Part shown: positions 1 to 64,000 of the stretch, one piece after another
Position numbering within the stretch: the stretch's first letter is position 1
Layout of the letters: each line of letters starts with the position of its first letter
From: Thuidium tamariscinum
Lineage: Eukaryota > Streptophyta > Bryopsida > Hypnales > Thuidiaceae
Assembly: GCA_947034885.2 (NCBI GenBank)
Contig: OX344756.2
Span: 23,171,489-23,235,488, forward strand
Direction: 5' to 3'
DNA length: 64,000 nucleotides
Position numbers and translations under genes: made by a program
Notes under the pieces: generated by a model
The model's input: only the letters and a program-made list of their open reading frames with translations
What the model was told of the DNA's origin: nothing
Databases searched by the model: none

Positions 1-290
1 AGGCAAAGGTGGTTTATATTAAAAATATAAGCAATATGAAATTGCTTTATAGTTTATATTAACAAAAAGCAAAGTTGTAGAATCAAATTCTCCAAAGCAA
101 ATTGAAGGAAATTCTATTGATCCACAATGCAAGTGAGGAGTATTCACTATGGATATCATATAAGTGCGTACTATGGGCCTTTTGCTATTTATACCATTAC
201 AAAAATGAAGTTGATGTCACAAAATAGTGTTAATATTTAGGTGACAACATGTGCATTATCTTGGGCACCACTTGCCTCACCATGCTCATA

Positions 291-2723
291 TTAATTGGAT
301 GATTCTTCAACGTCAAGCTTACGCTTCGCACGAGTACGAGAAGTTGGACCATTTGCACTCAAAATGGACTCTAAAACATTGGAATCCTTCAAAGCTTCAA
401 GAGTCCTTGCAATTTGTGGAGAGTGTTGTTCCAATAGAAAGTCGAGGGCTTGACTTGTGTAGTATGGCCCATATGTAGAGTCAAGGTACGCCATACTAGT
501 TAAGTCTTCAAGAGAGGCATTTGAGTCCTGGTTGGCCACTCTATTCCCTTCTAAATCCCAACGATGTTTCAGTGGATGAGGGCCCCACTTGAAGGTTGCA
601 GAGGTCTTATCAAAATATCCACCGAGACATTGAAAAAAAAATGCCCTCCTCCCCTCGTTACGTGGGCCTGCTCTCATGAGCCGAGGTACAACTCGAAGAA
701 TTTCATCAGGATCAGTTTCCCAATTCAACTGAGAGCTAGCAGGTCCTTTTTCTTGATCATGTTGGCCTTCACGCCAGCTCCACAGCAAATCTCGCCCCCA
801 AAATCTTGTATCCATAGTTGTTTCACCATTGTGTTCCCATGAAGGTGGCATGTATGTCATTAGGTTGAACATGGCATACAAACGATCATGAAATGGTGCC
901 GAACAAATCACGCAACGTCGCCTTATTAGGCATTGCACAATGAGACATTGAGGATGGTAAACATGCGTGCATGATCCCAATGCCCAGCCTCCTTCAGGGC
1001 CAAAGGATTCCAGACAGATAGGACATTTTGTATGGTCCAAAACAAAGCTTGCTGGCTTTGGCCACAGAAGTTGTCGTTCTTTCTCATCCAAGTGGCATGA
1101 CATCTGTTTTTGGTAGTCCCAACCAAGTTGTGCCCAATTGATTCCTCCATTTTCTGCGTTCACCATGGGTAGGTTCTCAAGAAACATGTCCTCCAACAAT
1201 GGCCACGATGTCATTCCATTCTCACGTTTTGGAGCCTTTGCAACGAAGTTCTTCGCAACTTTGTCCAATTCTTGAGCTATTTGTTGTGATCTATCCACGG
1301 TGAGAATACAAGCAACTTTCCAATGATAGTATGTGGCTGCCAATTGAGCCAACTGTGCTCGCAGTATGTTTTTTTCTTCTCAAAGATCCAATTTCTTTGT
1401 TGAAGATAAGAGATGCGTAGGCGCAGGAAATGAAAGAGAATCTTGGGTTTCCTCGACATCGTTGGGGTCGACGGTATGTTTTTCCATGATGGTAGGAAGA
1501 AACGTGGTTGGAATAATTGGAGAACGCTTTGTACGCTTAGCAACAGGTGGAGAACAATGGAGGAGACCGCTAGTGACATCTGCCACAACCTTGTCCAAAT
1601 GATGTGGATCCTGTTCAACAAAGCCATCATCCATACCCGACAAAGTGATCGTCTCACGTTCTTTTTGTCGAAGGCGTTGAAGATCTTTGGACTGCTGTGA
1701 AAGAAGAGCGTTTTTATGGTCCAAATCAGACTGCAATTTCTTCAGGTCCAATTGCATTGAAGCAATTGTGACGTCTTTGGTCTTCAAGAGGTCCAGAGCC
1801 TCAGATAGAGCCATAGTTGAATTTTCTTGAGATGGAGGAATGTGAATAGAAACATTCGGGGAAACTTCCACGGGGGGATCATCAGCCGTACCAAACTCGA
1901 AGACATCAATTGTGTTACCAGTTGGCAACGGGCGCGTGGGAAGTGTTGTTGAGTTTGATGAAGGTCCGATTTGAATGGTCGAACGTCGAACCTTGGTAGG
2001 ATGTTTTGGTCTCGATCCTCGTGATGCAGAAGCCCCCTCAACATTCGGAACTTGCACTTGAATGGGAGTGACAATTTGTTGCTTGACTCGCTCTTTTCTT
2101 GGAGGTCGTGTGCCATCAGAGTCATTGTCCTCTTCAGATTCTTCAGTTTCAGGCTCTGTTACCTTGTTCTAAGGATCACTTTGAATTGGTCCAAGTCCAC
2201 CTTCTGGAAATTTCAATACCCCTCTTGGTATTAATCCAGTCTCTGGACGTTCCACGTAGGCAGTTTCTTTGATAGTGGACCAATCCACTTCTTTCTTCAA
2301 AACAAGCTCAACATATGCTCCTCGGGCAATGAAAAGAGTCACCTCATTCCTCTCTACAAAAGGGTTTTTGTAGAGGACTTGCCACAATTCGATGCACCTT
2401 TGAACGTAAGGTGCATTTTCACAATACTTCAAGTTCGCTTTGTTGGTGTGTCGATTGAAATGATGACGCCATGGTGGAAATAACTTATCAATGTGACACC
2501 ATTCAATGTATTCTTCACAAGTCTGCAACGTCCATGGTTCTTCTTCCTCATCCCACCCTTTAAAAGCAGGGTGGTTTGGATTTCTCAGCACATGCCATCG
2601 CTTTCTATGAGTGTTGCCTCTACGCTTACGACCCTTGTCGATGACAGCCTTCCTGACCGCACGAGGGGCGCGCGTGTTGGTCGAAACCGGGAGTGGCACA
2701 AGATTGTTGCCTTCGGAAGCCAT
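291..2723 (-). pseudogene. Coiled-coil RING-H2 protein, transposon cargo, two in-frame stops
   Basis: One reading frame of about 810 codons runs from ATG at 2723 to TAA at 291. It is broken only by TAG (2169-2171) and TGA (1380-1382), with no frame change. The N-terminal part is basic, followed by a conserved block (GW, EPWT, TC, Y, LKYC). Next come an acidic segment, a heptad-rich coiled coil, and a RING-H2 finger with spacing CPIC, then SCTHVYHPQC, then RRRCVIC. The C-terminal domain of about 170 residues has no name I can give. RING-H2 fingers usually act as E3 ubiquitin ligases; that role is inferred. The gene at 16189-18551 is a diverged relative with the same domain order. The TGA could come from CGA by C-to-T, and the TAG from CAG. 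I chose ATG 2723 because it lies downstream of a TATA box at 2879-2885 and opens a good N-terminus. Confidence 0.75.
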
Positions 2724-2878
2724 GGGATTTGTTGCAATCGATAACAAGGAATCACGAAAACGTAGCCGAATAGAGAAAATAGTCAATATTCATCCAAAGG
2801 TTAATGCATGCAGCCAATGAAGGTTGCAAGACGAGAAGCCTCGACGGAGAATGAAGGTAACATGAGGGGGCGACTGCA

Positions 2879-2885
2879 TTTATAG
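2879..2885 (-). promoter_or_regulatory. TATA box of the minus-strand RING gene
   Basis: CTATAAA on the minus strand lies about 155 bases upstream of the ATG at 2723. It directly abuts the GC-rich array that begins near 2888. The same array-TATA-gene order occurs at the other three element genes. Confidence 0.55.
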
Positions 2886-2887
2886 GT

Positions 2888-3350
2888 GGTGCGACCATGG
2901 GTACAGGGCGAATGCCGAGGTCGGAGGCAGGCGACCGCAGGTCTGGTAGGTCGACCGCGGGTTGCGGTGGGGCGACCTCGAGTCGCGGTGGGGCGACTGC
3001 GGGTCACAGTAGGGCGTCTACGGGTATCGGTAGGGCGACTGCGTATATGTTGGAGGCGACCACGGGTAGGAAGAGGCGACTTTGGGTCGTCCTTGTGCAA
3101 AGCGCGGTCGCCCTCCACGCGCAGTCGCCCTCTCCCGCGGTCGCCCCCAGGCGCGGTCGCCTTCTAACGCGGTCGCCTCTGTTGGACCCGCGTGCACCTC
3201 CGAATTTGCCACGCGGACGCCACATGGCATCCAGGTGGCCTTGGTAAAAGGGGGGTAAACTTTTTAAAAGTCAAAGGTAACTTTGACTCTATTGGACGTC
3301 GCGGGGGTATCCACTGGACGTCGCGTGATGTCTGGTTGTCGCGATGTCGC
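2888..3350. repeat. GC-rich subterminal/promoter array, GTCGCC word type
   Basis: This is a dense run of short degenerate repeats built around GGGCGAC / GCGGTCGCC, in both orientations, between the RING-gene TATA box and the right end of element 1. A short sub-array with GTCGCGATGTCGCGG words lies next to the terminus. Open frames across this block are by-products of the repeat period and are not genes. Position suggests transposase-binding subterminal repeats that also serve as a promoter; that is inference. Confidence 0.7.
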
Positions 3351-3360
3351 GGTGTCGCCA

Positions 3361-3380
3361 GAGAAAACCCTGAGGTGCTC
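3361..3380. repeat. Right terminus of element 1 and candidate target duplication
   Basis: The terminus ends at 3372 and reads CAGGGTTTTCTC inwards. The following octamer AGGTGCTC is the putative duplicated target in the copia gene. Its partner lies outside the window, so this is unconfirmed. Confidence 0.5.
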
Positions 3381-3904
3381 CTAGCACTTGCTACTCAATT
3401 TAATTTAGAAATACATCAACTAGATGTAAAAACAGCCTTCTTAAATGGATATCTTGAAGAGGACATTTATATGATCATACCTAAAGGTCTACCAACGTCT
3501 TCTTCAAATCTAGTGTGTAAGCTTCTCAAATCATTATATGGTTTGAAGCAATCCTCTAGAGCTTGGTATCAGCGATTGGATCAGTACCTCACACATCACA
3601 AATTCCACAGATTAGAATCAAATGCTAGCATATACATTCAAAAACACTCTACACAAAATTTTAGTATCCTTACTGTATATGTAGATGATTGCATATTAGT
3701 AAGCAACACAATAACCTTAATAGAACAAATTAAAACTCTATTAAGCAAGGAATTTGATATGTCTTATGAGGGAGAAATTCATTATACACTAGGCAATTCC
3801 ATTATTAGAAATCGGTAAGAAGGTTGGACTTTCATACATCAACAAAAATATTTGACAAACAAACTAAAAAAATACAACATGATAAATTCAAACCCTCTTG
3901 CTAC
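3373..3904 (+). pseudogene. Ty1-copia reverse transcriptase fragment
   Basis: The frame opens at the junction with element 1 and encodes the copia RT core: QLDVKTAFLNG with the first catalytic Asp, SLYGLKQSSRAWYQRL, then VYVDDCIL with the catalytic DD pair. A single TAA (3816-3818) interrupts it just before the conserved EGWTFIHQQKYL segment. The frame then continues to the target duplication at 3897-3904 and resumes at 20822 after element 2. RT copies element RNA into cDNA. The 5' half of the element (gag, protease, integrase) is not in the window; element 1 separates this fragment from it. Confidence 0.92.
3897..3904. repeat. Left 8-bp target-site duplication of element 2
   Basis: CTTGCTAC here is matched exactly at 20814-20821. 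Removing the insert plus one copy rejoins the copia frame without a shift (asparagine-proline-leucine-alanine-threonine into histidine-valine). Eight bases is the hAT superfamily length. Confidence 0.93.
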
Positions 3905-4455
3905 TAGGGTTGTCTATCCTGACGTGACGTGGGCTTTTCCCGTCGGGATGTCATGACGCGGCAGGACGCGTCAGAGGCCGTCCCGAATGCTGACGGCGTC
4001 GTCGACAGCACGGATGAAGTCCGTCGACAGCGCGCAGACGGCCTGTCGGCCGCCTCGACGACTGGCCGTCGCGTGGACGGACAGAGCGTCCGCGGCTTTA
4101 GGGTTTAGGCGCGACGGCCAGGCCGTCGCCTCGACAGTTTTCTATTCAGCGGACGGTCACGGCGTCCAGAGTCCGTCCACGCAGTGGGGACGGCCAGGCC
4201 GTCGTCTGGACAGCCAGAGCGTCCGCGGCTTGTGCACTTCGACGGGACGGCCAGGCCGTCGCCTCGACAGTTTTCCGTTCAGTGGACGGTCACGGCGTCC
4301 AGAGTCCGTCCACGCTGCGGAGACGGCCAGGCCGTCGTCTGGACAGCGGGACGTCCGCTGGACAGCCAAAGCGTCTGCGGGGACGGCCACGACGTCCCGT
4401 CTGCGGCTGTCCACAGTGCGCCAACGGACAGGCCGTCGACTGGACGACTGCTGCC
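3905..4455. repeat. Left terminal repeat and GC-rich array of element 2
   Basis: The terminal TAGGGTTG is followed by CpG-rich sequence dominated by CCGTC, GGACGG and GTCGAC words. A segment of about 133 bases, including GGCCAGGCCGTCGCCTCGAC, is duplicated in tandem (starting near 4116 and 4249). The array stops just before the TATA box of the transposase gene. Long open frames on both strands here are compositional artefacts. Confidence 0.8.
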
Positions 4456-4467
4456 AGGCCTTCACAG

Positions 4468-4473
4468 TATATA
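4468..4473 (+). promoter_or_regulatory. TATA box of the hAT transposase gene
   Basis: TATATA sits at the inner edge of the GC-rich array. A probable 5'-UTR intron follows, with donor GCA/GTAAGT near 4601 and acceptor TTTGTGCAG ending at 4662. The coding ATG at 4688 comes 25 bases after the acceptor. Confidence 0.55.
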
Positions 4474-4687
4474 GCACGAGCCGTGTATTTGAAGGTCACT
4501 TTTCCTTGTTGATCTTTGCTCTTATAACCTGGTTGGCACACAGCCATTGCACTAGAGTGAAGTCCAAGAAGAGTGTATGGGAGGAACACTTGCTGTGAAA
4601 GCAGTAAGTGTTATTTCCACATCACATCCAAACAGAATACTAACCTGTTTTGTTTGTGCAGTTTCAAGTGAAGAACCAGTGGGAACA

Positions 4688-7600
4688 ATGGGAGGGGGGA
4701 GGACACAATGGGAACCCTGGTACAGGCTACAACAGGATGGGAAAGTGGAATGCAAGTTCTGCAAAACGAAGATTAGTTACCGCAAGGATCGCTTGCTTTT
4801 CCACTTGGGTTATAGACGAAATGACACCCTCCCCGGAGTGAGAATGTGCAACAAGGCTAGTGCAGCAGTGAAGGCTATGTTTTTCAATTGTGGGGGGAAT
4901 GTTCCTACGGTCTCCGAAGACGAAGAGGAACATGATGTGGAAGTGACATCACCGTCATCGAATCCAACGAGGGTGGTACGTGATCAAGAATTACCCAATG
5001 CTTCAATCTCAATTAGTGGAGGGGGAGGAAATACTTTGGGCCAAAATTCTCAAGTTCGATCATCAGAGGCGCCTGTCCCTTCTTCGACCCATAGTCGACC
5101 GCTGAGGCAATTATCTGTACAAGAAGGGATGGACACATCCAAAAAGCAAGTACTAGACAAGAAGTGGGCGAAGTTTTTCTACGAAGCAAATATCCCATTC
5201 AATGTGGTGAGACACCCCGCTTTTGTGGATGCCGTGAAATCAACCTCCGAGTCCAGAGTTCTTTACAAACCTCCACCTTACAATGCCATACGTACGAAGC
5301 TCATGACATCAACAAAGGAGGAAGTGGCTGCACTGGTAGCGGAGAAGACAAGGGGGCCTATCCACAAGTACGGTGTCACTATATGTTCTGACAGATGGGA
5401 CAATGTCAGCCATCGGCCATTGATCAATGTAATGTTGTCGTGCACGAGTGGAGAAGTATTTTTGGGATCGGTGGACACTACAGGCGAAAGCAAAGACGCT
5501 ATTTATGTGGCTAATCGCATGATCGATTACATTGACGCGGTGGGGGGACAGAATGTGGTGCAAGTTTGTACGGACAATGCGCCAAACATGCGTTTGGCTG
5601 GTACTCAAATTACTCGCGAATTCCCTCACCTATATTTCCAAGGTTGTTCCGCGCATGCACTTGACCTTCTACTTGAAGATTGGGGCAAGCAACTTTGGGT
5701 GGTCAAAATGGTGAAGAAAGCAAAATCAATCGTGAAATTCATTCGCACGCATCACATGCCACTCGCCATTTTCCAACGACATTCTCCTAACCTCATGTTG
5801 AAGAATCCCATTGAGACACGTTTTGCGACCATGTTCCTCATGATCGAGCGTTTGGCCGAGGTCAAGGAAGCCGTGGAATCTACAATCCATGATCCGCAGT
5901 GGAACGAATATGTGAGGTCCTCGAACGCTGCAATACACAATAAGGCAGAAAAGGTTCGACGTAGGGTTTGAAAGGACGAGTTTTGGAGGAGGTGTCTCAA
6001 CTTTGTGCATATGGTAGAGCCTGTGTTGGTGGCTCTTCGAGAATTTGATGGAAAACATCCGGTCATGGGCAAAGCATGGATCATGATGAAAAAGCTAGAA
6101 AAGCATGTTTTGGCTTTGAGGAATCGACCATTTTCATTGGAGGCAAATTATGCGGACCGTGCTGAATACGCGTTTTACGAACGATGGGATTTGATGAAGA
6201 CCGATTTGCACTACGCAGCTGCCCTGCTCAATCCATTCCTCCTTGATGAAATTATACTAATAGACGATAACGAGGCAAAGGAGGCCATTCTTAGAGTACT
6301 ACGCAAATTGGCAGTTGGAGGGTTGGGATATACAGCCGCTTTGTTTGAGTACCAATCCTTTCGAGACCGCCGAGGCATGTTCGCTGGACTTCCCGATGTG
6401 AATACTTTGAATTTGGAGCCGCATGAATGGTGGGATCTTCTCGGAGCCGGTGCTCATACGCTTGCACCTATTGCAAGAAGGATCCTCGCACAAGTATGTT
6501 CCGCATCATCATGCGAACGCAATTGGAGCATGTATTCATTTGTCCACAGCAAGTCTCGCAACAGATTGACATCTGAGCGCGCGGAGGAATTGGTTTACAT
6601 TTATACCAATTCGAGGACTCTCAGGGAAAGGGGTGCGGCGGATGCAGTACGATGGTACACTGAGAACATGTTGTCCAAAGATTCCATGACAACCGAATCA
6701 GATGGCTTGGATCGTGGTTCGGTTATGTCAGACGCTAACAACGATGACTCAGACGACAGTTCCAATGGCGATGATGATCCACCATTTCGGCCTTTGGGTG
6801 AAAGGCAAGAAAGGGGTCCCCTAATTGACGAGTCCGTATTTGACTTTGATGGCGCGGATAATGATGGAAATGACCACGGGGGAGATGAGGATGGAAATGA
6901 CAACGGGGGAAATGATGGTAGTCCGTCATGGATGCCACGTACATCGATTGCGGGGTCAAGTGGTGGAAATCAAAACGAAGGGGTTGAAGCCCCACCTTCG
7001 CCGGTTATAGGGCCGATTGAAGAAGAAATGCGTACCCGAAGACATGAACATGTCGTTGTGGTAGAAAGACAAGGCGAAGATGAGGTCGTTGCCATAGATC
7101 CCCGAGTGGCGCGGAACACTCGTAGCCACAGATCCCCCATTGGTGTCGAGATAGACTTTCGCACATTGCGTCGAGACACGATCGGCGTGCGACCACAAGC
7201 GCCTAGCTTGGATGATCCACCCGTCCAAATTTCAGCACGGCCTTCATCTTCTAGAGTCCGCCCCAACCAAGAAACTCCATCAGTCGGTACACGATTGGCC
7301 GGTCTCTTCCCAACTCTAAATATGACCGAGCGAAGGAATGCACCTCCATCCTCAGAACAACCCGTTGCACCGCCTACACGCACTACTAATCGACGCCCGC
7401 GGCCACGTGAAGAAGGCCCTACCAATGAACGAGTGAGTAGAAGAACACGTAGAAGGCTAAGAAGGGAAGAAGCGGCGAGTATACCATTTCTCCGCGAAGG
7501 TCTTCTCCCTGGACCGACGGGGCCCAGTGTGGATACCGCTGGAGATGGAGTAGGAGGGCGAACAATCCGCAGATTGGCTTCTATAGTAGGTGAAGGCTCA

Positions 7601-7822
7601 GACAGCCCTGACAACTCACCAAGCGAAGTCGGTAGGGCAACGTCCAATCATGATGATGAATCCATGGGTCCTAGTATAGGTGAAGATGGTGAAGTTCCGG
7701 GAGATAGTGATTATAGAGGGACTCGTAGAGGTCCTCCACCTGCACCTCAAGACAATCAAGCAACCACGCGAGAGGCTGCTGCAAGGAGCATGGCTCTTAA
7801 TCGTACACGTGCAAGACGTTGA
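4688..7822 (+). pseudogene. hAT transposase (BED finger, DUF659, hAT C-terminal dimerisation domain), one in-frame TGA
   Basis: A single frame of about 1,044 codons is interrupted once, by TGA at 5969-5971. Residues about 1-50 form a BED-type zinc finger (WEPWYRL, then CKFC and a downstream His). DUF659 lies around residues 215-330, with CTDNAPNM and FQGCSAHALDLLL. The hAT dimerisation domain is near residues 580-640 (WWDLLG, then CERNWSMYSFVHSKSRNRL). These families cut and paste hAT elements. About 400 more residues follow, first acidic and Asn/Gly/Asp-rich, then basic and Arg/Pro-rich, which is a long tail for this family. ATG 4688 is preferred over the in-frame ATG at 4577, because an intron acceptor lies between them and the BED domain starts at 4688. 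The TGA could be a CGA mutated by C-to-T. Confidence 0.88.
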
Positions 7823-8203
7823 GAGCATCTAGGGAAAAAAATGTCTCTATGTCATCTTATGTAATATTGTGTAAGGCTGAATACCTTGCATGTGAAATTC
7901 GGCATTAATTATAAATACTACACATGCTTCCTGTGCTCATGTAGGGCGCATGGGTAGAAATTTTTTATCTTCACATGTCACAAATTCTACAACGCAACAA
8001 CGGATCCATTTATGCATATTTGTCCCAAGAAATGGAAATATTTGCTTTGTCATTTGCCATGTGTTCTATACTCTTAAATTTGGATTCATTCTTCGAAGCT
8101 GGTTACCTACATGCTTGGATATTTTGAGATCATTATGGATTTTGCCATGTACAAGAAAATAAATGTAATCTGGAATATGGAGAAAATGATTGAAAGTACT
8201 GAA

Positions 8204-9136
8204 TTAACCCCTAAAGGACCAAGAGTCCCCTCGGGGAACTTTAAGAATTAGGGCAGGTACTTGTGACTTCAATTTTTAATGAATTTTATTGAAATTTTCA
8301 CATAAGATAAAAAAACTGATTAGCTCCGTGGAAATATTCATTTTTTTTCAATTGGTGACCGGGAGCAAAAGTTATGCCATCATAAACATTATTTTTATGT
8401 TGCCGGGCAGAAAAAAAATCTACAGAAACTTCAAAATTAAAAAAATAATTTTTTTTCTTATAGATTATATTTTTGTCTACAAGTAAAGCTTTGATTCATT
8501 CCATTTGGATTAGTAATGTGAAAGTTATGAACAATCTTGTTTTTCGGGCAATCTAAGCATCTTCTTGAAAAAATAACTTCTAGGATTCATTTGTGAATGC
8601 AATTTCCACAATTTTAAAAAAAAAATTGTTGGACAAGGTTGATTTTGTTTTCTAGAAGACTAGAACAATCTCACCATTGGGATTATTGTGTTTCAATTCC
8701 ATCTATGAGATATTTGCAATTTAGTTTTTCTTTCAATCTTGGACCTACATCTACTTGACAATTTTTTAAAGAATGACAAAAAGTCTTTATTTTGTGAATT
8801 TTTTTTCCTAAGCTCTTAGCTCAATTTCTCAATAAAAATTTTTTAATTCAAGGTCTGTAGTGCAAAAAGATTACATAAATGGAGGACAAAGTCATTTGAA
8901 GTTGCAAACTAGTGTTTAAGAAAACTTTGTTTTCCAACTTTGAATGCTCATATCTTCCTATCTATACGGTCAAACTTCATGAAATTTTACCACATCATCT
9001 TAGTTAAGTAAAGTTCAAGATCCTATGGTTAGATTCTAAAATTTTAGTTTTTTTGTTTTTCATGGATGAATGGAACAAAAATGGTAGTTTTGAGTGGTTT
9101 TGGGTTGAAAAACAGCCGTGGTCCTTTAGGGGTTAA
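8204..9136. mobile_element. 0.93-kb non-autonomous TTAA-flanked element, copy A
   Basis: The unit is bounded by an 18-bp perfect inverted repeat, TTAACCCCTAAAGGACCA, at 8204-8221 and 9119-9136. If the outer TTAA is the duplicated target, the inverted repeat proper is CCCCTAAAGGACCA, which resembles piggyBac-type ends. It is AT-rich and has no transposase. Copies at 26648-27579 (full, 932 bp) and 62228-63163 (degenerate) share the interior, including a segment reading CAATTGGTGACC...GAGCAAAAGTTAT. This copy lies between the transposase and kinase genes of element 2 and was inserted after element 2 formed. Confidence 0.8.
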
Positions 9137-9450
9137 CATGGCATTCAGTCCAAAATTTACGAAGGGACAGAACTACTCACAAATCCACTCACCGGAATCA
9201 TACTCGAATGGAACAAAAAGATTTACATATATTTATTTCAAAAAGGAGTTAGTACAAAATTCAGTGACGCAAAGTTCGTGGACTATACTGTGGTAAAAGC
9301 AAGTACTAAGGTACGTCTACGATTACATTGCCACTAAAATACTATTCTCTAATCTTCATTCCTTGCTTGTTCTTGTAGAAGTGCTTGCTCCTTGCGGGCC
9401 TCGCGGTAGCAATCCACGGGTGGAGTCCAAAATAAGGGGGCGCCACTAAT

Positions 9451-11009
9451 TCATCCCACGGCGTACGTTACCGTGCGTCGTTGTAGTGGGTCCTCTTTGC
9501 ACAATTCGCCCAATGTGGCTTGAAATGTACCAAACGCTGTATGGTCGGGAAGCATTTGCGTATTTTCGCGGTCTTTCTTCCATATCTTCTCCGCAAGCTT
9601 CCCAACAGCATATCCGTCTGTATGTATACTAACACACGGTGCCCCATCTGCACGAGTGGGGGATACCGAAGTGCCCGCCTCTCCAGGAACATACATCAAT
9701 TCAGGGGCCACCCACCAACGTTTCTGATGTGTAGCCCGCATTTGGCTTGCACATTGAAACTGGTACAAAGAATGGGTTTCTTCATTGATACGACTAGCCA
9801 TTCCCCAATCACATAGCCCAATCCACACTGTTCGCCCATCATCATTCGGAAAATGCAACATGATGTTTTCTGGCGTGATGTCGTTGTGGAGCACCGAAGA
9901 TTGTTGCACCGCATCCACGATGCAAATTAACGCCCATGCAAGCTCGGTGCGGTTTCTACGATAAGCCAAGAGTCTTTTGGCTTCTTGCATCATCTGTGGA
10001 GTTGCATGGTAGGCAAGCTCCCCGATCTCAGCATAATCTCGGTTTTTCTGGTCCAATGCGAACATGGCTCCCAATGTTCCTCCATTCCACCATTGAGAAT
10101 AACACTCCATGGTCATGTCATTTATAGCAAAAAATTTTATGACCCCTGGATGATTACATGGACAAACCAAAGCCTCGATGGACAACTTCTCCCGCGACTT
10201 CTTCAATTGATCCACATATAGGGCTGTCTTGCCCGCCAATTCCATCATGGGGGGAATGTGCCTTGAATTTTGGAGGCTCACTTTACGCACCCTCCCGTGC
10301 CCCCCTTGTTTGTTGTGGCCTAACAATGGAACCACCACCACTCCTCGTTCAAGAAATACCACTCCTCCCGCACCCGCTTGGCCTAGGGACAAGCTTTGGC
10401 TCTGCTGAAACCATGGGGCAGAGCGGATATTGCTGGAAGACAGCGCTCGCATTGCGTCATGCCACCAATACACCTTTTTGTGCAACAAATGCAATGCTTG
10501 TTGCTTAGGCGCTACATCTCGTTTGAAGCCCTTTACCGATGCGGCGACTGGGCGATGTTGAAAACACAAGTTTGCACTTGTTCGTCAAGCCAACGACGGA
10601 AGTGTTCCTTTGTGCGATCTTCAAGCCACTCATCCTTGCCCATTGTTGTCCAAAACATGTGGGTGAATTTTTTTTTAATTGTCTCCACCCCTTGCAATCC
10701 ACGCGAGACGTAGGTCGTATTCAATTGAGCAATCGTATATTGCTCCAAAAAATCCAATGCCACTTCCTGCACTTTCCTGGTCGCAGCCTTCCTTGGCTAG
10801 TCGTTTGTATTCGTAGCCTTGTGCCTCCGCCTACTCTTTTTTTTCTTGGCCCCCGAAGATTCTCCTCCAGCCGCACCACCTACCCCTTCTCCGGCCAATA
10901 CTGCCTCTGATACGCAGTCAATGGATTCTGGAGACTGCTCACCAACAGGATCTCCGATGCCTGAAAACCACTCATCAACCTTGCGCTTCGACGCACCTCG
11001 CCCGTCCAT
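9451..11009 (-). pseudogene. Protein-kinase-like gene, transposon cargo, one stop and one frameshift
   Basis: The start is ATG 11009. An N-terminal Ser/Gly- and Lys/Arg-rich segment ends at an in-frame TAG (10797-10799). Reading resumes in the same frame with a helical region (VALDFLEQY). A one-base shift near 10540-10565 moves it into the frame that carries the kinase-like domain to TGA at 9451. That domain shows VLHNDITPENIML (catalytic loop, HND in place of HRD, catalytic Asp and Asn kept) and LCDWGMA (DWG in place of DFG). It also has an APE-like APEL and a downstream TDGYAVG segment. The Asp and Asn suggest the parent was an active kinase. The glycine-rich loop is not clear. Substrate is unknown. 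The total length is one base short of a whole number of codons, fitting a single deletion. Confidence 0.75.
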
Positions 11010-11204
11010 TCTGAAAAAAAATATGCGATGGTAAAACCAAGGAATTAGGGTTTAGTACTCACAAATGTGAAAACTATCCCCCCTTCCTCAGCCGAGCCTC
11101 CTCGCAAGCACCCGCGCTCCCAAGCAAGGACTGCAACCAATCCAAGGCAAGAGAGCACCGTTAGAGCAGGAGAGACTCGTGCAGAGTGGGGGACCTGGCC
11201 CACC

Positions 11205-11212
11205 TTATATAG
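11205..11212 (-). promoter_or_regulatory. TATA box of the kinase-like gene
   Basis: CTATATAA on the minus strand lies about 195 bases upstream of ATG 11009 and immediately next to the GC-rich array that starts near 11213. A telo-box-like AAACCCTAA is found in the probable leader near 11047-11056. Confidence 0.55.
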
Positions 11213-11650
11213 TCGTTGGCGAGCCGTCGCATGGACGGCCGATCCGTCCAAGGAACTCGAAAGCCGTCGAGGGGTGTCGGGAACTCCGAGACCGTCGAGG
11301 GGACGCGCTAAAGCCGTCGAGGGGAATGTTGAGGACGATGAAGCCGTCGACGGGACGCACCCATCCGTCCTGGGAATTTCGAAGCCATCCAGGAAACCGT
11401 CGAGGAACTGCGAGACCGTCGAGGGGACACGCTCGCCGTCCTCAGAATTCGGAAGCCGTCGAGGGGAATGTCGAGGACGATGAGGCCGTCGACGGGACGC
11501 ACCCATCCGTCCCGGGAATTTCGAAGCCGTCCAGGAAACCGTCGAGGAACTGCGAGACCGTCGACAGGACGCACAAGCTGTCCTGGGAATTCGGAGGTCC
11601 GTCGTGGAACGAGGCCATCCACGCGACCCCACAGGGCGTCCCAGGAATTC
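11213..11650. repeat. GC-rich CCGTCGAGG array upstream of the kinase gene
   Basis: This is a dense array of CCGTCGAGG / CCGTCGACGGG / CCGTCCAGG words. A unit of about 142 bases is tandemly duplicated (beginning near 11311 and 11453, with few differences). It is closely similar in vocabulary to the array at 3905-4455 but has its own longer unit. Open frames on both strands across this block are repeat artefacts. Confidence 0.78.
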
Positions 11651-11844
11651 TGAACCATTAAGGGGATCGTCGGGGAAGCACAGGGCGGTGAAGATGCCAG
11701 CGAAGACTTAATGGCAAGCCTCGTGCAACTGAAATTCCTCTACAAGGTAATAAGGTAACAGGCCAGAAACCGCCCATCTAAGGGTTGACACTGAATTTTG
11801 AGAAGGTCAAAAACCCAGCCTAAAGCCCTTGCCCAACCGAAGGT

Positions 11845-11884
11845 TTTAGGATTTAGGGTTTAGGGTTTAGGGTTTAGGGTTTAA
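11845..11884 (+). repeat. Telomere-like (TTTAGGG)n array, four to five units
   Basis: A short run of TTTAGGG units, with one variant unit at its left end, lies between the kinase-side GC array and AT-rich sequence. It is too short for a telomere. It could be an interstitial telomeric sequence or an expanded telo-box. A few dozen bases earlier (11749-11800) there is a fragment related to the MITE family at 32049-32381. Confidence 0.8.
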
Positions 11885-13119
11885 GTTCCTTTTTACTTTT
11901 GCGTAAATGAGGGTAAAATGTCTAGTTTAGTAATTTAATAACTTAAGAAGTGCATTATAATTTGTATTCGGTAATTGATCTTTATTTTCCTAGCGTCAAT
12001 CTAATTTTGCAAATTTTGAAGTAAATAAAAGAAATAACATGAAATGATTAAACTTATTGGTTCTAGTCTAAACACATACCTCTTCGGTTGATGCGTATCC
12101 GTTCTCAGTTGTGTCATCAAAAAGCTCTACTTCCTCCCTTTCCATCTAATTTCATTCTCCCCCGTAAATTTAGGAAATAGGAGCTAATTTTAATAATTTA
12201 ATCCGGCTTAATTAGCATTTGCTATTTGATGGTCACACTATAACTCCTTGAGGAACTTAAATCATTTCCGTACAATGACTTTGCCTAAATCTAATTCAAG
12301 CGTACATACATCTATTTTACAAAATGGGGTCATATAAAATGCCTAATTGAATTCTTCAACCCAATTATATTGTTGTAACTTACTAGGAATCTAGGATGTT
12401 TTTTGGTATGAAAGATGTGCCTATGGATGTTTCCTACATATCTCCTCTTTGCAAATTAATGCTAATTCATCACCAATGTTTTATAATCAATTATCATGCT
12501 AAACCATGAGTTTTGAATGAAACAATTCACCAAATACTGAATTTGACTTATGTGAAATCCACATTTGGTATGCTTGATTATATTATGCAAAATTCGTTTC
12601 AATGGCAGAATTGGATGATCCTAAACTTGTTGGTGGGTAGTGTGTAATGTACACGGCTAAAATTTTACATTGCCTTCCAGTGCTTCATCTCATATCGAGA
12701 ATGGCTGAAGTGATGGACCTTAAATTTTAGAAGTTGCCCTATGGATATGTAGGGATTTAAACTTCTCAATTTTAAATTCGGGAGCCATCCGACTAGGCAT
12801 GTATTTTTTAGGAAATTAGATTAGTACTACATGTACATATTAGTATATTACTATATTGCATAATATTCTGGTCATGTAGTCATGTACTCTACTTATGAGT
12901 TATGAAACTATGAGTTATGAAAGTATAAGTGAATGGCGAGCACTAATTAGGAGTTTAGGACGGGGGCACTGGCAAGCAAGACTCCGTTAGTGGGCACCAA
13001 CCAATTTTCAGAATTCAGATTCTTCTACGGAACCCTAAACCGCTCTAATCCTGTCTTTGCCGAAGTGTATGATAAACCCTAGAAGAAAGAGTTAGAATTC
13101 CGCAAGTGTGTTAATGGTT
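11885..13119. other. AT-rich interior of element 2, no gene seen
   Basis: No open frame with recognisable domains, no clear splice-site series and no inverted repeat stood out in this stretch. Confidence 0.6.
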
Positions 13120-13525
13120 TGAACCAAAAAAACACGTCAAAGGGTTAAAAAAGTTACCCCAAAAAAATATAGAAAGGGTTTGGAAAGAAATTGTCAAGCC
13201 CTGTTCGAATAAAAAAAATGTGGAAATGGGTTGGAAAAAAATGTGTTAATGGTTCAATTAAAAAAAATAGGGAAAAGGTTTGAATCCCCAAAATGGAAGT
13301 GGTGTGAATAAAGCAAAACGTTAATGGTTTCGGGTGTTGGGCAAAAATATATAGAAGGGATTTGGACCAAAAAATGGGTTAATGGATCGACTAAAAAAAT
13401 ATGGAAATGATTCGGTTTGGAAAAAAATGTGGAAATGGTTTGAATAAAAAAAATAGGAATGGTTTGAATAAAAAAAATGGGAAAGGTTTGAATAAAAAAA
13501 ATGGGAATGGTTTGAATAATAGACT
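13120..13525 (+). repeat. Low-complexity array of AATGGTTTGAATAAAAAAAA-type units
   Basis: These are degenerate units of roughly 22-40 bases with the words GGTTTGAATAAAAAAAATGG and GTTAATGG. The reverse-complement word set (CCATTTCCATATTTTTTT, AACCATTAACACATTTTTTT) forms the longer array at 18925-20160. The two arrays are therefore in inverted orientation on either side of the RING gene. Tyr/Phe/Ser-rich open frames here are artefacts of the repeat. Confidence 0.7.
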
Positions 13526-13545
13526 CGGGGGTTCACCCCCTTTAT

Positions 13546-15110
13546 CTTTTGGTAACCACGTGCGATAATGGGGTATTTAATGGGGGGGTATTTATGTCCT
13601 TCTCATGTTTTTTTCCCTCCCTATTAGTAGAAATAAAACTACCGGAGTGTATTTTAGAGTACCCTATTTTCTTTTGTAAATTCTTTGAAGGACTATTTGT
13701 GAACACCCTATTTTTTTTCTACATTTCATAATTACAAAATATTGAGAAGATCAAAAACATTGTATACAAGGAAACATGTGAGCTTCAAGGATTTTGATGA
13801 ACTAAGAACATGGTGAAACGCACAGCATATGCTATCTATATGCCACTAAAGAGTTTGAAAATCAAAAATCAAAGCTACAACTATTTATATTTCACCATTT
13901 ATAAGAAAACAAAGCACACAATAGAGAAATTAAACTATAGTATACAATCCTAATTAATGCAATATTTAAAACCAATTTAAAGGCACAAGAGCATATTCAC
14001 ATTCATTTATATAATAAGAAAACTTAGGGAATTTAATAAGCCGATTGTGTTTAAAAACACAAGTATCAATAAGTCTGCAAATCCATTCTAACATCTAAAA
14101 TGAAGAAGTTCAAGGACCTCTTGCTCTCAAATCAACTATTATGGTAGGAAGCTCACACGAAGGTTCATAAACTATGCAGGCTTTTTTATCTGCCTAATAG
14201 GACTATAGGAGGGTCTGAAATCTGAATTGGAAAGCTCATTGTGCGGAAACTAATTGTGGATTATATTGAAGCATGCTAAGATTTGATTTTTACTATATGA
14301 ATGGATGGTTTTAGAGTTACAATGGATTCAATCGTAACTAAGTGTACTTATAGGTGTCTACTAATTTTATTCAAAATAAAAAATGGTTGTTAAACTACCT
14401 TCTTTCAAATGTGAAATTGTTTTGAAATAATGATTAATTGAAGAATTCATTTCAGTTTTTGAAAGGGACACATTTAGAAACCATTTCAAACCATTTTTTA
14501 CATGTTGCATTACTAGTTTATTCACCAAACCAGATTCTTTTAGAAACTGTGCATGTATAGATTTTCAAGGCTTACTGATCACAAATAGGGTCCTATGACA
14601 AATTGTGTTTGAAAATTAATAATTAATTCAATTTTTCTTCCAAAAAATATGAAACAACTTGTATTAGATTCCTCATCTATTTCTCCTTGACTGAAAAATA
14701 AACTAAAAATATTTTCATCTAAAGACATACACGAAAAAGGCAAATCAACTCTTAATTTAAATAAGTGCAATCTTTGCCTCCTACCATGCATACATGGCTA
14801 ACACACTTGTCACAATCATGAATCCCAAAAAAATTTAAAAAAAAATACAAGATCTGAATGAGTCACACACTTGTCACAACCATGAATGAATCCCAAATTT
14901 TTTTAAAAAGAAATGCAAGCTATGAATGTTAATTCACTGAGCTCCAATAAAAATTACAGTATATAGGTACTGCATTGGCAATCTTCACCAGTTCACCCAC
15001 ATTAAAATTCTGCTGTCTTACAGCTTATTGCATCTCAATTGCCTAAATGAATACCAATTGCGTAATTGGATCCTGGCTGTCTAATTGGATTCCACCTGCC
15101 TAATTGAAAT
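13546..15110. other. AT-rich interior of element 2, no gene seen
   Basis: The stretch is unremarkable apart from a diverged fragment near 14569-14720, whose words (AAAAAATATGAAACAACTTG) match the interior of the MITE family at 32049-32381. Confidence 0.55.
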
Positions 15111-15124
15111 TCAGTATATATTGG

Positions 15125-15925
15125 GCCCACCTATTGGGCCCGTCCAGGACCTGGGCAGGCCGTCACGGGGACGGAGAGCATCCAGAAAACCGTCCAGGAA
15201 GACGGGCCCGTCCAGGACCTGGGCAGGCCGTCACGGGGACGGAGGGCGTCCCTAAAACCGTCCAGGAAGACGGGCCCATCGAGGACGGCCAGGGAGGATT
15301 GACCCCTCTATTGTCCCTTTTTTACCCTTGCAGAAAACCCTGGAATTTCTTTTATTTTTCACACAAATTCTTTTTTGCAAATTCTGAATTCTTATTTGGA
15401 ATCAGAGACCTCGATTTAGCTAGGGGACTTGTTGAAATCTAAAATTTAATCGGCACAAATTAGGGGGGAATTTTTTACATTTACCCTCCGGAGGGGCAAT
15501 AGAGGGGTCAGTCCTCCCTGGCCGTCGAGGACCTGGGCAGGCCGTCACGGGGACGGAGGGCGTCCAGAAAACCATCCAGCAACACGGGCCCGTCCAGGAC
15601 CTGGGCAGGCCGTCCGCAACGAATTTGGCTGCGGGCCGGAGCGTCAACCTGTCCGGGCAGGCTGTCCACAGCGGAACAGTGGCCGTCCAAGACCACGGGC
15701 AGGTCGTCACGAAGAGCCATTTTGGGCCATCGAATTTGCAATTCGGCGGAGTAATTATGGATTTTCGAACTCATGAGTGTTTTCGAACTCGTTGACGGCG
15801 CCGGACCTGTGGACGGCCTCTGTGACGTCATCCCGAAGCTGTCGACGGCCTCCCGAACCTCCGTCGACGCTCCCTGGACGCCCCAGCCGTCGATGGCCGT
15901 CCGCATCAACGGCTCCAGGTGGTGC
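15125..15925. repeat. GC-rich CCGTCCAGGACCTGGGCAGG array upstream of the plus-strand RING gene
   Basis: Units of about 67 bases containing CCGTCCAGGACCTGGGCAGG and CCGTCACGGGGACGGAG repeat at 15130-15300 and again at 15520-15620. A diverged run with CCGTCGACGG words follows to 15925. The two blocks are separated by about 190 bases of AT-rich sequence, bounded by an inverted repeat (15283-15309 and 15498-15524, with CCTCTATTG at its inner edge). A sequence related to that AT-rich insert occurs near 35560-35720, suggesting a small inserted element. Confidence 0.75.
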
Positions 15926-15981
15926 ATGGCGATGTGATTAGACACAAATTAACACTCCTAACGAGGCTTGGTAATGGGGAG

Positions 15982-15988
15982 TATAAAT
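15982..15988 (+). promoter_or_regulatory. TATA box of the plus-strand RING gene
   Basis: TATAAAT lies about 60 bases after the array ends and about 200 bases before the coding ATG at 16189. A probable leader intron ends at an acceptor (TGTGTGCAG) at 16183. Confidence 0.6.
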
Positions 15989-16188
15989 CCCAAATTCAGC
16001 CACAATTAACCTTGCTTTCTCTCTTGAGTTGCTCTGTCCTAGCTTGAAAAAAGCTTTGCATTGCAATTCGGGAGGAAGTCAAGCATTTGGCTATTGCTTT
16101 GCCACATTCCAGTTGCCCTCACGCAACAGGAGGCAGAGCATAGTCATCTGTACATACATACTGTGTTGTGGCATTGTGTGCAGGTACT

Positions 16189-18551
16189 ATGGCCTTAAAC
16201 CCTGGAGAGATGGTACTACATGTAGAGAACCCCCCCATGGCAGAGAACCAGGAGGTGGTAATTGCTGGAAATCACCCCCCAGTGGTAGAAAACCAGGAGA
16301 TGGTAACCCATGAAGGTGAACCCCCACACAGGAGGCGTCGTGGGAACAGGAGCACTGTAGACTGGGCGACTTTCAACACTGGAGAAGTTTTGGCCGGGCA
16401 CGGGTGGGAACAGGCGCTTGAGCCATGGACCCGCACCACATGTCAGAGATACGTGGACTAGGCCACATCAACCGCCATTTTCCACGGGAGAGAAATGAGA
16501 CGCAAGTGCGATCTGGCGTTGCATTGATCAAGTATTGCGTACACCCAACGTTCAAGAAGCGGTTGACCGAGGTGGCATTGGCACTTTGGGGGACCCTCTC
16601 GAACAAGGATGGGACCCTCGCATTGTGTCAAATGGCGTATGCAGAGGTTTTTTTGGGCAAGGACGTGGATTGGAACACGTATCCGGCAAAACAACGGGGC
16701 GGCCGTTTCCCTGCTAAAAGCCGTAGAATTCCACCAAATCCTGAAGTGCAATTGGAGGGCGAAGGACTGGCTGGGGCACAAGGGGACGAAGCGGTGGCCG
16801 CGGACCCCATGGAGGTCGACAATGCACCTCAAGGCGCTAACGAACAAAATCCGATGGCTCCCGAATTGGAGGCGCCCATTGCCGGTCCAAGCGAGCCCAT
16901 GCCACTCGCCATTCACCCAATTCCCCCGTCCATGACAATTAATGAAGTATTTGGAGCAAATGGGGAATTAGAGGCATTACGTGCATTGGTAATTAAGCTG
17001 CGTGAGGATGGTGCAGAAGCTGAGCGAAGGCACGAGATGGAGGTACAAGCCCACAACGCACGAGTGAAGGCTTTGGAGGAAACGAATGCTAAGTTACTAG
17101 CAAGTAACATTGACTTGCTTGAACGTGAACGTCGCCAAAGCACGGATGGCACTCCACCATTGGATGAGGTCGTGGAGCGGGCCACATATGGTCTAATTAA
17201 GCCAGCTGACCCGTTGACGGTGCGCCAGGTGCGGCCTCGTGGTATATTCCCAACACCACATTTTCGTGGTGAGAGTTCAAATGCGGCAACCCAATCAACA
17301 GATGCATTGGGCCAAGAGTTCATAAGCGTTGAGCGCGTGGCATACGATGCCCTTGTGGCACGAGCGGAGCGTGCAGAGGGCGAGTGCAATGAGGCCAAGG
17401 CCAACATGGAGACTGTATCAGCGGCTTTGGAGGGACTACAGGACGAGTTGGCATTTGTAAATGCCATGAAGGATAGATTGTTGCAGCAAACGTCAACTAC
17501 GAGGGAGCAAAAGTTGCTTGCCATGAGCAACATGAGATTGGCATGCACTTTGGCTATGAACGAGGTCGCACAATTGCAGCGTGAAGTCAGGAGAATAGCT
17601 GCACAATTTAGAGATGGTAGCCAACGTTATTTTGGCTTGACATCGTGGGCCCGACTGGAGGATATGTTTCCAGTTACATTGCCCCAAAATCGCGATAATG
17701 CAAGCATTGATTGGGACGGGCATCCGCATCTAGACTTCCAATTCAACACCGCGAGATATCAATACGGGCCCGTGGATAGAGAAGGCAATGCCCCCTTACT
17801 GTGGCCCATAGTTCCCGAGTTTGTGAAAGATGGAACGACGTGCACGATTTGCATGGAACCGTTTGGACCCGAGGGTGGATTTTGCCTTGGAACGTGTGGA
17901 CATATGTACCACCCCGGATGTCTCATTCCGCACATGGTCACAAGAAAGCGGTGCGCACAATGCAAGGCTCCTTTGCACCGGCGGTTGTACGTCCAATTTG
18001 GGTTGGAGGATTACATGCCCCCACACTTCGAGTTGAACGAAGAGAACTTGCCTGGCGATGAGAATAGAGGGAGTTGGGGTAATGACATGATATGGATGTG
18101 GAAGTGGGGCTATGACAGTAGACACCTCGCCGTGCGCAGCGTGCAAGACATTCCGTGGAACGATGATGCGGAGATTACGGAGGTGTGCAAGAAGCTGATT
18201 AGTGCGGGCGATCCAGGGTGGCGAGTATTTTTTGGCCAACTTGCTGGTGGCCATTGGGACTTGGACCGACAGGAGTTCGTGCGCCGACCACATCCAGAGA
18301 ATGTGGTTTTTGACTCTAGTGGAAATCCTATCGGAATACTCCAAGACATGGATCATGAGGCACAAATGAGGTTCATCGAAGACAGTACGTTCAATGAGGT
18401 GCAAATGTTGTCAACCATTTCTTCCTACTTGCACGATCGATATGATCGGACCGTAGTGGCTATGTTGAACAATTTGCAATCTAGAGAAGGATTGCAAGAT
18501 TTTTTGAGAAATAGTATAGGCAGAGGCATTGTAGAACCAGAACAAGGTTGA
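16189..18551 (+). pseudogene. Coiled-coil RING-H2 protein, transposon cargo, one frameshift
   Basis: The first 90 codons read from ATG 16189 to TAG at 16459, ending with the conserved EPWTRTTCQRYVD. Homology to the minus-strand relative (291-2723) continues immediately in the next frame (GHINRHFPRE, LIKYC) and stays open to TGA at 18551, giving about 787 codons in all. Total length is one base short of a multiple of three, so a single-base loss near 16459 explains the break. The middle third is coiled coil (repeated ALVARAERAEGE-like heptads). The RING-H2 finger is CTIC, then TCGHMYHPGC, then KRCAQC, about residue 470 counted from 16425. The C-terminal domain matches its relative. An E3 ligase role is inferred only. 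A shortened protein could start at the ATG at 16425 and would keep everything but the N-terminus. Confidence 0.8.
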
Positions 18552-18924
18552 ATACCTTCTGGTGATGAGTTAGGCCATTAGACGGATGTATAGTATATTA
18601 GTATTGTAAATAGTATTTGGCTATGACGACCATTTACGAGCGTTTGTTGCTCATGTTGCAAAAGTACACTTTTTGGGCAATGAAGCATTTTCATTTTTCT
18701 CATACAACTGTATTGTCTGTTAAACACTTAAACTGAAAACTTAACCATGAACAAATGAAAAGAATACTCAATACGTTTGCTTGAAATGTATGTGCAACAA
18801 GTTCATTTAAATCCAATGCCATACTTTCACTTAAAGTAGATTTTGTAAGTTCACTTTTAAAAATTGCCAAAATTCTATTTTTTACATATGCCACAAGTAT
18901 ATATGCTTTTGTTTTTTATTCCCA

Positions 18925-20160
18925 CCATTTCGAATTTTTTTAATCAAACCATTAACCCAAGTTTTTCCCACCGCATTTTTCCACATTTTTTTTTCCACAT
19001 GTCAAACCATAACCATTTTTTTACCCTAACCCATTTCCATTTGTTAGATTCAAACCCTTTCCATATTTTAGATTGAACCCATTTCCATATTTTTATTAGT
19101 CGAACCATGAACACATTTTTTTAAACCATTTCTATATTTTTTTGTCGTCCACATTTCAAACCATCAACGTTCTTTTTTATTCAAAGCATTCCCATTTTAT
19201 TGATTCAAACTATTTCCAATTTGAGCCTTAACCATTAAGGCATTAACATTTTTTTTCCAAACCATTTCTAAATGTTTTTTATTCAACATTTCAAACCATG
19301 AAAGTTTTTTTTTCAAACCATTTCCATATTATTTTTAATCAAACCCTGAACACATTTTCTTTCCAACTTATTTCCATATTTTTTTTAGTCAAACCATTAA
19401 CACATTTTTTTTCACGACCCTTTCTATAAGTTTTTTTCCAACCTTTCCAACCATTGCCTTTTTTTTTATTCAACCGATTTCCATTTTTTTTTTTATTCGA
19501 AGCATTTTCATATATTTTTTAGTCGAAACATGAACACATTTTTTTTCCAAACCATTTCTATATTTTTTTGTATTCAACATTTCAAATTATTAACTTTTTT
19601 TTAATGCAAAGCATTTCCTTTTTCTTTTTCTTTGATTCAAACCATTTCCATATTTTTTTTAGTCGAACCATTAACCCATCTTTTTTCCAAACCATTTCTA
19701 TATTTTTCTTTCTAACACCCTATACCATTACCGTTTTTCTTTACTCAAAACTTGGCCATTTTTTTACCCTAAACCATTTCCATATTTATTCTAGTCAAAC
19801 AATTAACACATTTTTTTTCCAAACCATTTCTAAATTTGTTTTTCCAACATTTCAACCCATTTCCATATTTCTTTTAGTCAAACCCTAATTACATTTTTTT
19901 CCCAACCCATTTCCAAATTTTTTTGGTTGAGCCATTAACACATTTTTTTCCAAACCCTTTCTATATTTTTTTTTCATTCAACATTTCAAACCATTAACGT
20001 TTTTTTTATTCAAACCATTTCCATAATTTTTTTATTCGAACAATTAACACATTTTTTTTCAAAACCAGTTTTACATTTTTTTTTATTCACAATTCCAAAC
20101 CATTAACGTTATTTTCATTCAAACCATTTCCTTTTTTTTGATTCAAACCACCAAAACCTT
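18925..20160 (-). repeat. 1.2-kb low-complexity array of AAACCATTTCCATATTTTTT-type units
   Basis: Degenerate units of roughly 40-60 bases alternate AACCATTTC(C/T)ATATTTTTTT and GTCGAACCATTAACACATTTTTTT. The word set is the reverse complement of the array at 13120-13525. Poly-T runs suggest slippage growth. Phe-rich open frames here are artefacts. Confidence 0.75.
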
Positions 20161-20324
20161 TTTTTAAAATACAGAATATATATTATATTTAGACTATGGA
20201 AGGCCTAAAATACAAAACCATGGGAAATTATTTTTTGAGAGATGGTTAAACCTCATAGACTAATGAGAAAATTTTGATTGCGAATATGAACTCAGACTTT
20301 TAAGTCTTACAAATAAAGAGTTCC

Positions 20325-20813
20325 AGTCCACGGAGCCCAGGCCGTCCATCCTGACCGTCGACGGCACGGCCAGGCCGTCCATCGAACCCAGGCCGTCCAA
20401 CCTTCCTCTCAATCCAAGCCGTCCTTCCCAAGCGTAGACCGTACCCAGACCGTCGATCTGGAGGCGTCCGTCCAGGCCGTCCACTGGACGTCCTGTCCAT
20501 CGGGGCCGTCCATACCCCGCGAGCGGGGCTGTCCCCTAAAACCGTCTACCGGATCCGGACCGTCCGCAGAACCCAGAGTGTCCATCCAAGCCGTCCAGTC
20601 AGCCAGGACCGTCCATCGGAACTGTCCACCGAGCACGTCCTTCCAGGCCGTCCACGGAGGTCGTCCGTGAGGGCGTCCACGACCGCTGTCACGATTTTTC
20701 ATCCTCTGTCGCGGATTCTGTCGTGAATTTCATCCTGACGGACGCTCGGCTCCCCATCACGTCAGCGGACGGACATCCTGACGGACGGACGTGACGCGAC
20801 GAAAGCAACCCTG
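20325..20813. repeat. Right terminal repeat and GC-rich array of element 2
   Basis: This is an array of GGCCGTCCA and GACCGTCC words, then two copies of CATCCTGACGGACG (near 20729 and 20773), then the terminus ...GCAACCCTG at 20813. The left end has a related CTATCCTGACGTGACG close to its terminus. Unlike the other arrays, no gene is attached to this one. Confidence 0.78.
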
Positions 20814-20821
20814 CTTGCTAC
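20814..20821. repeat. Right 8-bp target-site duplication of element 2
   Basis: CTTGCTAC is identical to 3897-3904, and copia coding sequence resumes immediately after it. Confidence 0.93.
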
Positions 20822-21636
20822 ACACGTGCAATCTGGAATTCATTTATCAAAAGAAGTTCCCACTCAATCACAAGAACAATATGTACTTTATCCTCAAATT
20901 ATTGGCAGTTTGATGCATGCCATTGTGAACACCAGACTTGATTGTGCTTATACAATCAGTACTTTAGCACAATATTTAACAATTCCAGATTGAATCCCAT
21001 ATACAAACACTTAAAAGAACATTGCGATATATAAATGGCACTTTACCTTATGGAATATGCTACCAAAAATCATCCGATGGCACTGTTCTTCATAGATATT
21101 CTGATGCAGATTGGGTTGGCTGCAAAGAAACTCGCAGATCTACCTCTGGTTATTGCTACATCTTGGCTGGAGGTGTCATTTCATGGGGCAGCAAGAAACA
21201 AACGTCAGTGGCACTTTCCTCTACTGAATCCGAGTACATGGCCATGGCCAAAGCCACAACTGAGGCAATTTGGTTAAGGAAATTACTGAAAGAACTTGGC
21301 TTTCTACAACAAAAACCAACATTAATATACTCAGATTCACAAAGTGCTATTGCACTTACTCATAATCCAAAATTTCTCTCTAGATCAAAACATATTGACA
21401 CCCAATACCATTATACACGTGAACAAGTTCTTTTACAAGAAGTTCAACTACAATATATTCCAACAGCACAAATGACTGCTGATATATTTACAAAGTCATT
21501 ATCTAAAGATAAACATTATCAATGTATGAAGAATCTTGGCACGTGTCACCCACCTACTTACAACCCACAAGCCAATATTGTTTTTGTAACACCACCAGAT
21601 TACAACAATAACTTCAACTCCCTCCGGCCGCATTGA
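20822..21636 (+). pseudogene. Ty1-copia RT C-terminus and RNase H
   Basis: Continues the RT fragment at 3373-3904. It begins with HVQSGIHLSKE, then QIIGSLMHAIVNTRLDCAYTI. The frame breaks near 20993, where about two bases appear lost, before TLKRTLRYINGT. RNase H follows with the acidic residues in place: SDADWVG, SSTESEYMA, YSDSQSA and HIDTQYHYTRE. RNase H removes the RNA strand during reverse transcription. It ends at TGA 21636. Together with the TAA in the RT part, this copy is dead. Confidence 0.92.
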
Positions 21637-21960
21637 AAGTCACCCGGCAACAGCTCCTGCTTTGGCCCCCAGCTTCTTCCGCTCCTGCACTGCTCCGCCG
21701 CTGCTCCTGCCGCTCCTGCTCCGCCGCCTTGTCCTCCCGGAACTGCAGCCGCTGCCTTAGCTCCCCGTCCGCCTTCGACTCCGGGCAACTATAGACTCAG
21801 GCTTCGACTCCTCTGTTCTCTGGCACTGCGGCTTGTCCTCTCCAAAACTGCGCTTTCAGGCGGTGCCGCTCTCGCTGTCAACTCCGTGCAAGCAGCCGAC
21901 TCGGGACAACTTCGACCAGCCAACAGAGAACCCTAACTTTGTTAGAGAAACAAGACCGTT
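21637..21960. other. GC-rich block between copia pol and the polypurine tract
   Basis: About 320 bases of C- and CTGC/CCGCT-rich sequence (for example CTGCTCCGCCGCTGCTCCTG) stand out from the AT-rich copia sequence on both sides. The first bases still read in the pol frame. It may be host sequence picked up by the retroelement, or a GC-rich 3' untranslated segment. I recognise no protein on either strand. Confidence 0.5.
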
Positions 21961-22032
21961 TCAAATGGATGAAAACGGATGAATGTTTCAGACACACAAT
22001 AGTAGTTCATTAGTTCAAAATACTAGTGGGAG

Positions 22033-22562
22033 TGTTGGAAATACAATACATATCTCGTATCTAGTACATTGAACAATGAACAGTTGTGACTCTTAGCAAA
22101 TAGAAAGTCACAAACTCTTCTATATAATTGTAGAAGATGATGCATAAGAGGATTTTCAGCTGCAGTAAGAGACTGCGAGTTCCCAGACGCTGGGAACGCA
22201 TTGGGAACTCTGGGAACGCGATGCTGATGTGGTCGAGCGACTGCCACGTCAGAAAAAATATTTTTTTATTAATTTTTATTAAATATTAAATATTTTTAAA
22301 ATATTTTTTTGAAAAAAAAAATATTTTTTTAAATCGTTTTTTCTCTCTTTAATACATTCTGAAGGTTTTTGGAAAAAAAAAAATTTTAATTTTTTTTTTT
22401 CAAAATTCAAAAATTCAGACCAGCAGGGTGCTGGTCTGCAGCAGTGGGAACAATTTCGGGGAACACCCCTGAAACGGTCTCTTGGGGGCCCAGAAATCCT
22501 CTTATGTTTATATATATAATTATATTACATTCAAGTTTCTACTGCTTCCTAGATTTCTAACA
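22033..22562 (+). repeat. 3' LTR of the Ty1-copia element
   Basis: A purine tract AGTGGGAG is followed by TGTTGGAAATAC, a typical copia LTR start. The LTR ends ...TTTCTAACA at 22562, giving the TG...CA boundaries. About 364 of its 530 bases are a later MITE (22143-22506), so the original LTR was only about 166 bp. The 5-bp flank after it is ACTCG; its partner is outside the window. Confidence 0.75.
22143..22506. mobile_element. 364-bp MITE inserted in the copia LTR
   Basis: The ends are inverted CATAAGAGGATTT. The interior has a GGGAACGC/TGGGAACTC-rich part, an A/T-rich centre, and AGACCAGCAGGGTGCTGGTCT near the other end. A second copy of exactly the same length lies at 31225-31588 in the opposite orientation. 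I could not settle the target duplication. Confidence 0.72.
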
Positions 22563-22564
22563 AC

Positions 22565-23044
22565 TCGGGCTCCCAATCCACTAGTCTCGCTCTCGCCGCG
22601 TCGCTACTCCTGGTGCTCTTTGCATCGACAACTCCCAGTGCCCAAGCCGAGGCCCGAGCGCGAACATGGTCCACGACTCCCAAGGCCGTCTCTCCGATGA
22701 GCTTCGTGAATGTGACATTCGTAAGCAACTTGACGGAGACTCTGAACATGACCATCGGGGTGCACCCGTCCGGCACGCCCTAGTCCACCGCGTTGGTGCC
22801 TGGAGCGAGCGCGACATTGCCGGTGGACGTGGAGGGGCCGCTGCAGTTCCAGGTGAACAACGCGCTCTACATCGACTCTACAAGTGGAGAAGCAGGCGTC
22901 TTGGAAAGCTTGCTGGCGGAGGTTGGGGTGCTGAGCATTGGGGTGGTGAATGGGCCGTGCGCGACTGGGCAGGCCGGGCTCACTCTCTACGGTTACGCGG
23001 ACGAGAAGCTCGTCAACCCTAACGGGTGCGACGTGCTCCAGTGA
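22565..23044 (+). pseudogene. 3' part of a host-like gene for a small secreted protein
   Basis: An open frame in GC-rich sequence begins right at the copia LTR boundary, so its start codon is lost or outside the window. It opens with a hydrophobic signal-peptide-like stretch (LALAASLLLVLFA, then SAQA as a likely cleavage site), followed by about 120 residues ending in NPNGCDVLQ and TGA at 23042-23044. The mature part is hydrophobic and beta-rich, with NVT and NLT/NMT N-glycosylation-type sites and two cysteines. One in-frame TAG (22781-22783) interrupts it, probably from CAG. I do not recognise the family. Composition differs sharply from neighbouring transposon sequence, which supports a host origin. 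Confidence 0.6.
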
Positions 23045-23059
23045 TGGATGGATTGGGTC

Positions 23060-23940
23060 CAAACCCATGCTAGTCGTCCGAAGCATTGATAAATGAATAG
23101 TATAGATCTGTAATTGAAATCAGGGCGTGTGCATTTCCTTGCAATTGTATTCCATCGGTGTTAATTTATGAGCTAGTGCAGAATGAGGTTAACGATGTAT
23201 CTGGCCACTCTCGTGGATTACGAGGACGGTGGGCTCACCAAACACATGGGGTGTGGGATATGCCGTGCGCACGTCAGTGATTGATGCATGCAATAGGTTG
23301 ATTGTTGATTATTTCTGAATAAAGTCATCCGAAGCGACATAATGAAATCTGATAGATCAGGGATTGACGGTGCATTTTCTTGCAATTATAGTCTGTGTAC
23401 TAGTACAGAATGTTGTGGAGGTATTCACTCTCATGGATTAATTATACGCGGACGGTGATCAGTGGACTTACCATCCCCATGGGGTCGATCTGTCGTGTGC
23501 CAGTGACATGGTGGGTGGATTATTTCAATTCTGCATCAGGTTGTCCAAAGCAACAGAAATGAATATGCTAAATCAAGGTGCGTTTTCTTGCAATTCTATT
23601 CCCCCGGAGTATTCCATGTGCAAGTACAGAGTGATGTTGAGGTATTCACTAGCTCGATCTCATGGATCACGCTTGCGAGACGCTCGTCAACACCTTCAAG
23701 GTGCGTCGTGCGTTAGTGAATTATGATGCAGTTGGTCAATTCATTTCTAAATCAAGTCATTTAAAGCAACACAAACAAATCTGTATAAATCTGTAGGATT
23801 CGGGCGAATGTTCTTGTAATGTGCGAGTGTAGAATTCATGTTCTTGAGGAGGTTTTCTCTCTTGTGGAATACGCGGCTGGTGTACGCGCTCACCAACAAC
23901 GTTGGATGCATGTGCCGTGCGCCGAGTGATTTTGTTGATT
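23060..23940 (+). repeat. Four degenerate tandem copies of the gene 3' end plus 3' UTR
   Basis: Units of about 215-250 bases start near 23071, 23324, 23540 and 23756 with (T)CCGAAGCA or CCAAAGCAACA. Each contains a TTCTTGCAATT segment and a closing segment (for example TACGAGGACGGTGGGCTCACC) that aligns to the last codons of the gene at 22565-23044 (TACGCGGACGAGAAGCTCGT). The array is cut by the CACTA element at 23944. Confidence 0.65.
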
Positions 23941-25737
23941 ATGCACTATAAGAAACCCGTGTTTTTTTTGGTGTCAGGCCAAAAACATAACACGTTAAAA
24001 AAATCATTATGTGTTTTATAGAACATTGGGATGTCCGATGAGTGAAGGCTAAAAATAGAGAGGATTTAATTAGATGTTGTAAAAAACATGCTAAATTATA
24101 GCCACAACAAATTGGTGTTATTCAAAACAATGATGTAGTTTAAAACATGGTTGTCAACATAAAGATGTTTTTAAGATCATCTAAGAAAACATTCATAGCC
24201 ACGTCATCATTGTTGGTCAAACTTAATTAAAGTAATTAACAAAATATTAGTTCGGTCAGAGGTAAAATGACTGACCGGGTTAAAAAAGAAGAAAACGGGC
24301 AGGTGGTGTGGAAAATTATATGACGTGGCATCTAATGTGGCCCGATGACATGGAAATTATGTGACATGGACACATTATGCTGACGTGGCATGCCACGTCA
24401 GCAACCATGAAAGACCTATGTTACAACTTTGGATGTTTTTTTAAACCTCATACTAGACATAAAGATGTTTTTAAAGACATCACTTTCAGCAAAATCGTTA
24501 TTTACTATTTGCAATTGTAATATCAAAACATATGTTATATACTGTGCAATACATAACATCAAAAAGGACAAACAAACCTTATATAAGCTATTGGAGACAT
24601 CTTTTTTTGATGTAAGCGTGACTATAACATGATCATCAACAAGGGCTTTCATAAGTTGAGAACATCCGTATTTTTTTTTTTGTTGAGCATATTTTTTACT
24701 TATTAAAAACATTTTTCCTTATAATTTCAATTACAATATTTTCTTAGTAAGGAAAAGAACATCCATGTTTTTCATTATTCAAATTAGAATATTTTTTGGT
24801 AAAAATTTAAAAAAATTTAATTTATTCATGGCATTATTTCAATTGAATATTGTCTTTAGGGAATCTGGGACACTTATATTTTGTATTATTGTGGTCGAGT
24901 ATTTCTTTTATTACAAGATAGAGTAACCCCATTTTCTTTTTCTTTTTTACTATAATTGCATGCAAGGGCTCTAAAGAAGAAGAACAACATAGTTTGTATT
25001 TTTTGCACTATTAATTACAATTGCATATTTTTCTTGTACTAATAAGAACATCCATATTTAAAAAAATCAAAGGTAAGTATTTTCTTCTATATAAGATTGG
25101 AGAATTTCAATTTCTTCCTTTATGACAATAGAAAATTCTCTTCAAATTAATAAGCACACAATTCATATTCTTTTCACTATTTGAAGTTCAATATTGTCTC
25201 TTCACAAATCTAAACATCCATTTTTCTTTTTATAAATTATGCATGAGTATTAGTAACACCTACATTTTTTTTATATGCAATAACTTTAATTGACAAGATT
25301 AAAAACATACATGCCTTTTTTAAAATTTCAATACATAAAGTAATTAATTTCTTCAAGTGAATATAATAACACCTATATTTTTTCCTTTTTTAAGGCAATT
25401 GCTAGGGTAATTGACCTTTTCTTTAAGAAAAATAAGGGGTACCAAATAATCTTTTCATTATTGGAGTTTGGCTTTTCCTTTAGAAAACACCAACATTCAT
25501 TTCTTTCTTGTCTTTACAATAGGATATATCTTTACAAGACTAAGACACATTCTCTTTATAATGAGGGTGGAATAGATTTTTTATTCAAAAAATTAAGACT
25601 TGCAATATTTCTTAGTCTCACAATTGACTAAATTTCCCTTACTAAAATTATAACATTTTATATTTCTTCCTTCTCTTAGAATCGACAATTGACTACAACT
25701 TGGAAAGTTTGGGCGGAAGCATTGTTGAAAAACATAA

Positions 25738-25954
25738 CACTAAAAGAAAATTGTCAAAAATTGCGTTTTTTCCAACATAACCATGTCAAGTGGGTTGTGT
25801 TGAAAACTGCATTGTAAACGCAGTAAAAACACAAAAAAATGCAAATCTACGTTTTTTCTCCATTTTCACTGCGTTTGCAACGTAGTTTTCAACATAACCC
25901 ACTTGACATGGTTATGTTGGAAAAAACACAGTTTTTGACAAATTTCTTCTAGTG
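25738..25954. mobile_element. 217-bp palindromic CACTA-type MITE
   Basis: It starts CACTAAAAGAAAATTGTCAA and ends with the inverse ...TTTCTTCTAGTG. It is flanked by TAA on both sides (25735-25737, 25955-25957). The two arms of about 105 bases are nearly complementary over their full length, so a transcript would form one long hairpin. Confidence 0.83.
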
Positions 25955-26647
25955 TAAGAACAATGTGTAATAAAGTATAAGGTTTAATATATTCATTGCA
26001 TGTAAAATTTATAAGCAAATTATATTTATCATAAGGTGCTTTAAAATTGTGAAACATGCAAGATTATATATACTATAGAATTGGACATAATACTATAAAT
26101 TATGTGAAGAGTACATATGAAATAGTATATACAAATATGAATAACTAAAAAAAAGGTTATAGGTTACAATATGAAGCTTTAAATGTATTCATGAATGGGG
26201 TGATTTGTCATAAAATTTTGCCCATATTCCATATAGAATACTTCATTTTAAGGTACATATGATATATGTAAAAAATAATTTAAAATTTAGTATCTAAGGG
26301 AAAAAAAATGGGGTGTAAGAAAAGATTAGGGTCTATGGGAAAATAATGAGGTATAATCCCTAAAGGATAAAGGTCTTATTTTTGTGAAAAAATAAGTAAA
26401 AATTTCTATTTCTATAGCAATGAGTATAAAAATTTGAAAACTATTTTTTCTACAAATCTAACTATAGTATCTTATACCTAACTACTATGAAAGTGTGTGG
26501 AAAAAATTTCAAAATTTTTGACAATATAGATTGCAAGATCTTTACATTTAAAGTGAAAAAAACAAGTTTTTTAGCACATTGAGGGATTGGATTTTCTAAC
26601 TTTGAGCCTTCTTAACTTTAGTTTTTTGCACTATAGAGTTTTGAGCT

Positions 26648-27579
26648 TTAACCCTAAAGGACCATTGTCCCCTCGGGGGACAATTTGGAGTTCGGGCAGG
26701 TTCCATAGACCTCAATTTTTAATGAATATTTTTGAAACTTGCTCATGAGATAGGAAAACTGATTAGCTTCATGGGAATGTAATTTTTATTTCAATTGGTG
26801 ACCAGGAGCAAAAGTTATACCACAAAAAGCCCAAATTTTCATTCAGCAGGCAGAATTTTTTTTTTGCAAAAAGTCAAAATTTAATTTTTTTGATTTTTTT
26901 TTTCTAAAATAATATATTTTTGCCTACATGTGAAGCTTTGATTCACTCTATTTGGACTTATAATGAGAAAGTTATGGACAATCTTGTTTTTCGGGCAATT
27001 TAAACAATTTCTTGAAAAAATAACTTATAGGATTCATTTTTGAATGCAATTTTCACAATTTTTCAAAAAAAATTGTTGGACAAGGTTATGTTTACTTTCT
27101 AAAACAATCTCACCATTGGAATTATTGTATTTCAATCCCATCTTAGAGTTATTAACCATTTAGTTTTTCTTTCAATCTTGGACCTACATCTACTTAACAA
27201 TTTTTTAAAGAATGAAAATCACGTGTTTTTTGTGTGAAATTTTTTTCCTAGACTCTCAACTCAATTTCTTAACACAAAAAATTATAAATTCAAAGTCTAT
27301 AGTCCAATTTTTTAATACAAATTCCAATCAAAGTCATCTGAAATTGCAAACCACAGTTCAAAAAAACTTGTATTTCCAACTTTGAATGCTCATATCTTCC
27401 AATCTGTACGGTCAAACTTCATGAAATTTTAACCACTTGATCCCAATCAAGTTAAGTACAATATCCTACGATTAGATTCTTAAAAAAATATATTTTTTGT
27501 TTTCTTGGATGAATGCAACAGAAATGACAGTTTTGAGAGGTTTTTGACAGAAAAAAGGCCTTGGTCCTTTAGGGGTTAA
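26648..27579. mobile_element. 0.93-kb TTAA-flanked element, copy B, nested in the CACTA element
   Basis: Bounded by TTAACCCTAAAGGACCA and TGGTCCTTTAGGGGTTAA. It has one C fewer than copy A at the left end and nearly the same length (932 against 933 bp). The interior is collinear with 8204-9136, including a CCCTCGGGG segment just inside the left end. Confidence 0.8.
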
Positions 27580-28601
27580 ATCTTTGAAGTGTATAATTGA
27601 GTTGAGACTCTTGGGGAAAAAAAGTACAAAAAACCTTAATTTTTATTCTTAAAAAAATTGTTGTATAGAAGTAGGTATGAAATAGAGGGAAAAGTTAAAT
27701 AATTAATATATTGATGGTGGAATTAAAATACACTAATCCCAATGGTGGGATTGTTCTAGAAAGAAAAATAACCATGTGGCAATTTTTTTTTGAAAAATAG
27801 TAAAAATTTCATTCAAAATTGAATTCTACAAGTTTTTTCTTTTAAAACTAAAATTTTGAAAATTTGTTTTGTTGCCTGATCTCCCTTATTTTGAGTGATT
27901 TTGGGTATAAATTTTGTTCCTAGGCATCAATTGAAAAAAATTGTATTTCCATAAGACAATAAATATTTCTATCTTCAAGATTTAAAAGAAAGAAATCAAG
28001 ATAAAATTTGAACTCATAGGTACCTGACTACTTGCCCAAAATTCCATTTGTCCCTCAAAGTAAAATGGTCTTTTAGGAGATAAATAATATATTCTATTTT
28101 AAAATGACCACCAAAAAAATTACAATTACTAATATGATGCAATTAATTAAACACCTACATTTATCTTTAATAAAAAAATACTATGTCTTTTCATGAATTT
28201 TGCAAGGTAAGTAGTCCCCTTTTAAATAAGTCATTACTATAGGTGTATGCAAAATGTAAGAGAGTGCCACTTCTTAGGACTATATGAGTCTTCAACAAGA
28301 TAAAGAAAATTCCCCATTGTTCTCTTTTTTCATAATTATTTTGCAATTGATTTTTAATAGAGAGTAATTTTTTGCAATTTTTCATTCTTGTTTATAACAA
28401 TTTTTTTATCTAACATAGTAATGTACGAGTGTGTTACTTTTAATTCTATAAAGTATTCCAGTATTTCAAAAAAATTTAACTAATTACATTAAGCAAATAA
28501 AAATATTGATAATTCCAAACACAAACTTTCAAAGTTGTAAAATCTTTTTATATTTTTAAAGAAGGTAGATTGCTTAAATGTTATGTAAATTTACATAAAG
28601 A

Positions 28602-28640
28602 TACATATATATATATATATACATATATATAGATAGATAC
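28602..28640 (+). repeat. (TA)n microsatellite
   Basis: A short TA/CATA/GATA dinucleotide-tetranucleotide run inside the CACTA interior. Confidence 0.8.
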
Positions 28641-31224
28641 TTATTTACTTATAAATACTTATACATAAGGAGTACATTTAAATGCTTGAAAAAAATATGA
28701 ATAGATTTTACTACTTTGAAAGTTTACGTTTTGAATTGTTGACATTTTTTCTTGTTTACAATAATTAATTATGAATTTTTCAAGTAAAAGAGATACATTA
28801 TAAAGATAAAAATAACTTCTTCATCCCTATATTATATAAGACAAAAATGTTTAAAAATTCAACAAAACATTCTAAAATGTAACTTCATATTGAAAGTTTA
28901 TTTTCATTAATTGTTGATGCAATAGTCATCTAAATGTGATCTCTATAACTATTTGAATTAAAAAAACGTGTTATTTCAATTCATTTTTCAACCTTTTTTA
29001 AAATACATACCACTTGTTATTTGAGATGAAAGTTTTTGGCAATAGAAACTTATAGTTATTATTAGATGAAGCTCAAAATTGTAGGTTGAAATTCATGTTT
29101 ATTAAAAAGATATCTCTTTTAGGATGTAGAGATAAAATTCTAAAACAAATGCCTTTGTTTGAATGTTGTGAACAACATGAACATGTCCATTGAGACATCA
29201 TGTACAAAAATATAACAAGGAATGTCATGTCTTCTACAACATCACTAGTTTTGAAAGAATGTTAGATTTAATGTCAATGAAAATGTCAATGAAAATGTCA
29301 AAAATACGCCAAAGAAATTGCCCCTTCCAATCAGTCTCTTAAATTTGCCCATAACTTTTTGTTAAAGACTTGAAATCTAAAACAAATTTTTGGAGATGAA
29401 ACTTAGCTTAAATCACCAATTTTTCTTAGTTGAAAGTATTTAAAAAAAAGTTGTTCTACTATGCCTAAATCTGGTCTAAAAATGCACTTGTAACCCCAAT
29501 TTCTGCATTTTAGCACATTGTCCCATATGGTTTGTCATACCTTCCACCCTCGAACATGTATAAAGAGCTTCAGTTTTTTCCTTACATACTCAAAGGCAAA
29601 TGCCTTTTGAGGTGAAATATGGTGTATATTGTAATGTGTAAATTGTATGGAGTATTAAATATGATATATGGTGTGTGTATGATGTATTGTATATGATATA
29701 TGGAATATTGTAAGTGATGTATGGAATTTTGTATGCAGTGTACAGTGTATTAAATGATGTTTCAATGGACATGACATGCTTTAGTGAACATTATACTTGC
29801 ATTGCATATATATTTGGTGATTATTTTTAAATTCATATGTGCATTATGGTGGAGAGATAGGACTATATATATTGACACCATGTTCTGCATTGCACTCAAT
29901 TACTAGGATGTTAAACATGACATTATTTTTTTCACCTGAATTAAATTAGACAATCGTATATTCATTTATTAAGAAATGTCAACATTTAAATTAACATTGC
30001 AAAACATCTTGATGTTCAAGTTGATGTCTCAAAAATCATCTCATAAAATGTGTGGATGTCTAAGCTAACATCCCAAAAATCATGAAAATGTCTTAGTTGA
30101 CATCTCTAAAAATAGTTTGATATTTTCAAGTGGTAGAAAATTGTGCTGACGTGGCATGCCACCTTAGCATATTTGGATGCCACATCATCAAATTTTTGAT
30201 TGCCACGTGGCATGCCATGTCATTGCCATGTCATGTGCCACATCATCGACGGGCAATGGATGAAAAATCTTCCATGATGGCATTCTCATACTTAGGTGGT
30301 AGCCACATGGCAAATTTTGAGGCCCCCGTTGACCAGTGTTTTTTTTATGTCCAAGGCTTAACATGTCATGTTTTCATTACCATAGCATGTTTTTGGCACG
30401 TCAAAATTAACTCAAGTAAATCAATGTCCGTTTTGACGTAGTAAAACATCACATACAACATTCCAATGTCAAATCTGTTGTTTTTCTTGACACAAAAAAA
30501 AACACGGGTTTCTTATAGTGATGTTCTTGTATGGCTGAATGGCACAACATTCTATGAAAATGACACAACATTTTGTTAAAATGGCATTGAATATGCCAAA
30601 AATGACGCATAATTTTATTAAAATGACACAACATTTCATTAAAATGACACAACATTTCATTAAAATGATATAACATTTCATTAAACTGATATAAATGCAC
30701 CAAAAATGGTCAAAAAAACACCACCATTTTAATGAAATTCACCATCTCGATGCATTGTGTGTTGGAGATTATGTTGAATCAAATATAATAACATACATTG
30801 ACAAGTAACTACATGATTATGAGAGGCTTAAGTTTGTCTTTATAGTATTGGCTTACTTTCAAACAAAACAACTACTCAAACTTCCTCATTGTAGTTTTTG
30901 TCTTTGCAAAGCCTTTCTTCCAATCTAAAGCCAACAAGCAATCATGTTAGGAGAGGCATTGTCAATGTAGTATTGACTCACTATTCAAGGTATCTAGTTA
31001 AACTTCTTCATGATAGTTTTCAAGTGACTTTTCCTTTAGTCCATATTCAATAAATTTATTAGGTCCACATTTTGGTAGTACAAATGCATCATATTATTGA
31101 CATATCATTACAAGAGAAAGGTGTGTTTTAAGTATAGTCCTAGAGATAACATTTTAGGTAATGACTTTCTTAAGAGACTTTAAGTAAAAAATTTAGTGTA
31201 AAAGATTTCTGCAGTGTATCCACA

Positions 31225-31588
31225 CATAAGAGGATTTTATGGGCCTCTGGAAGACTATTTCGGGATTGTTCCCTGAAATTGTTCCCAGTACTGCAGACCA
31301 GCCCCTGCTGGTCTGAAATTTTGAATTTCGAAAAAAAAAATTAAAAATTTATTTTTTTCAAGAATTTCAGAATGTCTTAAAAGGCAAAAAACTGATTTAA
31401 AAAAAATTGAGAATTTTTTTTAAAAAAAATTTAATAATTAATTAATTTAATTAAATAAATAACCTTATCTGATGTGGTAGTTGCTCAACCATATCAGCAT
31501 GATGATGTGGCAGCATTCCCAGAGTTCCCATAGCGTTCCCAGCATTCGGGAACTTGCAGTTTTCTAAACGGACAAAAATCCTCTTATG
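31225..31588. mobile_element. 364-bp MITE, second copy
   Basis: Same length, same CATAAGAGGATTT ends and same internal AGACCAG...CTGGTCT hairpin as 22143-22506, but inverted and more A/T-substituted in the GC-rich parts. Confidence 0.72.
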
Positions 31589-32048
31589 TAGTTTGAAATT
31601 GTCTTAATAAACATTTGTGCTTGATTTTCCATTTTAAACTATCATTTTCTATTTCAATAGGTCTCATTGATAGTAGAAAGAGGTTTTCAAATTCTCTCAA
31701 TGTGTAATTTTTTTGGACATTATATGAATAAGCTATAGAAATTTTCAAGATTTAATGTATAGGCTAGAGTTTTCAAAATTTCCTCTAATCGTCAAGTTTT
31801 GGAAGTGCACACTGAAAATAAGAGTTCATTAGGGTAGGTTTTTCAATATTGAGAGTCAAAATTAATAGTTATCTTATCCAATTAGAGTAGGAATATTAGT
31901 GGTGAGCAATGTAATTGAGTCATAAGTAGCTTGCTAGACAATTTTTCTTGAAGTTAACTCAAATTTTTTTAAAGTAGCTTTAGAATATTCTATCCCTGCC
32001 AAGTGATTTTTTATGTGGAGTTTAATGATAGAGGGAGTCACAACAAGA

Positions 32049-32381
32049 TTAAGGTAGAAGGCTCTTAAATGGAACGGGTTCTAAAATGGTGCCCTACCTT
32101 AAATGTACAGTGGTTGTACATGTTGCTTTTTCATAGCCTTCAGCAGTGTACTGCGAGTGTACATTGTAGCTAGGGCACCATTTTACAGCCTTATGCCTTT
32201 TCAACTTCAAAATTTGATAACTAATTCAAAAGATCTCAAAAAAATATGAAACGACTTGGGTTAGATGTCAATTCTACTTGTTTTTCAAGGAAAATTTACT
32301 GAAAAATATTTCTAAAGGTTTTACCTCCCTGAAATTCTGTTTCAGCCCTTAGATGGTCCATTATAGGACCTCTTACCTTAA
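32049..32381. mobile_element. 333-bp MITE with TTAAGGTA ends
   Basis: The left end is TTAAGGTAGAAGGCTC; the right end, read inwards, is TTAAGGTAAGAGGTCC. TTAA may be the duplicated target. An internal stem pairs TGGTGCCCTACCT with AGCTAGGGCACCA around a TGTACA-rich loop. Related copies lie at 33362-33690, 51606-51942, 53384-53678 and 58276-58606, with a fragment at 60374-60560. Confidence 0.7.
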
Positions 32382-33361
32382 AGGAGTTGGGAGCAAGAAG
32401 CCTTACTCATTCTCTTGGATAAGTACAAGATTCTTGAGCAAGCCTTTGGTGAAGGATTCTCTGGTTCTCAACTCAACTCAGGGGGGACTTCTCAGAGAAT
32501 CAAAGAATATGACATCCGTCTGGGATGGAGGGCTGAGCTGTTGCAGTTATATACAAGCAAGTACTGTATGACAAACTTGTACGTCTCCAATTTTGTAGAT
32601 AAGATTTCAGCAACACGAAGTAAACTGTATCCATAAGCTTTCCTGCCTTCAAAAGACAGTGACTTGCAAAGCTTAGCATTACTTGATTACTAGTTGTGAC
32701 CCCGCAGGAGCTAGCAGAGAATTGAATACCCAACGATTTCGATTTGTGAGATAGACGATCCATTTCAATTCCACCAGACACTTCATATAGTCATGTCGGT
32801 GTTTCAGACAAGTCTTAACCTTCTTCTCGACAGAGTCTGACACTTTAACCACCCTTGTTTTGTTTGTTATTTTTTTCGGTGACGAAAGTCACAAGGGCCA
32901 AGCCGGCCCATGATTGTTTGAGTTTGTGACTTTCAAAGACATGCAATCGACAAATTGACGGAGACATTAGCCTTACAGTACAGTAGCATCTCAGAATCGA
33001 AGACATCTACCCAAGGTGCCGAAATCATCGCTTTGCCTTCCAGAGTCTGAAAAGCCAAGATGCGGCAGGTCTCTAAAATGTGCCTCTGCTAGTAACTAAA
33101 TTTTGACATGATATTGAAAATAGTCGAACCCTGAACCCAGTAAGAATCTTAGAAATATTCCAATTGAACAGACAGGATCGTACAACAATTTGATCAAGGA
33201 TTCTGGCTGCAAAGCATCTCTGCTTGGGATCAGAGGAATGTTCGAAGCGAAATTCGGTGGGGGGAGGTACAGTATAGCGCTGCGGGTCTTGCCGTGGAAC
33301 GGTGGGCACCCCAAAATGCGCCACTGAACCCTAAACCACCGTCTTCATGATGTGTAAGGGG
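32382..33361. other. Lower-repeat stretch, no confirmed gene
   Basis: This is less AT-rich than its surroundings, with short open frames on both strands (for example 32415-32636 plus and 32500-32781 minus). None shows a domain I recognise or a convincing exon series. It could be decayed retroelement or low-copy intergenic sequence. Confidence 0.4.
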
Positions 33362-33690
33362 GGAGGCTCAAAAACTGCGCAGGCTCTAAAATCAACCATC
33401 TTCTGAAATGTACATTATTTGTACATGCTGCTTTTACATCTTTACAGGATTGTGCAAACAATTTACATTTGAGGGGGTCAGCTGTTTAAGAGCCCTATGT
33501 CATTTTGACTTCAAAAAATCATAACTAATTCTACAGAGCTTCAAAAAATATGAAACAACTTGGATTAGATGTCAATTCTACCTGTCTTTCAAGAAAATTT
33601 ACTGAAAAATAATTCAAGAAGTTTCACCTCCCCAAAATTCACTTTCAGCTCTTAGATGGGTGCCTTATGGACCTCCATTACATCCCTAAA
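33362..33690. mobile_element. Diverged copy of the TTAAGGTA MITE family
   Basis: Shares the TGTACATTATTTGTACATG core, the AAAATATGAAACAACTTGG segment and the CTTAGATGGGTGCC right-hand part with 32049-32381. The ends are worn. Confidence 0.6.
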
Positions 33691-36097
33691 ATCAATTGTG
33701 TACCTATGTGTAAGAAACTGTTTTAGAATCAAATTTTTCCTTCATTTCTTTCACATCCCACATCCAAGTGTCATGTTCTTTGAATGGTGCCAACAAGAAA
33801 ATCAATGAAAATTTGACTCTAGAACCTAAGTATTAATTAGGCACAAAAGTAAAAAGTAGCACTTTGGGGAGCCTACACTTCACATTGCTACCAATTAATC
33901 CCTTTAGTTAGTGCCTACATCCTTCTTTGAATTTTTGCATATTTTTGCTTATATCTTTATTAAAAAAATTATTTTGTACACCTCATTTTCATCAAATTCA
34001 TCATATAATTTTTGTTTTTTAAAAGGCAAGCATTGGTTTGAATAAATCAAAAGTTTTCTAGTCAAACAAACTCTTGGAGCTTGTTTGCTCATTGTCTAGA
34101 ATTGGCACTAAAGGATTAATCAGTTTCTCAAACATTGGCAACATAAGACATAAATTTCAAAGATTTAAAAAAGGTATATCTAGAAAGTAATTGTCATTAA
34201 TGTAGAGTCTTAGATATTGTTTTGGATTGAAAATATAAATTGAAGTTGTTTTGAAAATGAAGAATCAATTTATTTTTTAAAACTCTAGGTGTTTGATTAT
34301 GTATTGCATTGTTCAACCTAAAAAAAACTCCAAATATAATTAATAAATCTAATATTTAACATTATTTACAACTACCAATAGTCAACATACAATCTTAATG
34401 TAGACAATAATACAATGCCTTGTTTTTGTCTAGTAGGATGTATTTGAATAGTATAAATACATTAGGACCTTCTTTTCTCCAATTACTTCCTAACCTTTGA
34501 AATTTGGACACTTTAACCCTTAAAGTCCTAAAGTGCATTTTTGGCATCAAAGTGATTTGGGGCAGCTCACTATGAATGGAGTTTTTATTGTTTTTTCTTT
34601 GAAATTTTCACACAATATGTGCCCAAAGAATAGCTTTAAGGTTGAAAAAATTTCATAACTTTTGACTACATGGTTAAAAAGTTATTACATAATATGTTGT
34701 TTTATTTACTTAGTGGGCAACCTAGGCAATCCAAAAAACTTCTTCAAAAAACTTTCTTTAAGAAATTAAAATTTGAAACTAGTTCTTTAGATTTATGTAA
34801 GTATGAGAAGCTTTGAATCATTCCATTTGGATTAATGAGATGCAAAGAGTTTTAGTTTGCAAGTAGGTATAGTTTTCAAAAGCTCCATACCTACCTGCAA
34901 AGGTGCCTCCAACTATAATGAATTTCTTATATTGACGTTTTTGGATGCTCCCACCTCATCATTGTAGTGTAAGTCTACTACATGTGATAGAAATAAGATA
35001 TAATTACTTGTAGTCAATCACTTATTTAAGCAATTTTCAAGCAAATCGTGAGCAATATGAAGAAAGTTAAAAAAATTCCATGGAGGAGGATAGGAAATAT
35101 GGGGATTGCAAATTTTTCAAAATTTTATTCCCAAAATTGGAAGTACTATGATTTTTGGGAGCCAAAAAGTTCTCCAAACTAATCAACCAACATCTAGACT
35201 CTTCCAACTCCACTCATAGACTAGATACCTTCCGACTCATTACTTCCTACTATTGTGCTCATTACTTGGAGATATGTGAGATGATCTTATTGGACCCAAC
35301 CTTAAAAGAAGGAAAAATCACAATTTAATCTTTAATATGTTCTAGCCTTGATAGGAAAGAGCTACACATTCGACATGGGTCCCTAGTCAGAAATAGGTTC
35401 CTCTACCTTAGATGAAACACTAACAACAGGATGGGCAGTATAAAACATTCGTCATACTGACAATATTGCACTTCACACCAACATCTAATCATTCAAGGTG
35501 CATGTTAAGTTACTTCTCACTTTTTCCATCACTGACCATTGATAAAGGGACAGAAAGAATTGACCCCCTCGCTCGGCCACTTGGGTAAAATGTTGTAATT
35601 TTTTTTTCACACAAATTTCTTTTTACAAATTTTGAATTCATATTTGTGATTATAGATCGCAAATTAGCTAGGGATGAAGAAAGTTGGGGTGATCACAACC
35701 CAAACTAGGGGGCTTTTTGTTTTGATTGCACCTTTGGTAAAACATGGTAAGGCCAAGCAAGGGGGCCAATCCACCTGGATTTGATAAAGGCAATCCAAAG
35801 TTTCATTAAGGTAGCCCAACCCATTTCCGATCATCCTCCATTTCCAATCTATAGTTTGCTTCCTTTCCATGAAGTTGTGGTGCACCTCTTGGAGCAATTG
35901 TGGCACATTAGGATTGGTTGTAAAGCTCTCATAAATTCAATTAGCACTTGGTCGATTTGCAATCAGCCTATGGTTAGAAATAGTGAGGTCTATATAACCA
36001 TTTATAGGTCAAAAAGAATCTTCTACTAAAAAATTCACAATTATAATTATGCTTTGCGTAATAAAATTCTAGAAAAATATGCTATCCTTCCGAACTC
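33691..36097. other. AT-rich stretch, no gene seen
   Basis: A TTAACCCTTAAAGTCCTAAA word at about 34503 looks like a worn end of a TTAA-type element, but I could not place the other end. The part at 35560-35720 is related to the short insert inside the GC array at 15310-15497. Confidence 0.5.
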
Positions 36098-36107
36098 TAT
36101 TTCTATA

Positions 36108-36185
36108 CAACGACGCTAGCGTGCGAGCTTGGAGCGGTGAGCCTGTGAGCTGCGAGCGTGGAGCCTGTGAGCCTGTGAGCCTGGA
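36108..36185. repeat. Left terminal region of element 3
   Basis: The terminal CAACGACGCTAGCGTGCGAG is followed by seven or so GTGAGC(C/T)/GCGAGCGTGGAGC words in tandem, then poly-A/T. Further in, near 36280-36305, is CCTATGACCGTG / CCTATAACCGTGG. Confidence 0.7.
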
Positions 36186-36649
36186 AACCAAAAAAATTGA
36201 AAATTTTTTGAAATTTTTTTTTTTTCCAATTTTTTTGGTTGAAAAGTTGGTTTTTTAATGGAAAATAGTGAAAATATGACCTATGACCGTGTCACCTATA
36301 ACCGTGGTTTAGGTGAAATGTTATATTTTTGAGTTTAACTTTTATTCGCTAAGGGATGAGGCCTTTCAAGGTTTAGGGGAAAATTTTCAGCATGTAGTTT
36401 ATCCATTATCTACAAAACTAGCAAGGGATTTATAAGAAAAAATGTTGTATTCATGCATCTCAATTTAATTCAACAAATTTTTTTGATAAAACATTCTGTG
36501 ACACTTTGTGAATGCATTAATAGTTTTGAATACTTCTGTAATACGAGAGAATTCACTCCAAATGGCAATCATAATATATATTTATAAATGCAATTGAAGT
36601 ACATAAACATATCTAGCCATGCCTATTCTGGAATTGCAATAATTCCCGC

Positions 36650-39600
36650 TCAGAGTAGAAGTAGCTTCAACTCATTGAAGCTATAACTTGGTGCATGAAT
36701 GAATTTGTCTTCGTGGACATCCATCTTGCAAAAGTACCTATACAAATAGTACAAGTGCTTGCAATTCACGTACTGTTGACGACCACCAATAGCTGAAACA
36801 GCCATATTCACAAAATCTGGACATGTGCACGTTGGGAACATTCCTAGTGTAACTCGATATGCATTCCTGTTAGAATCTGACCCTGTCTCAAGTACCACAA
36901 TTGCACCAAGTCCAGGAAAAGGGAGTAATGTGACCTCCAAAATTTGTCCTCTGACATTCCCTGCACTTTCCCATTTATTCCGTTGCTCTGTAGTTGGTGC
37001 ATTTACCGTCCTTCGAATGGTTCGATTGTTCCTGACTGTAGGATACGTGTCTGGGTTCTTTGGTGAAGGTTCGTCATAGAAAACAGTGGTGAAAATCTTT
37101 GACATGCTGAACAATCGCCGTGGTGATAATGTTGGACGTACTTGGAGGTGGAATCCCGCATGCTGCAAGAGTAAAGTCTCTTCACGGTTGAGATTGGTTC
37201 CACTCAAAACAGGCCATACCTCCGGGACCTGTGGCCAATCAATTACCTACTTCCGCTTTGTACCTTTCACACATCGCTCAATGTCGTCCCAACAAAACCA
37301 GAAATCTGCCACAACCTCTCGCTTACTGCCATATTCCTCTTTTCGTCCACGATAGGTAGGAGCTGGAGTTCCCTTCTTTCCTCTCGCAATTTTTGACGTG
37401 CACTTTATGCTGGATCTCTGTTGTTGAGCTTGACATCTTGCGTTGGATTTGTGGCTAATCCTTGCTATATGCCACTTAGATATGTCGCAATCACTTTCAA
37501 ATGCAATCGTAACATGTCCTACAGTAGAATCTTCTAATTCTTTACCCTTATTTTGCAAAGAAGGTGAAGAAGTTGTTGTGGACCTTGTTCGAACACGGGG
37601 TTGAGAAAAGTTCACTTTGTCCGGTCTATGTGAATCTCCTGCATCGCCAATGGGCACATCCAACTTCCTCTTCATACTCCCAAATATTTCTTCTCCCTCC
37701 AAGTGCGGTACTCTAGTTCCAACACCTTCTGAACCAGGCAATTCATTCAAAGCATCTGCAATTTTTTTGGGATCCCCGCTCCTTCTAGCAGCTCTGAGCT
37801 TCAACTCACCCTTAGACGGCCCTGATCCTGATGCATGACCTCTCAAATAGGCACGATAGTTTGTCATTTGCATCCAAGCACGGATACTGTCATCACATGT
37901 TGCATCAAACAAGTTGTTCCCTCGCTTTCCAGACATTTGTAGCCACTTGTTATGCACCGTTTCAGATAGATTGCACGATGGTAAGTCCAACATCTCTTCA
38001 AGATTCAGCTTCTACAAATGAACAAAAATTCACCAAAATAGTTAGAAATTTATAGTCCAAAGACAACAAACTTCTAGATTGTAATATTAGGGTCACTATT
38101 GAATACACATTTCAATAGTAATTACGACTTCTAAGGACTTCTCATTGTAGAAAGATATATCCGTATTGAATTCCTAAAAATCAGACTAATTCAAAAAAAA
38201 TCTAGTCTACATAGACAAATATATTTGAATTGCATACCTACTGATGTTCATTTTTTGAGGTTAGGAATAAAATTGAGGGGGTTATGCTGATACTCGGATG
38301 TTAACCGTCGGATCCGAGGCATGTAGATTGAGTATTACCCGGACCCCCTTATTTTCCATATCTTGAAGTACAAAATTTTAAAAAAAATTTTAAAAAAAAC
38401 TCGAAAAGAAAATTACACTTCCACTTCAACAGAGATCAGATTTTACATTGAAGTGAACTTTGTATTAGAGAATGTAAATTCAAACTTCAAATTCATATAC
38501 AAATTGCAATTATTGATTAAACATACCATGTCCATGAAGCCTCCCCATTGCCGGTAACGAAAATGCCAAAAAGCTAGCCAATGGTCCAAGTGATGAAGTG
38601 CATCTTCATTGGCAGCTCCAGATGATAGCCACCATGACCGGATGGCTAGGTACCGTATCTCTGCTTGGTCCATATTCTTGGAGTCCTTGTACTGCTTGCA
38701 CAATGACATGTGTTGTTGATGGAATGCTTCTTTGATGTACTTCTGTGTATGCTTATGGAGAGAGGTACTCCAATGCAGCAAACATGTTCTTTCTCGATTC
38801 TCCATGGCAACATTGGCAGAACCGCTTCCGTACACAATGCGTACCGCATTCCAATTGGCCATGGCACTATCCGCCATAAATCCCTTGAAGTTTGGATTAG
38901 TCACCCCATGTGAATGCATTACCATATTCAAGCTTCTCCAGAACTGTACTTGAATCTCGGTGTCTTCGGATTGCATATCGCATATTGCAATGATCATCAC
39001 CTTTTTGTACTGAGTATCATACACGTGGCAAGCCATTGTGGTCCAGTCCTTCACGCGCTTCACGTGGTCAAACATCAACCAAGCATTCTGAAGATCACCT
39101 CCTTCTTGCATGCGCTTGACGAGGTCCACCCCACTCCCTGGGCCTTCAGTAAGCATCTTGAAGATGTATACCTTCTCCTTCCCTTGCCCAGGGAAGACAC
39201 TGTCGTGTATGAATTCGAACTTGGACTCTCTCTTCATAGTCAAAATGTTGTCGATCACTCCTCCTCGGTTGTTAGAACGGAAAGAAGAAATAACATTGCG
39301 AATACTTGGACTACTTAGGTATTGAAAGCGATCCATGACCTCCTCCATTTCTTCCTCCCTCAACATCTTTTTCTCGCCCTCTCCATTGTGAAACAAGTAG
39401 CTCGTTAAGAACTCTTTACTAGCAGAAAGAGCAATAGCAGAGTTCGTGGCCATGGGTGTCTTTTCCACTTGCTCTGCTATGAGTCCGCAAATTTTTTCCG
39501 CGGAATCCCTATACATCCCCTTAGCAACAAGGTGCTCGTGCTTTCCAAAGTGAATTGCAGCCCTACTAAGTTCTGGGTTATCAGCATATGCATAGTAAAT

Positions 39601-40686
39601 CCTAGTCTTGCATTCGCTAAGACAGGATGGTGAAGTTTTGCAGACTTTGCATACTAGAGTTGAATCTGCTGGTGGACACTCCCCCGGACTAAAAGGAAAC
39701 ACAGTATAGCCAGTCCACTCTGTTTCATTTTTCTTAGAAGCTCTCTTCAAATAATCACAATTTGGATTTTCACAACTGAGATGGCCAGCACAATACGACT
39801 TACGAAATTTCAAGTTGTCAGAGTTGTGGATGTTAGTTGTCATGAGCTTGCACCACGGATGTCCGTCGTACCGCTTGTCCATTCCCTCCAAGTTTCGGGC
39901 ACCTGTCGAGGAAGAAGATGAGCGACACGGGGGCAGTTCAAAGATGACATCTCCATCAAATACTGCTGGAAGGTATGGAACTTGAAGGTGCTTCAGAGTA
40001 TCCAGATTCATTGTCGACAGTTCGTTGCGAGACCGGCGCATTGTAGCGAGTCTCTTCAAACATTCCATAATGCTTTCTCTCCCTCCTACATACGGGTGTA
40101 CAAGAGGAAGTGGAAGTGACGAAGTTGAGGGACTTCTAGATGGAGCATCGGAAAATGATTCTACTCTTTCCATCTTGCACGATTCGAGGGGAACAAAAGC
40201 CTGAGGCTTTTTGGACTTGCAATGTACAGGCTCTCTTTCGGAATCGGAAGACAACTCTATGATAGTATCTAATCTCTCTACTTTCACCTTACGAAGTAGT
40301 GTACGCATCTCATTCATTGGTAAAGCATGTACAGGTGGGCTAAGTGCAACGGCATGTGGTGGTTTTGGCATATCTACAGTGGAATTGTCTGATTGGCGAC
40401 TGAGGATTTCAGTAGATGCACTCAGTGCAGACAATGGAAGCCCATATGCTCTGTAGTTTCCTGGAGGAAGGTACCAGCAACATGATCCATCTTCTATAGA
40501 CATGTCAATAGGAACAGACTGATAAACTTCACCTGATTCTGATATTTTTTCTTCCTCAACATATACAGAGCATTCTAGGAATTTAAATCGAACATGGAGA
40601 AGGTGGCTCGCTACTCTAGCACATCCACCATCTACTATCGGAAACACAATAGGAACCGCATACCCCTCTACTCGAATGGAAGCCAT
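36650..40686 (-). pseudogene. MULE transposase (WRKY-GCM1-like finger, DDE-like core, SWIM finger), one in-frame TAG
   Basis: Two exons: 40686-38527 (720 codons) and 38011-36650. They join in phase 0 across an intron with donor ATG/GTATGT and acceptor TTTGTAG. The start ATG 40686 opens MASIRVEGYAV. About residues 275-370 carry CKL, YCAGHLSCENPNCDYL and CKVCKTSPSC, as in the WRKY-GCM1 fingers of MULE transposases. The core has DWTTMACHVYD (near residue 547), GFMADSAMANW (near 600) and CLLHW (near 634). The SWIM finger is CTCPDF...CKHLYYLY near residue 1110. One TAG at 37247-37249 splits an otherwise open second exon, probably from CAG. This enzyme would move element 3. The intron holds one GGATCC palindrome (38275-38350). 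Confidence 0.83.
38275..38350. repeat. GGATCC palindrome P1
   Basis: Outer arms GAGGGGGTT and GGACCCCCTTA, centre GTCGGATCCGAG. This is the most worn of the eight copies. It lies in the transposase intron. Confidence 0.65.
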
Positions 40687-41444
40687 CGTGGAACCTTGCA
40701 AAGGGATTGAAGAAGAAAGAGAAGACAATGAAATCTACATAGCTAATCAGGTAAGAGGGAATACAACTACCACTTCATTAGAGCTTTACCATGTTCTCCC
40801 CTTCTCTGATATATATTCACTATTCCTGTATGAATGTCCGCCGAATTTTTTAAAATTTCAATAATGACCATGATCTCACTACAGCTCAAAGTAGAATACA
40901 TAATAAAATCAATTAGCCTAATAGGAAGACGTTCCTGCCTAGCATAGGCACTTTTGTACGATAAAGTATTCATTAGAGAAGGCTAGACACATCTGATTAA
41001 TTGCGTAGCAGTACGCCTAAAATGGCGTCTGGAATCCGATTATTGATTTGTATTTTTCAAATGTGATCGATTTCATAACGCCGGCAAAATACTGCAGGAA
41101 TTTTACTTCAATATCTGACAGGACAGAGCTCATAGAAGCTCACGCGGAAGAACTTTGAATTGCAAGGATGCGGCGATTTAAAGACCCTGACAATAAAAAG
41201 ACGGCCACCGCTGCATCTTTCAATTGGATTTGGGCGGCGCCCCTACAACCAGGTCCCTTCACACATGTGGCGGCATACTCCCACGCTCCTCCATTGAAGT
41301 CACCCTGATGTGACGAATTCACTGGAATTCTCTACTATGCCATAAGAGGGAGGCACCACCAAGCGTCTTCACAGTTCTTCTTCTACTTTTCTTTACAAGT
41401 TGCACGAGTGATTGATAGCTAGCCATATTTTTGCTTCTCACTTC

Positions 41445-41750
41445 ATGCTCGTAGAAGATAGGACACTTCCTCTTGTTAGTTTGCAACAACGGAGAACACG
41501 GAAGCGCCGTAGGTCTCTCTATTTCTCATCTTCTAAGGCTTTGAAGAGTGCTAGAATGAAGAAAGGAAGTAGGTTAGCACCGAAAACTACCCAACCCAGA
41601 GCCGGAGATCTTCGTCGAACTTTGCGTTTCGAAACAGGGAGTACTGCCGGGGAGGGTGATGCTCCGATTGACAACACAGAGGAAGTGGAGGAGACGGTTG
41701 TGGACAACACAAGTATTCAGCAAGAAACGAGGGCGCTAGACTCCGAAAAT
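41445..41750 (+). CDS. Possible first exon of an unrecognised basic protein
   Basis: ATG 41445 opens about 102 codons with a basic N-terminal half (RRTRKRRR, KSARMKKGSR) and an acidic second half (NTEEVEETVVDN). They end at a strong donor, GAAAAT/GTAAGA, at 41751. Without splicing the frame stops at 41792. I found no convincing second exon in 41.8-42.9 kb. It is divergent from the transposase gene, with about 760 bases between the two starts. Its basic-then-acidic layout loosely resembles the protein at 43049-45149. It may be a truncated gene. Confidence 0.4.
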
Positions 41751-41792
41751 GTAAGACTCTTTAGAAACTCCACTTCTTGTCTCCTCCCTTAG

Positions 41793-42745
41793 TTTTGCAC
41801 TACTGATGAAACGGCTACACAGATTCTGTAATGTTGAAGTACTCTAAGTTTTTATTTCAGTTCTAGACTTCTAGTGAATAGAATTCAATACGATGAAAAG
41901 GATCGTGATCCACATAGCCATCCCCTGTCCACGCAATGGGAAAGATGACCATCATTTGGTAGGCTAGGTATAGTCCAAGTTTAAAAGTAACATGATTGAG
42001 TGTCATTGATAGATGAGCTTCCAATATAGGAGAAACATGATACTGTTAATAGTAATCCCACTCTTCGTTCGTAATTCCATTTTCAAGAAGTACAGAATGA
42101 GAACAGTCAATGTGAGAGAAGAAACATTTGATATTACCGCTCTATCATATTTGAAGGCAAATACTAAATCTATGTCCATAGTTGCTCGAAACTATAGATG
42201 GAAACTTTTGAAATCATTCCAAAGTTTTGAGAATGCTATGAAGTACTTGACACCACACTCTTGTTTTCCAATTCTTTTGCATAGTTTAATTCTTTGGTAT
42301 TCAACACATCAATGGGCTTTCCTTTCAAATTAAGAAACAACCTTAAACTTAGAAACCCTAAACACTTTAAGCATCAAAACTACAAATTAAAATTATATGA
42401 TCCTTTTCAAAACTATTTGAGTGACATTGTTTTTCCGTACTAAATCTATGCTCTTTTAAAATAGGCCTCTCTAAATTGAAGAACATTCTATGCTTTGCTG
42501 GCTCTTTACTTTCTTCCTTGTCTTTCCACATATCATCTCCTAAATAAGAAAATCTCTAAAGTTAGAATCCTAATACAATAATAATATTTTCTTTCCAGCA
42601 TTACGTTGGAAATAAATAATAATCTCGTATAAGAATAAGATTCTCCTTTCCATTCTTTATACCTCAAAGTTCAGTCTATGTGTTCAAGGCCGTTAAATTA
42701 ATTTTAAAAAAAAGCAAGAGAAAATATCTTTTCACGAATAACATT
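41793..42745. other. AT-rich stretch inside element 3, no gene seen
   Basis: A 106-codon plus-strand frame at 42013-42333 has no recognisable feature and I do not call it. Confidence 0.5.
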
Positions 42746-42747
42746 GT

Positions 42748-42823
42748 GCCACGTGTCAGTCGACCGGGATCTGAGCTGGACTTGTCTACGCCAAAATCTC
42801 CGAATCAGAGACTGACACGTGGC
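42748..42823. promoter_or_regulatory. Inverted pair of G-boxes upstream of the 43.0-kb gene
   Basis: GCCACGTGTCAGTC (42748-42761) and its exact reverse complement GACTGACACGTGGC (42810-42823) each contain a CACGTG G-box, the plant bZIP/bHLH site. They lie about 230-300 bases upstream of the first plausible ATG at 43049. Confidence 0.5.
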
Positions 42824-43048
42824 GCCTTCAGCCACGCAAGCCAGGACCCGACGTGGCGGACCACACCGGAACGGCAGATGATCGCAGTGGAGTCTGATCC
42901 CGAATTCTGATTGACAATTCCCTTTTCTTTTTCCGGCGCCGATTCCACTTCTCCGCGCGCCTGCACCCCTGCACTTCGGCATGCAGATGAATCTGGACTT
43001 GCTTGTGTCTCTCCACCGAATCCACTTTTAAGACTGGCTGAGCTTGGA

Positions 43049-45149
43049 ATGCGGAGAAAGCCGCAAGTTATGGCGGCGCGGCTGTTTCCCTCGGTGCCTT
43101 CACTTCTCGATCTCACAATGTCCGTCTCTCTTTCTCCTACTTGCTATTTGAGGTTCTTATCTTCAATATTGTTGGACCAGCAGGAGACCATCATGAGGAG
43201 ATCTACACGGAGTCGCGCAAGGGATGGCGCTGGAGATCCGCCAACTCCACGAAACAAGATTCAAATGACAGAGCAGGTACACACTTCTTTTCTTTTCGTT
43301 TTTTGTTTCTCAGTCTCAGGCTCTGCGTTGTGGCCTTGTTAATGTTTACAGATTTAGATTCCCAACTTGGGATGCCCTCAACAAGGCATGTTGAACGAGG
43401 GTTTTGGGTACTGTGAAGTCCTGATTTCTTGAGATCAAGCTATCAACCGAATCTAGAAGTCTTGCATACGAAATCAGAGTTTTCAAGAAGTGAGGGGGTC
43501 TTCGTTAGTCTGCCTTCCTTTAGCTCGGATCCGAGGTAGTATAGATCAAGTACATGAGGATCCCCTGGTTTGCAAGCGTTCCGAGTTATTCTTTCTCGTG
43601 TGTGAGTGTCTGCTTGAGAACTGTCCAAGCGATTCTGGACTTTTGCTTCCTTGAAATCAAAATTTCCATTCATTGAGGGGGTCTTCGGCAGTCTGGCTTG
43701 TTGTAGCTCGGATCCGAGCTAGAACTGCTCAACCTTGGCAGGACCCCCATGTTTCGAAGTAGTTCGGAGTTTCTTCGAGATCAGTCCGAAAGCCTGCTCG
43801 AGATTCTTTCCACGCGATGCCTGCTCAAGATTCTTGCCTGCTCGAGATTCTTTCCAGATCCAACCGTGCTTCTCAAATTCTCCCGAATGCTCAAATGCGA
43901 GGGGGTCCAGACAAATGCAGTCTGACCTACCTCGGATCCGAGCTAGGTCCTACCGAATTCACCTGAACCCCCTTAGTTCAAGATTTAGGTTGTACTTGCT
44001 CCAGAATCTTTGTGTTAGATTCTTGCTTCCGAATTCCGCTATTGTGCAAATCAGTTTTTGTTTCCGAAATTTGTTTCCGAAATTTGTATCCGAAATTTGT
44101 TTTCGAAGTTGACGACAGGCTGCGGCGCCTCTTTCTCAGTCGGGCCAGAAAGTGGCGGGGTCCGGCTACATCCTTGCTGACTAGGCTCGGATCCGAGCCT
44201 AGTCAACAGAGACGTGGCCAGACCCCGTCACTTTCTGGCCCAACTGGAATTTTTTTGCTTGGTCAGCAAAGTGGGGGGTCCGGCCACGTCACGTCTGACT
44301 AGGCTCGGATCCGAGCCTAGTCAGCCATGACGTGGCCGGACCCCCCACTTTGCTGACCAAGCAAAAAAATTTGTCTTCGTGGAGTGATTTTTTTAAAGAA
44401 AAAGACAATTTTAGGTAGTTTTATGATAATTTTCTTTTAAAATCAAAAAATTGGTAAAATTTATAAAATTCTTATATCCTCTAGAGTTTTTTGTTTGATA
44501 AGACCTCAAAGTTTATATTTTAGGAGGGTTCAATTTCGCAATTCATTATTTGCCATTGCAAAACCTTTGTTTAGGGTTAAAAAAAAATTTCAATCAAAAT
44601 TCTTTGCATACTTCTCTCTTCTGGTAGTGGAAGCTAATATGAGGTATTATTCTGTATTTTTTTTTCAAACAGAGAGGTGATGGTGCAGGCTCATCTTCAC
44701 CTGTAGTAGAGCCCCCAAGAGGCTCTATTGTTCATGAAGCAGGACCCTCGCAGACTCCTACATCAAGGCGCCCAAGTAAGGAGGTCTCTAGTGATAAAGG
44801 GGAGGCAGGAGGACCAGACTTGGTAAGTTTTGGAGATGTCATGGATGCCGCTGAGCGTGCGGTAGATGCTTTCCAGAGCTCTGTGCTTAGTCGTGTCAGT
44901 GACCCAAATGCGGGAAGGCGAAGGCATGCCTTGAGGCTTGCTGAGATTGCTAGAAGAAAGGGATTTAGGTGTTTGTCTTCAGAGAGCTCAGAGACTGAGT
45001 ATAGCTCTGAGTCGCAGGTCTCCATCACTGTTGATGGTCCACCACTGCAAGAGACATGTACTTGTGCTTGCAATGGTCCTATAGGTCCACAGGTTCCAGT
45101 CTTCATTCACCTCAACTCAGATTCTGAGGAAGATGTAGAGATTGACTAG
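43049..45149 (+). CDS. Two-exon gene for an acidic-tailed protein of unknown function
   Basis: Exon 1 runs to 43276 (CAG/GTACAC) and exon 2 from 44673 (TTTTTCAAACAG/AGA) to TAG at 45149, joined in phase 0. The first in-frame ATG in the likely leader is 43049; 43118 is an alternative. The product is about 235 residues. It has a basic RRSTRSRARD segment, a Ser/Pro-rich stretch, a short helical region (VMDAAERAVDAFQSSVLSRV), and an acidic Ser-rich part ending SDSEEDVEID after a CTCAC cluster. I recognise no family. No stop interrupts it, unlike its neighbours. A strong internal donor (TTG/GTAAGT, 44821) could give a shorter spliced form. Its 1.4-kb intron holds five GGATCC palindromes. It lies 170 bases before the ParB-like gene. 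Confidence 0.5.
43492..43568. repeat. GGATCC palindrome P2
   Basis: Centre CTCGGATCCGAG at 43524-43535. The outer arms are GAGGGGGTC and GGATCCCC. Confidence 0.72.
43674..43750. repeat. GGATCC palindrome P3
   Basis: Centre AGCTCGGATCCGAGCT, with 12-bp core at 43707-43718. The outer arms are GAGGGGGTC and GGACCCCC. Confidence 0.75.
43899..43975. repeat. GGATCC palindrome P4
   Basis: Core CTCGGATCCGAG at 43931-43942. The outer arms are GAGGGGGTCC and GAACCCCCTTA. Confidence 0.72.
44141..44242. repeat. GGATCC palindrome P5
   Basis: Core CTCGGATCCGAG at 44186-44197 inside GACTAGGCTCGGATCCGAGC. The arms extend to GGGCCAGAAAGTG and CACTTTCTGGCCC. Confidence 0.82.
44248..44371. repeat. GGATCC palindrome P6, near-perfect 124 bp
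   Basis: Arms of about 62 bases run from AATTTTTTTGCTTGGTCAGC, through GGGGGGTCCGGCCACGTCA, to the core CTCGGATCCGAG (44304-44315) and back. Only a few bases fail to pair. This is the best-preserved copy. Confidence 0.88.
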
Positions 45150-47439
45150 GTTCTGTTCTTCCAAAAAGTTTTATATTCAAATGGCACTATAAAGCCTTAC
45201 ATATTTCAAAATTAATGTTTTACTTATGTACTATATCTTATGAAAGTTTATCTCTCAATTCAACTTGAATTTTTCTTTGCATTTTTGTGTTATAAAGGTA
45301 GGCTTGTGGTCATACATTTATGGGTGTTTTATTATTGCAAATGGAAGTGTCTCCAGTAGTTCTTTCCCAAGAAGAAACTATCATGGAAACCCAAAACATG
45401 GATGTTACAAGTCAACCCCCCATTGGTGGTGAAGCGAGGAGAGGAGTCACAAGTGAAGACGTGGTGGAGGAATTCATGGATGAAGATGACAAGGACCTGT
45501 TGGAGGATGACCTCCGCCAATATCACAAGGTAGACTCTGTGAATACCATTGCAGGCTTGAGGATGAAGCCTGATCATCTGTTTCGGCTTCAAATTCCCTT
45601 GTGCCGGATGGTAGCGATGCCCATGGTAAGACCTACTTTGTCTTGCGATCTTGAATTGCTTGAACACGAATTTGCAAAGGGCTACCTCGACGGGGCAGCA
45701 GTTTTCTACGTCACAACCACAAATGAAGCCGGAGAAAGCTCCAAATTCACAGAGGAGGAGATAGAGAAATGGGGGCCTTTATGGAGAGAGAAGAATGAGA
45801 TCTTTGAAGCCCACATCCAGTCTGTTCCCGAATTGAGTTTCTTGAAGAACTTGAAGTTCTTTGTGTGTGACGGGAATCACCGCCTGCTGTCATGGATGAA
45901 TCATATTTCCCGGCTGCACTCCAAGGACATAACTTGGCACTATGCAGTGGACTCAATTGTGTTGGACACAAAGGGCAAAATCGAGGTAGCTATGCATGTC
46001 ATGTATGACATTAACAAGTAAGTTGTTTACTTGAGTTTGGTCTTTGAAGTTTTGTTTTATGTTTTTAGAAAATTTTGAAACTATTTCATCTTTGCTTATA
46101 TAATATGAAATGCATATATTTATAAAGCCTTGTTGAATTTCAGGTCTACAGAGGGCTCACACGTGAAGACCAATTTGGTTCATACCCTTTATAAGGTTCA
46201 GAAGTATGGGCTTTTACCCATAGAGCGCTTCAACGAAATGTTGAGGCCATCTGAGCTGAAACGCTGTTCTGCACAGAAATTGAGGAAGACGTGGTATTCT
46301 ATGCCACTGGAGGTCTTCACATCCTTCGTTTTTCGGGTATGAAATTATTGTGAAAATTCTTCTTTTCAATACAATGTATTTTAGTATATTCAGTTTTGTT
46401 CTTAAAGCTTTTGTTTACATTGATTGGCCTTGGAAATGTGCAGCAAGAGATTTCTCAAGCCGCAGATGCTGCAGTACGAAAGTACAACGAGATCACGCCA
46501 GAGGAAAAGAAAACTGCGGAGGGACTTGCTCATGCTATGAGATCTGCAGCACATGAGAGGACTGGGAAACTCAATGTGAAGATGTCAAAATTGGCCGCCG
46601 TTGCTAATCCGGCTAATGAGCCCGACTTTTTGAAAGAGGTAACTACTTTGCATACTTCAAAAAATTAAGCAAATGGTTTATACCTTGAAAATTAGAAGTG
46701 TGAATCTCACATCATTTTTTTCAGGTTGAGAAACATTGGACTACAAATGAGGTTCCCGAGATGACTCTGGAGAAACTCCAAATAGTTGCAACGTGCAATA
46801 CAACGGCAGCTCACAAGATCAAATTCTTGCAGTGGTGGAACTCTTCTATTCCCTCACGTGATGCAAGGCGTTTCCCACCTAGGCCAATGTCTAAGCTACT
46901 ACTTGGACCATTTCTAAACCGTTGTGTTTGGTATGCTGGGATAAGTAACTTACTTGAAGTTTGTTTTCAAGTTTAACAATTTTTGCATTTGATATTTATA
47001 ATAATTTGAATTTTCTATTCATGAGGCATAGTACTTTGAATCATGTAAATTGTAATTCTTTTTTCTTTGATCCAGATTGAGGATGCAGTGGTGGATATTT
47101 TTGAGGGTGTTGTGAGGCATGACAACATACCTATAGATATGAACGTTCCACAGAAACCAGAGACTCTCCTTGACTATTTGGAAGGTTGGAGAACTAAGAT
47201 CTGGGATCAAGGATTTCTAGCTCATCTTCGTGGAGCTAACTACTTCAAGAAAAGCGATAACTTCAACACCTTTGAGGGATCAAAGCAGGCAGTAAGAAGG
47301 GTTCTTTTCCGGTGAGTCTCTAAAAATCATAGCTCATGTTTGACATTATTGTTATTGAATGTCCTATAAGTCAATCTTTGCATTGGGGCAAAAAAAAAAA
47401 ATTTCAAAAAAATCTTGAATTGAAGTAGGAAATGAAAAA

Positions 47440-47520
47440 GTAGGGGGGTCCTTGAGCATCCTCCTCGACATAGCTCGGATCCGAGCTATATTGAGGAGGA
47501 TGATGAGGGACCCCCCTAGT
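47440..47520. repeat. GGATCC palindrome P7
   Basis: Core at 47474-47485 in ATAGCTCGGATCCGAGCTAT. The arms are TAGGGGGGTCC and GGACCCCCCTA. It lies in intron 5 of the ParB/methyltransferase-like gene. Confidence 0.84.
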
Positions 47521-47678
47521 TCTTGCCCATTGCAGAACTTGAAGTCTCAAAGTATAATTTTTTTTCATGTAAAACTGCGATTTTATAGTGAATTATGAGG
47601 AATGAAAAGTCCATTCTTGCATGTGATCACCAAATTTTTTTTTTGTGGAAATCAAAAAATCATGTAGGATATCAAAAA

Positions 47679-47759
47679 CTAGGGGGGTCCTTCACCTACC
47701 TCCAAGACTTAGCTCGGATCCGAGCTACCTCAAGGACGTTGCTGAAGGACCCCTCTAGT
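47679..47759. repeat. GGATCC palindrome P8
   Basis: Core at 47713-47724 in TAGCTCGGATCCGAGCTA. The arms are CTAGGGGGGTCC and GGACCCCTCTAG. It lies in the same intron as P7, about 240 bases away, and is followed by the same TTCTTG...TTGCAGA flank. Confidence 0.84.
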
Positions 47760-50269
47760 TCTTGTCTCTTGCAGACTTTGAAGTTAAAATTTTCCATCTC
47801 AAATTGAGAATTTAGAAAAAATACTTTGTAGTTGGTATCCTTTCAAAGAGGTTGTCAAATCATTTGGTAGTTGAGATTGAATTTTATCATTTGTATTTAT
47901 TGAGTCCTCTTGGAACTGCAGGTACTTCAAATATGAGCTCGAAGGTAAAGAAGCAATCAAGACTGAGGACCTACCTACCTTCTTGAAGAATTTTCTGGAC
48001 CGCAACTCCAAAGACTGCATGTATACTCCGACTCAGCTCAAGACCTTCACTACCTCACATCTCAGTGGTGGTGGATGGTACATTGACTGCCCCATCTCCT
48101 ACACGCATCCGTCAGAGGTAGAGTTGCGGGCTTCTTTGGAAGGACAAGGCACCATCAACATGGACGTTGACGAGTTTCCAGGACTTAGTGAGAATGAGAG
48201 GAAGAGGGCTATTGCAAAGAGGGAGACCATGGACAGGAGGAAGGCAACACGGATTCAACTGGCTTTGGAGCACAAGAAGAAGGAGGAGGCGGAGTGTTTG
48301 GCCAAATTGGCGGAGAAGGAGAAGGAGAAGGAGGAGAAGGACAAGGAGAAGGAGAAAGGTAAAGGAAAGAAGAAGGAAGAAGGAAGTGGCATTCCAACGT
48401 CGTCTGCAGTGGATGAGGGCTCCCAGATGCAGGGTGCATCACAAGGTGGGTTGAAGAGGAAGGCCGTACTTCCAGACTTCTCGGAGGAGGTTATAACACA
48501 AGGTACACAAGTCATTGCTCTTGGAGATGACGATGATGTCACCTCAGAGGAATTGCTTCTTGATGTCTCAATTTCAGAGGTGGTGGACAACGAAGGAGTC
48601 CGGGGACCGAACCCTTATACAGAGGTCATGGATTTTCTACAAAAGGTAATATTCTTCTTTCTCTTAGCAATGGAGATTGTTATTTGATTAATAAAGCGCT
48701 TATTTTCTAAACTTGTTCTTGGAAATACTCATGTATTGAATAAATGTTCTTGCAGATGGTCGTAGGTAAGGCCAGGGTGTATGACGGGGTCGTCAATTGA
48801 CAGCCAGGATTTGATCTCATGATCTTTGACTGCCAGGAGAACCTCCCAGTGCCAGAGATAGGGGGGTCGAAGCACATTCCTTATTGAAACGCAGATAAGG
48901 ACTACTTTACAATTTTCCAGGCTTTCAACTTTGCACACAAACATTTGCAGGACGATGGGTGCCTTGTAGTGTTTCATTCTTGGGGCCAGGACTCCTTGGA
49001 AACCATTGCAGGACTTCTTCAGGAGTATCCAAACATCAAGAAGAAGAAGGACTGGATGGGCATGAATCGGATGCACCTTACATCGGCAGTTCACCCCGAC
49101 CAAACGGTAAGACTCTATCATTTCATTATAATAATTTTATATATTTGAATTTGTTGCTTTTTATTGTTTTCTAATCTCATGTGAGTTTTGATTATGCCTG
49201 CAGACATTGAAGTTTGGCATCACCCTTTTTGTCAAACATCTGGGAGCCAAAGGGAAATCGAACTTTGAATTCAGGCGCTCTCAGACCATGCTGAAGGCAA
49301 AGGTATGCCTTCGGCGTGATGACTTGCTCATGAACTACACCACGGAGGACACGATGTTGGTGAATGACATGGATCGAATGGCGTGGCGAGGAGCTCGAGA
49401 GAAGGACCCGCGCTTCATTCAATTCATCATTGAGGGCACCACGGATGAAGGGGACATTGTGATAGACTGCACCGCTTCTACAGGTGAATTCTTGTTCTAC
49501 AACTTTTGCACAATGAAATTATTTTTATACAAGAACATTATGTAGATGATGTAAATTATGGTTTTTGGCAGGTGCATCCATTATTGCTTGCCGTGCTACC
49601 GGGAGGCATATTGTAGCGTTGGAGGAAGATAAGAGGATTTTCCAGCATGTCCTCTTGCCAATGAAGAAGTCTGCTTCTACAGTGATCGCAGATCCAAGTG
49701 TGGAGGAGCCCACAGTTGTGTTATCACAAGACCAAGAGGCCATGGTGATAGCACCTCGAAAATTTGTTCGGCGCCCTAAACCTAGTAAGTAAGTTTTTCC
49801 TAAATTCAATTTTCTCAAGTTCTTGATATTTGTTATGTTTCATACATCTAACAATGTTTCCATTGAATTTATAGCAGCGAGGGAGTGATCGCGCAGGACC
49901 AAGTCAACAAGAGACGAAGACTCATTTTGAGCCCAGAGAAGCCATTCGATCTTCCAGTCTATGCAGAGCAGCTAGCATCAGCGTTTGCGGAGTTTGGCAC
50001 TTCCAAACCCAAATCCCGTAAACCTTCGTACGCTCTAAATGTCTTAGAATTCATAGATGGATCAGCATCGGAAGGTAGAGAGACTTCAGACTCTTCTAGT
50101 GATAGGGACTCTGCAACGGAGTCTACTGCATATTAGACTCATGAGATTGACGTATCTCATAAGTCAAATCAGTATGTTTGGATTTTCATTATGATTGGAT
50201 TTGTGTGCTTTATGGCTACATGTTGAGTGATTTTCATATCCTTCAAAGTTAGCATCAAAAAAATAATAT

Positions 50270-50835
50270 TCATATCCTTCAAAGTTAGCATCCAACAAAA
50301 TGGGGATTTAAATAAATATTAACCTTCTTTAAAGTCTCTATGCAATTAATGGGGAGTGAAATAGCTAATCACCTTGTACATTGTCTTCATAAAAAAAATG
50401 GGGAGTCAAATCCCTAGACCCTTAAACCCTGCATCTACATCCAAAAAAGGTGAACTCCAAGAAATATTCACCTCTTGGAATATCTTTAAAAAAAATGGGG
50501 AGTGAAATAAATATAAACCTCCTACATTGTCTTCATGGCAAAAAAATTGGGTGTGAAATATATATTTACCTCCTTCCATGCTTCCATCCCAAAAAATGGG
50601 CATTGAAATAGACATTCACCTCCTAGAAAATCTTCGTCAAAAAAAATGGGAAAAGAAAAGATATTCACCTTCTAGAATGTCTCTACCAAACGAGATGGGG
50701 ACTGAAATCAATATTGACTTCCTACAATGTCTCTGACCAAAAAAATGGGGAATGAAATAAATATTCACTTCTTATAAGGTCTCCATCTTCAATAATGGGT
50801 GAGTGAATACAATATTTCATGTTTCTCGAAGTACA
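50270..50835 (+). repeat. Degenerate tandem array of about 55-bp units near the right end of element 3
   Basis: About ten units of the form AAAAAAATGGGGAGTGAAAT, AATATTCACCTCCTA, (A)TGTCTTCAT. It begins about 130 bases after the stop of the methyltransferase-like gene. Confidence 0.72.
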
Positions 50836-51007
50836 GTATACTTCCAAGAAATAAATGGTGAAGAATGGAAACAAACGTATGATCCTAAGGCTACTCAATT
50901 TTTTTCATCCAAAATTTGGAAATACAAGCTATTTTGATGAACCCCAAATTTTTAGATAAGAATTTCTAACCCAAAACTCTAACAATCCAAAAACAGTATA
51001 GATTTTT

Positions 51008-51135
51008 CAAAACCACGGTCATAGGTAAATCCACGGTTACAGATCCTCATCCATTTTTTTGGAAAAAAAATCCACTTTTTTGGCAAAAAAAAGTTCCTGC
51101 TCACAGGCTCACAGGCTCACACGATAGCAACCCTG
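51008..51135. repeat. Right terminal region of element 3
   Basis: From inside out: CCACGGTCATAGG and CCACGGTTACAG, poly-A/T, GCTCACAGGCTCACAGGCTC, then ...GATAGCAACCCTG at 51135. These are the same words as at the left end, inverted and in the same order. Confidence 0.7.
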
Positions 51136-51605
51136 TATTTCTATACATGAAAAAAAATTGCAATAAAAGAACTTGCACTATAACTATGTGTAATTGCTTA
51201 AGTGATTGGAAATAGGTTGGTTACCTTATCCCTTTTTAGTTTATTTTTATTTTTATTTTTATTCTTTAGTTTGTCACAAAGTACCCCTTCCAGTTTGATT
51301 CAACCCCTAAATGACGAGCCGGTGGCCATGGAATTGAGGAATTTTGATACCGTGGGAATCATTGGTTCAAAAAAATCTAAAAACACACGTTGGAAGTCAA
51401 AGCACTGTAGAAGATCTTCCTTTTCCACCCCTACTTCCGAGGATGAATGATTGCAATTTTGTCCTACATAGAAAGATTCCTTGAAGTTCATCGACCAAAA
51501 AATGGCTTGGGCGTCGTTTAAGGGTTAACAATCTTTTCCACCATCTTAGAGCAGCCAGTCTCCATCAATGCACCGACAGACATGCTAGAAAAGCAAGATT
51601 TAACT

Positions 51606-51942
51606 TACTAAAGAAGAAGGCTCAATAATCGCCCATCTAAGGGCTGAAACTGAATTTGGGGGAGGTGAAACATCTTCAAATATTTTTCAATACATTTTCT
51701 TTGAGAGACAAGTAGAATTAACATCTAACCCAAATCATTTCATATTTTTTGGAGCTTTGTGAAATTAGTTATCAAATTTCGAAGTTGAAAGGACATAGGG
51801 CTCTAAAATGGTGCCCTATCTAAAATGTACATTGTCAGTACACTATTGAAGGTTATAAAGAAGCAACATGTACAAATATTGTACATTTAAGGTAGGGCAC
51901 CATTTTAGAACCCGCTCCATTTAAGAGCCTTCTCCCTTACTA
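51606..51942. mobile_element. TTAAGGTA-family MITE copy
   Basis: Inverted relative to 32049-32381. Contains GCCCATCTAAGGGCTGAAAC, the AAATGGTGCCCTATCT / AGGTAGGGCACCATTT stem and a GGCTC(T)TTAAATGG-type end. Confidence 0.68.
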
Positions 51943-52317
51943 AGTTATTGTAGGAGAGAAATAGATGTGTTGATGGATGCCCTAGTCTGCCCAAACATTT
52001 TAAGTTTTTTTTGTAGATACAAAATTTTAAAAAGAAAATCAAATTCCTTTTTCAAGGTAGTTTTGGGAATTGTATTGAATAAATTGCAATTTTCCAAACA
52101 GAAAGGTGCGTAGGGTGCTATTGTTGTGCGTAGGTTGCAACAATTAATAATTTGAATGTTCTTCTTAATGCAACAAGCGAGTCCAAAAAAATGATGCAAG
52201 ACATTATATCGTACATTCCAAAGTAAGTCCCATGTACAAATTGGGACAAGATCCCGGCCGATTGTGCAACTCGTAGGACGATGACTGTATAGGACATCAA
52301 ACTTACGAGACAAAATA

Positions 52318-52790
52318 CAAATCACCTATTACAAATTACATAAAAAATTCACAATTTTCAAATAACAAAATATAAAACATAAATTATGAAAAATAGAATA
52401 ACTTTTTAAAAGCTCTACTAAAATAACATTTTGTAGTGCAATTTAGACAAAATATTTCAAAGTTTATGTAGGACATGTAAAGTGCACATACACGCACACT
52501 CACAAATGAAATTATTGATATCACTAAAATATTTAAAGTGTCCATTCTATTTAAGACCTAGAACAACAAAATTGCCATGAAGTAGTGTTAGAAAATGGAT
52601 GTGGGTGGAACTTTATATGCCCTACATAAAATTTGAAATATTTTGTCTACATTGCACTACAAAATGTTGTTCTATTAGAACTTTAAAAAGATTATTTTAT
52701 TTTTTGTAATTTGTCTTTTAAATTTTGTGATTTGTGCTTTTTGTTTTGTAATTATTTTGTGATAAGTGATTTATGTTTTGGATTGTAAAG
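52318..52790. mobile_element. Fold-back element of about 470 bp
   Basis: Long inverted arms pair 52318-52490 with 52605-52790. The best segment is ACATTTTGTAGTGCAAT(T/G)TAGACAAAATATTTCAAA. No coding sequence. Confidence 0.65.
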
Positions 52791-52981
52791 ACAATCCTTT
52801 ATATACACATGGGATGCTAGGAGGTGGAGCAAACTATGTACAATATGTAAAATAAATCATCCCTTAAAAAATAATCTAAAAACCTAATTTACTACCCTAA
52901 ATCCTAAAACTACCATCTTGTACAAGATAGCTACAATGGTTGTCTTGTACAATTTTGTTTAGGTTGATGTTCTATAGCATT

Positions 52982-53190
52982 CACTAGAAGAAATCCCTGT
53001 TTATTTCAACAGAACACGTCAAGTAGTTTGTGTTGAGATTGCATTGCTGAAAACGCGGAAAAAACACAAAAAAACACAAAAAAAATGCGTTTTTTGTATT
53101 TTCCTGCGTTTTCAGCAACACAATCTCAACACAATCTACCTGACGTGTTCTATTGAAATAAACAGGGATTTCTGCGTTTTCCTTCTAGTG
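52982..53190. mobile_element. 209-bp palindromic CACTA-type MITE
   Basis: Begins CACTAGAAGAAATCCCTG and ends with the inverse ...CTTCTAGTG. It is flanked by ATT on both sides (52979-52981, 53191-53193). The arms are nearly complementary throughout. Confidence 0.84.
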
Positions 53191-53383
53191 ATTACAAGCT
53201 CACAAGTTCAATGTCCAATACGGTTGTCATTTTGCAAATTCTACAATTGGCTAGGTCCTATGATCCAAGTCCAGATCTTGTGAGGATTTGTACAAGAGGC
53301 CTAGTTTGGATGGCACAATTTAACATTTTGCAAAAATGATAAACAACAAGCTTGGCATGTTTATAGAAGTTTTTGAAAATGTT

Positions 53384-53678
53384 TAAGGTACGTGGTTCAA
53401 AATCCACTCAAGCTCTAAAAGCACCCACCACTTCAAATGTACATTGCTTGTACATGTTGCTTTTTCATCTTTATAGGAATGTATAAACAATGCACATTTG
53501 AGAAAGCAGGCGATTTTAGAACCTTATGCCATTTCAACTTCAAAAATTCATAACTATTCTACAAAATTCCAAAAATATTAAACAACTTGGGTTAGATGTC
53601 AATTCTACTTGTTTTCCAAGGAAAAATTACTGAAAAATATATCAAGAAATTTCACCTCCTAAAATTCAGTTTCTGCTC
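53384..53678. mobile_element. TTAAGGTA-family MITE copy, worn
   Basis: Starts TTTAAGGTACG. Shares AATGTACATTGCTTGTACATG and AACAACTTGGGTTAGATGTC with 32049-32381. It abuts the next TTAA-type element. Confidence 0.62.
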
Positions 53679-54327
53679 TTAATCCCTAAGTGCCCAAGGC
53701 TTGTTTTGAGCTTCTTGGAATTTTCTCTAAGTTGTACAAAATGTCAAGATTTTGATAAGTTGTATCAATTTTTTTGAATTATAATCGTACAAATTCAAAT
53801 TAGATATGTTAGAGATTGCATAGGAAAAAAAAACACAACAATAGTACTTATGGAGAGAAAGATTATAATGTTTGACCATGAGGGTGTTAAAACTACAAAA
53901 GTGATGTAAAGTGTTTTTGTCCTCTTTTTGCAAGTTAATTCTAAAAAATTGGTGACCAAAAAAATGAGGTGAAAAGGCCTAACATATATAACTCCAATCA
54001 ATTTATGGCCCCTCAAAATCTATTCTACAATTTTTATAAATGAATTATGAATGTGATTTTTTCTCAAAGATCTAGTGTATTTGAGGCTCATTTTCAAGAG
54101 CGCTCAACACTACGGAAAGTCAAGATTGCAAGGGCCTTGCACAAAATCTTGTATAGAAAAATTACTATCATTCATTTTTCAAATTGGATTTTTGACACTA
54201 AAACTAGACTTCTAGAAGAACTTTTCAAAAATACAAATTATTAAAAATAACAAGTTGGTGAGATTTTATTTAACTTCAAAGTTTTGCAAACACCAGATTC
54301 TAGTGCCTTGGGGTAGTTAGGGGTTAA
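53679..54327. mobile_element. 0.65-kb TTAA-flanked element, second family
   Basis: The left end TTAATCCCTAAGTGCCCAAGG pairs imperfectly with the right end, which reads inwards TTAACCCCTAACTACCCCAAGG. TTAA lies at both borders (53679-53682, 54324-54327). No transposase. Confidence 0.6.
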
Positions 54328-56995
54328 ATGGGTACTCAATATTCTTCCTACCTTAGAGCCAAAAATGGGGCACCACACATGTTGTGGCTATGTCAAAACA
54401 TGTAGCAACTTAGTTCTAAACTACAATTTCATTTATGATCTTCACCATACTTAATTCAATTTTAGTACTAAGGTGGGAATAGGGTTTTGTTTTTGTTTTT
54501 GGACAAATGGTTATGTGGCCTTTAATGTGTGTTTTTTGGTACTGTAGATGAGTAGTAAATCTCTTTGTAGCCTCCCACCATAGGCCAATATTGGAAGGGA
54601 GCGATGACCACTAGTGAGCCAAAGTAAGAAGTTGGCGATAAATTGCTAAAAAAAAAAACACGTTGGGGGCCTTCCTTTCAAGAAGGTTTGGAGTTGGGTG
54701 GGTCCTTAATTTGGGGGGCTTTCATTGAAGAAGGCCAATTTTGAGTATACAATTTTGAATATGTAATCTTTGTATGCAATTTTTGTATATATTGGCATTG
54801 CAAGACAAATAAAATGAGGTTTTAGAAGCATTTTTGGCAATGGTGTAGAGGGCTAAAATTTCAGTTTGGCATTTTTTAATACTTTTACCCTCATTCTTTT
54901 CTATAGGCTTGAAGATGCCTATTTTATTTTGAGAAAATTGGGCATTTAATTGCCTAATAAAAACATGGGTGGAAGCATCCAAAAACGTGAATATAAGCAA
55001 TTCAACTTAATTGGAGGAATCTTTTCTTAAAAGTTATATTTTGTAGTATTGGCAAGGAAAAATCATGAATATCAAAAAAATTAGATTTTTTGGATGTTGT
55101 ATGTAATTTCTATGACTTTTCAAAGTGTCTGCTTCCTAAACCATTGAAACTATCCCATAGGTGCACCCAAATTTGAACTCTACAAAAATCAACTGTCAAC
55201 AATTCCAACTTAGGTATGTGTTTTTTACATGTGTTAGCCAATCAAAATTAAACATTTGGAGGACATATTCACCAAAATCTAGGGACAAATCTAGGGACAC
55301 AATTGGATGATTTTAGAGCCCATCATTAGGAATAGGCATGGTAATGGGTACTCGAATGTTATGATCTTCACTTTTCAACAATGTTTTCATGATACACAAA
55401 TCACACATACTTGCAACCTCTACTAATGCTCCTAAAACTATACAATTGAAATTAATTTTAATCATTCCTCAAAATCTAACCCTTCTCAAAACACACTTTC
55501 ACTATTTTTGCATCATTTTTAGGGGCAATTCAAAATGTCCAAGCAATTTTACAGTCTTTTTCTATATTTAAATCAAAATAAAATATGAATTATAAAAACC
55601 CAACCAAGTCAAGCATAGTCCATTGAAAGGATTGGAGAGATTCAAGAGAAATGATGAAAAACTACCATTTTTTATTGCATTGCCCAAAATTAAAAACTAA
55701 AATTGTTTTTTTGAACTTCAACCATAGAAAAAGGATAGTAGATTACTATGTTGATGTGTTTAAGAAAATTACAATCCATTAGATTGCGTGGATTTAAAGA
55801 TTATAATGTTTGAAGGGTTTTTTTTATTTCATTTTAGTAAAATGGGATTAGTAGACTTTCAATCCTCTTGAAGAAAAATTATTGCTCTTGATGAATTTTG
55901 GCCTTTCTACCATTGAGTGCTAATTCTTGTTAGGTACACTTATGCAAAATTTTAGTAGAAAATATAAAGTCTACCTTACTAATCTATGTAGTGGATACAT
56001 AGCTATTTAGAGGTTGACTTCTAAAAGACCAACATGCTTGTAAGCCCAAAATTGCTTCAAAATACTTGTCTCCAAAGCAAGGTAAAAATCTTCATCAATA
56101 TTTATTTTTTAACAATTTCAACCATCAGATCTTTTGGTTAACTTCCTCAAGTACATTGTCTAAAAATTTTAGAATGAATACCTTCACCAATTGCAAGTTC
56201 AATAAGCTTAAGCTTCAAAATGTAGTGTTTTTAACCTTTCCAAAAGTCAAAGTTTTATTTTTTAGCATTTTTAGGGAAAAACAAGTATGTCCTATAACTT
56301 GTGCATTTTAGACAATATATTCTAAAATTAGTTCAAAACATATATAAATTTTTTTAACCAAATTTGGTTTCATATTAAAAAAAAATCAATTTTAAAGTGA
56401 AAGGTATTGCAAAATGAAAGATAAAACTAATATGCTAATAACTTTTGGAAGAAATTCTAATGGTAAAAATGTCTTAGTAAACAATTAGTATCTTTCACAT
56501 TAATTTTTATTCAAAAACTTTCAAAATTCAAGGCAAAAGATGATTTAATATGTTCTTTCTTCCTTTATTGTTTATGAATTAGAAAAACTCATAACTTTTA
56601 CCTCATTATTCAAAATTGAATGGTCTAATTTTTTATGGGTAGGTTTTTATTTATATAATTTTTAATAATTATTTTCTAAATTTTTAGAAAATACTTTTTG
56701 GTACCTAGTTTGACATTGAAATTGAGAAAAAGGTTCTAAATTTTGCAATATTTGTCAAAATGACATAAAATAAAGCTTTGTATGTAAATTATGATGAATA
56801 ACATCCATCCTACACAATTCATGCAGAAATTTTAATTATGAAATCCATAGAGCATGCCCGAGTTTTAAAAAAAACAAAGTGGGTTTCTTGGTCTTTTAAG
56901 AATTAGTTGATAGAGTTGAATAACTACAAGATTTATCCCTTGAATATTTATTGAATATTTATTGTTTGCAACAATTAGGGAGAATGGGTGGTTAG
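54328..56995. other. AT-rich stretch, no gene seen
   Basis: No coding, RNA or clear repeat signal that I can support. Confidence 0.55.
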
Positions 56996-57606
56996 AGCAT
57001 CCCAAGGTGCACCCCTCCAATTTTCTCAACCCCTTCAATTGAGAATTGTTTAGTTTAGAAGGGATGGCCATTTGTATCCCCAAGAGTACAAGTCACTAAA
57101 ATAAACTTCCAACCAATCACAAGTCAAATAACTTACAAAAGCAATAAGTACCCTATCTTTGATTATGGTGATTTCCTAATTCTACAAGAATATGTAGTGT
57201 ATAGAGGGGTTAGTGAGAACATCTCTTGCAGCCTTTCAATTATCCCAAAGCCCCTTATTTTTGGATGATAAGCAATCAATTATAGCATGTGTCAACATCT
57301 ACCTTCATAATGATACATCAAATAATCTACATTTGAAAGGGTCACTAACCCCTTGATCTACACGCTACATATTCTATTGGGATTAGCAAGTCACCATAAT
57401 CAAAGATAAGGTATTTATTGTTTTTACAACTTCTTTGACTTGTGATTGATTAGAAGTTTATTTTAGGGAGTTGTGTAATTTGAGAATTGGTTGGAAGTAT
57501 ATTTTAGCAAGTTGAATTGTTGTGGATACAAGTAGCCATCTATTCTAATGTGGACAAATCTCAATTGAAGGAGCTAAGAAAATTGGAGGGGTGCAAGAAA
57601 TGCTTT
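56996..57606. mobile_element. Fold-back element of about 610 bp
   Basis: Arms 56996-57215 and 57340-57606 are inverted copies. They share TGCACCCCTCCAATTTTCT at the outer edges and ATCTTTGATTATGGTGA further in. The unpaired centre is about 120 bases. Confidence 0.7.
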
Positions 57607-58275
57607 GACTCCTTCAAATATGAATTATTTGATGTTTCATTTTGAAAGTAGATGCTATAATGGAAGCACCCAAAACCATCCAAATAAGGAATTTAGCATA
57701 GTTGGAGGCAATTTTTTCTAAAAATAATATTTTTCTAGTACTAGCAAGTGAAAATCATGAGTATTAAAATCATGAGTATTTTTAGGCTGCAGTAGACATT
57801 AAAAATGCAGCCAAAATTCAAATTGCAATTAAACATTTGATTTTATGAATTTTTCCAAAATTCCAATTGGAGTGGAAACAAGAAGTGAGGATCTTCATTT
57901 TATTAGTTGGATTCAAATTCATAAAATATCATTTTCAAGGAGAAATTTCAAATTTATACAATTTCTCAAAATATACTAAAATAACAAATTCTGCCATCCG
58001 TTTTCTGTAATTACTTCTCAACCACATGAAAACAAACATTAGTTAGACTAAAAACTTAGTTGGACATTCTTTGTAATTCAACATGCAAGGGCATTGAAAA
58101 AAATATTGTTTAGCTTTTCTTTTGGCCCCCTGAAGTCATCCAAATGCCATAAAATGGCACTAGCATTGCTTAGGGTTTAAAATCTACGACCACAATTAGA
58201 TGAGTATAAGATCCTATGCAAGGGACAAGTGCAATATTGGGTGTTTCTCCCTTATAATTGATTGTCATCCAAAAA

Positions 58276-58606
58276 TTAAGGTAAGAGGTCCTATAATGGA
58301 CCATCTAAGGGCTGAAATAGAATTTCAGGGAGGTAAAACCTCTAAAAATATTTTTCAATAAATTTTCCTTGAAAAACAAGTAGAATTGACATCTAACCCA
58401 AGTTGTTTCATATTTTTATGAGCTTTTTTGAATTAGTTATCAAATTTTGAAGTTGAAAGGGCATAGGGCTGTTAAATGGTGCCCTAGCTACGATGTACAA
58501 CTATTGTACACTGCTGAAGGCTATGAAAAGCAACATGTACAACTACTGTACATTTAAGATAGGGCACCATTTTAGAACCTGCTCCATTTAAGAGCCTTCT
58601 ACCTTA
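58276..58606. mobile_element. TTAAGGTA-family MITE copy
   Basis: TTAAGGTAAGAGGTCC at 58276, the TAATGGACCATCTAAGGGCT segment, the GTGCCCTAGCT stem and a right end ...GGCCTTCTACCTTAG-like at about 58606. It is inverted relative to 32049-32381 and is the closest copy to it. Confidence 0.72.
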
Positions 58607-59238
58607 GAGGCTTTGGGGTAATTGAGGGCTGCAAAAGATGCTCTTAGTTTATAGCGAACTAGTGAGTACCCTCCAAAAAAATTGATTGAATTTTGCTCAA
58701 ACTTTTAAGAAAACGTTCCCTTCACAGTATTCGTGTAATAATAGTTTTTTTTTAATTTGACTTTTAAGACATTTTTTTAATCATGGTGTCCGGAGTACCC
58801 GGATTCCTTATGTGAAAAAATATTTGAATATAAAGAATGCATGATAATTATTGGTGAATTCAAAGCTACTGGACAAATGCCTCGATTGTGTCCCAAAAAC
58901 AAATCTCAGAAAAGAAAAAGCACCAGTTAATTTATTAGGTGAGCTCCAATTTTTTATTTTTTTATTTTTTATTTTTTATTTAATTTATTTTTTAAACAAA
59001 TGGACAATTTCCATTGATAAAGGAAACAGTACATCGAACTTCTTCTGCTCCAATTTCTTTTGGAACAAATGAAACGGTGAGCTCCGATTTTAAATATACA
59101 ATGTACTGAAAACTGACAACCAGGGTTTTGCCATTAATTAACAGGCCCCCTCTCTTCAAAAAATTGTGAGCCGTTGGATTGGGGGAAAAAATTGCACCCC
59201 CCCCCTTCAAAGAATTTTTTACAGCCGTTGGATCAAAT

Positions 59239-59400
59239 ACAAATGTATATATGGCAGAATATAAATACGGCAGAATACAAATACAAATACGACTGATATG
59301 TACATTTAAGAATACAAATACAAATACAAATACAAATATGTGTGATGTATAAACGGCTCAAATACAAATACGTCTGAATATGAATACAAATACAATTGGA
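59239..59400 (+). repeat. (AAATAC)n minisatellite
   Basis: AAATAC/GAATACAAATAC units are interrupted by a few non-repeat bases. The Ile/Tyr/Cys-rich minus-strand frame over it is an artefact. Flanks 59120-59230 and 59440-59640 carry C- or G-runs with poly-A/T, and are otherwise empty. Confidence 0.75.
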
Positions 59401-59640
59401 TGTGTACACAGGTGTACATTGGATTTGTCCCATACTGTTTGGAGTCCTCCCCCCCTCCAAAAATTACAAGAGGGGAGGGACAGGGGGGCTCTAAATTAAA
59501 AAAATTTAATTAAATTTTTTTTAATTCAACACCCCCTTCCAAAAAAATTTAAAATTTAATTAAAAAAAATTTGGGAGGGGGAAAGGGGGTGCTGAATTAA
59601 AAAAAATTTAATTAAATTAAAACAGTGAGCTCCGATTTTA

Positions 59641-62227
59641 AATATACAATAACTCCTTGATGTAATTAATAATTTCAAACTCCAATGAAGGAGGTGAGAG
59701 ACACCATGAAAAAGGGGGTCGACGTGGGGTCTCCCCATTTGTTCAAAAAGAAAAAAAAGAGGAAAAAGGGGGTCGACAGCTGAACAGATGATTGGCAAAT
59801 AGGGGTTTACCGGTACAGTGCCCCCCTAAAATGCGGTTCTGCCAAATGAGGATTCCAAAGAAAGACTCCAATTCATAACTGCACCGCCCCACCAGCCCCA
59901 ACCGCGGCATCTAAATGGCTTTGACTCACCAATCAGACTTTGACACAGCTTCAAATTTGCATTATTGGATACGCTGTACAAATACGCATTCTCTAGTGTC
60001 TTGGGAACCTCCACACCAGCCCTTTCTTTTTACTTTTTGAGAAAGTGCCACGATGGCGATCACTTCAAATTTGGTGAAGCATTGTACTTCTACATTCATC
60101 CATCTTTTTGATTGAAAAACACTCTTTCATCATATTCATACACTTTTTCATCCAAATTTGGTGACCTCATCCATATTTTAAAGAGAACTAGAAATTTTTT
60201 GGCGAATAAAGATTATTTTTATTAGGCAAAAAAAAGACATTTATTTTGAAATGGTGCAATCTGGCTCTATAATGCCAAAAAGAAAAGGGCTCTTCCACAC
60301 CTCCAAATTAAGTACTTATAAATTTTCACATGAGGAAGTTTGGGATACATTACATAATAGTTTAGTACACAAATAAGGTAAGAGGCTTAGAACTGCTCAT
60401 TTAAGGGCTGGTTTGCCTTTATCATGTATCTTTTTAGAGAACAATATTTTTTTGCTCATTTTTAAGTCGAAGAGAAATAAATGAAGAATCTTACACAAGT
60501 CGTTTCATAATTTTTGGAGAATTTATAAATTACTTATGAATTTTCAAGTGAAATCTAGCATAGAGCCCTACTTGTGATTCATAGGCCTTGGAAACCTGCA
60601 CATGCTTAGTTTTAAGAAAAATGTAATTTTGTTCAAAAACTAGCATTGCAACATGTAAAAAGTAATAGAGATGGTTTGTAAATGCGGCCCTTTCTAAAAC
60701 TCAGATGAATGCTTGAGTCAATCATTATTTCAGATTTTTTATCTTCTGTAAGATGTTAATTGGTCTACCAGTTCTTATTTTGAATAAAATCAATAGATAT
60801 CTATCCACTTAGTTAGGAAATAATCTATTGTGGCTCTTAAACCATCCATTGAAGAAGTATAAACAAAATCTTATTATGCTCTGATGTAATCAAGAGGCCA
60901 TTTCATAGACAGTTGAAAATGCCCGTATTGTTTTAAAGCCCTCTCCTATAGTGAAATTAGATTGCCCTCTCACTAATTTCTACATAATAAGGGAGCCAAC
61001 CCATTTTTTACCACTTAAGCAATTGAACATACGTGGAGGTGGATATGATTAGGGGAAAAATTTCTTGCTGTGTCGAAACAAATTTGAAAAGGTTTTCATT
61101 TTTCTTAAGAATTTTATTTCCCAAAATATAATTATCACGAATTTCTTAGGCAAAGATTCTATGCATCCAATATTGGTCAAATCCTATTTCCAACCAAGGG
61201 TTGCTTGTAAAATTAAGAGGACGTCGTGACTATGATAGAAAAATTGTAGCTTGAATTGAAAGTGCTTCATTGTCAAAACACCACCTTTCCAAGCAAGAAC
61301 TTATTTCCAATCATAATGTGTCATAACTAATTGGAAATAGATCACCCTACTTTGCCAAAATGAAAGGATCTCAAATGGGGGGCTTTCCATATACACTAGA
61401 GCTCATTGAGAAGATCTCTTCAATTTGTAAAAGGAATGTCATAGGAAGATTTAACTAAAAATAGTGTAAAAGATACAAATAACCAAACTCCATCAAACCA
61501 CATTTGGATGCTTCAAGAAATTTCATCCTATGTTTTTTCACAAACTCCAACTTCTAGTCCCTAATCATATACACCATGATTGGCTCTACTACATAAATAT
61601 TTACAATCATTGTATAACAATGCATTACTTTTGAGTTAACGTAGAACAACCTAATGCAAATAAATTACTTGATTCTGATGGTCATTTACATCAATCACCG
61701 ACCTATTACCTCAATCTTAGCTACCCTTTAGCATCATGACAATGCAATTGGGGAAGGAACACATCAATACAATGTAGTTTACATTTGACAAATAATTTCT
61801 CCATAGTATTTAAAGATAAAATTTTCTTGGTAATAGTGCATGTTAACTTAGGTGTTGTTGAGACTAGGACTCATGAATCTCCATGTATATATACAATAAA
61901 AATATCTTTAGATATATTTGTTGACTTTGATGGCTTTTAGAATAACTTTTTGGGGATAAAGCAACCTAATTTCACTATAACTTTGTAAAGTTTTTATATC
62001 CTCTACCTTTCTTTAAAACATCCTACTCATCACATCGAGCCTCCACCTATCCATTGGACTATTCATAAACTATTGTTAGATTTGAAATATTCTTTGCCAT
62101 CTATTGTAGAACTAAGGTAGTGAGTAAATGCTACCGAATGTTTTGTACATTTTTGAAATTTGGTAGTTCCATAAATATTTTAGTGGATTTGAAGACTGTC
62201 CAAATTCTAAATGCTAATAGATTTTTC
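59641..62227. other. AT-rich stretch, no gene seen
   Basis: Holds one fragment of the TTAAGGTA MITE family (about 60374-60560: AATAAGGTAAGAGGCTTAGA, CATTTAAGGGCTG). Nothing else I can support. Confidence 0.5.
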
Positions 62228-63163
62228 ATAATCTCTAAATTTCTACTATCTCCTTGGGAGATAAATTATATCTTAGGTAGGCTCCAATGGTCTAAATTTT
62301 TGTTATAATTTTATGAAACTTTATTTGAAGATAGAAAAATACATTAGCTTTTAAAGAATATAATCATATTTCAGTTGGTGCCTAGGAGCAAAAGTTATAC
62401 CACTGTAAGTTCAAAACAAGGATAGTTGAGCTATACAAAAAATCCCCTCCAAAACAAAACAAAATATTTCAAATTTTATATCACATTGAAAATTATTTTT
62501 GTCTATATAAAAAGATTTGATTTATTCAGTTTAGACTAGTGATGAGAAATCTATGGATGATCTTGTTTCTTCGGCAACCTAAGTATCTTCTTGCCAACTT
62601 AGAGGGCTTATTATTTAATACAATTTTTACAATCTTTCTAAGAAAATTTTGATAAGGTTTAGTTTTTTTAATTGAACAATCTCTCTATTGGAGTTATTGT
62701 GTTTCAATTCCATCTTACTTGTATTAATGATTTATTTTTTCCTTCAATCTTATATCTACTTCTATTTAACAATTCTTCGTGGAATAAAAATCTTGAAAGT
62801 ATTCATTAATTCATTAATTTCTCCTAGACCTTCAATTCAATTCTTCAAGATAAAAATATTTTAATTTAGTATTTGCAAAACAAAAGCTTTAAACTAAAGA
62901 AGATTGAAAGCTTTGAAGTTGTTTTGAATCTAAATAAGTATGGTGTAAGAAAATATTTTTATTTGCTAAAATCCCTAATATCTTGCAATCTATGTGGTCA
63001 GAGTTTTTGAAATTTCTTCCATTCATTTTCATATTAATATAACTCAAGATCATTTTATTAGATTTGCAAAAAGAAAACTTCTAATTATTTTCCTCTTTGT
63101 AACTGAAATGGTAGTTTTGAATGGAATTTGATGAAAAAAAGGCCTTGGGATTTTAGGAGTTAC
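62228..63163. mobile_element. Degenerate copy C of the 0.93-kb TTAA-flanked element
   Basis: Collinear with 8204-9136 over most of its length (CAGTTGGTGCCTAGGAGCAAAAGTTAT, GATCTTGTTTCTTCGGCAA and similar segments). It ends GGCCTTGGGATTTTAGGAGTTAC. The left end is too worn to place exactly. Confidence 0.55.
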
Positions 63164-64000
63164 ATCTAATATTAGTAAACATCTCAAAAAATTGAAAATT
63201 TTAGATTGATAGTTTATGCTGTAAAAATTTCATACAAATGTTGAAACTTACTCACATTTATATTGCATATCAATATTTATGTCATTTTCAAATATTCACT
63301 CAATATCCTATAAATTTTAAAAGTTGGGAGCACAAGTACTTATTCATGCTTGTTTCACTTTCCTCAAAGAAACTAACTTTTAAAGCACAAAATGTTCAAC
63401 TTCAATTAATTTCTCTTGAAACTTTGTGGTAGTTTCAAATAAAAGTGGGAAGCCAAATAATGCCAAAAATGTATGTAGATGGCATGGTAGATGGTGGAAT
63501 GAAAGAAAGATTGCTTTTGGAGCCTCTTAGATTATAACAAAATTTAACCAATTTAATAATAATTAGATACTATTCAAATTCAATTGAATTATAAACTTAA
63601 TTTAATAGTAACCATCTCAAAAGTAGAAGTCCATCTTCTTCTAATTGATTGAAATTAGGTTAAATGTAGCCTATTGAATATGCATTTGGATGAAATTTAG
63701 ACAAATGTAGAAAAATAGGTGGAAGATGGATTATATTTCACACTATTTCAAAAAATGAAAAAATAGCATTGACTTTAAATGTTTCACATCATTTCATCCT
63801 TAGGCAATATTCCATATCCATAAGTAGCTAAAAAGGTAGGTGTCATTCAATAAGAGGCTTGTTACTGTTGTATTTTAGTAGTAGTTTGAGCATTCTCATG
63901 CCAAATATATATAATTAAAATAAAATATAGATGAAATTCAATGTTTTAAAAATAGATCTCTAAAACATTCAACATTTTTTTAATTCAAAATGCTAAATTC
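63164..64000. other. AT-rich stretch, no gene seen
   Basis: No coding or repeat signal that I can support. Confidence 0.5.

Follow-up and report, generated by a model that had tools for sequence, protein, structure and literature searches.

A family of 15-kb MULE-like transposons in a moss carries a ParB/methyltransferase-like gene and palindromic dyads resembling a system for recognizing its own copies

The closest described parallels to the element analyzed here come from plants, algae, and phages. VANDAL elements are MULE-type transposons with accessory genes; their introns and other non-coding DNA carry short motifs, which vary from family to family along with the accessory protein (PMC5735166, PMC13317346, PMC6446971). 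For instance, VANC21 motifs occur in non-coding DNA, among other places in the introns of VANB21 and of VANC21 itself, and their evolution tracks that of the protein (PMC5735166). Sola1-1_Ec32 of Ectocarpus is a giant DNA transposon encoding a ParB-like plus amino-methyltransferase protein opposite in strand to the transposase, and green and red algal transposons are cited alongside it as comparable; for the ParB-methyltransferase genes of algal transposons, a role in binding and modifying their own DNA has been proposed, with no target named in that account (PMC12477816). The same domain pair exists in phage fusions of a ParB fold to an N6_N4 methyltransferase, which are frequent on mobile elements and keep the GxxR box (PMC12704722).

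In a 64,000-nucleotide stretch of the Thuidium tamariscinum genome (the window), a mobile element occupies positions 36108–51135 (15,028 bp) as a single unit between 10-bp duplications of TATTTCTATA, the left copy at 36098..36107, present once in empty sites, and the right at 51136..51145. The left terminal inverted repeat (36108..36131, plus strand), followed by GAGCCTGTGAGCC repeats, is imperfect and recurs wherever the left end of another copy was read; the right one lies at 51112..51135 (minus strand), and the two agree at 17 of the first 24 positions. Repeat analysis placed a sub-terminal tandem repeat with a ~50-bp unit near the right end (50294..50817). A 10-bp duplication, within the 8–11 bp expected of MULEs, flanks all nine elements with both ends read (the window element, c02, c04, c06, c07, c08, c10, L029, and the diverged element D), a count that leaves aside c03, c05, c09, and c11, for which one end each was read. 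When the joined flanks were compared with the genome, 39 of the 40 best-scored places (among 3,215 candidates; the remaining one is the window’s own left flank) spanned the junction in a single alignment, at 85–89% identity and stopping about 83 bases past it. Three empty sites inspected individually run through the junction and hold a single target copy each, exact in L047 and with 1–2 substitutions in the other two. The original prediction of a single mobile unit is therefore borne out, since the duplications and the empty sites give the same borders. L029 and a copy at C8:20193400 have common flanks and thus represent one insertion, duplicated together with its neighborhood. Overall, these 15-kb MULE-like, cut-and-paste transposons form a large and diversified family.

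The transposase, defined by open reading frames and comparison of copies, lies on the minus strand in two exons: exon 1 at 38528..40686, with the start codon at 40686, and exon 2 at 36650..38011, with a SWIM-like zinc-finger motif. In the window, it is interrupted by an in-frame stop at 37249–37247, a position open in D and in seven of the eight other copies showing that stretch; among the nine sequences compared there, the stop is confined to the window and c09. Open transposase copies are present elsewhere in the genome, and the dN/dS ratio against D is 0.083 for exon 1 and 0.076 for exon 2. The predicted MULE identity is backed by the 10-bp duplication but not by the MULE transposase domain PF10551, which had no Pfam match to the transposase reading frames at E 1 and, searched across the genome, hit 33 places, none at located copies of the 15-kb element. 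The SWIM zinc finger PF04434 reached E 0.021, under the curated cut-off, and its motif is retained in D. We call the family MULE-like because of the 10-bp duplications and a transposase with this motif.

The second gene, M, with 630 candidates genome-wide, usually travels with the transposase. The order left end, transposase, M, right end is kept in 29 of 50 chained remnants across the genome, and M adjoins 23 of 27 diverged transposases. Of the 40 M exons that scored best, 34 have a listed transposase on their own strand no more than 60 kb upstream; in 31 of these 34, the distance is at most 12 kb, where 0.026 would be expected by chance. The exceptions include two duplicated copies of one insertion, with both ends and M and lacking the transposase. 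Chains lacking M among 40 listed matches comprise two with left end and transposase, two that also have the right end, and one with transposase and right end; in one M-less chain (C2:47557280), a wider protein search found an M exon. The predicted linkage thus withstood a search for transposases without the second gene and for second genes elsewhere, with these few exceptions. Transposase, M, and an intervening gene, B, lie in one mobile unit and stay together in diverged lineages as well.

Alignment of copies resolves M into 10 exons on the plus strand (45341..50136): 45341–46017, 46144–46336, 46444–46638, 46725–46940, 47076–47311, 47922–48645, 48756–49106, 49204–49483, 49572–49788, and 49875–50136. 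The product, of ~1,110 aa, has a ParB/sulfiredoxin-like motif at its N-terminus, a charged middle part, and a C-terminal beta-class amino-methyltransferase domain. In the window, M is broken by in-frame TGA codons at 48798 and 48885 and by loss of the splice donor after exon 4. The window copy, with both transposase and M broken, is dead, a state that had been overlooked. Open M frames exist elsewhere, of 1,116 codons in c03 and 1,104 codons in L036, the latter the only fully open M among seven diverged M loci; the other six contain stops or resisted assembly. Five comparisons between diverged loci gave dN/dS values for M of 0.101, 0.113, 0.119, 0.131, and, for a closer pair, 0.311, with dS saturated or high in several comparisons. 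Purifying selection acts on M as well as on the transposase.

A coding region between the two genes had also escaped earlier notice. Gene B, on the plus strand, comprises two conserved blocks matched to D by tblastx (41445..41645, which may be a separate small gene, and 43169..43228) and a last exon at 44673..45149; assignment of the blocks to one gene is tentative and the exon joins are putative. The last exon, an open reading frame, is found in all 10 fetched copies and is stop-free in nine. No Pfam family matched B at E 1.

The C-terminal domain of M is recognizably that of a methyltransferase, although its catalytic motif is altered. Against Pfam at E 10, M matched four families only, PF01555 and three weak ones. 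PF01555 matches each of the six aligned members, at E 3.8e-6 for the best; the first, at E 5.5e-5, falls under the curated cut-off, and a genome-wide search with this profile returned nothing at E 0.001. Profile alignment placed the SAM-binding motif I, DCTASTG, at 49465..49573 (plus strand), with an intron interrupting it; this region aligns to phage methyltransferases with an hhalign probability of 96.9% over 60 columns, and the best PDB matches of the domain are adenine-specific DNA methyltransferases. Motif I and domain homology place it with the beta-class amino-methyltransferases. At the position of motif IV, upstream of motif I, the alignment of members shows DCQE in place of DPPY (48828..48839, plus strand); the six aligned members have DCQE, ECQE, or DCPE, two further loci have DCQK and DCTE, and the catalytic form (D/N/S)PP(Y/F/W) is absent at this position from all eight M loci. 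Thus, the methyltransferase-like partner of the original prediction stands as homology, whereas methylation by M is doubtful because motif IV is replaced.

The N-terminal part has diverged further. Exon 1 encodes DGNHR (45869..45883, plus strand), a ParB/Srx-type GxxR phosphate-binding box found in five of six aligned members, with DRNHR in the sixth; a lone motif of this kind is weak evidence. A search for the ParB N-terminal domain PF02195 found nothing genome-wide at E 0.001, nor in the six members at E 10. Searches of the ParB exon against Pfam, NCBIfam, PHROGs, PDB profiles, and phages (tblastn) yielded a single weak match, to DUF1015, at E 0.003 in one of six members; DUF1015 is a family related to ParB/Srx. 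The ParB part had no credible PDB match, no relative was confirmed in the viral contigs searched, and an AlphaFold single-sequence model of the exon alone (pLDDT 42) was useless for assigning a fold. The original labels ParB and MULE are both doubtful as family names, since neither PF02195 nor PF10551 gives a match here.

The element also contains an array of palindromes that the earlier description had overlooked. The decamer TCGGATCCGA occurs eight times, against 0.0065 expected, always outside the coding stretches of the gene models (coding sequence makes up 52% of the element), and never in 75,764 bases of flanking DNA. It sits inside a 72-bp dyad, GGGGGTCC...CTCGGATCCGAG...GGACCCCC. Motif search located one decamer in the transposase intron (38308..38317), five dyads at 43470..44372 (decamers at 43525, 43708, 43932, 44187, and 44305), and two more in M intron 5 (47475..47723; decamers at 47475 and 47714). 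Ten other 20-kb stretches hold six to eight decamers each, even where the middle 2–3 kb cannot be aligned with the window, and the geometry of core and boxes is fixed in 24 non-redundant dyad sites. D, whose M is 58.6% identical, has five decamers; in most of them the core is of the GTCGGATCCGAC type and the outer boxes are of the GGTACC type. Every element examined end to end has several palindromic dyads, placed between genes or in introns and varying by lineage; among seven diverged M loci, the decamer lies inside the M stretch examined in two (L033 and L034). Genome-wide, CTCGGATCCGAG occurs 292 times, against four for its reversed control. Of the first 50 such places, 33 have a listed M no more than 6 kb away, a zone that makes up 0.28% of the DNA concerned; the other 17 have none nearby, and three pairs 74 bp apart resemble another repeat. 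A chance origin is rejected by the eight copies in the element, their absence from the flanks, and the genome-wide excess.

We favor, at a probability of roughly 0.5, a trans-factor/cis-site system acting like VANC of VANDAL elements and built from ParB/methyltransferase-like parts. M would bind the dyads as a dimer, concentrate on the element’s own DNA, and act there on chromatin so that the element’s genes stay expressed, countering host silencing as VANC proteins do for VANDAL elements. Its methyltransferase domain would probably serve binding or displacement more than catalysis, because the catalytic motif is replaced. The single unit and its linkage, selection on M, the dyads with their genome-wide distribution, and the parallel with VANC21 motifs speak for this reading. 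Several observations run against it: 17 of the first 50 CTCGGATCCGAG places have no listed M nearby, the decamer is present in the M stretch of two of the seven diverged loci, one of those seven has a fully open M, and the ParB fold finds no confirmation in PF02195, the PDB, or a structure model. Arm complementarity in the dyad spacers also exceeds chance (0.625 against 0.351), a feature for which a protein-binding site alone has no need.

A more tentative possibility is a partition-like epigenetic system, in which a ParB-type clamp would load on the dyads of its own lineage, the methyltransferase domain, its catalytic motif lost, would read bases or sites around GGATCC, and each lineage would shield only its own copies. 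In ParB-parS partition, a ParB-like protein and a cluster of palindromic sites reside on the same element, as here, where binding of M to the dyads is putative and no ParA gene came to notice. It is rather unlikely that M is an active enzyme writing 4mC or 6mA on its own element (e.g., at GATC in the dyad core), either to label that DNA as self or to keep host 5mC out. Such a role was proposed in the original prediction and has been suggested for the relative in Sola1-1_Ec32 (PMC12477816), and it agrees with the PF01555, phage methyltransferase, and PDB matches and with purifying selection on the domain; against it stands motif IV in all its variants, given that changing Ser and Tyr of SPPY to Ala abolished the activity of bdelloid N4CMT (PMC8885841). 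Similarly doubtful is a role for M and B as transposition accessories, with M bridging or clustering ends and internal sites, or coupling transposition to replication, and no part in silencing. That M accompanies the transposase in most of the examined chains and diverged loci and is under selection, and that some other MULEs carry second genes of unknown or DNA-binding function (PMC6446971), would fit, but the ends are free of the dyads, which occupy introns and intergenic DNA, and an element without transposase retains M and dyads, which says little since it is one insertion seen twice. Least probable are RNA or DNA hairpins unrelated to M (small-RNA precursors or structural intron elements): the inverted arms at two sites in the array measure 60 nt (87% complementary) and 67 nt (97% complementary), and spacer arms pair better within than between sites, but the sequence itself is fixed at the core and at boxes 29–36 bases away, and some spacers pair poorly (down to 0.23).

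The literature covered, in which the green and red algal transposons figure through citation, yielded neither a MULE with a ParB-methyltransferase gene nor such a palindrome array. The moss family looks like a home-made system to recognize, and perhaps protect, its own copies. In the moss element, the sequence itself shows a likely target, a long conserved dyad with lineage-specific boxes, so the idea is directly testable by binding assays. If M counters silencing, VANC-like systems arose more than once, from unrelated parts; a partition-like system would mean that the problem VANC solves had been solved a second time, by independent evolution. If the altered motif is inactive, a transposon has turned a bacterial DNA-modifying enzyme into a DNA-recognition device.

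Among known systems, phage ParB-fold fusions share the domain pair, whereas M is far more diverged, without a PF02195 match and with motif IV altered, and is intron-rich and inside a eukaryotic transposon (PMC12704722). Compared by description, the Sola1-1_Ec32 protein (1,104 aa) is nearly the size of M (about 1,110); it belongs to the Sola superfamily, unlike the MULE-like element here, and the available account of it mentions neither a cis-site array nor a change in motif IV (PMC12477816). The comparison with VANDAL made in the original prediction holds up as the best analogy, in that a family-specific motif array occupies the non-coding DNA of the same element. VANC motifs, however, are short and in one orientation, whereas the moss dyads are long, and M, set beside VANC by description, differs in its ParB/methyltransferase-like parts.

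In the 363-Mb assembly (19 contigs), where the window corresponds to C8:23171489-23235488, the element occupies window positions 36108-51135 and carries the 10-bp target duplication TATTTCTATA on both sides. Intron-rich genes mark the DNA as eukaryotic. Ten further copies (c02-c11) were fetched as 20-kb stretches, and each was compared with the window element. A 10-bp flanking direct repeat is present in all nine elements with both ends read (the window element, c02, c04, c06, c07, c08, c10, the locus L029, and a diverged whole element, D), with a different sequence in each. Their ends are alike: CAACGACGC... on the left and ...CAACCCTG on the right, with the variant CAACGATGC in L029. D, on C1, is 15.7 kb long; its ends are of the same type and flanked by a 10-bp duplication, and it contains a transposase (one stop), gene B, and the ParB/methyltransferase-like gene M. 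The window element lies inside an abundant repeat, so empty sites are available. Among the best 40 scored genome places for the joined flanks, 39 cross the junction at 85-89% identity, the other being the window's own left flank; three fetched empty sites all carry a single target copy across the junction. That copy is exact in L047, whereas each of the remaining two sites differs from it by one or two substitutions. The original prediction of one mobile unit bounded by a 10-bp duplication is thus borne out in nine of nine elements, including the diverged D, and by empty sites with a single target copy.

A transposase-less, internally deleted element with both ends and M was seen at L029 (C8:23152900-23161400) and at L031/L032 (C8:20193400-20201900). 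Both have identical flanks and the duplication AACCTTAATG, so the locus was duplicated and the element did not jump twice; the L029 copy retains three decamers (described below) and a broken M. A ~50-bp tandem repeat (AAAAAATGGGGAGTGAAAT...) at 50294-50817 occupies the sub-terminal right end of the window element, aligns with the same stretch in other copies, and may be a second cis-acting array. Elsewhere in the window, long open frames at 4556-7822, an independent mobile element, are similar by eye to a hAT-type transposase, and frames at 3168-3818 and 20980-21636 resemble, also by eye, copia-type reverse transcriptase and RNase H. Long open frames at 16422-18551 and 291-2789 (minus strand) share a RING-like cysteine pattern by eye and may belong to a further gene family, repeated or captured, and a kinase-like frame was noticed by eye at 9451-10584 (minus strand).

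The predicted linkage of transposase and M recurs across copies. Genome DNA searches used four probes, namely one M exon, part of the transposase, and the two ends (best 40 of 190, 396, 397, and 170 candidates); their hits were chained, and 29 of 50 chains contain left end (L), transposase (T), M, and right end (R) in that order and orientation. The other chains are LTM (3), TMR (2), LMR (2), LT (2), LTR (2), TR (1), MR (1), LM (1), M (2), T (1), L (1), and R (3); as all rest on the best 40 places per probe, a missing letter does not prove absence, and the LTR chain at C2:47557280 does contain an M exon by protein search. Among the best 40 of 190 M exon candidates, 34 have a listed same-strand transposase upstream within 60 kb and 31 have one within 12 kb, where 0.026 would be expected by chance. 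Protein searches scored 59 transposase matches of 1,077 candidates (77-100% identity) and 150 ParB-type exon matches of 630 candidates (54-100% identity), many of the latter stop-free. Of 27 scored diverged transposases (≤85% identity), 23 are accompanied within 15 kb by a listed, correctly oriented M exon; the remaining four have none within that distance among the M places compared.

The transposase consists of two exons on the minus strand, with a SWIM-like finger, below cut-off, in the second. PF10551 does not match it, yet finds 33 other genome places, so the family is called MULE-like on the 10-bp duplication, present in nine of nine elements, and motifs seen by eye; the predicted MULE label stands on those features but not on the profile. 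The window transposase has one stop, and the stretch is stop-free in some copies, e.g., c02 and c07; comparisons with D gave dN/dS of 0.083 and 0.076. Between transposase and M, the coding blocks of gene B, conserved in D, appear to be a third gene or two small genes; the last exon is present in all ten copies, in nine without stops.

M has ten exons. The window M (45341..50136) is dead, with two in-frame TGA codons and the donor lost after exon 4. The whole gene is readable in seven of the ten other copies: c04, c06, c07, and c10 are broken, c02, c03, and c11 are stop-free, and c03 alone of these three also retains the start codon and every splice site. Among seven diverged M loci, one, L036, has an open frame of 1,104 codons, and L034, L035, L037, L038, and L039 carry stops; L033 could not be assembled. 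Values of dN/dS between diverged loci are 0.101 (c03-L034), 0.113 (c03-L036), 0.119 (L036-L035), 0.131 (L036-L037), and 0.311 (L037-L038), with 0.09-0.25 for the methyltransferase part in five such comparisons and 0.20-0.55 among close copies, dead ones included; all are rough, because dS is high or saturated in distant pairs and some copies carry stops.

The predicted methyltransferase-like character of M is upheld by N6_N4_Mtase (PF01555), which matches the C-terminal part in six of six members (best E 3.8e-6; first member 5.5e-5, below the curated cut-off), but the canonical motif IV is replaced, by DCQE (c03), ECQE (L034), DCPE (L035-L038), DCTE (L039), or DCQK (L033). Searching the whole genome with PF01555 gave zero matches at E 0.001, placing the family near the detection limit. 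Profile comparison of the motif I region with phage methyltransferases gave 96.9%, and among proteins of solved structure the C-terminal part matches adenine-specific DNA methyltransferases (E 3.5e-4), with DCPE opposite DPPY. Motif IV forms named in one study are SPPY, DPPY, NPPY, DPPY/F, and DPPW, and changing SPPY to APPA abolished activity of the bdelloid N4CMT (PMC8885841). The N-terminal part has two boxes similar to those of ParB/Srx proteins, DGNHR and IPL...R. However, PF02195 (ParB) has no match genome-wide or in aligned M members, a PDB profile search with this part returned nothing credible, its AlphaFold model is unusable, and DUF1015 matches weakly in one of six members; the ParB label is therefore plausible, not proven.

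The element holds eight copies of the palindromic decamer TCGGATCCGA, against 0.0065 expected under a first-order Markov model, and the rest of the window has none. One copy lies in the transposase intron, five are at 43525-44314, and two are in M intron 5. All eight fall outside the modelled coding sequence, which accounts for 52% of the element. Each of the ten other stretches has 6-8 decamers, including c05-c08 and c11, whose middle region is unalignable with the window; D contains five, four of them upstream of M and the fifth in the transposase intron. Of the diverged M loci, L033 and L034 carry the decamer in intron 5. The full decamer is absent from the fetched M stretch of L035, L036, L037, L038, and L039, and from 75,764 flanking bases. 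Comparing 84 dyad sites from 15 sources (29 non-redundant), we found a strict geometry in the 24 outside D: a core CTCGGATCCGAG, boxes GGGGGTCC and GGACCCCC 29-36 bases either side, and AA/TT at 41-42. GTCGGA half-cores mark L033, L034, and most D sites, and GGTACC-type boxes most D sites. Spacer arms pair more within sites than between them (0.625 vs 0.351; permutation p 2e-4), so the dyads either originate as long palindromes or are maintained as hairpins too. Long hairpins surround two dyads, at 44248-44371 and 44137-44246 (arms 67 and 60 nt, 97% and 87% complementary), and are candidate sources of hairpin RNAs. Genome-wide, CTCGGATCCGAG occurs 292 times (reversed control, 4). A listed M is found within 6 kb of 33 of the first 50 listed places, and these intervals amount to 0.28% of the DNA concerned; the 17 others include three pairs 74 bp apart (C1:50394564/50394638, C2:9529217/9529291, and C2:38081878/38081952), which look like another repeat sharing the palindrome, perhaps a non-autonomous derivative.

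ParB proteins are dimeric binders, and the dyad symmetry suits such a binder. We infer that M would bind the dyads and protect or activate the element. It may do so by shielding, by displacement, or through modification, and with the canonical motif IV lost, shielding and displacement are the likelier routes. A transposon with a ParB-methyltransferase gene is already known, Sola1-1_Ec32 of Ectocarpus, for which relatives in green and red algae are also cited (PMC12477816), and phages frequently encode a ParB fold fused to an N6_N4 methyltransferase (PMC12704722). Accessory motifs in a MULE survey include FAR1, SET, PMD, and an ovarian-tumour-type domain, and its main text has no word beginning 'methyl' (PMC6446971). 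Within the literature searched, what is new is above all the cis-dyad array, along with the third coding region, the MULE-like carrier, and an altered motif IV that is under selection. VANC motifs of VANDAL elements are located in non-coding DNA, introns included, and their evolution follows that of the anti-silencing protein (PMC5735166); the likeness here is a transposon-conserved protein, M, and a lineage-specific dyad array kept amid turnover of its surroundings.
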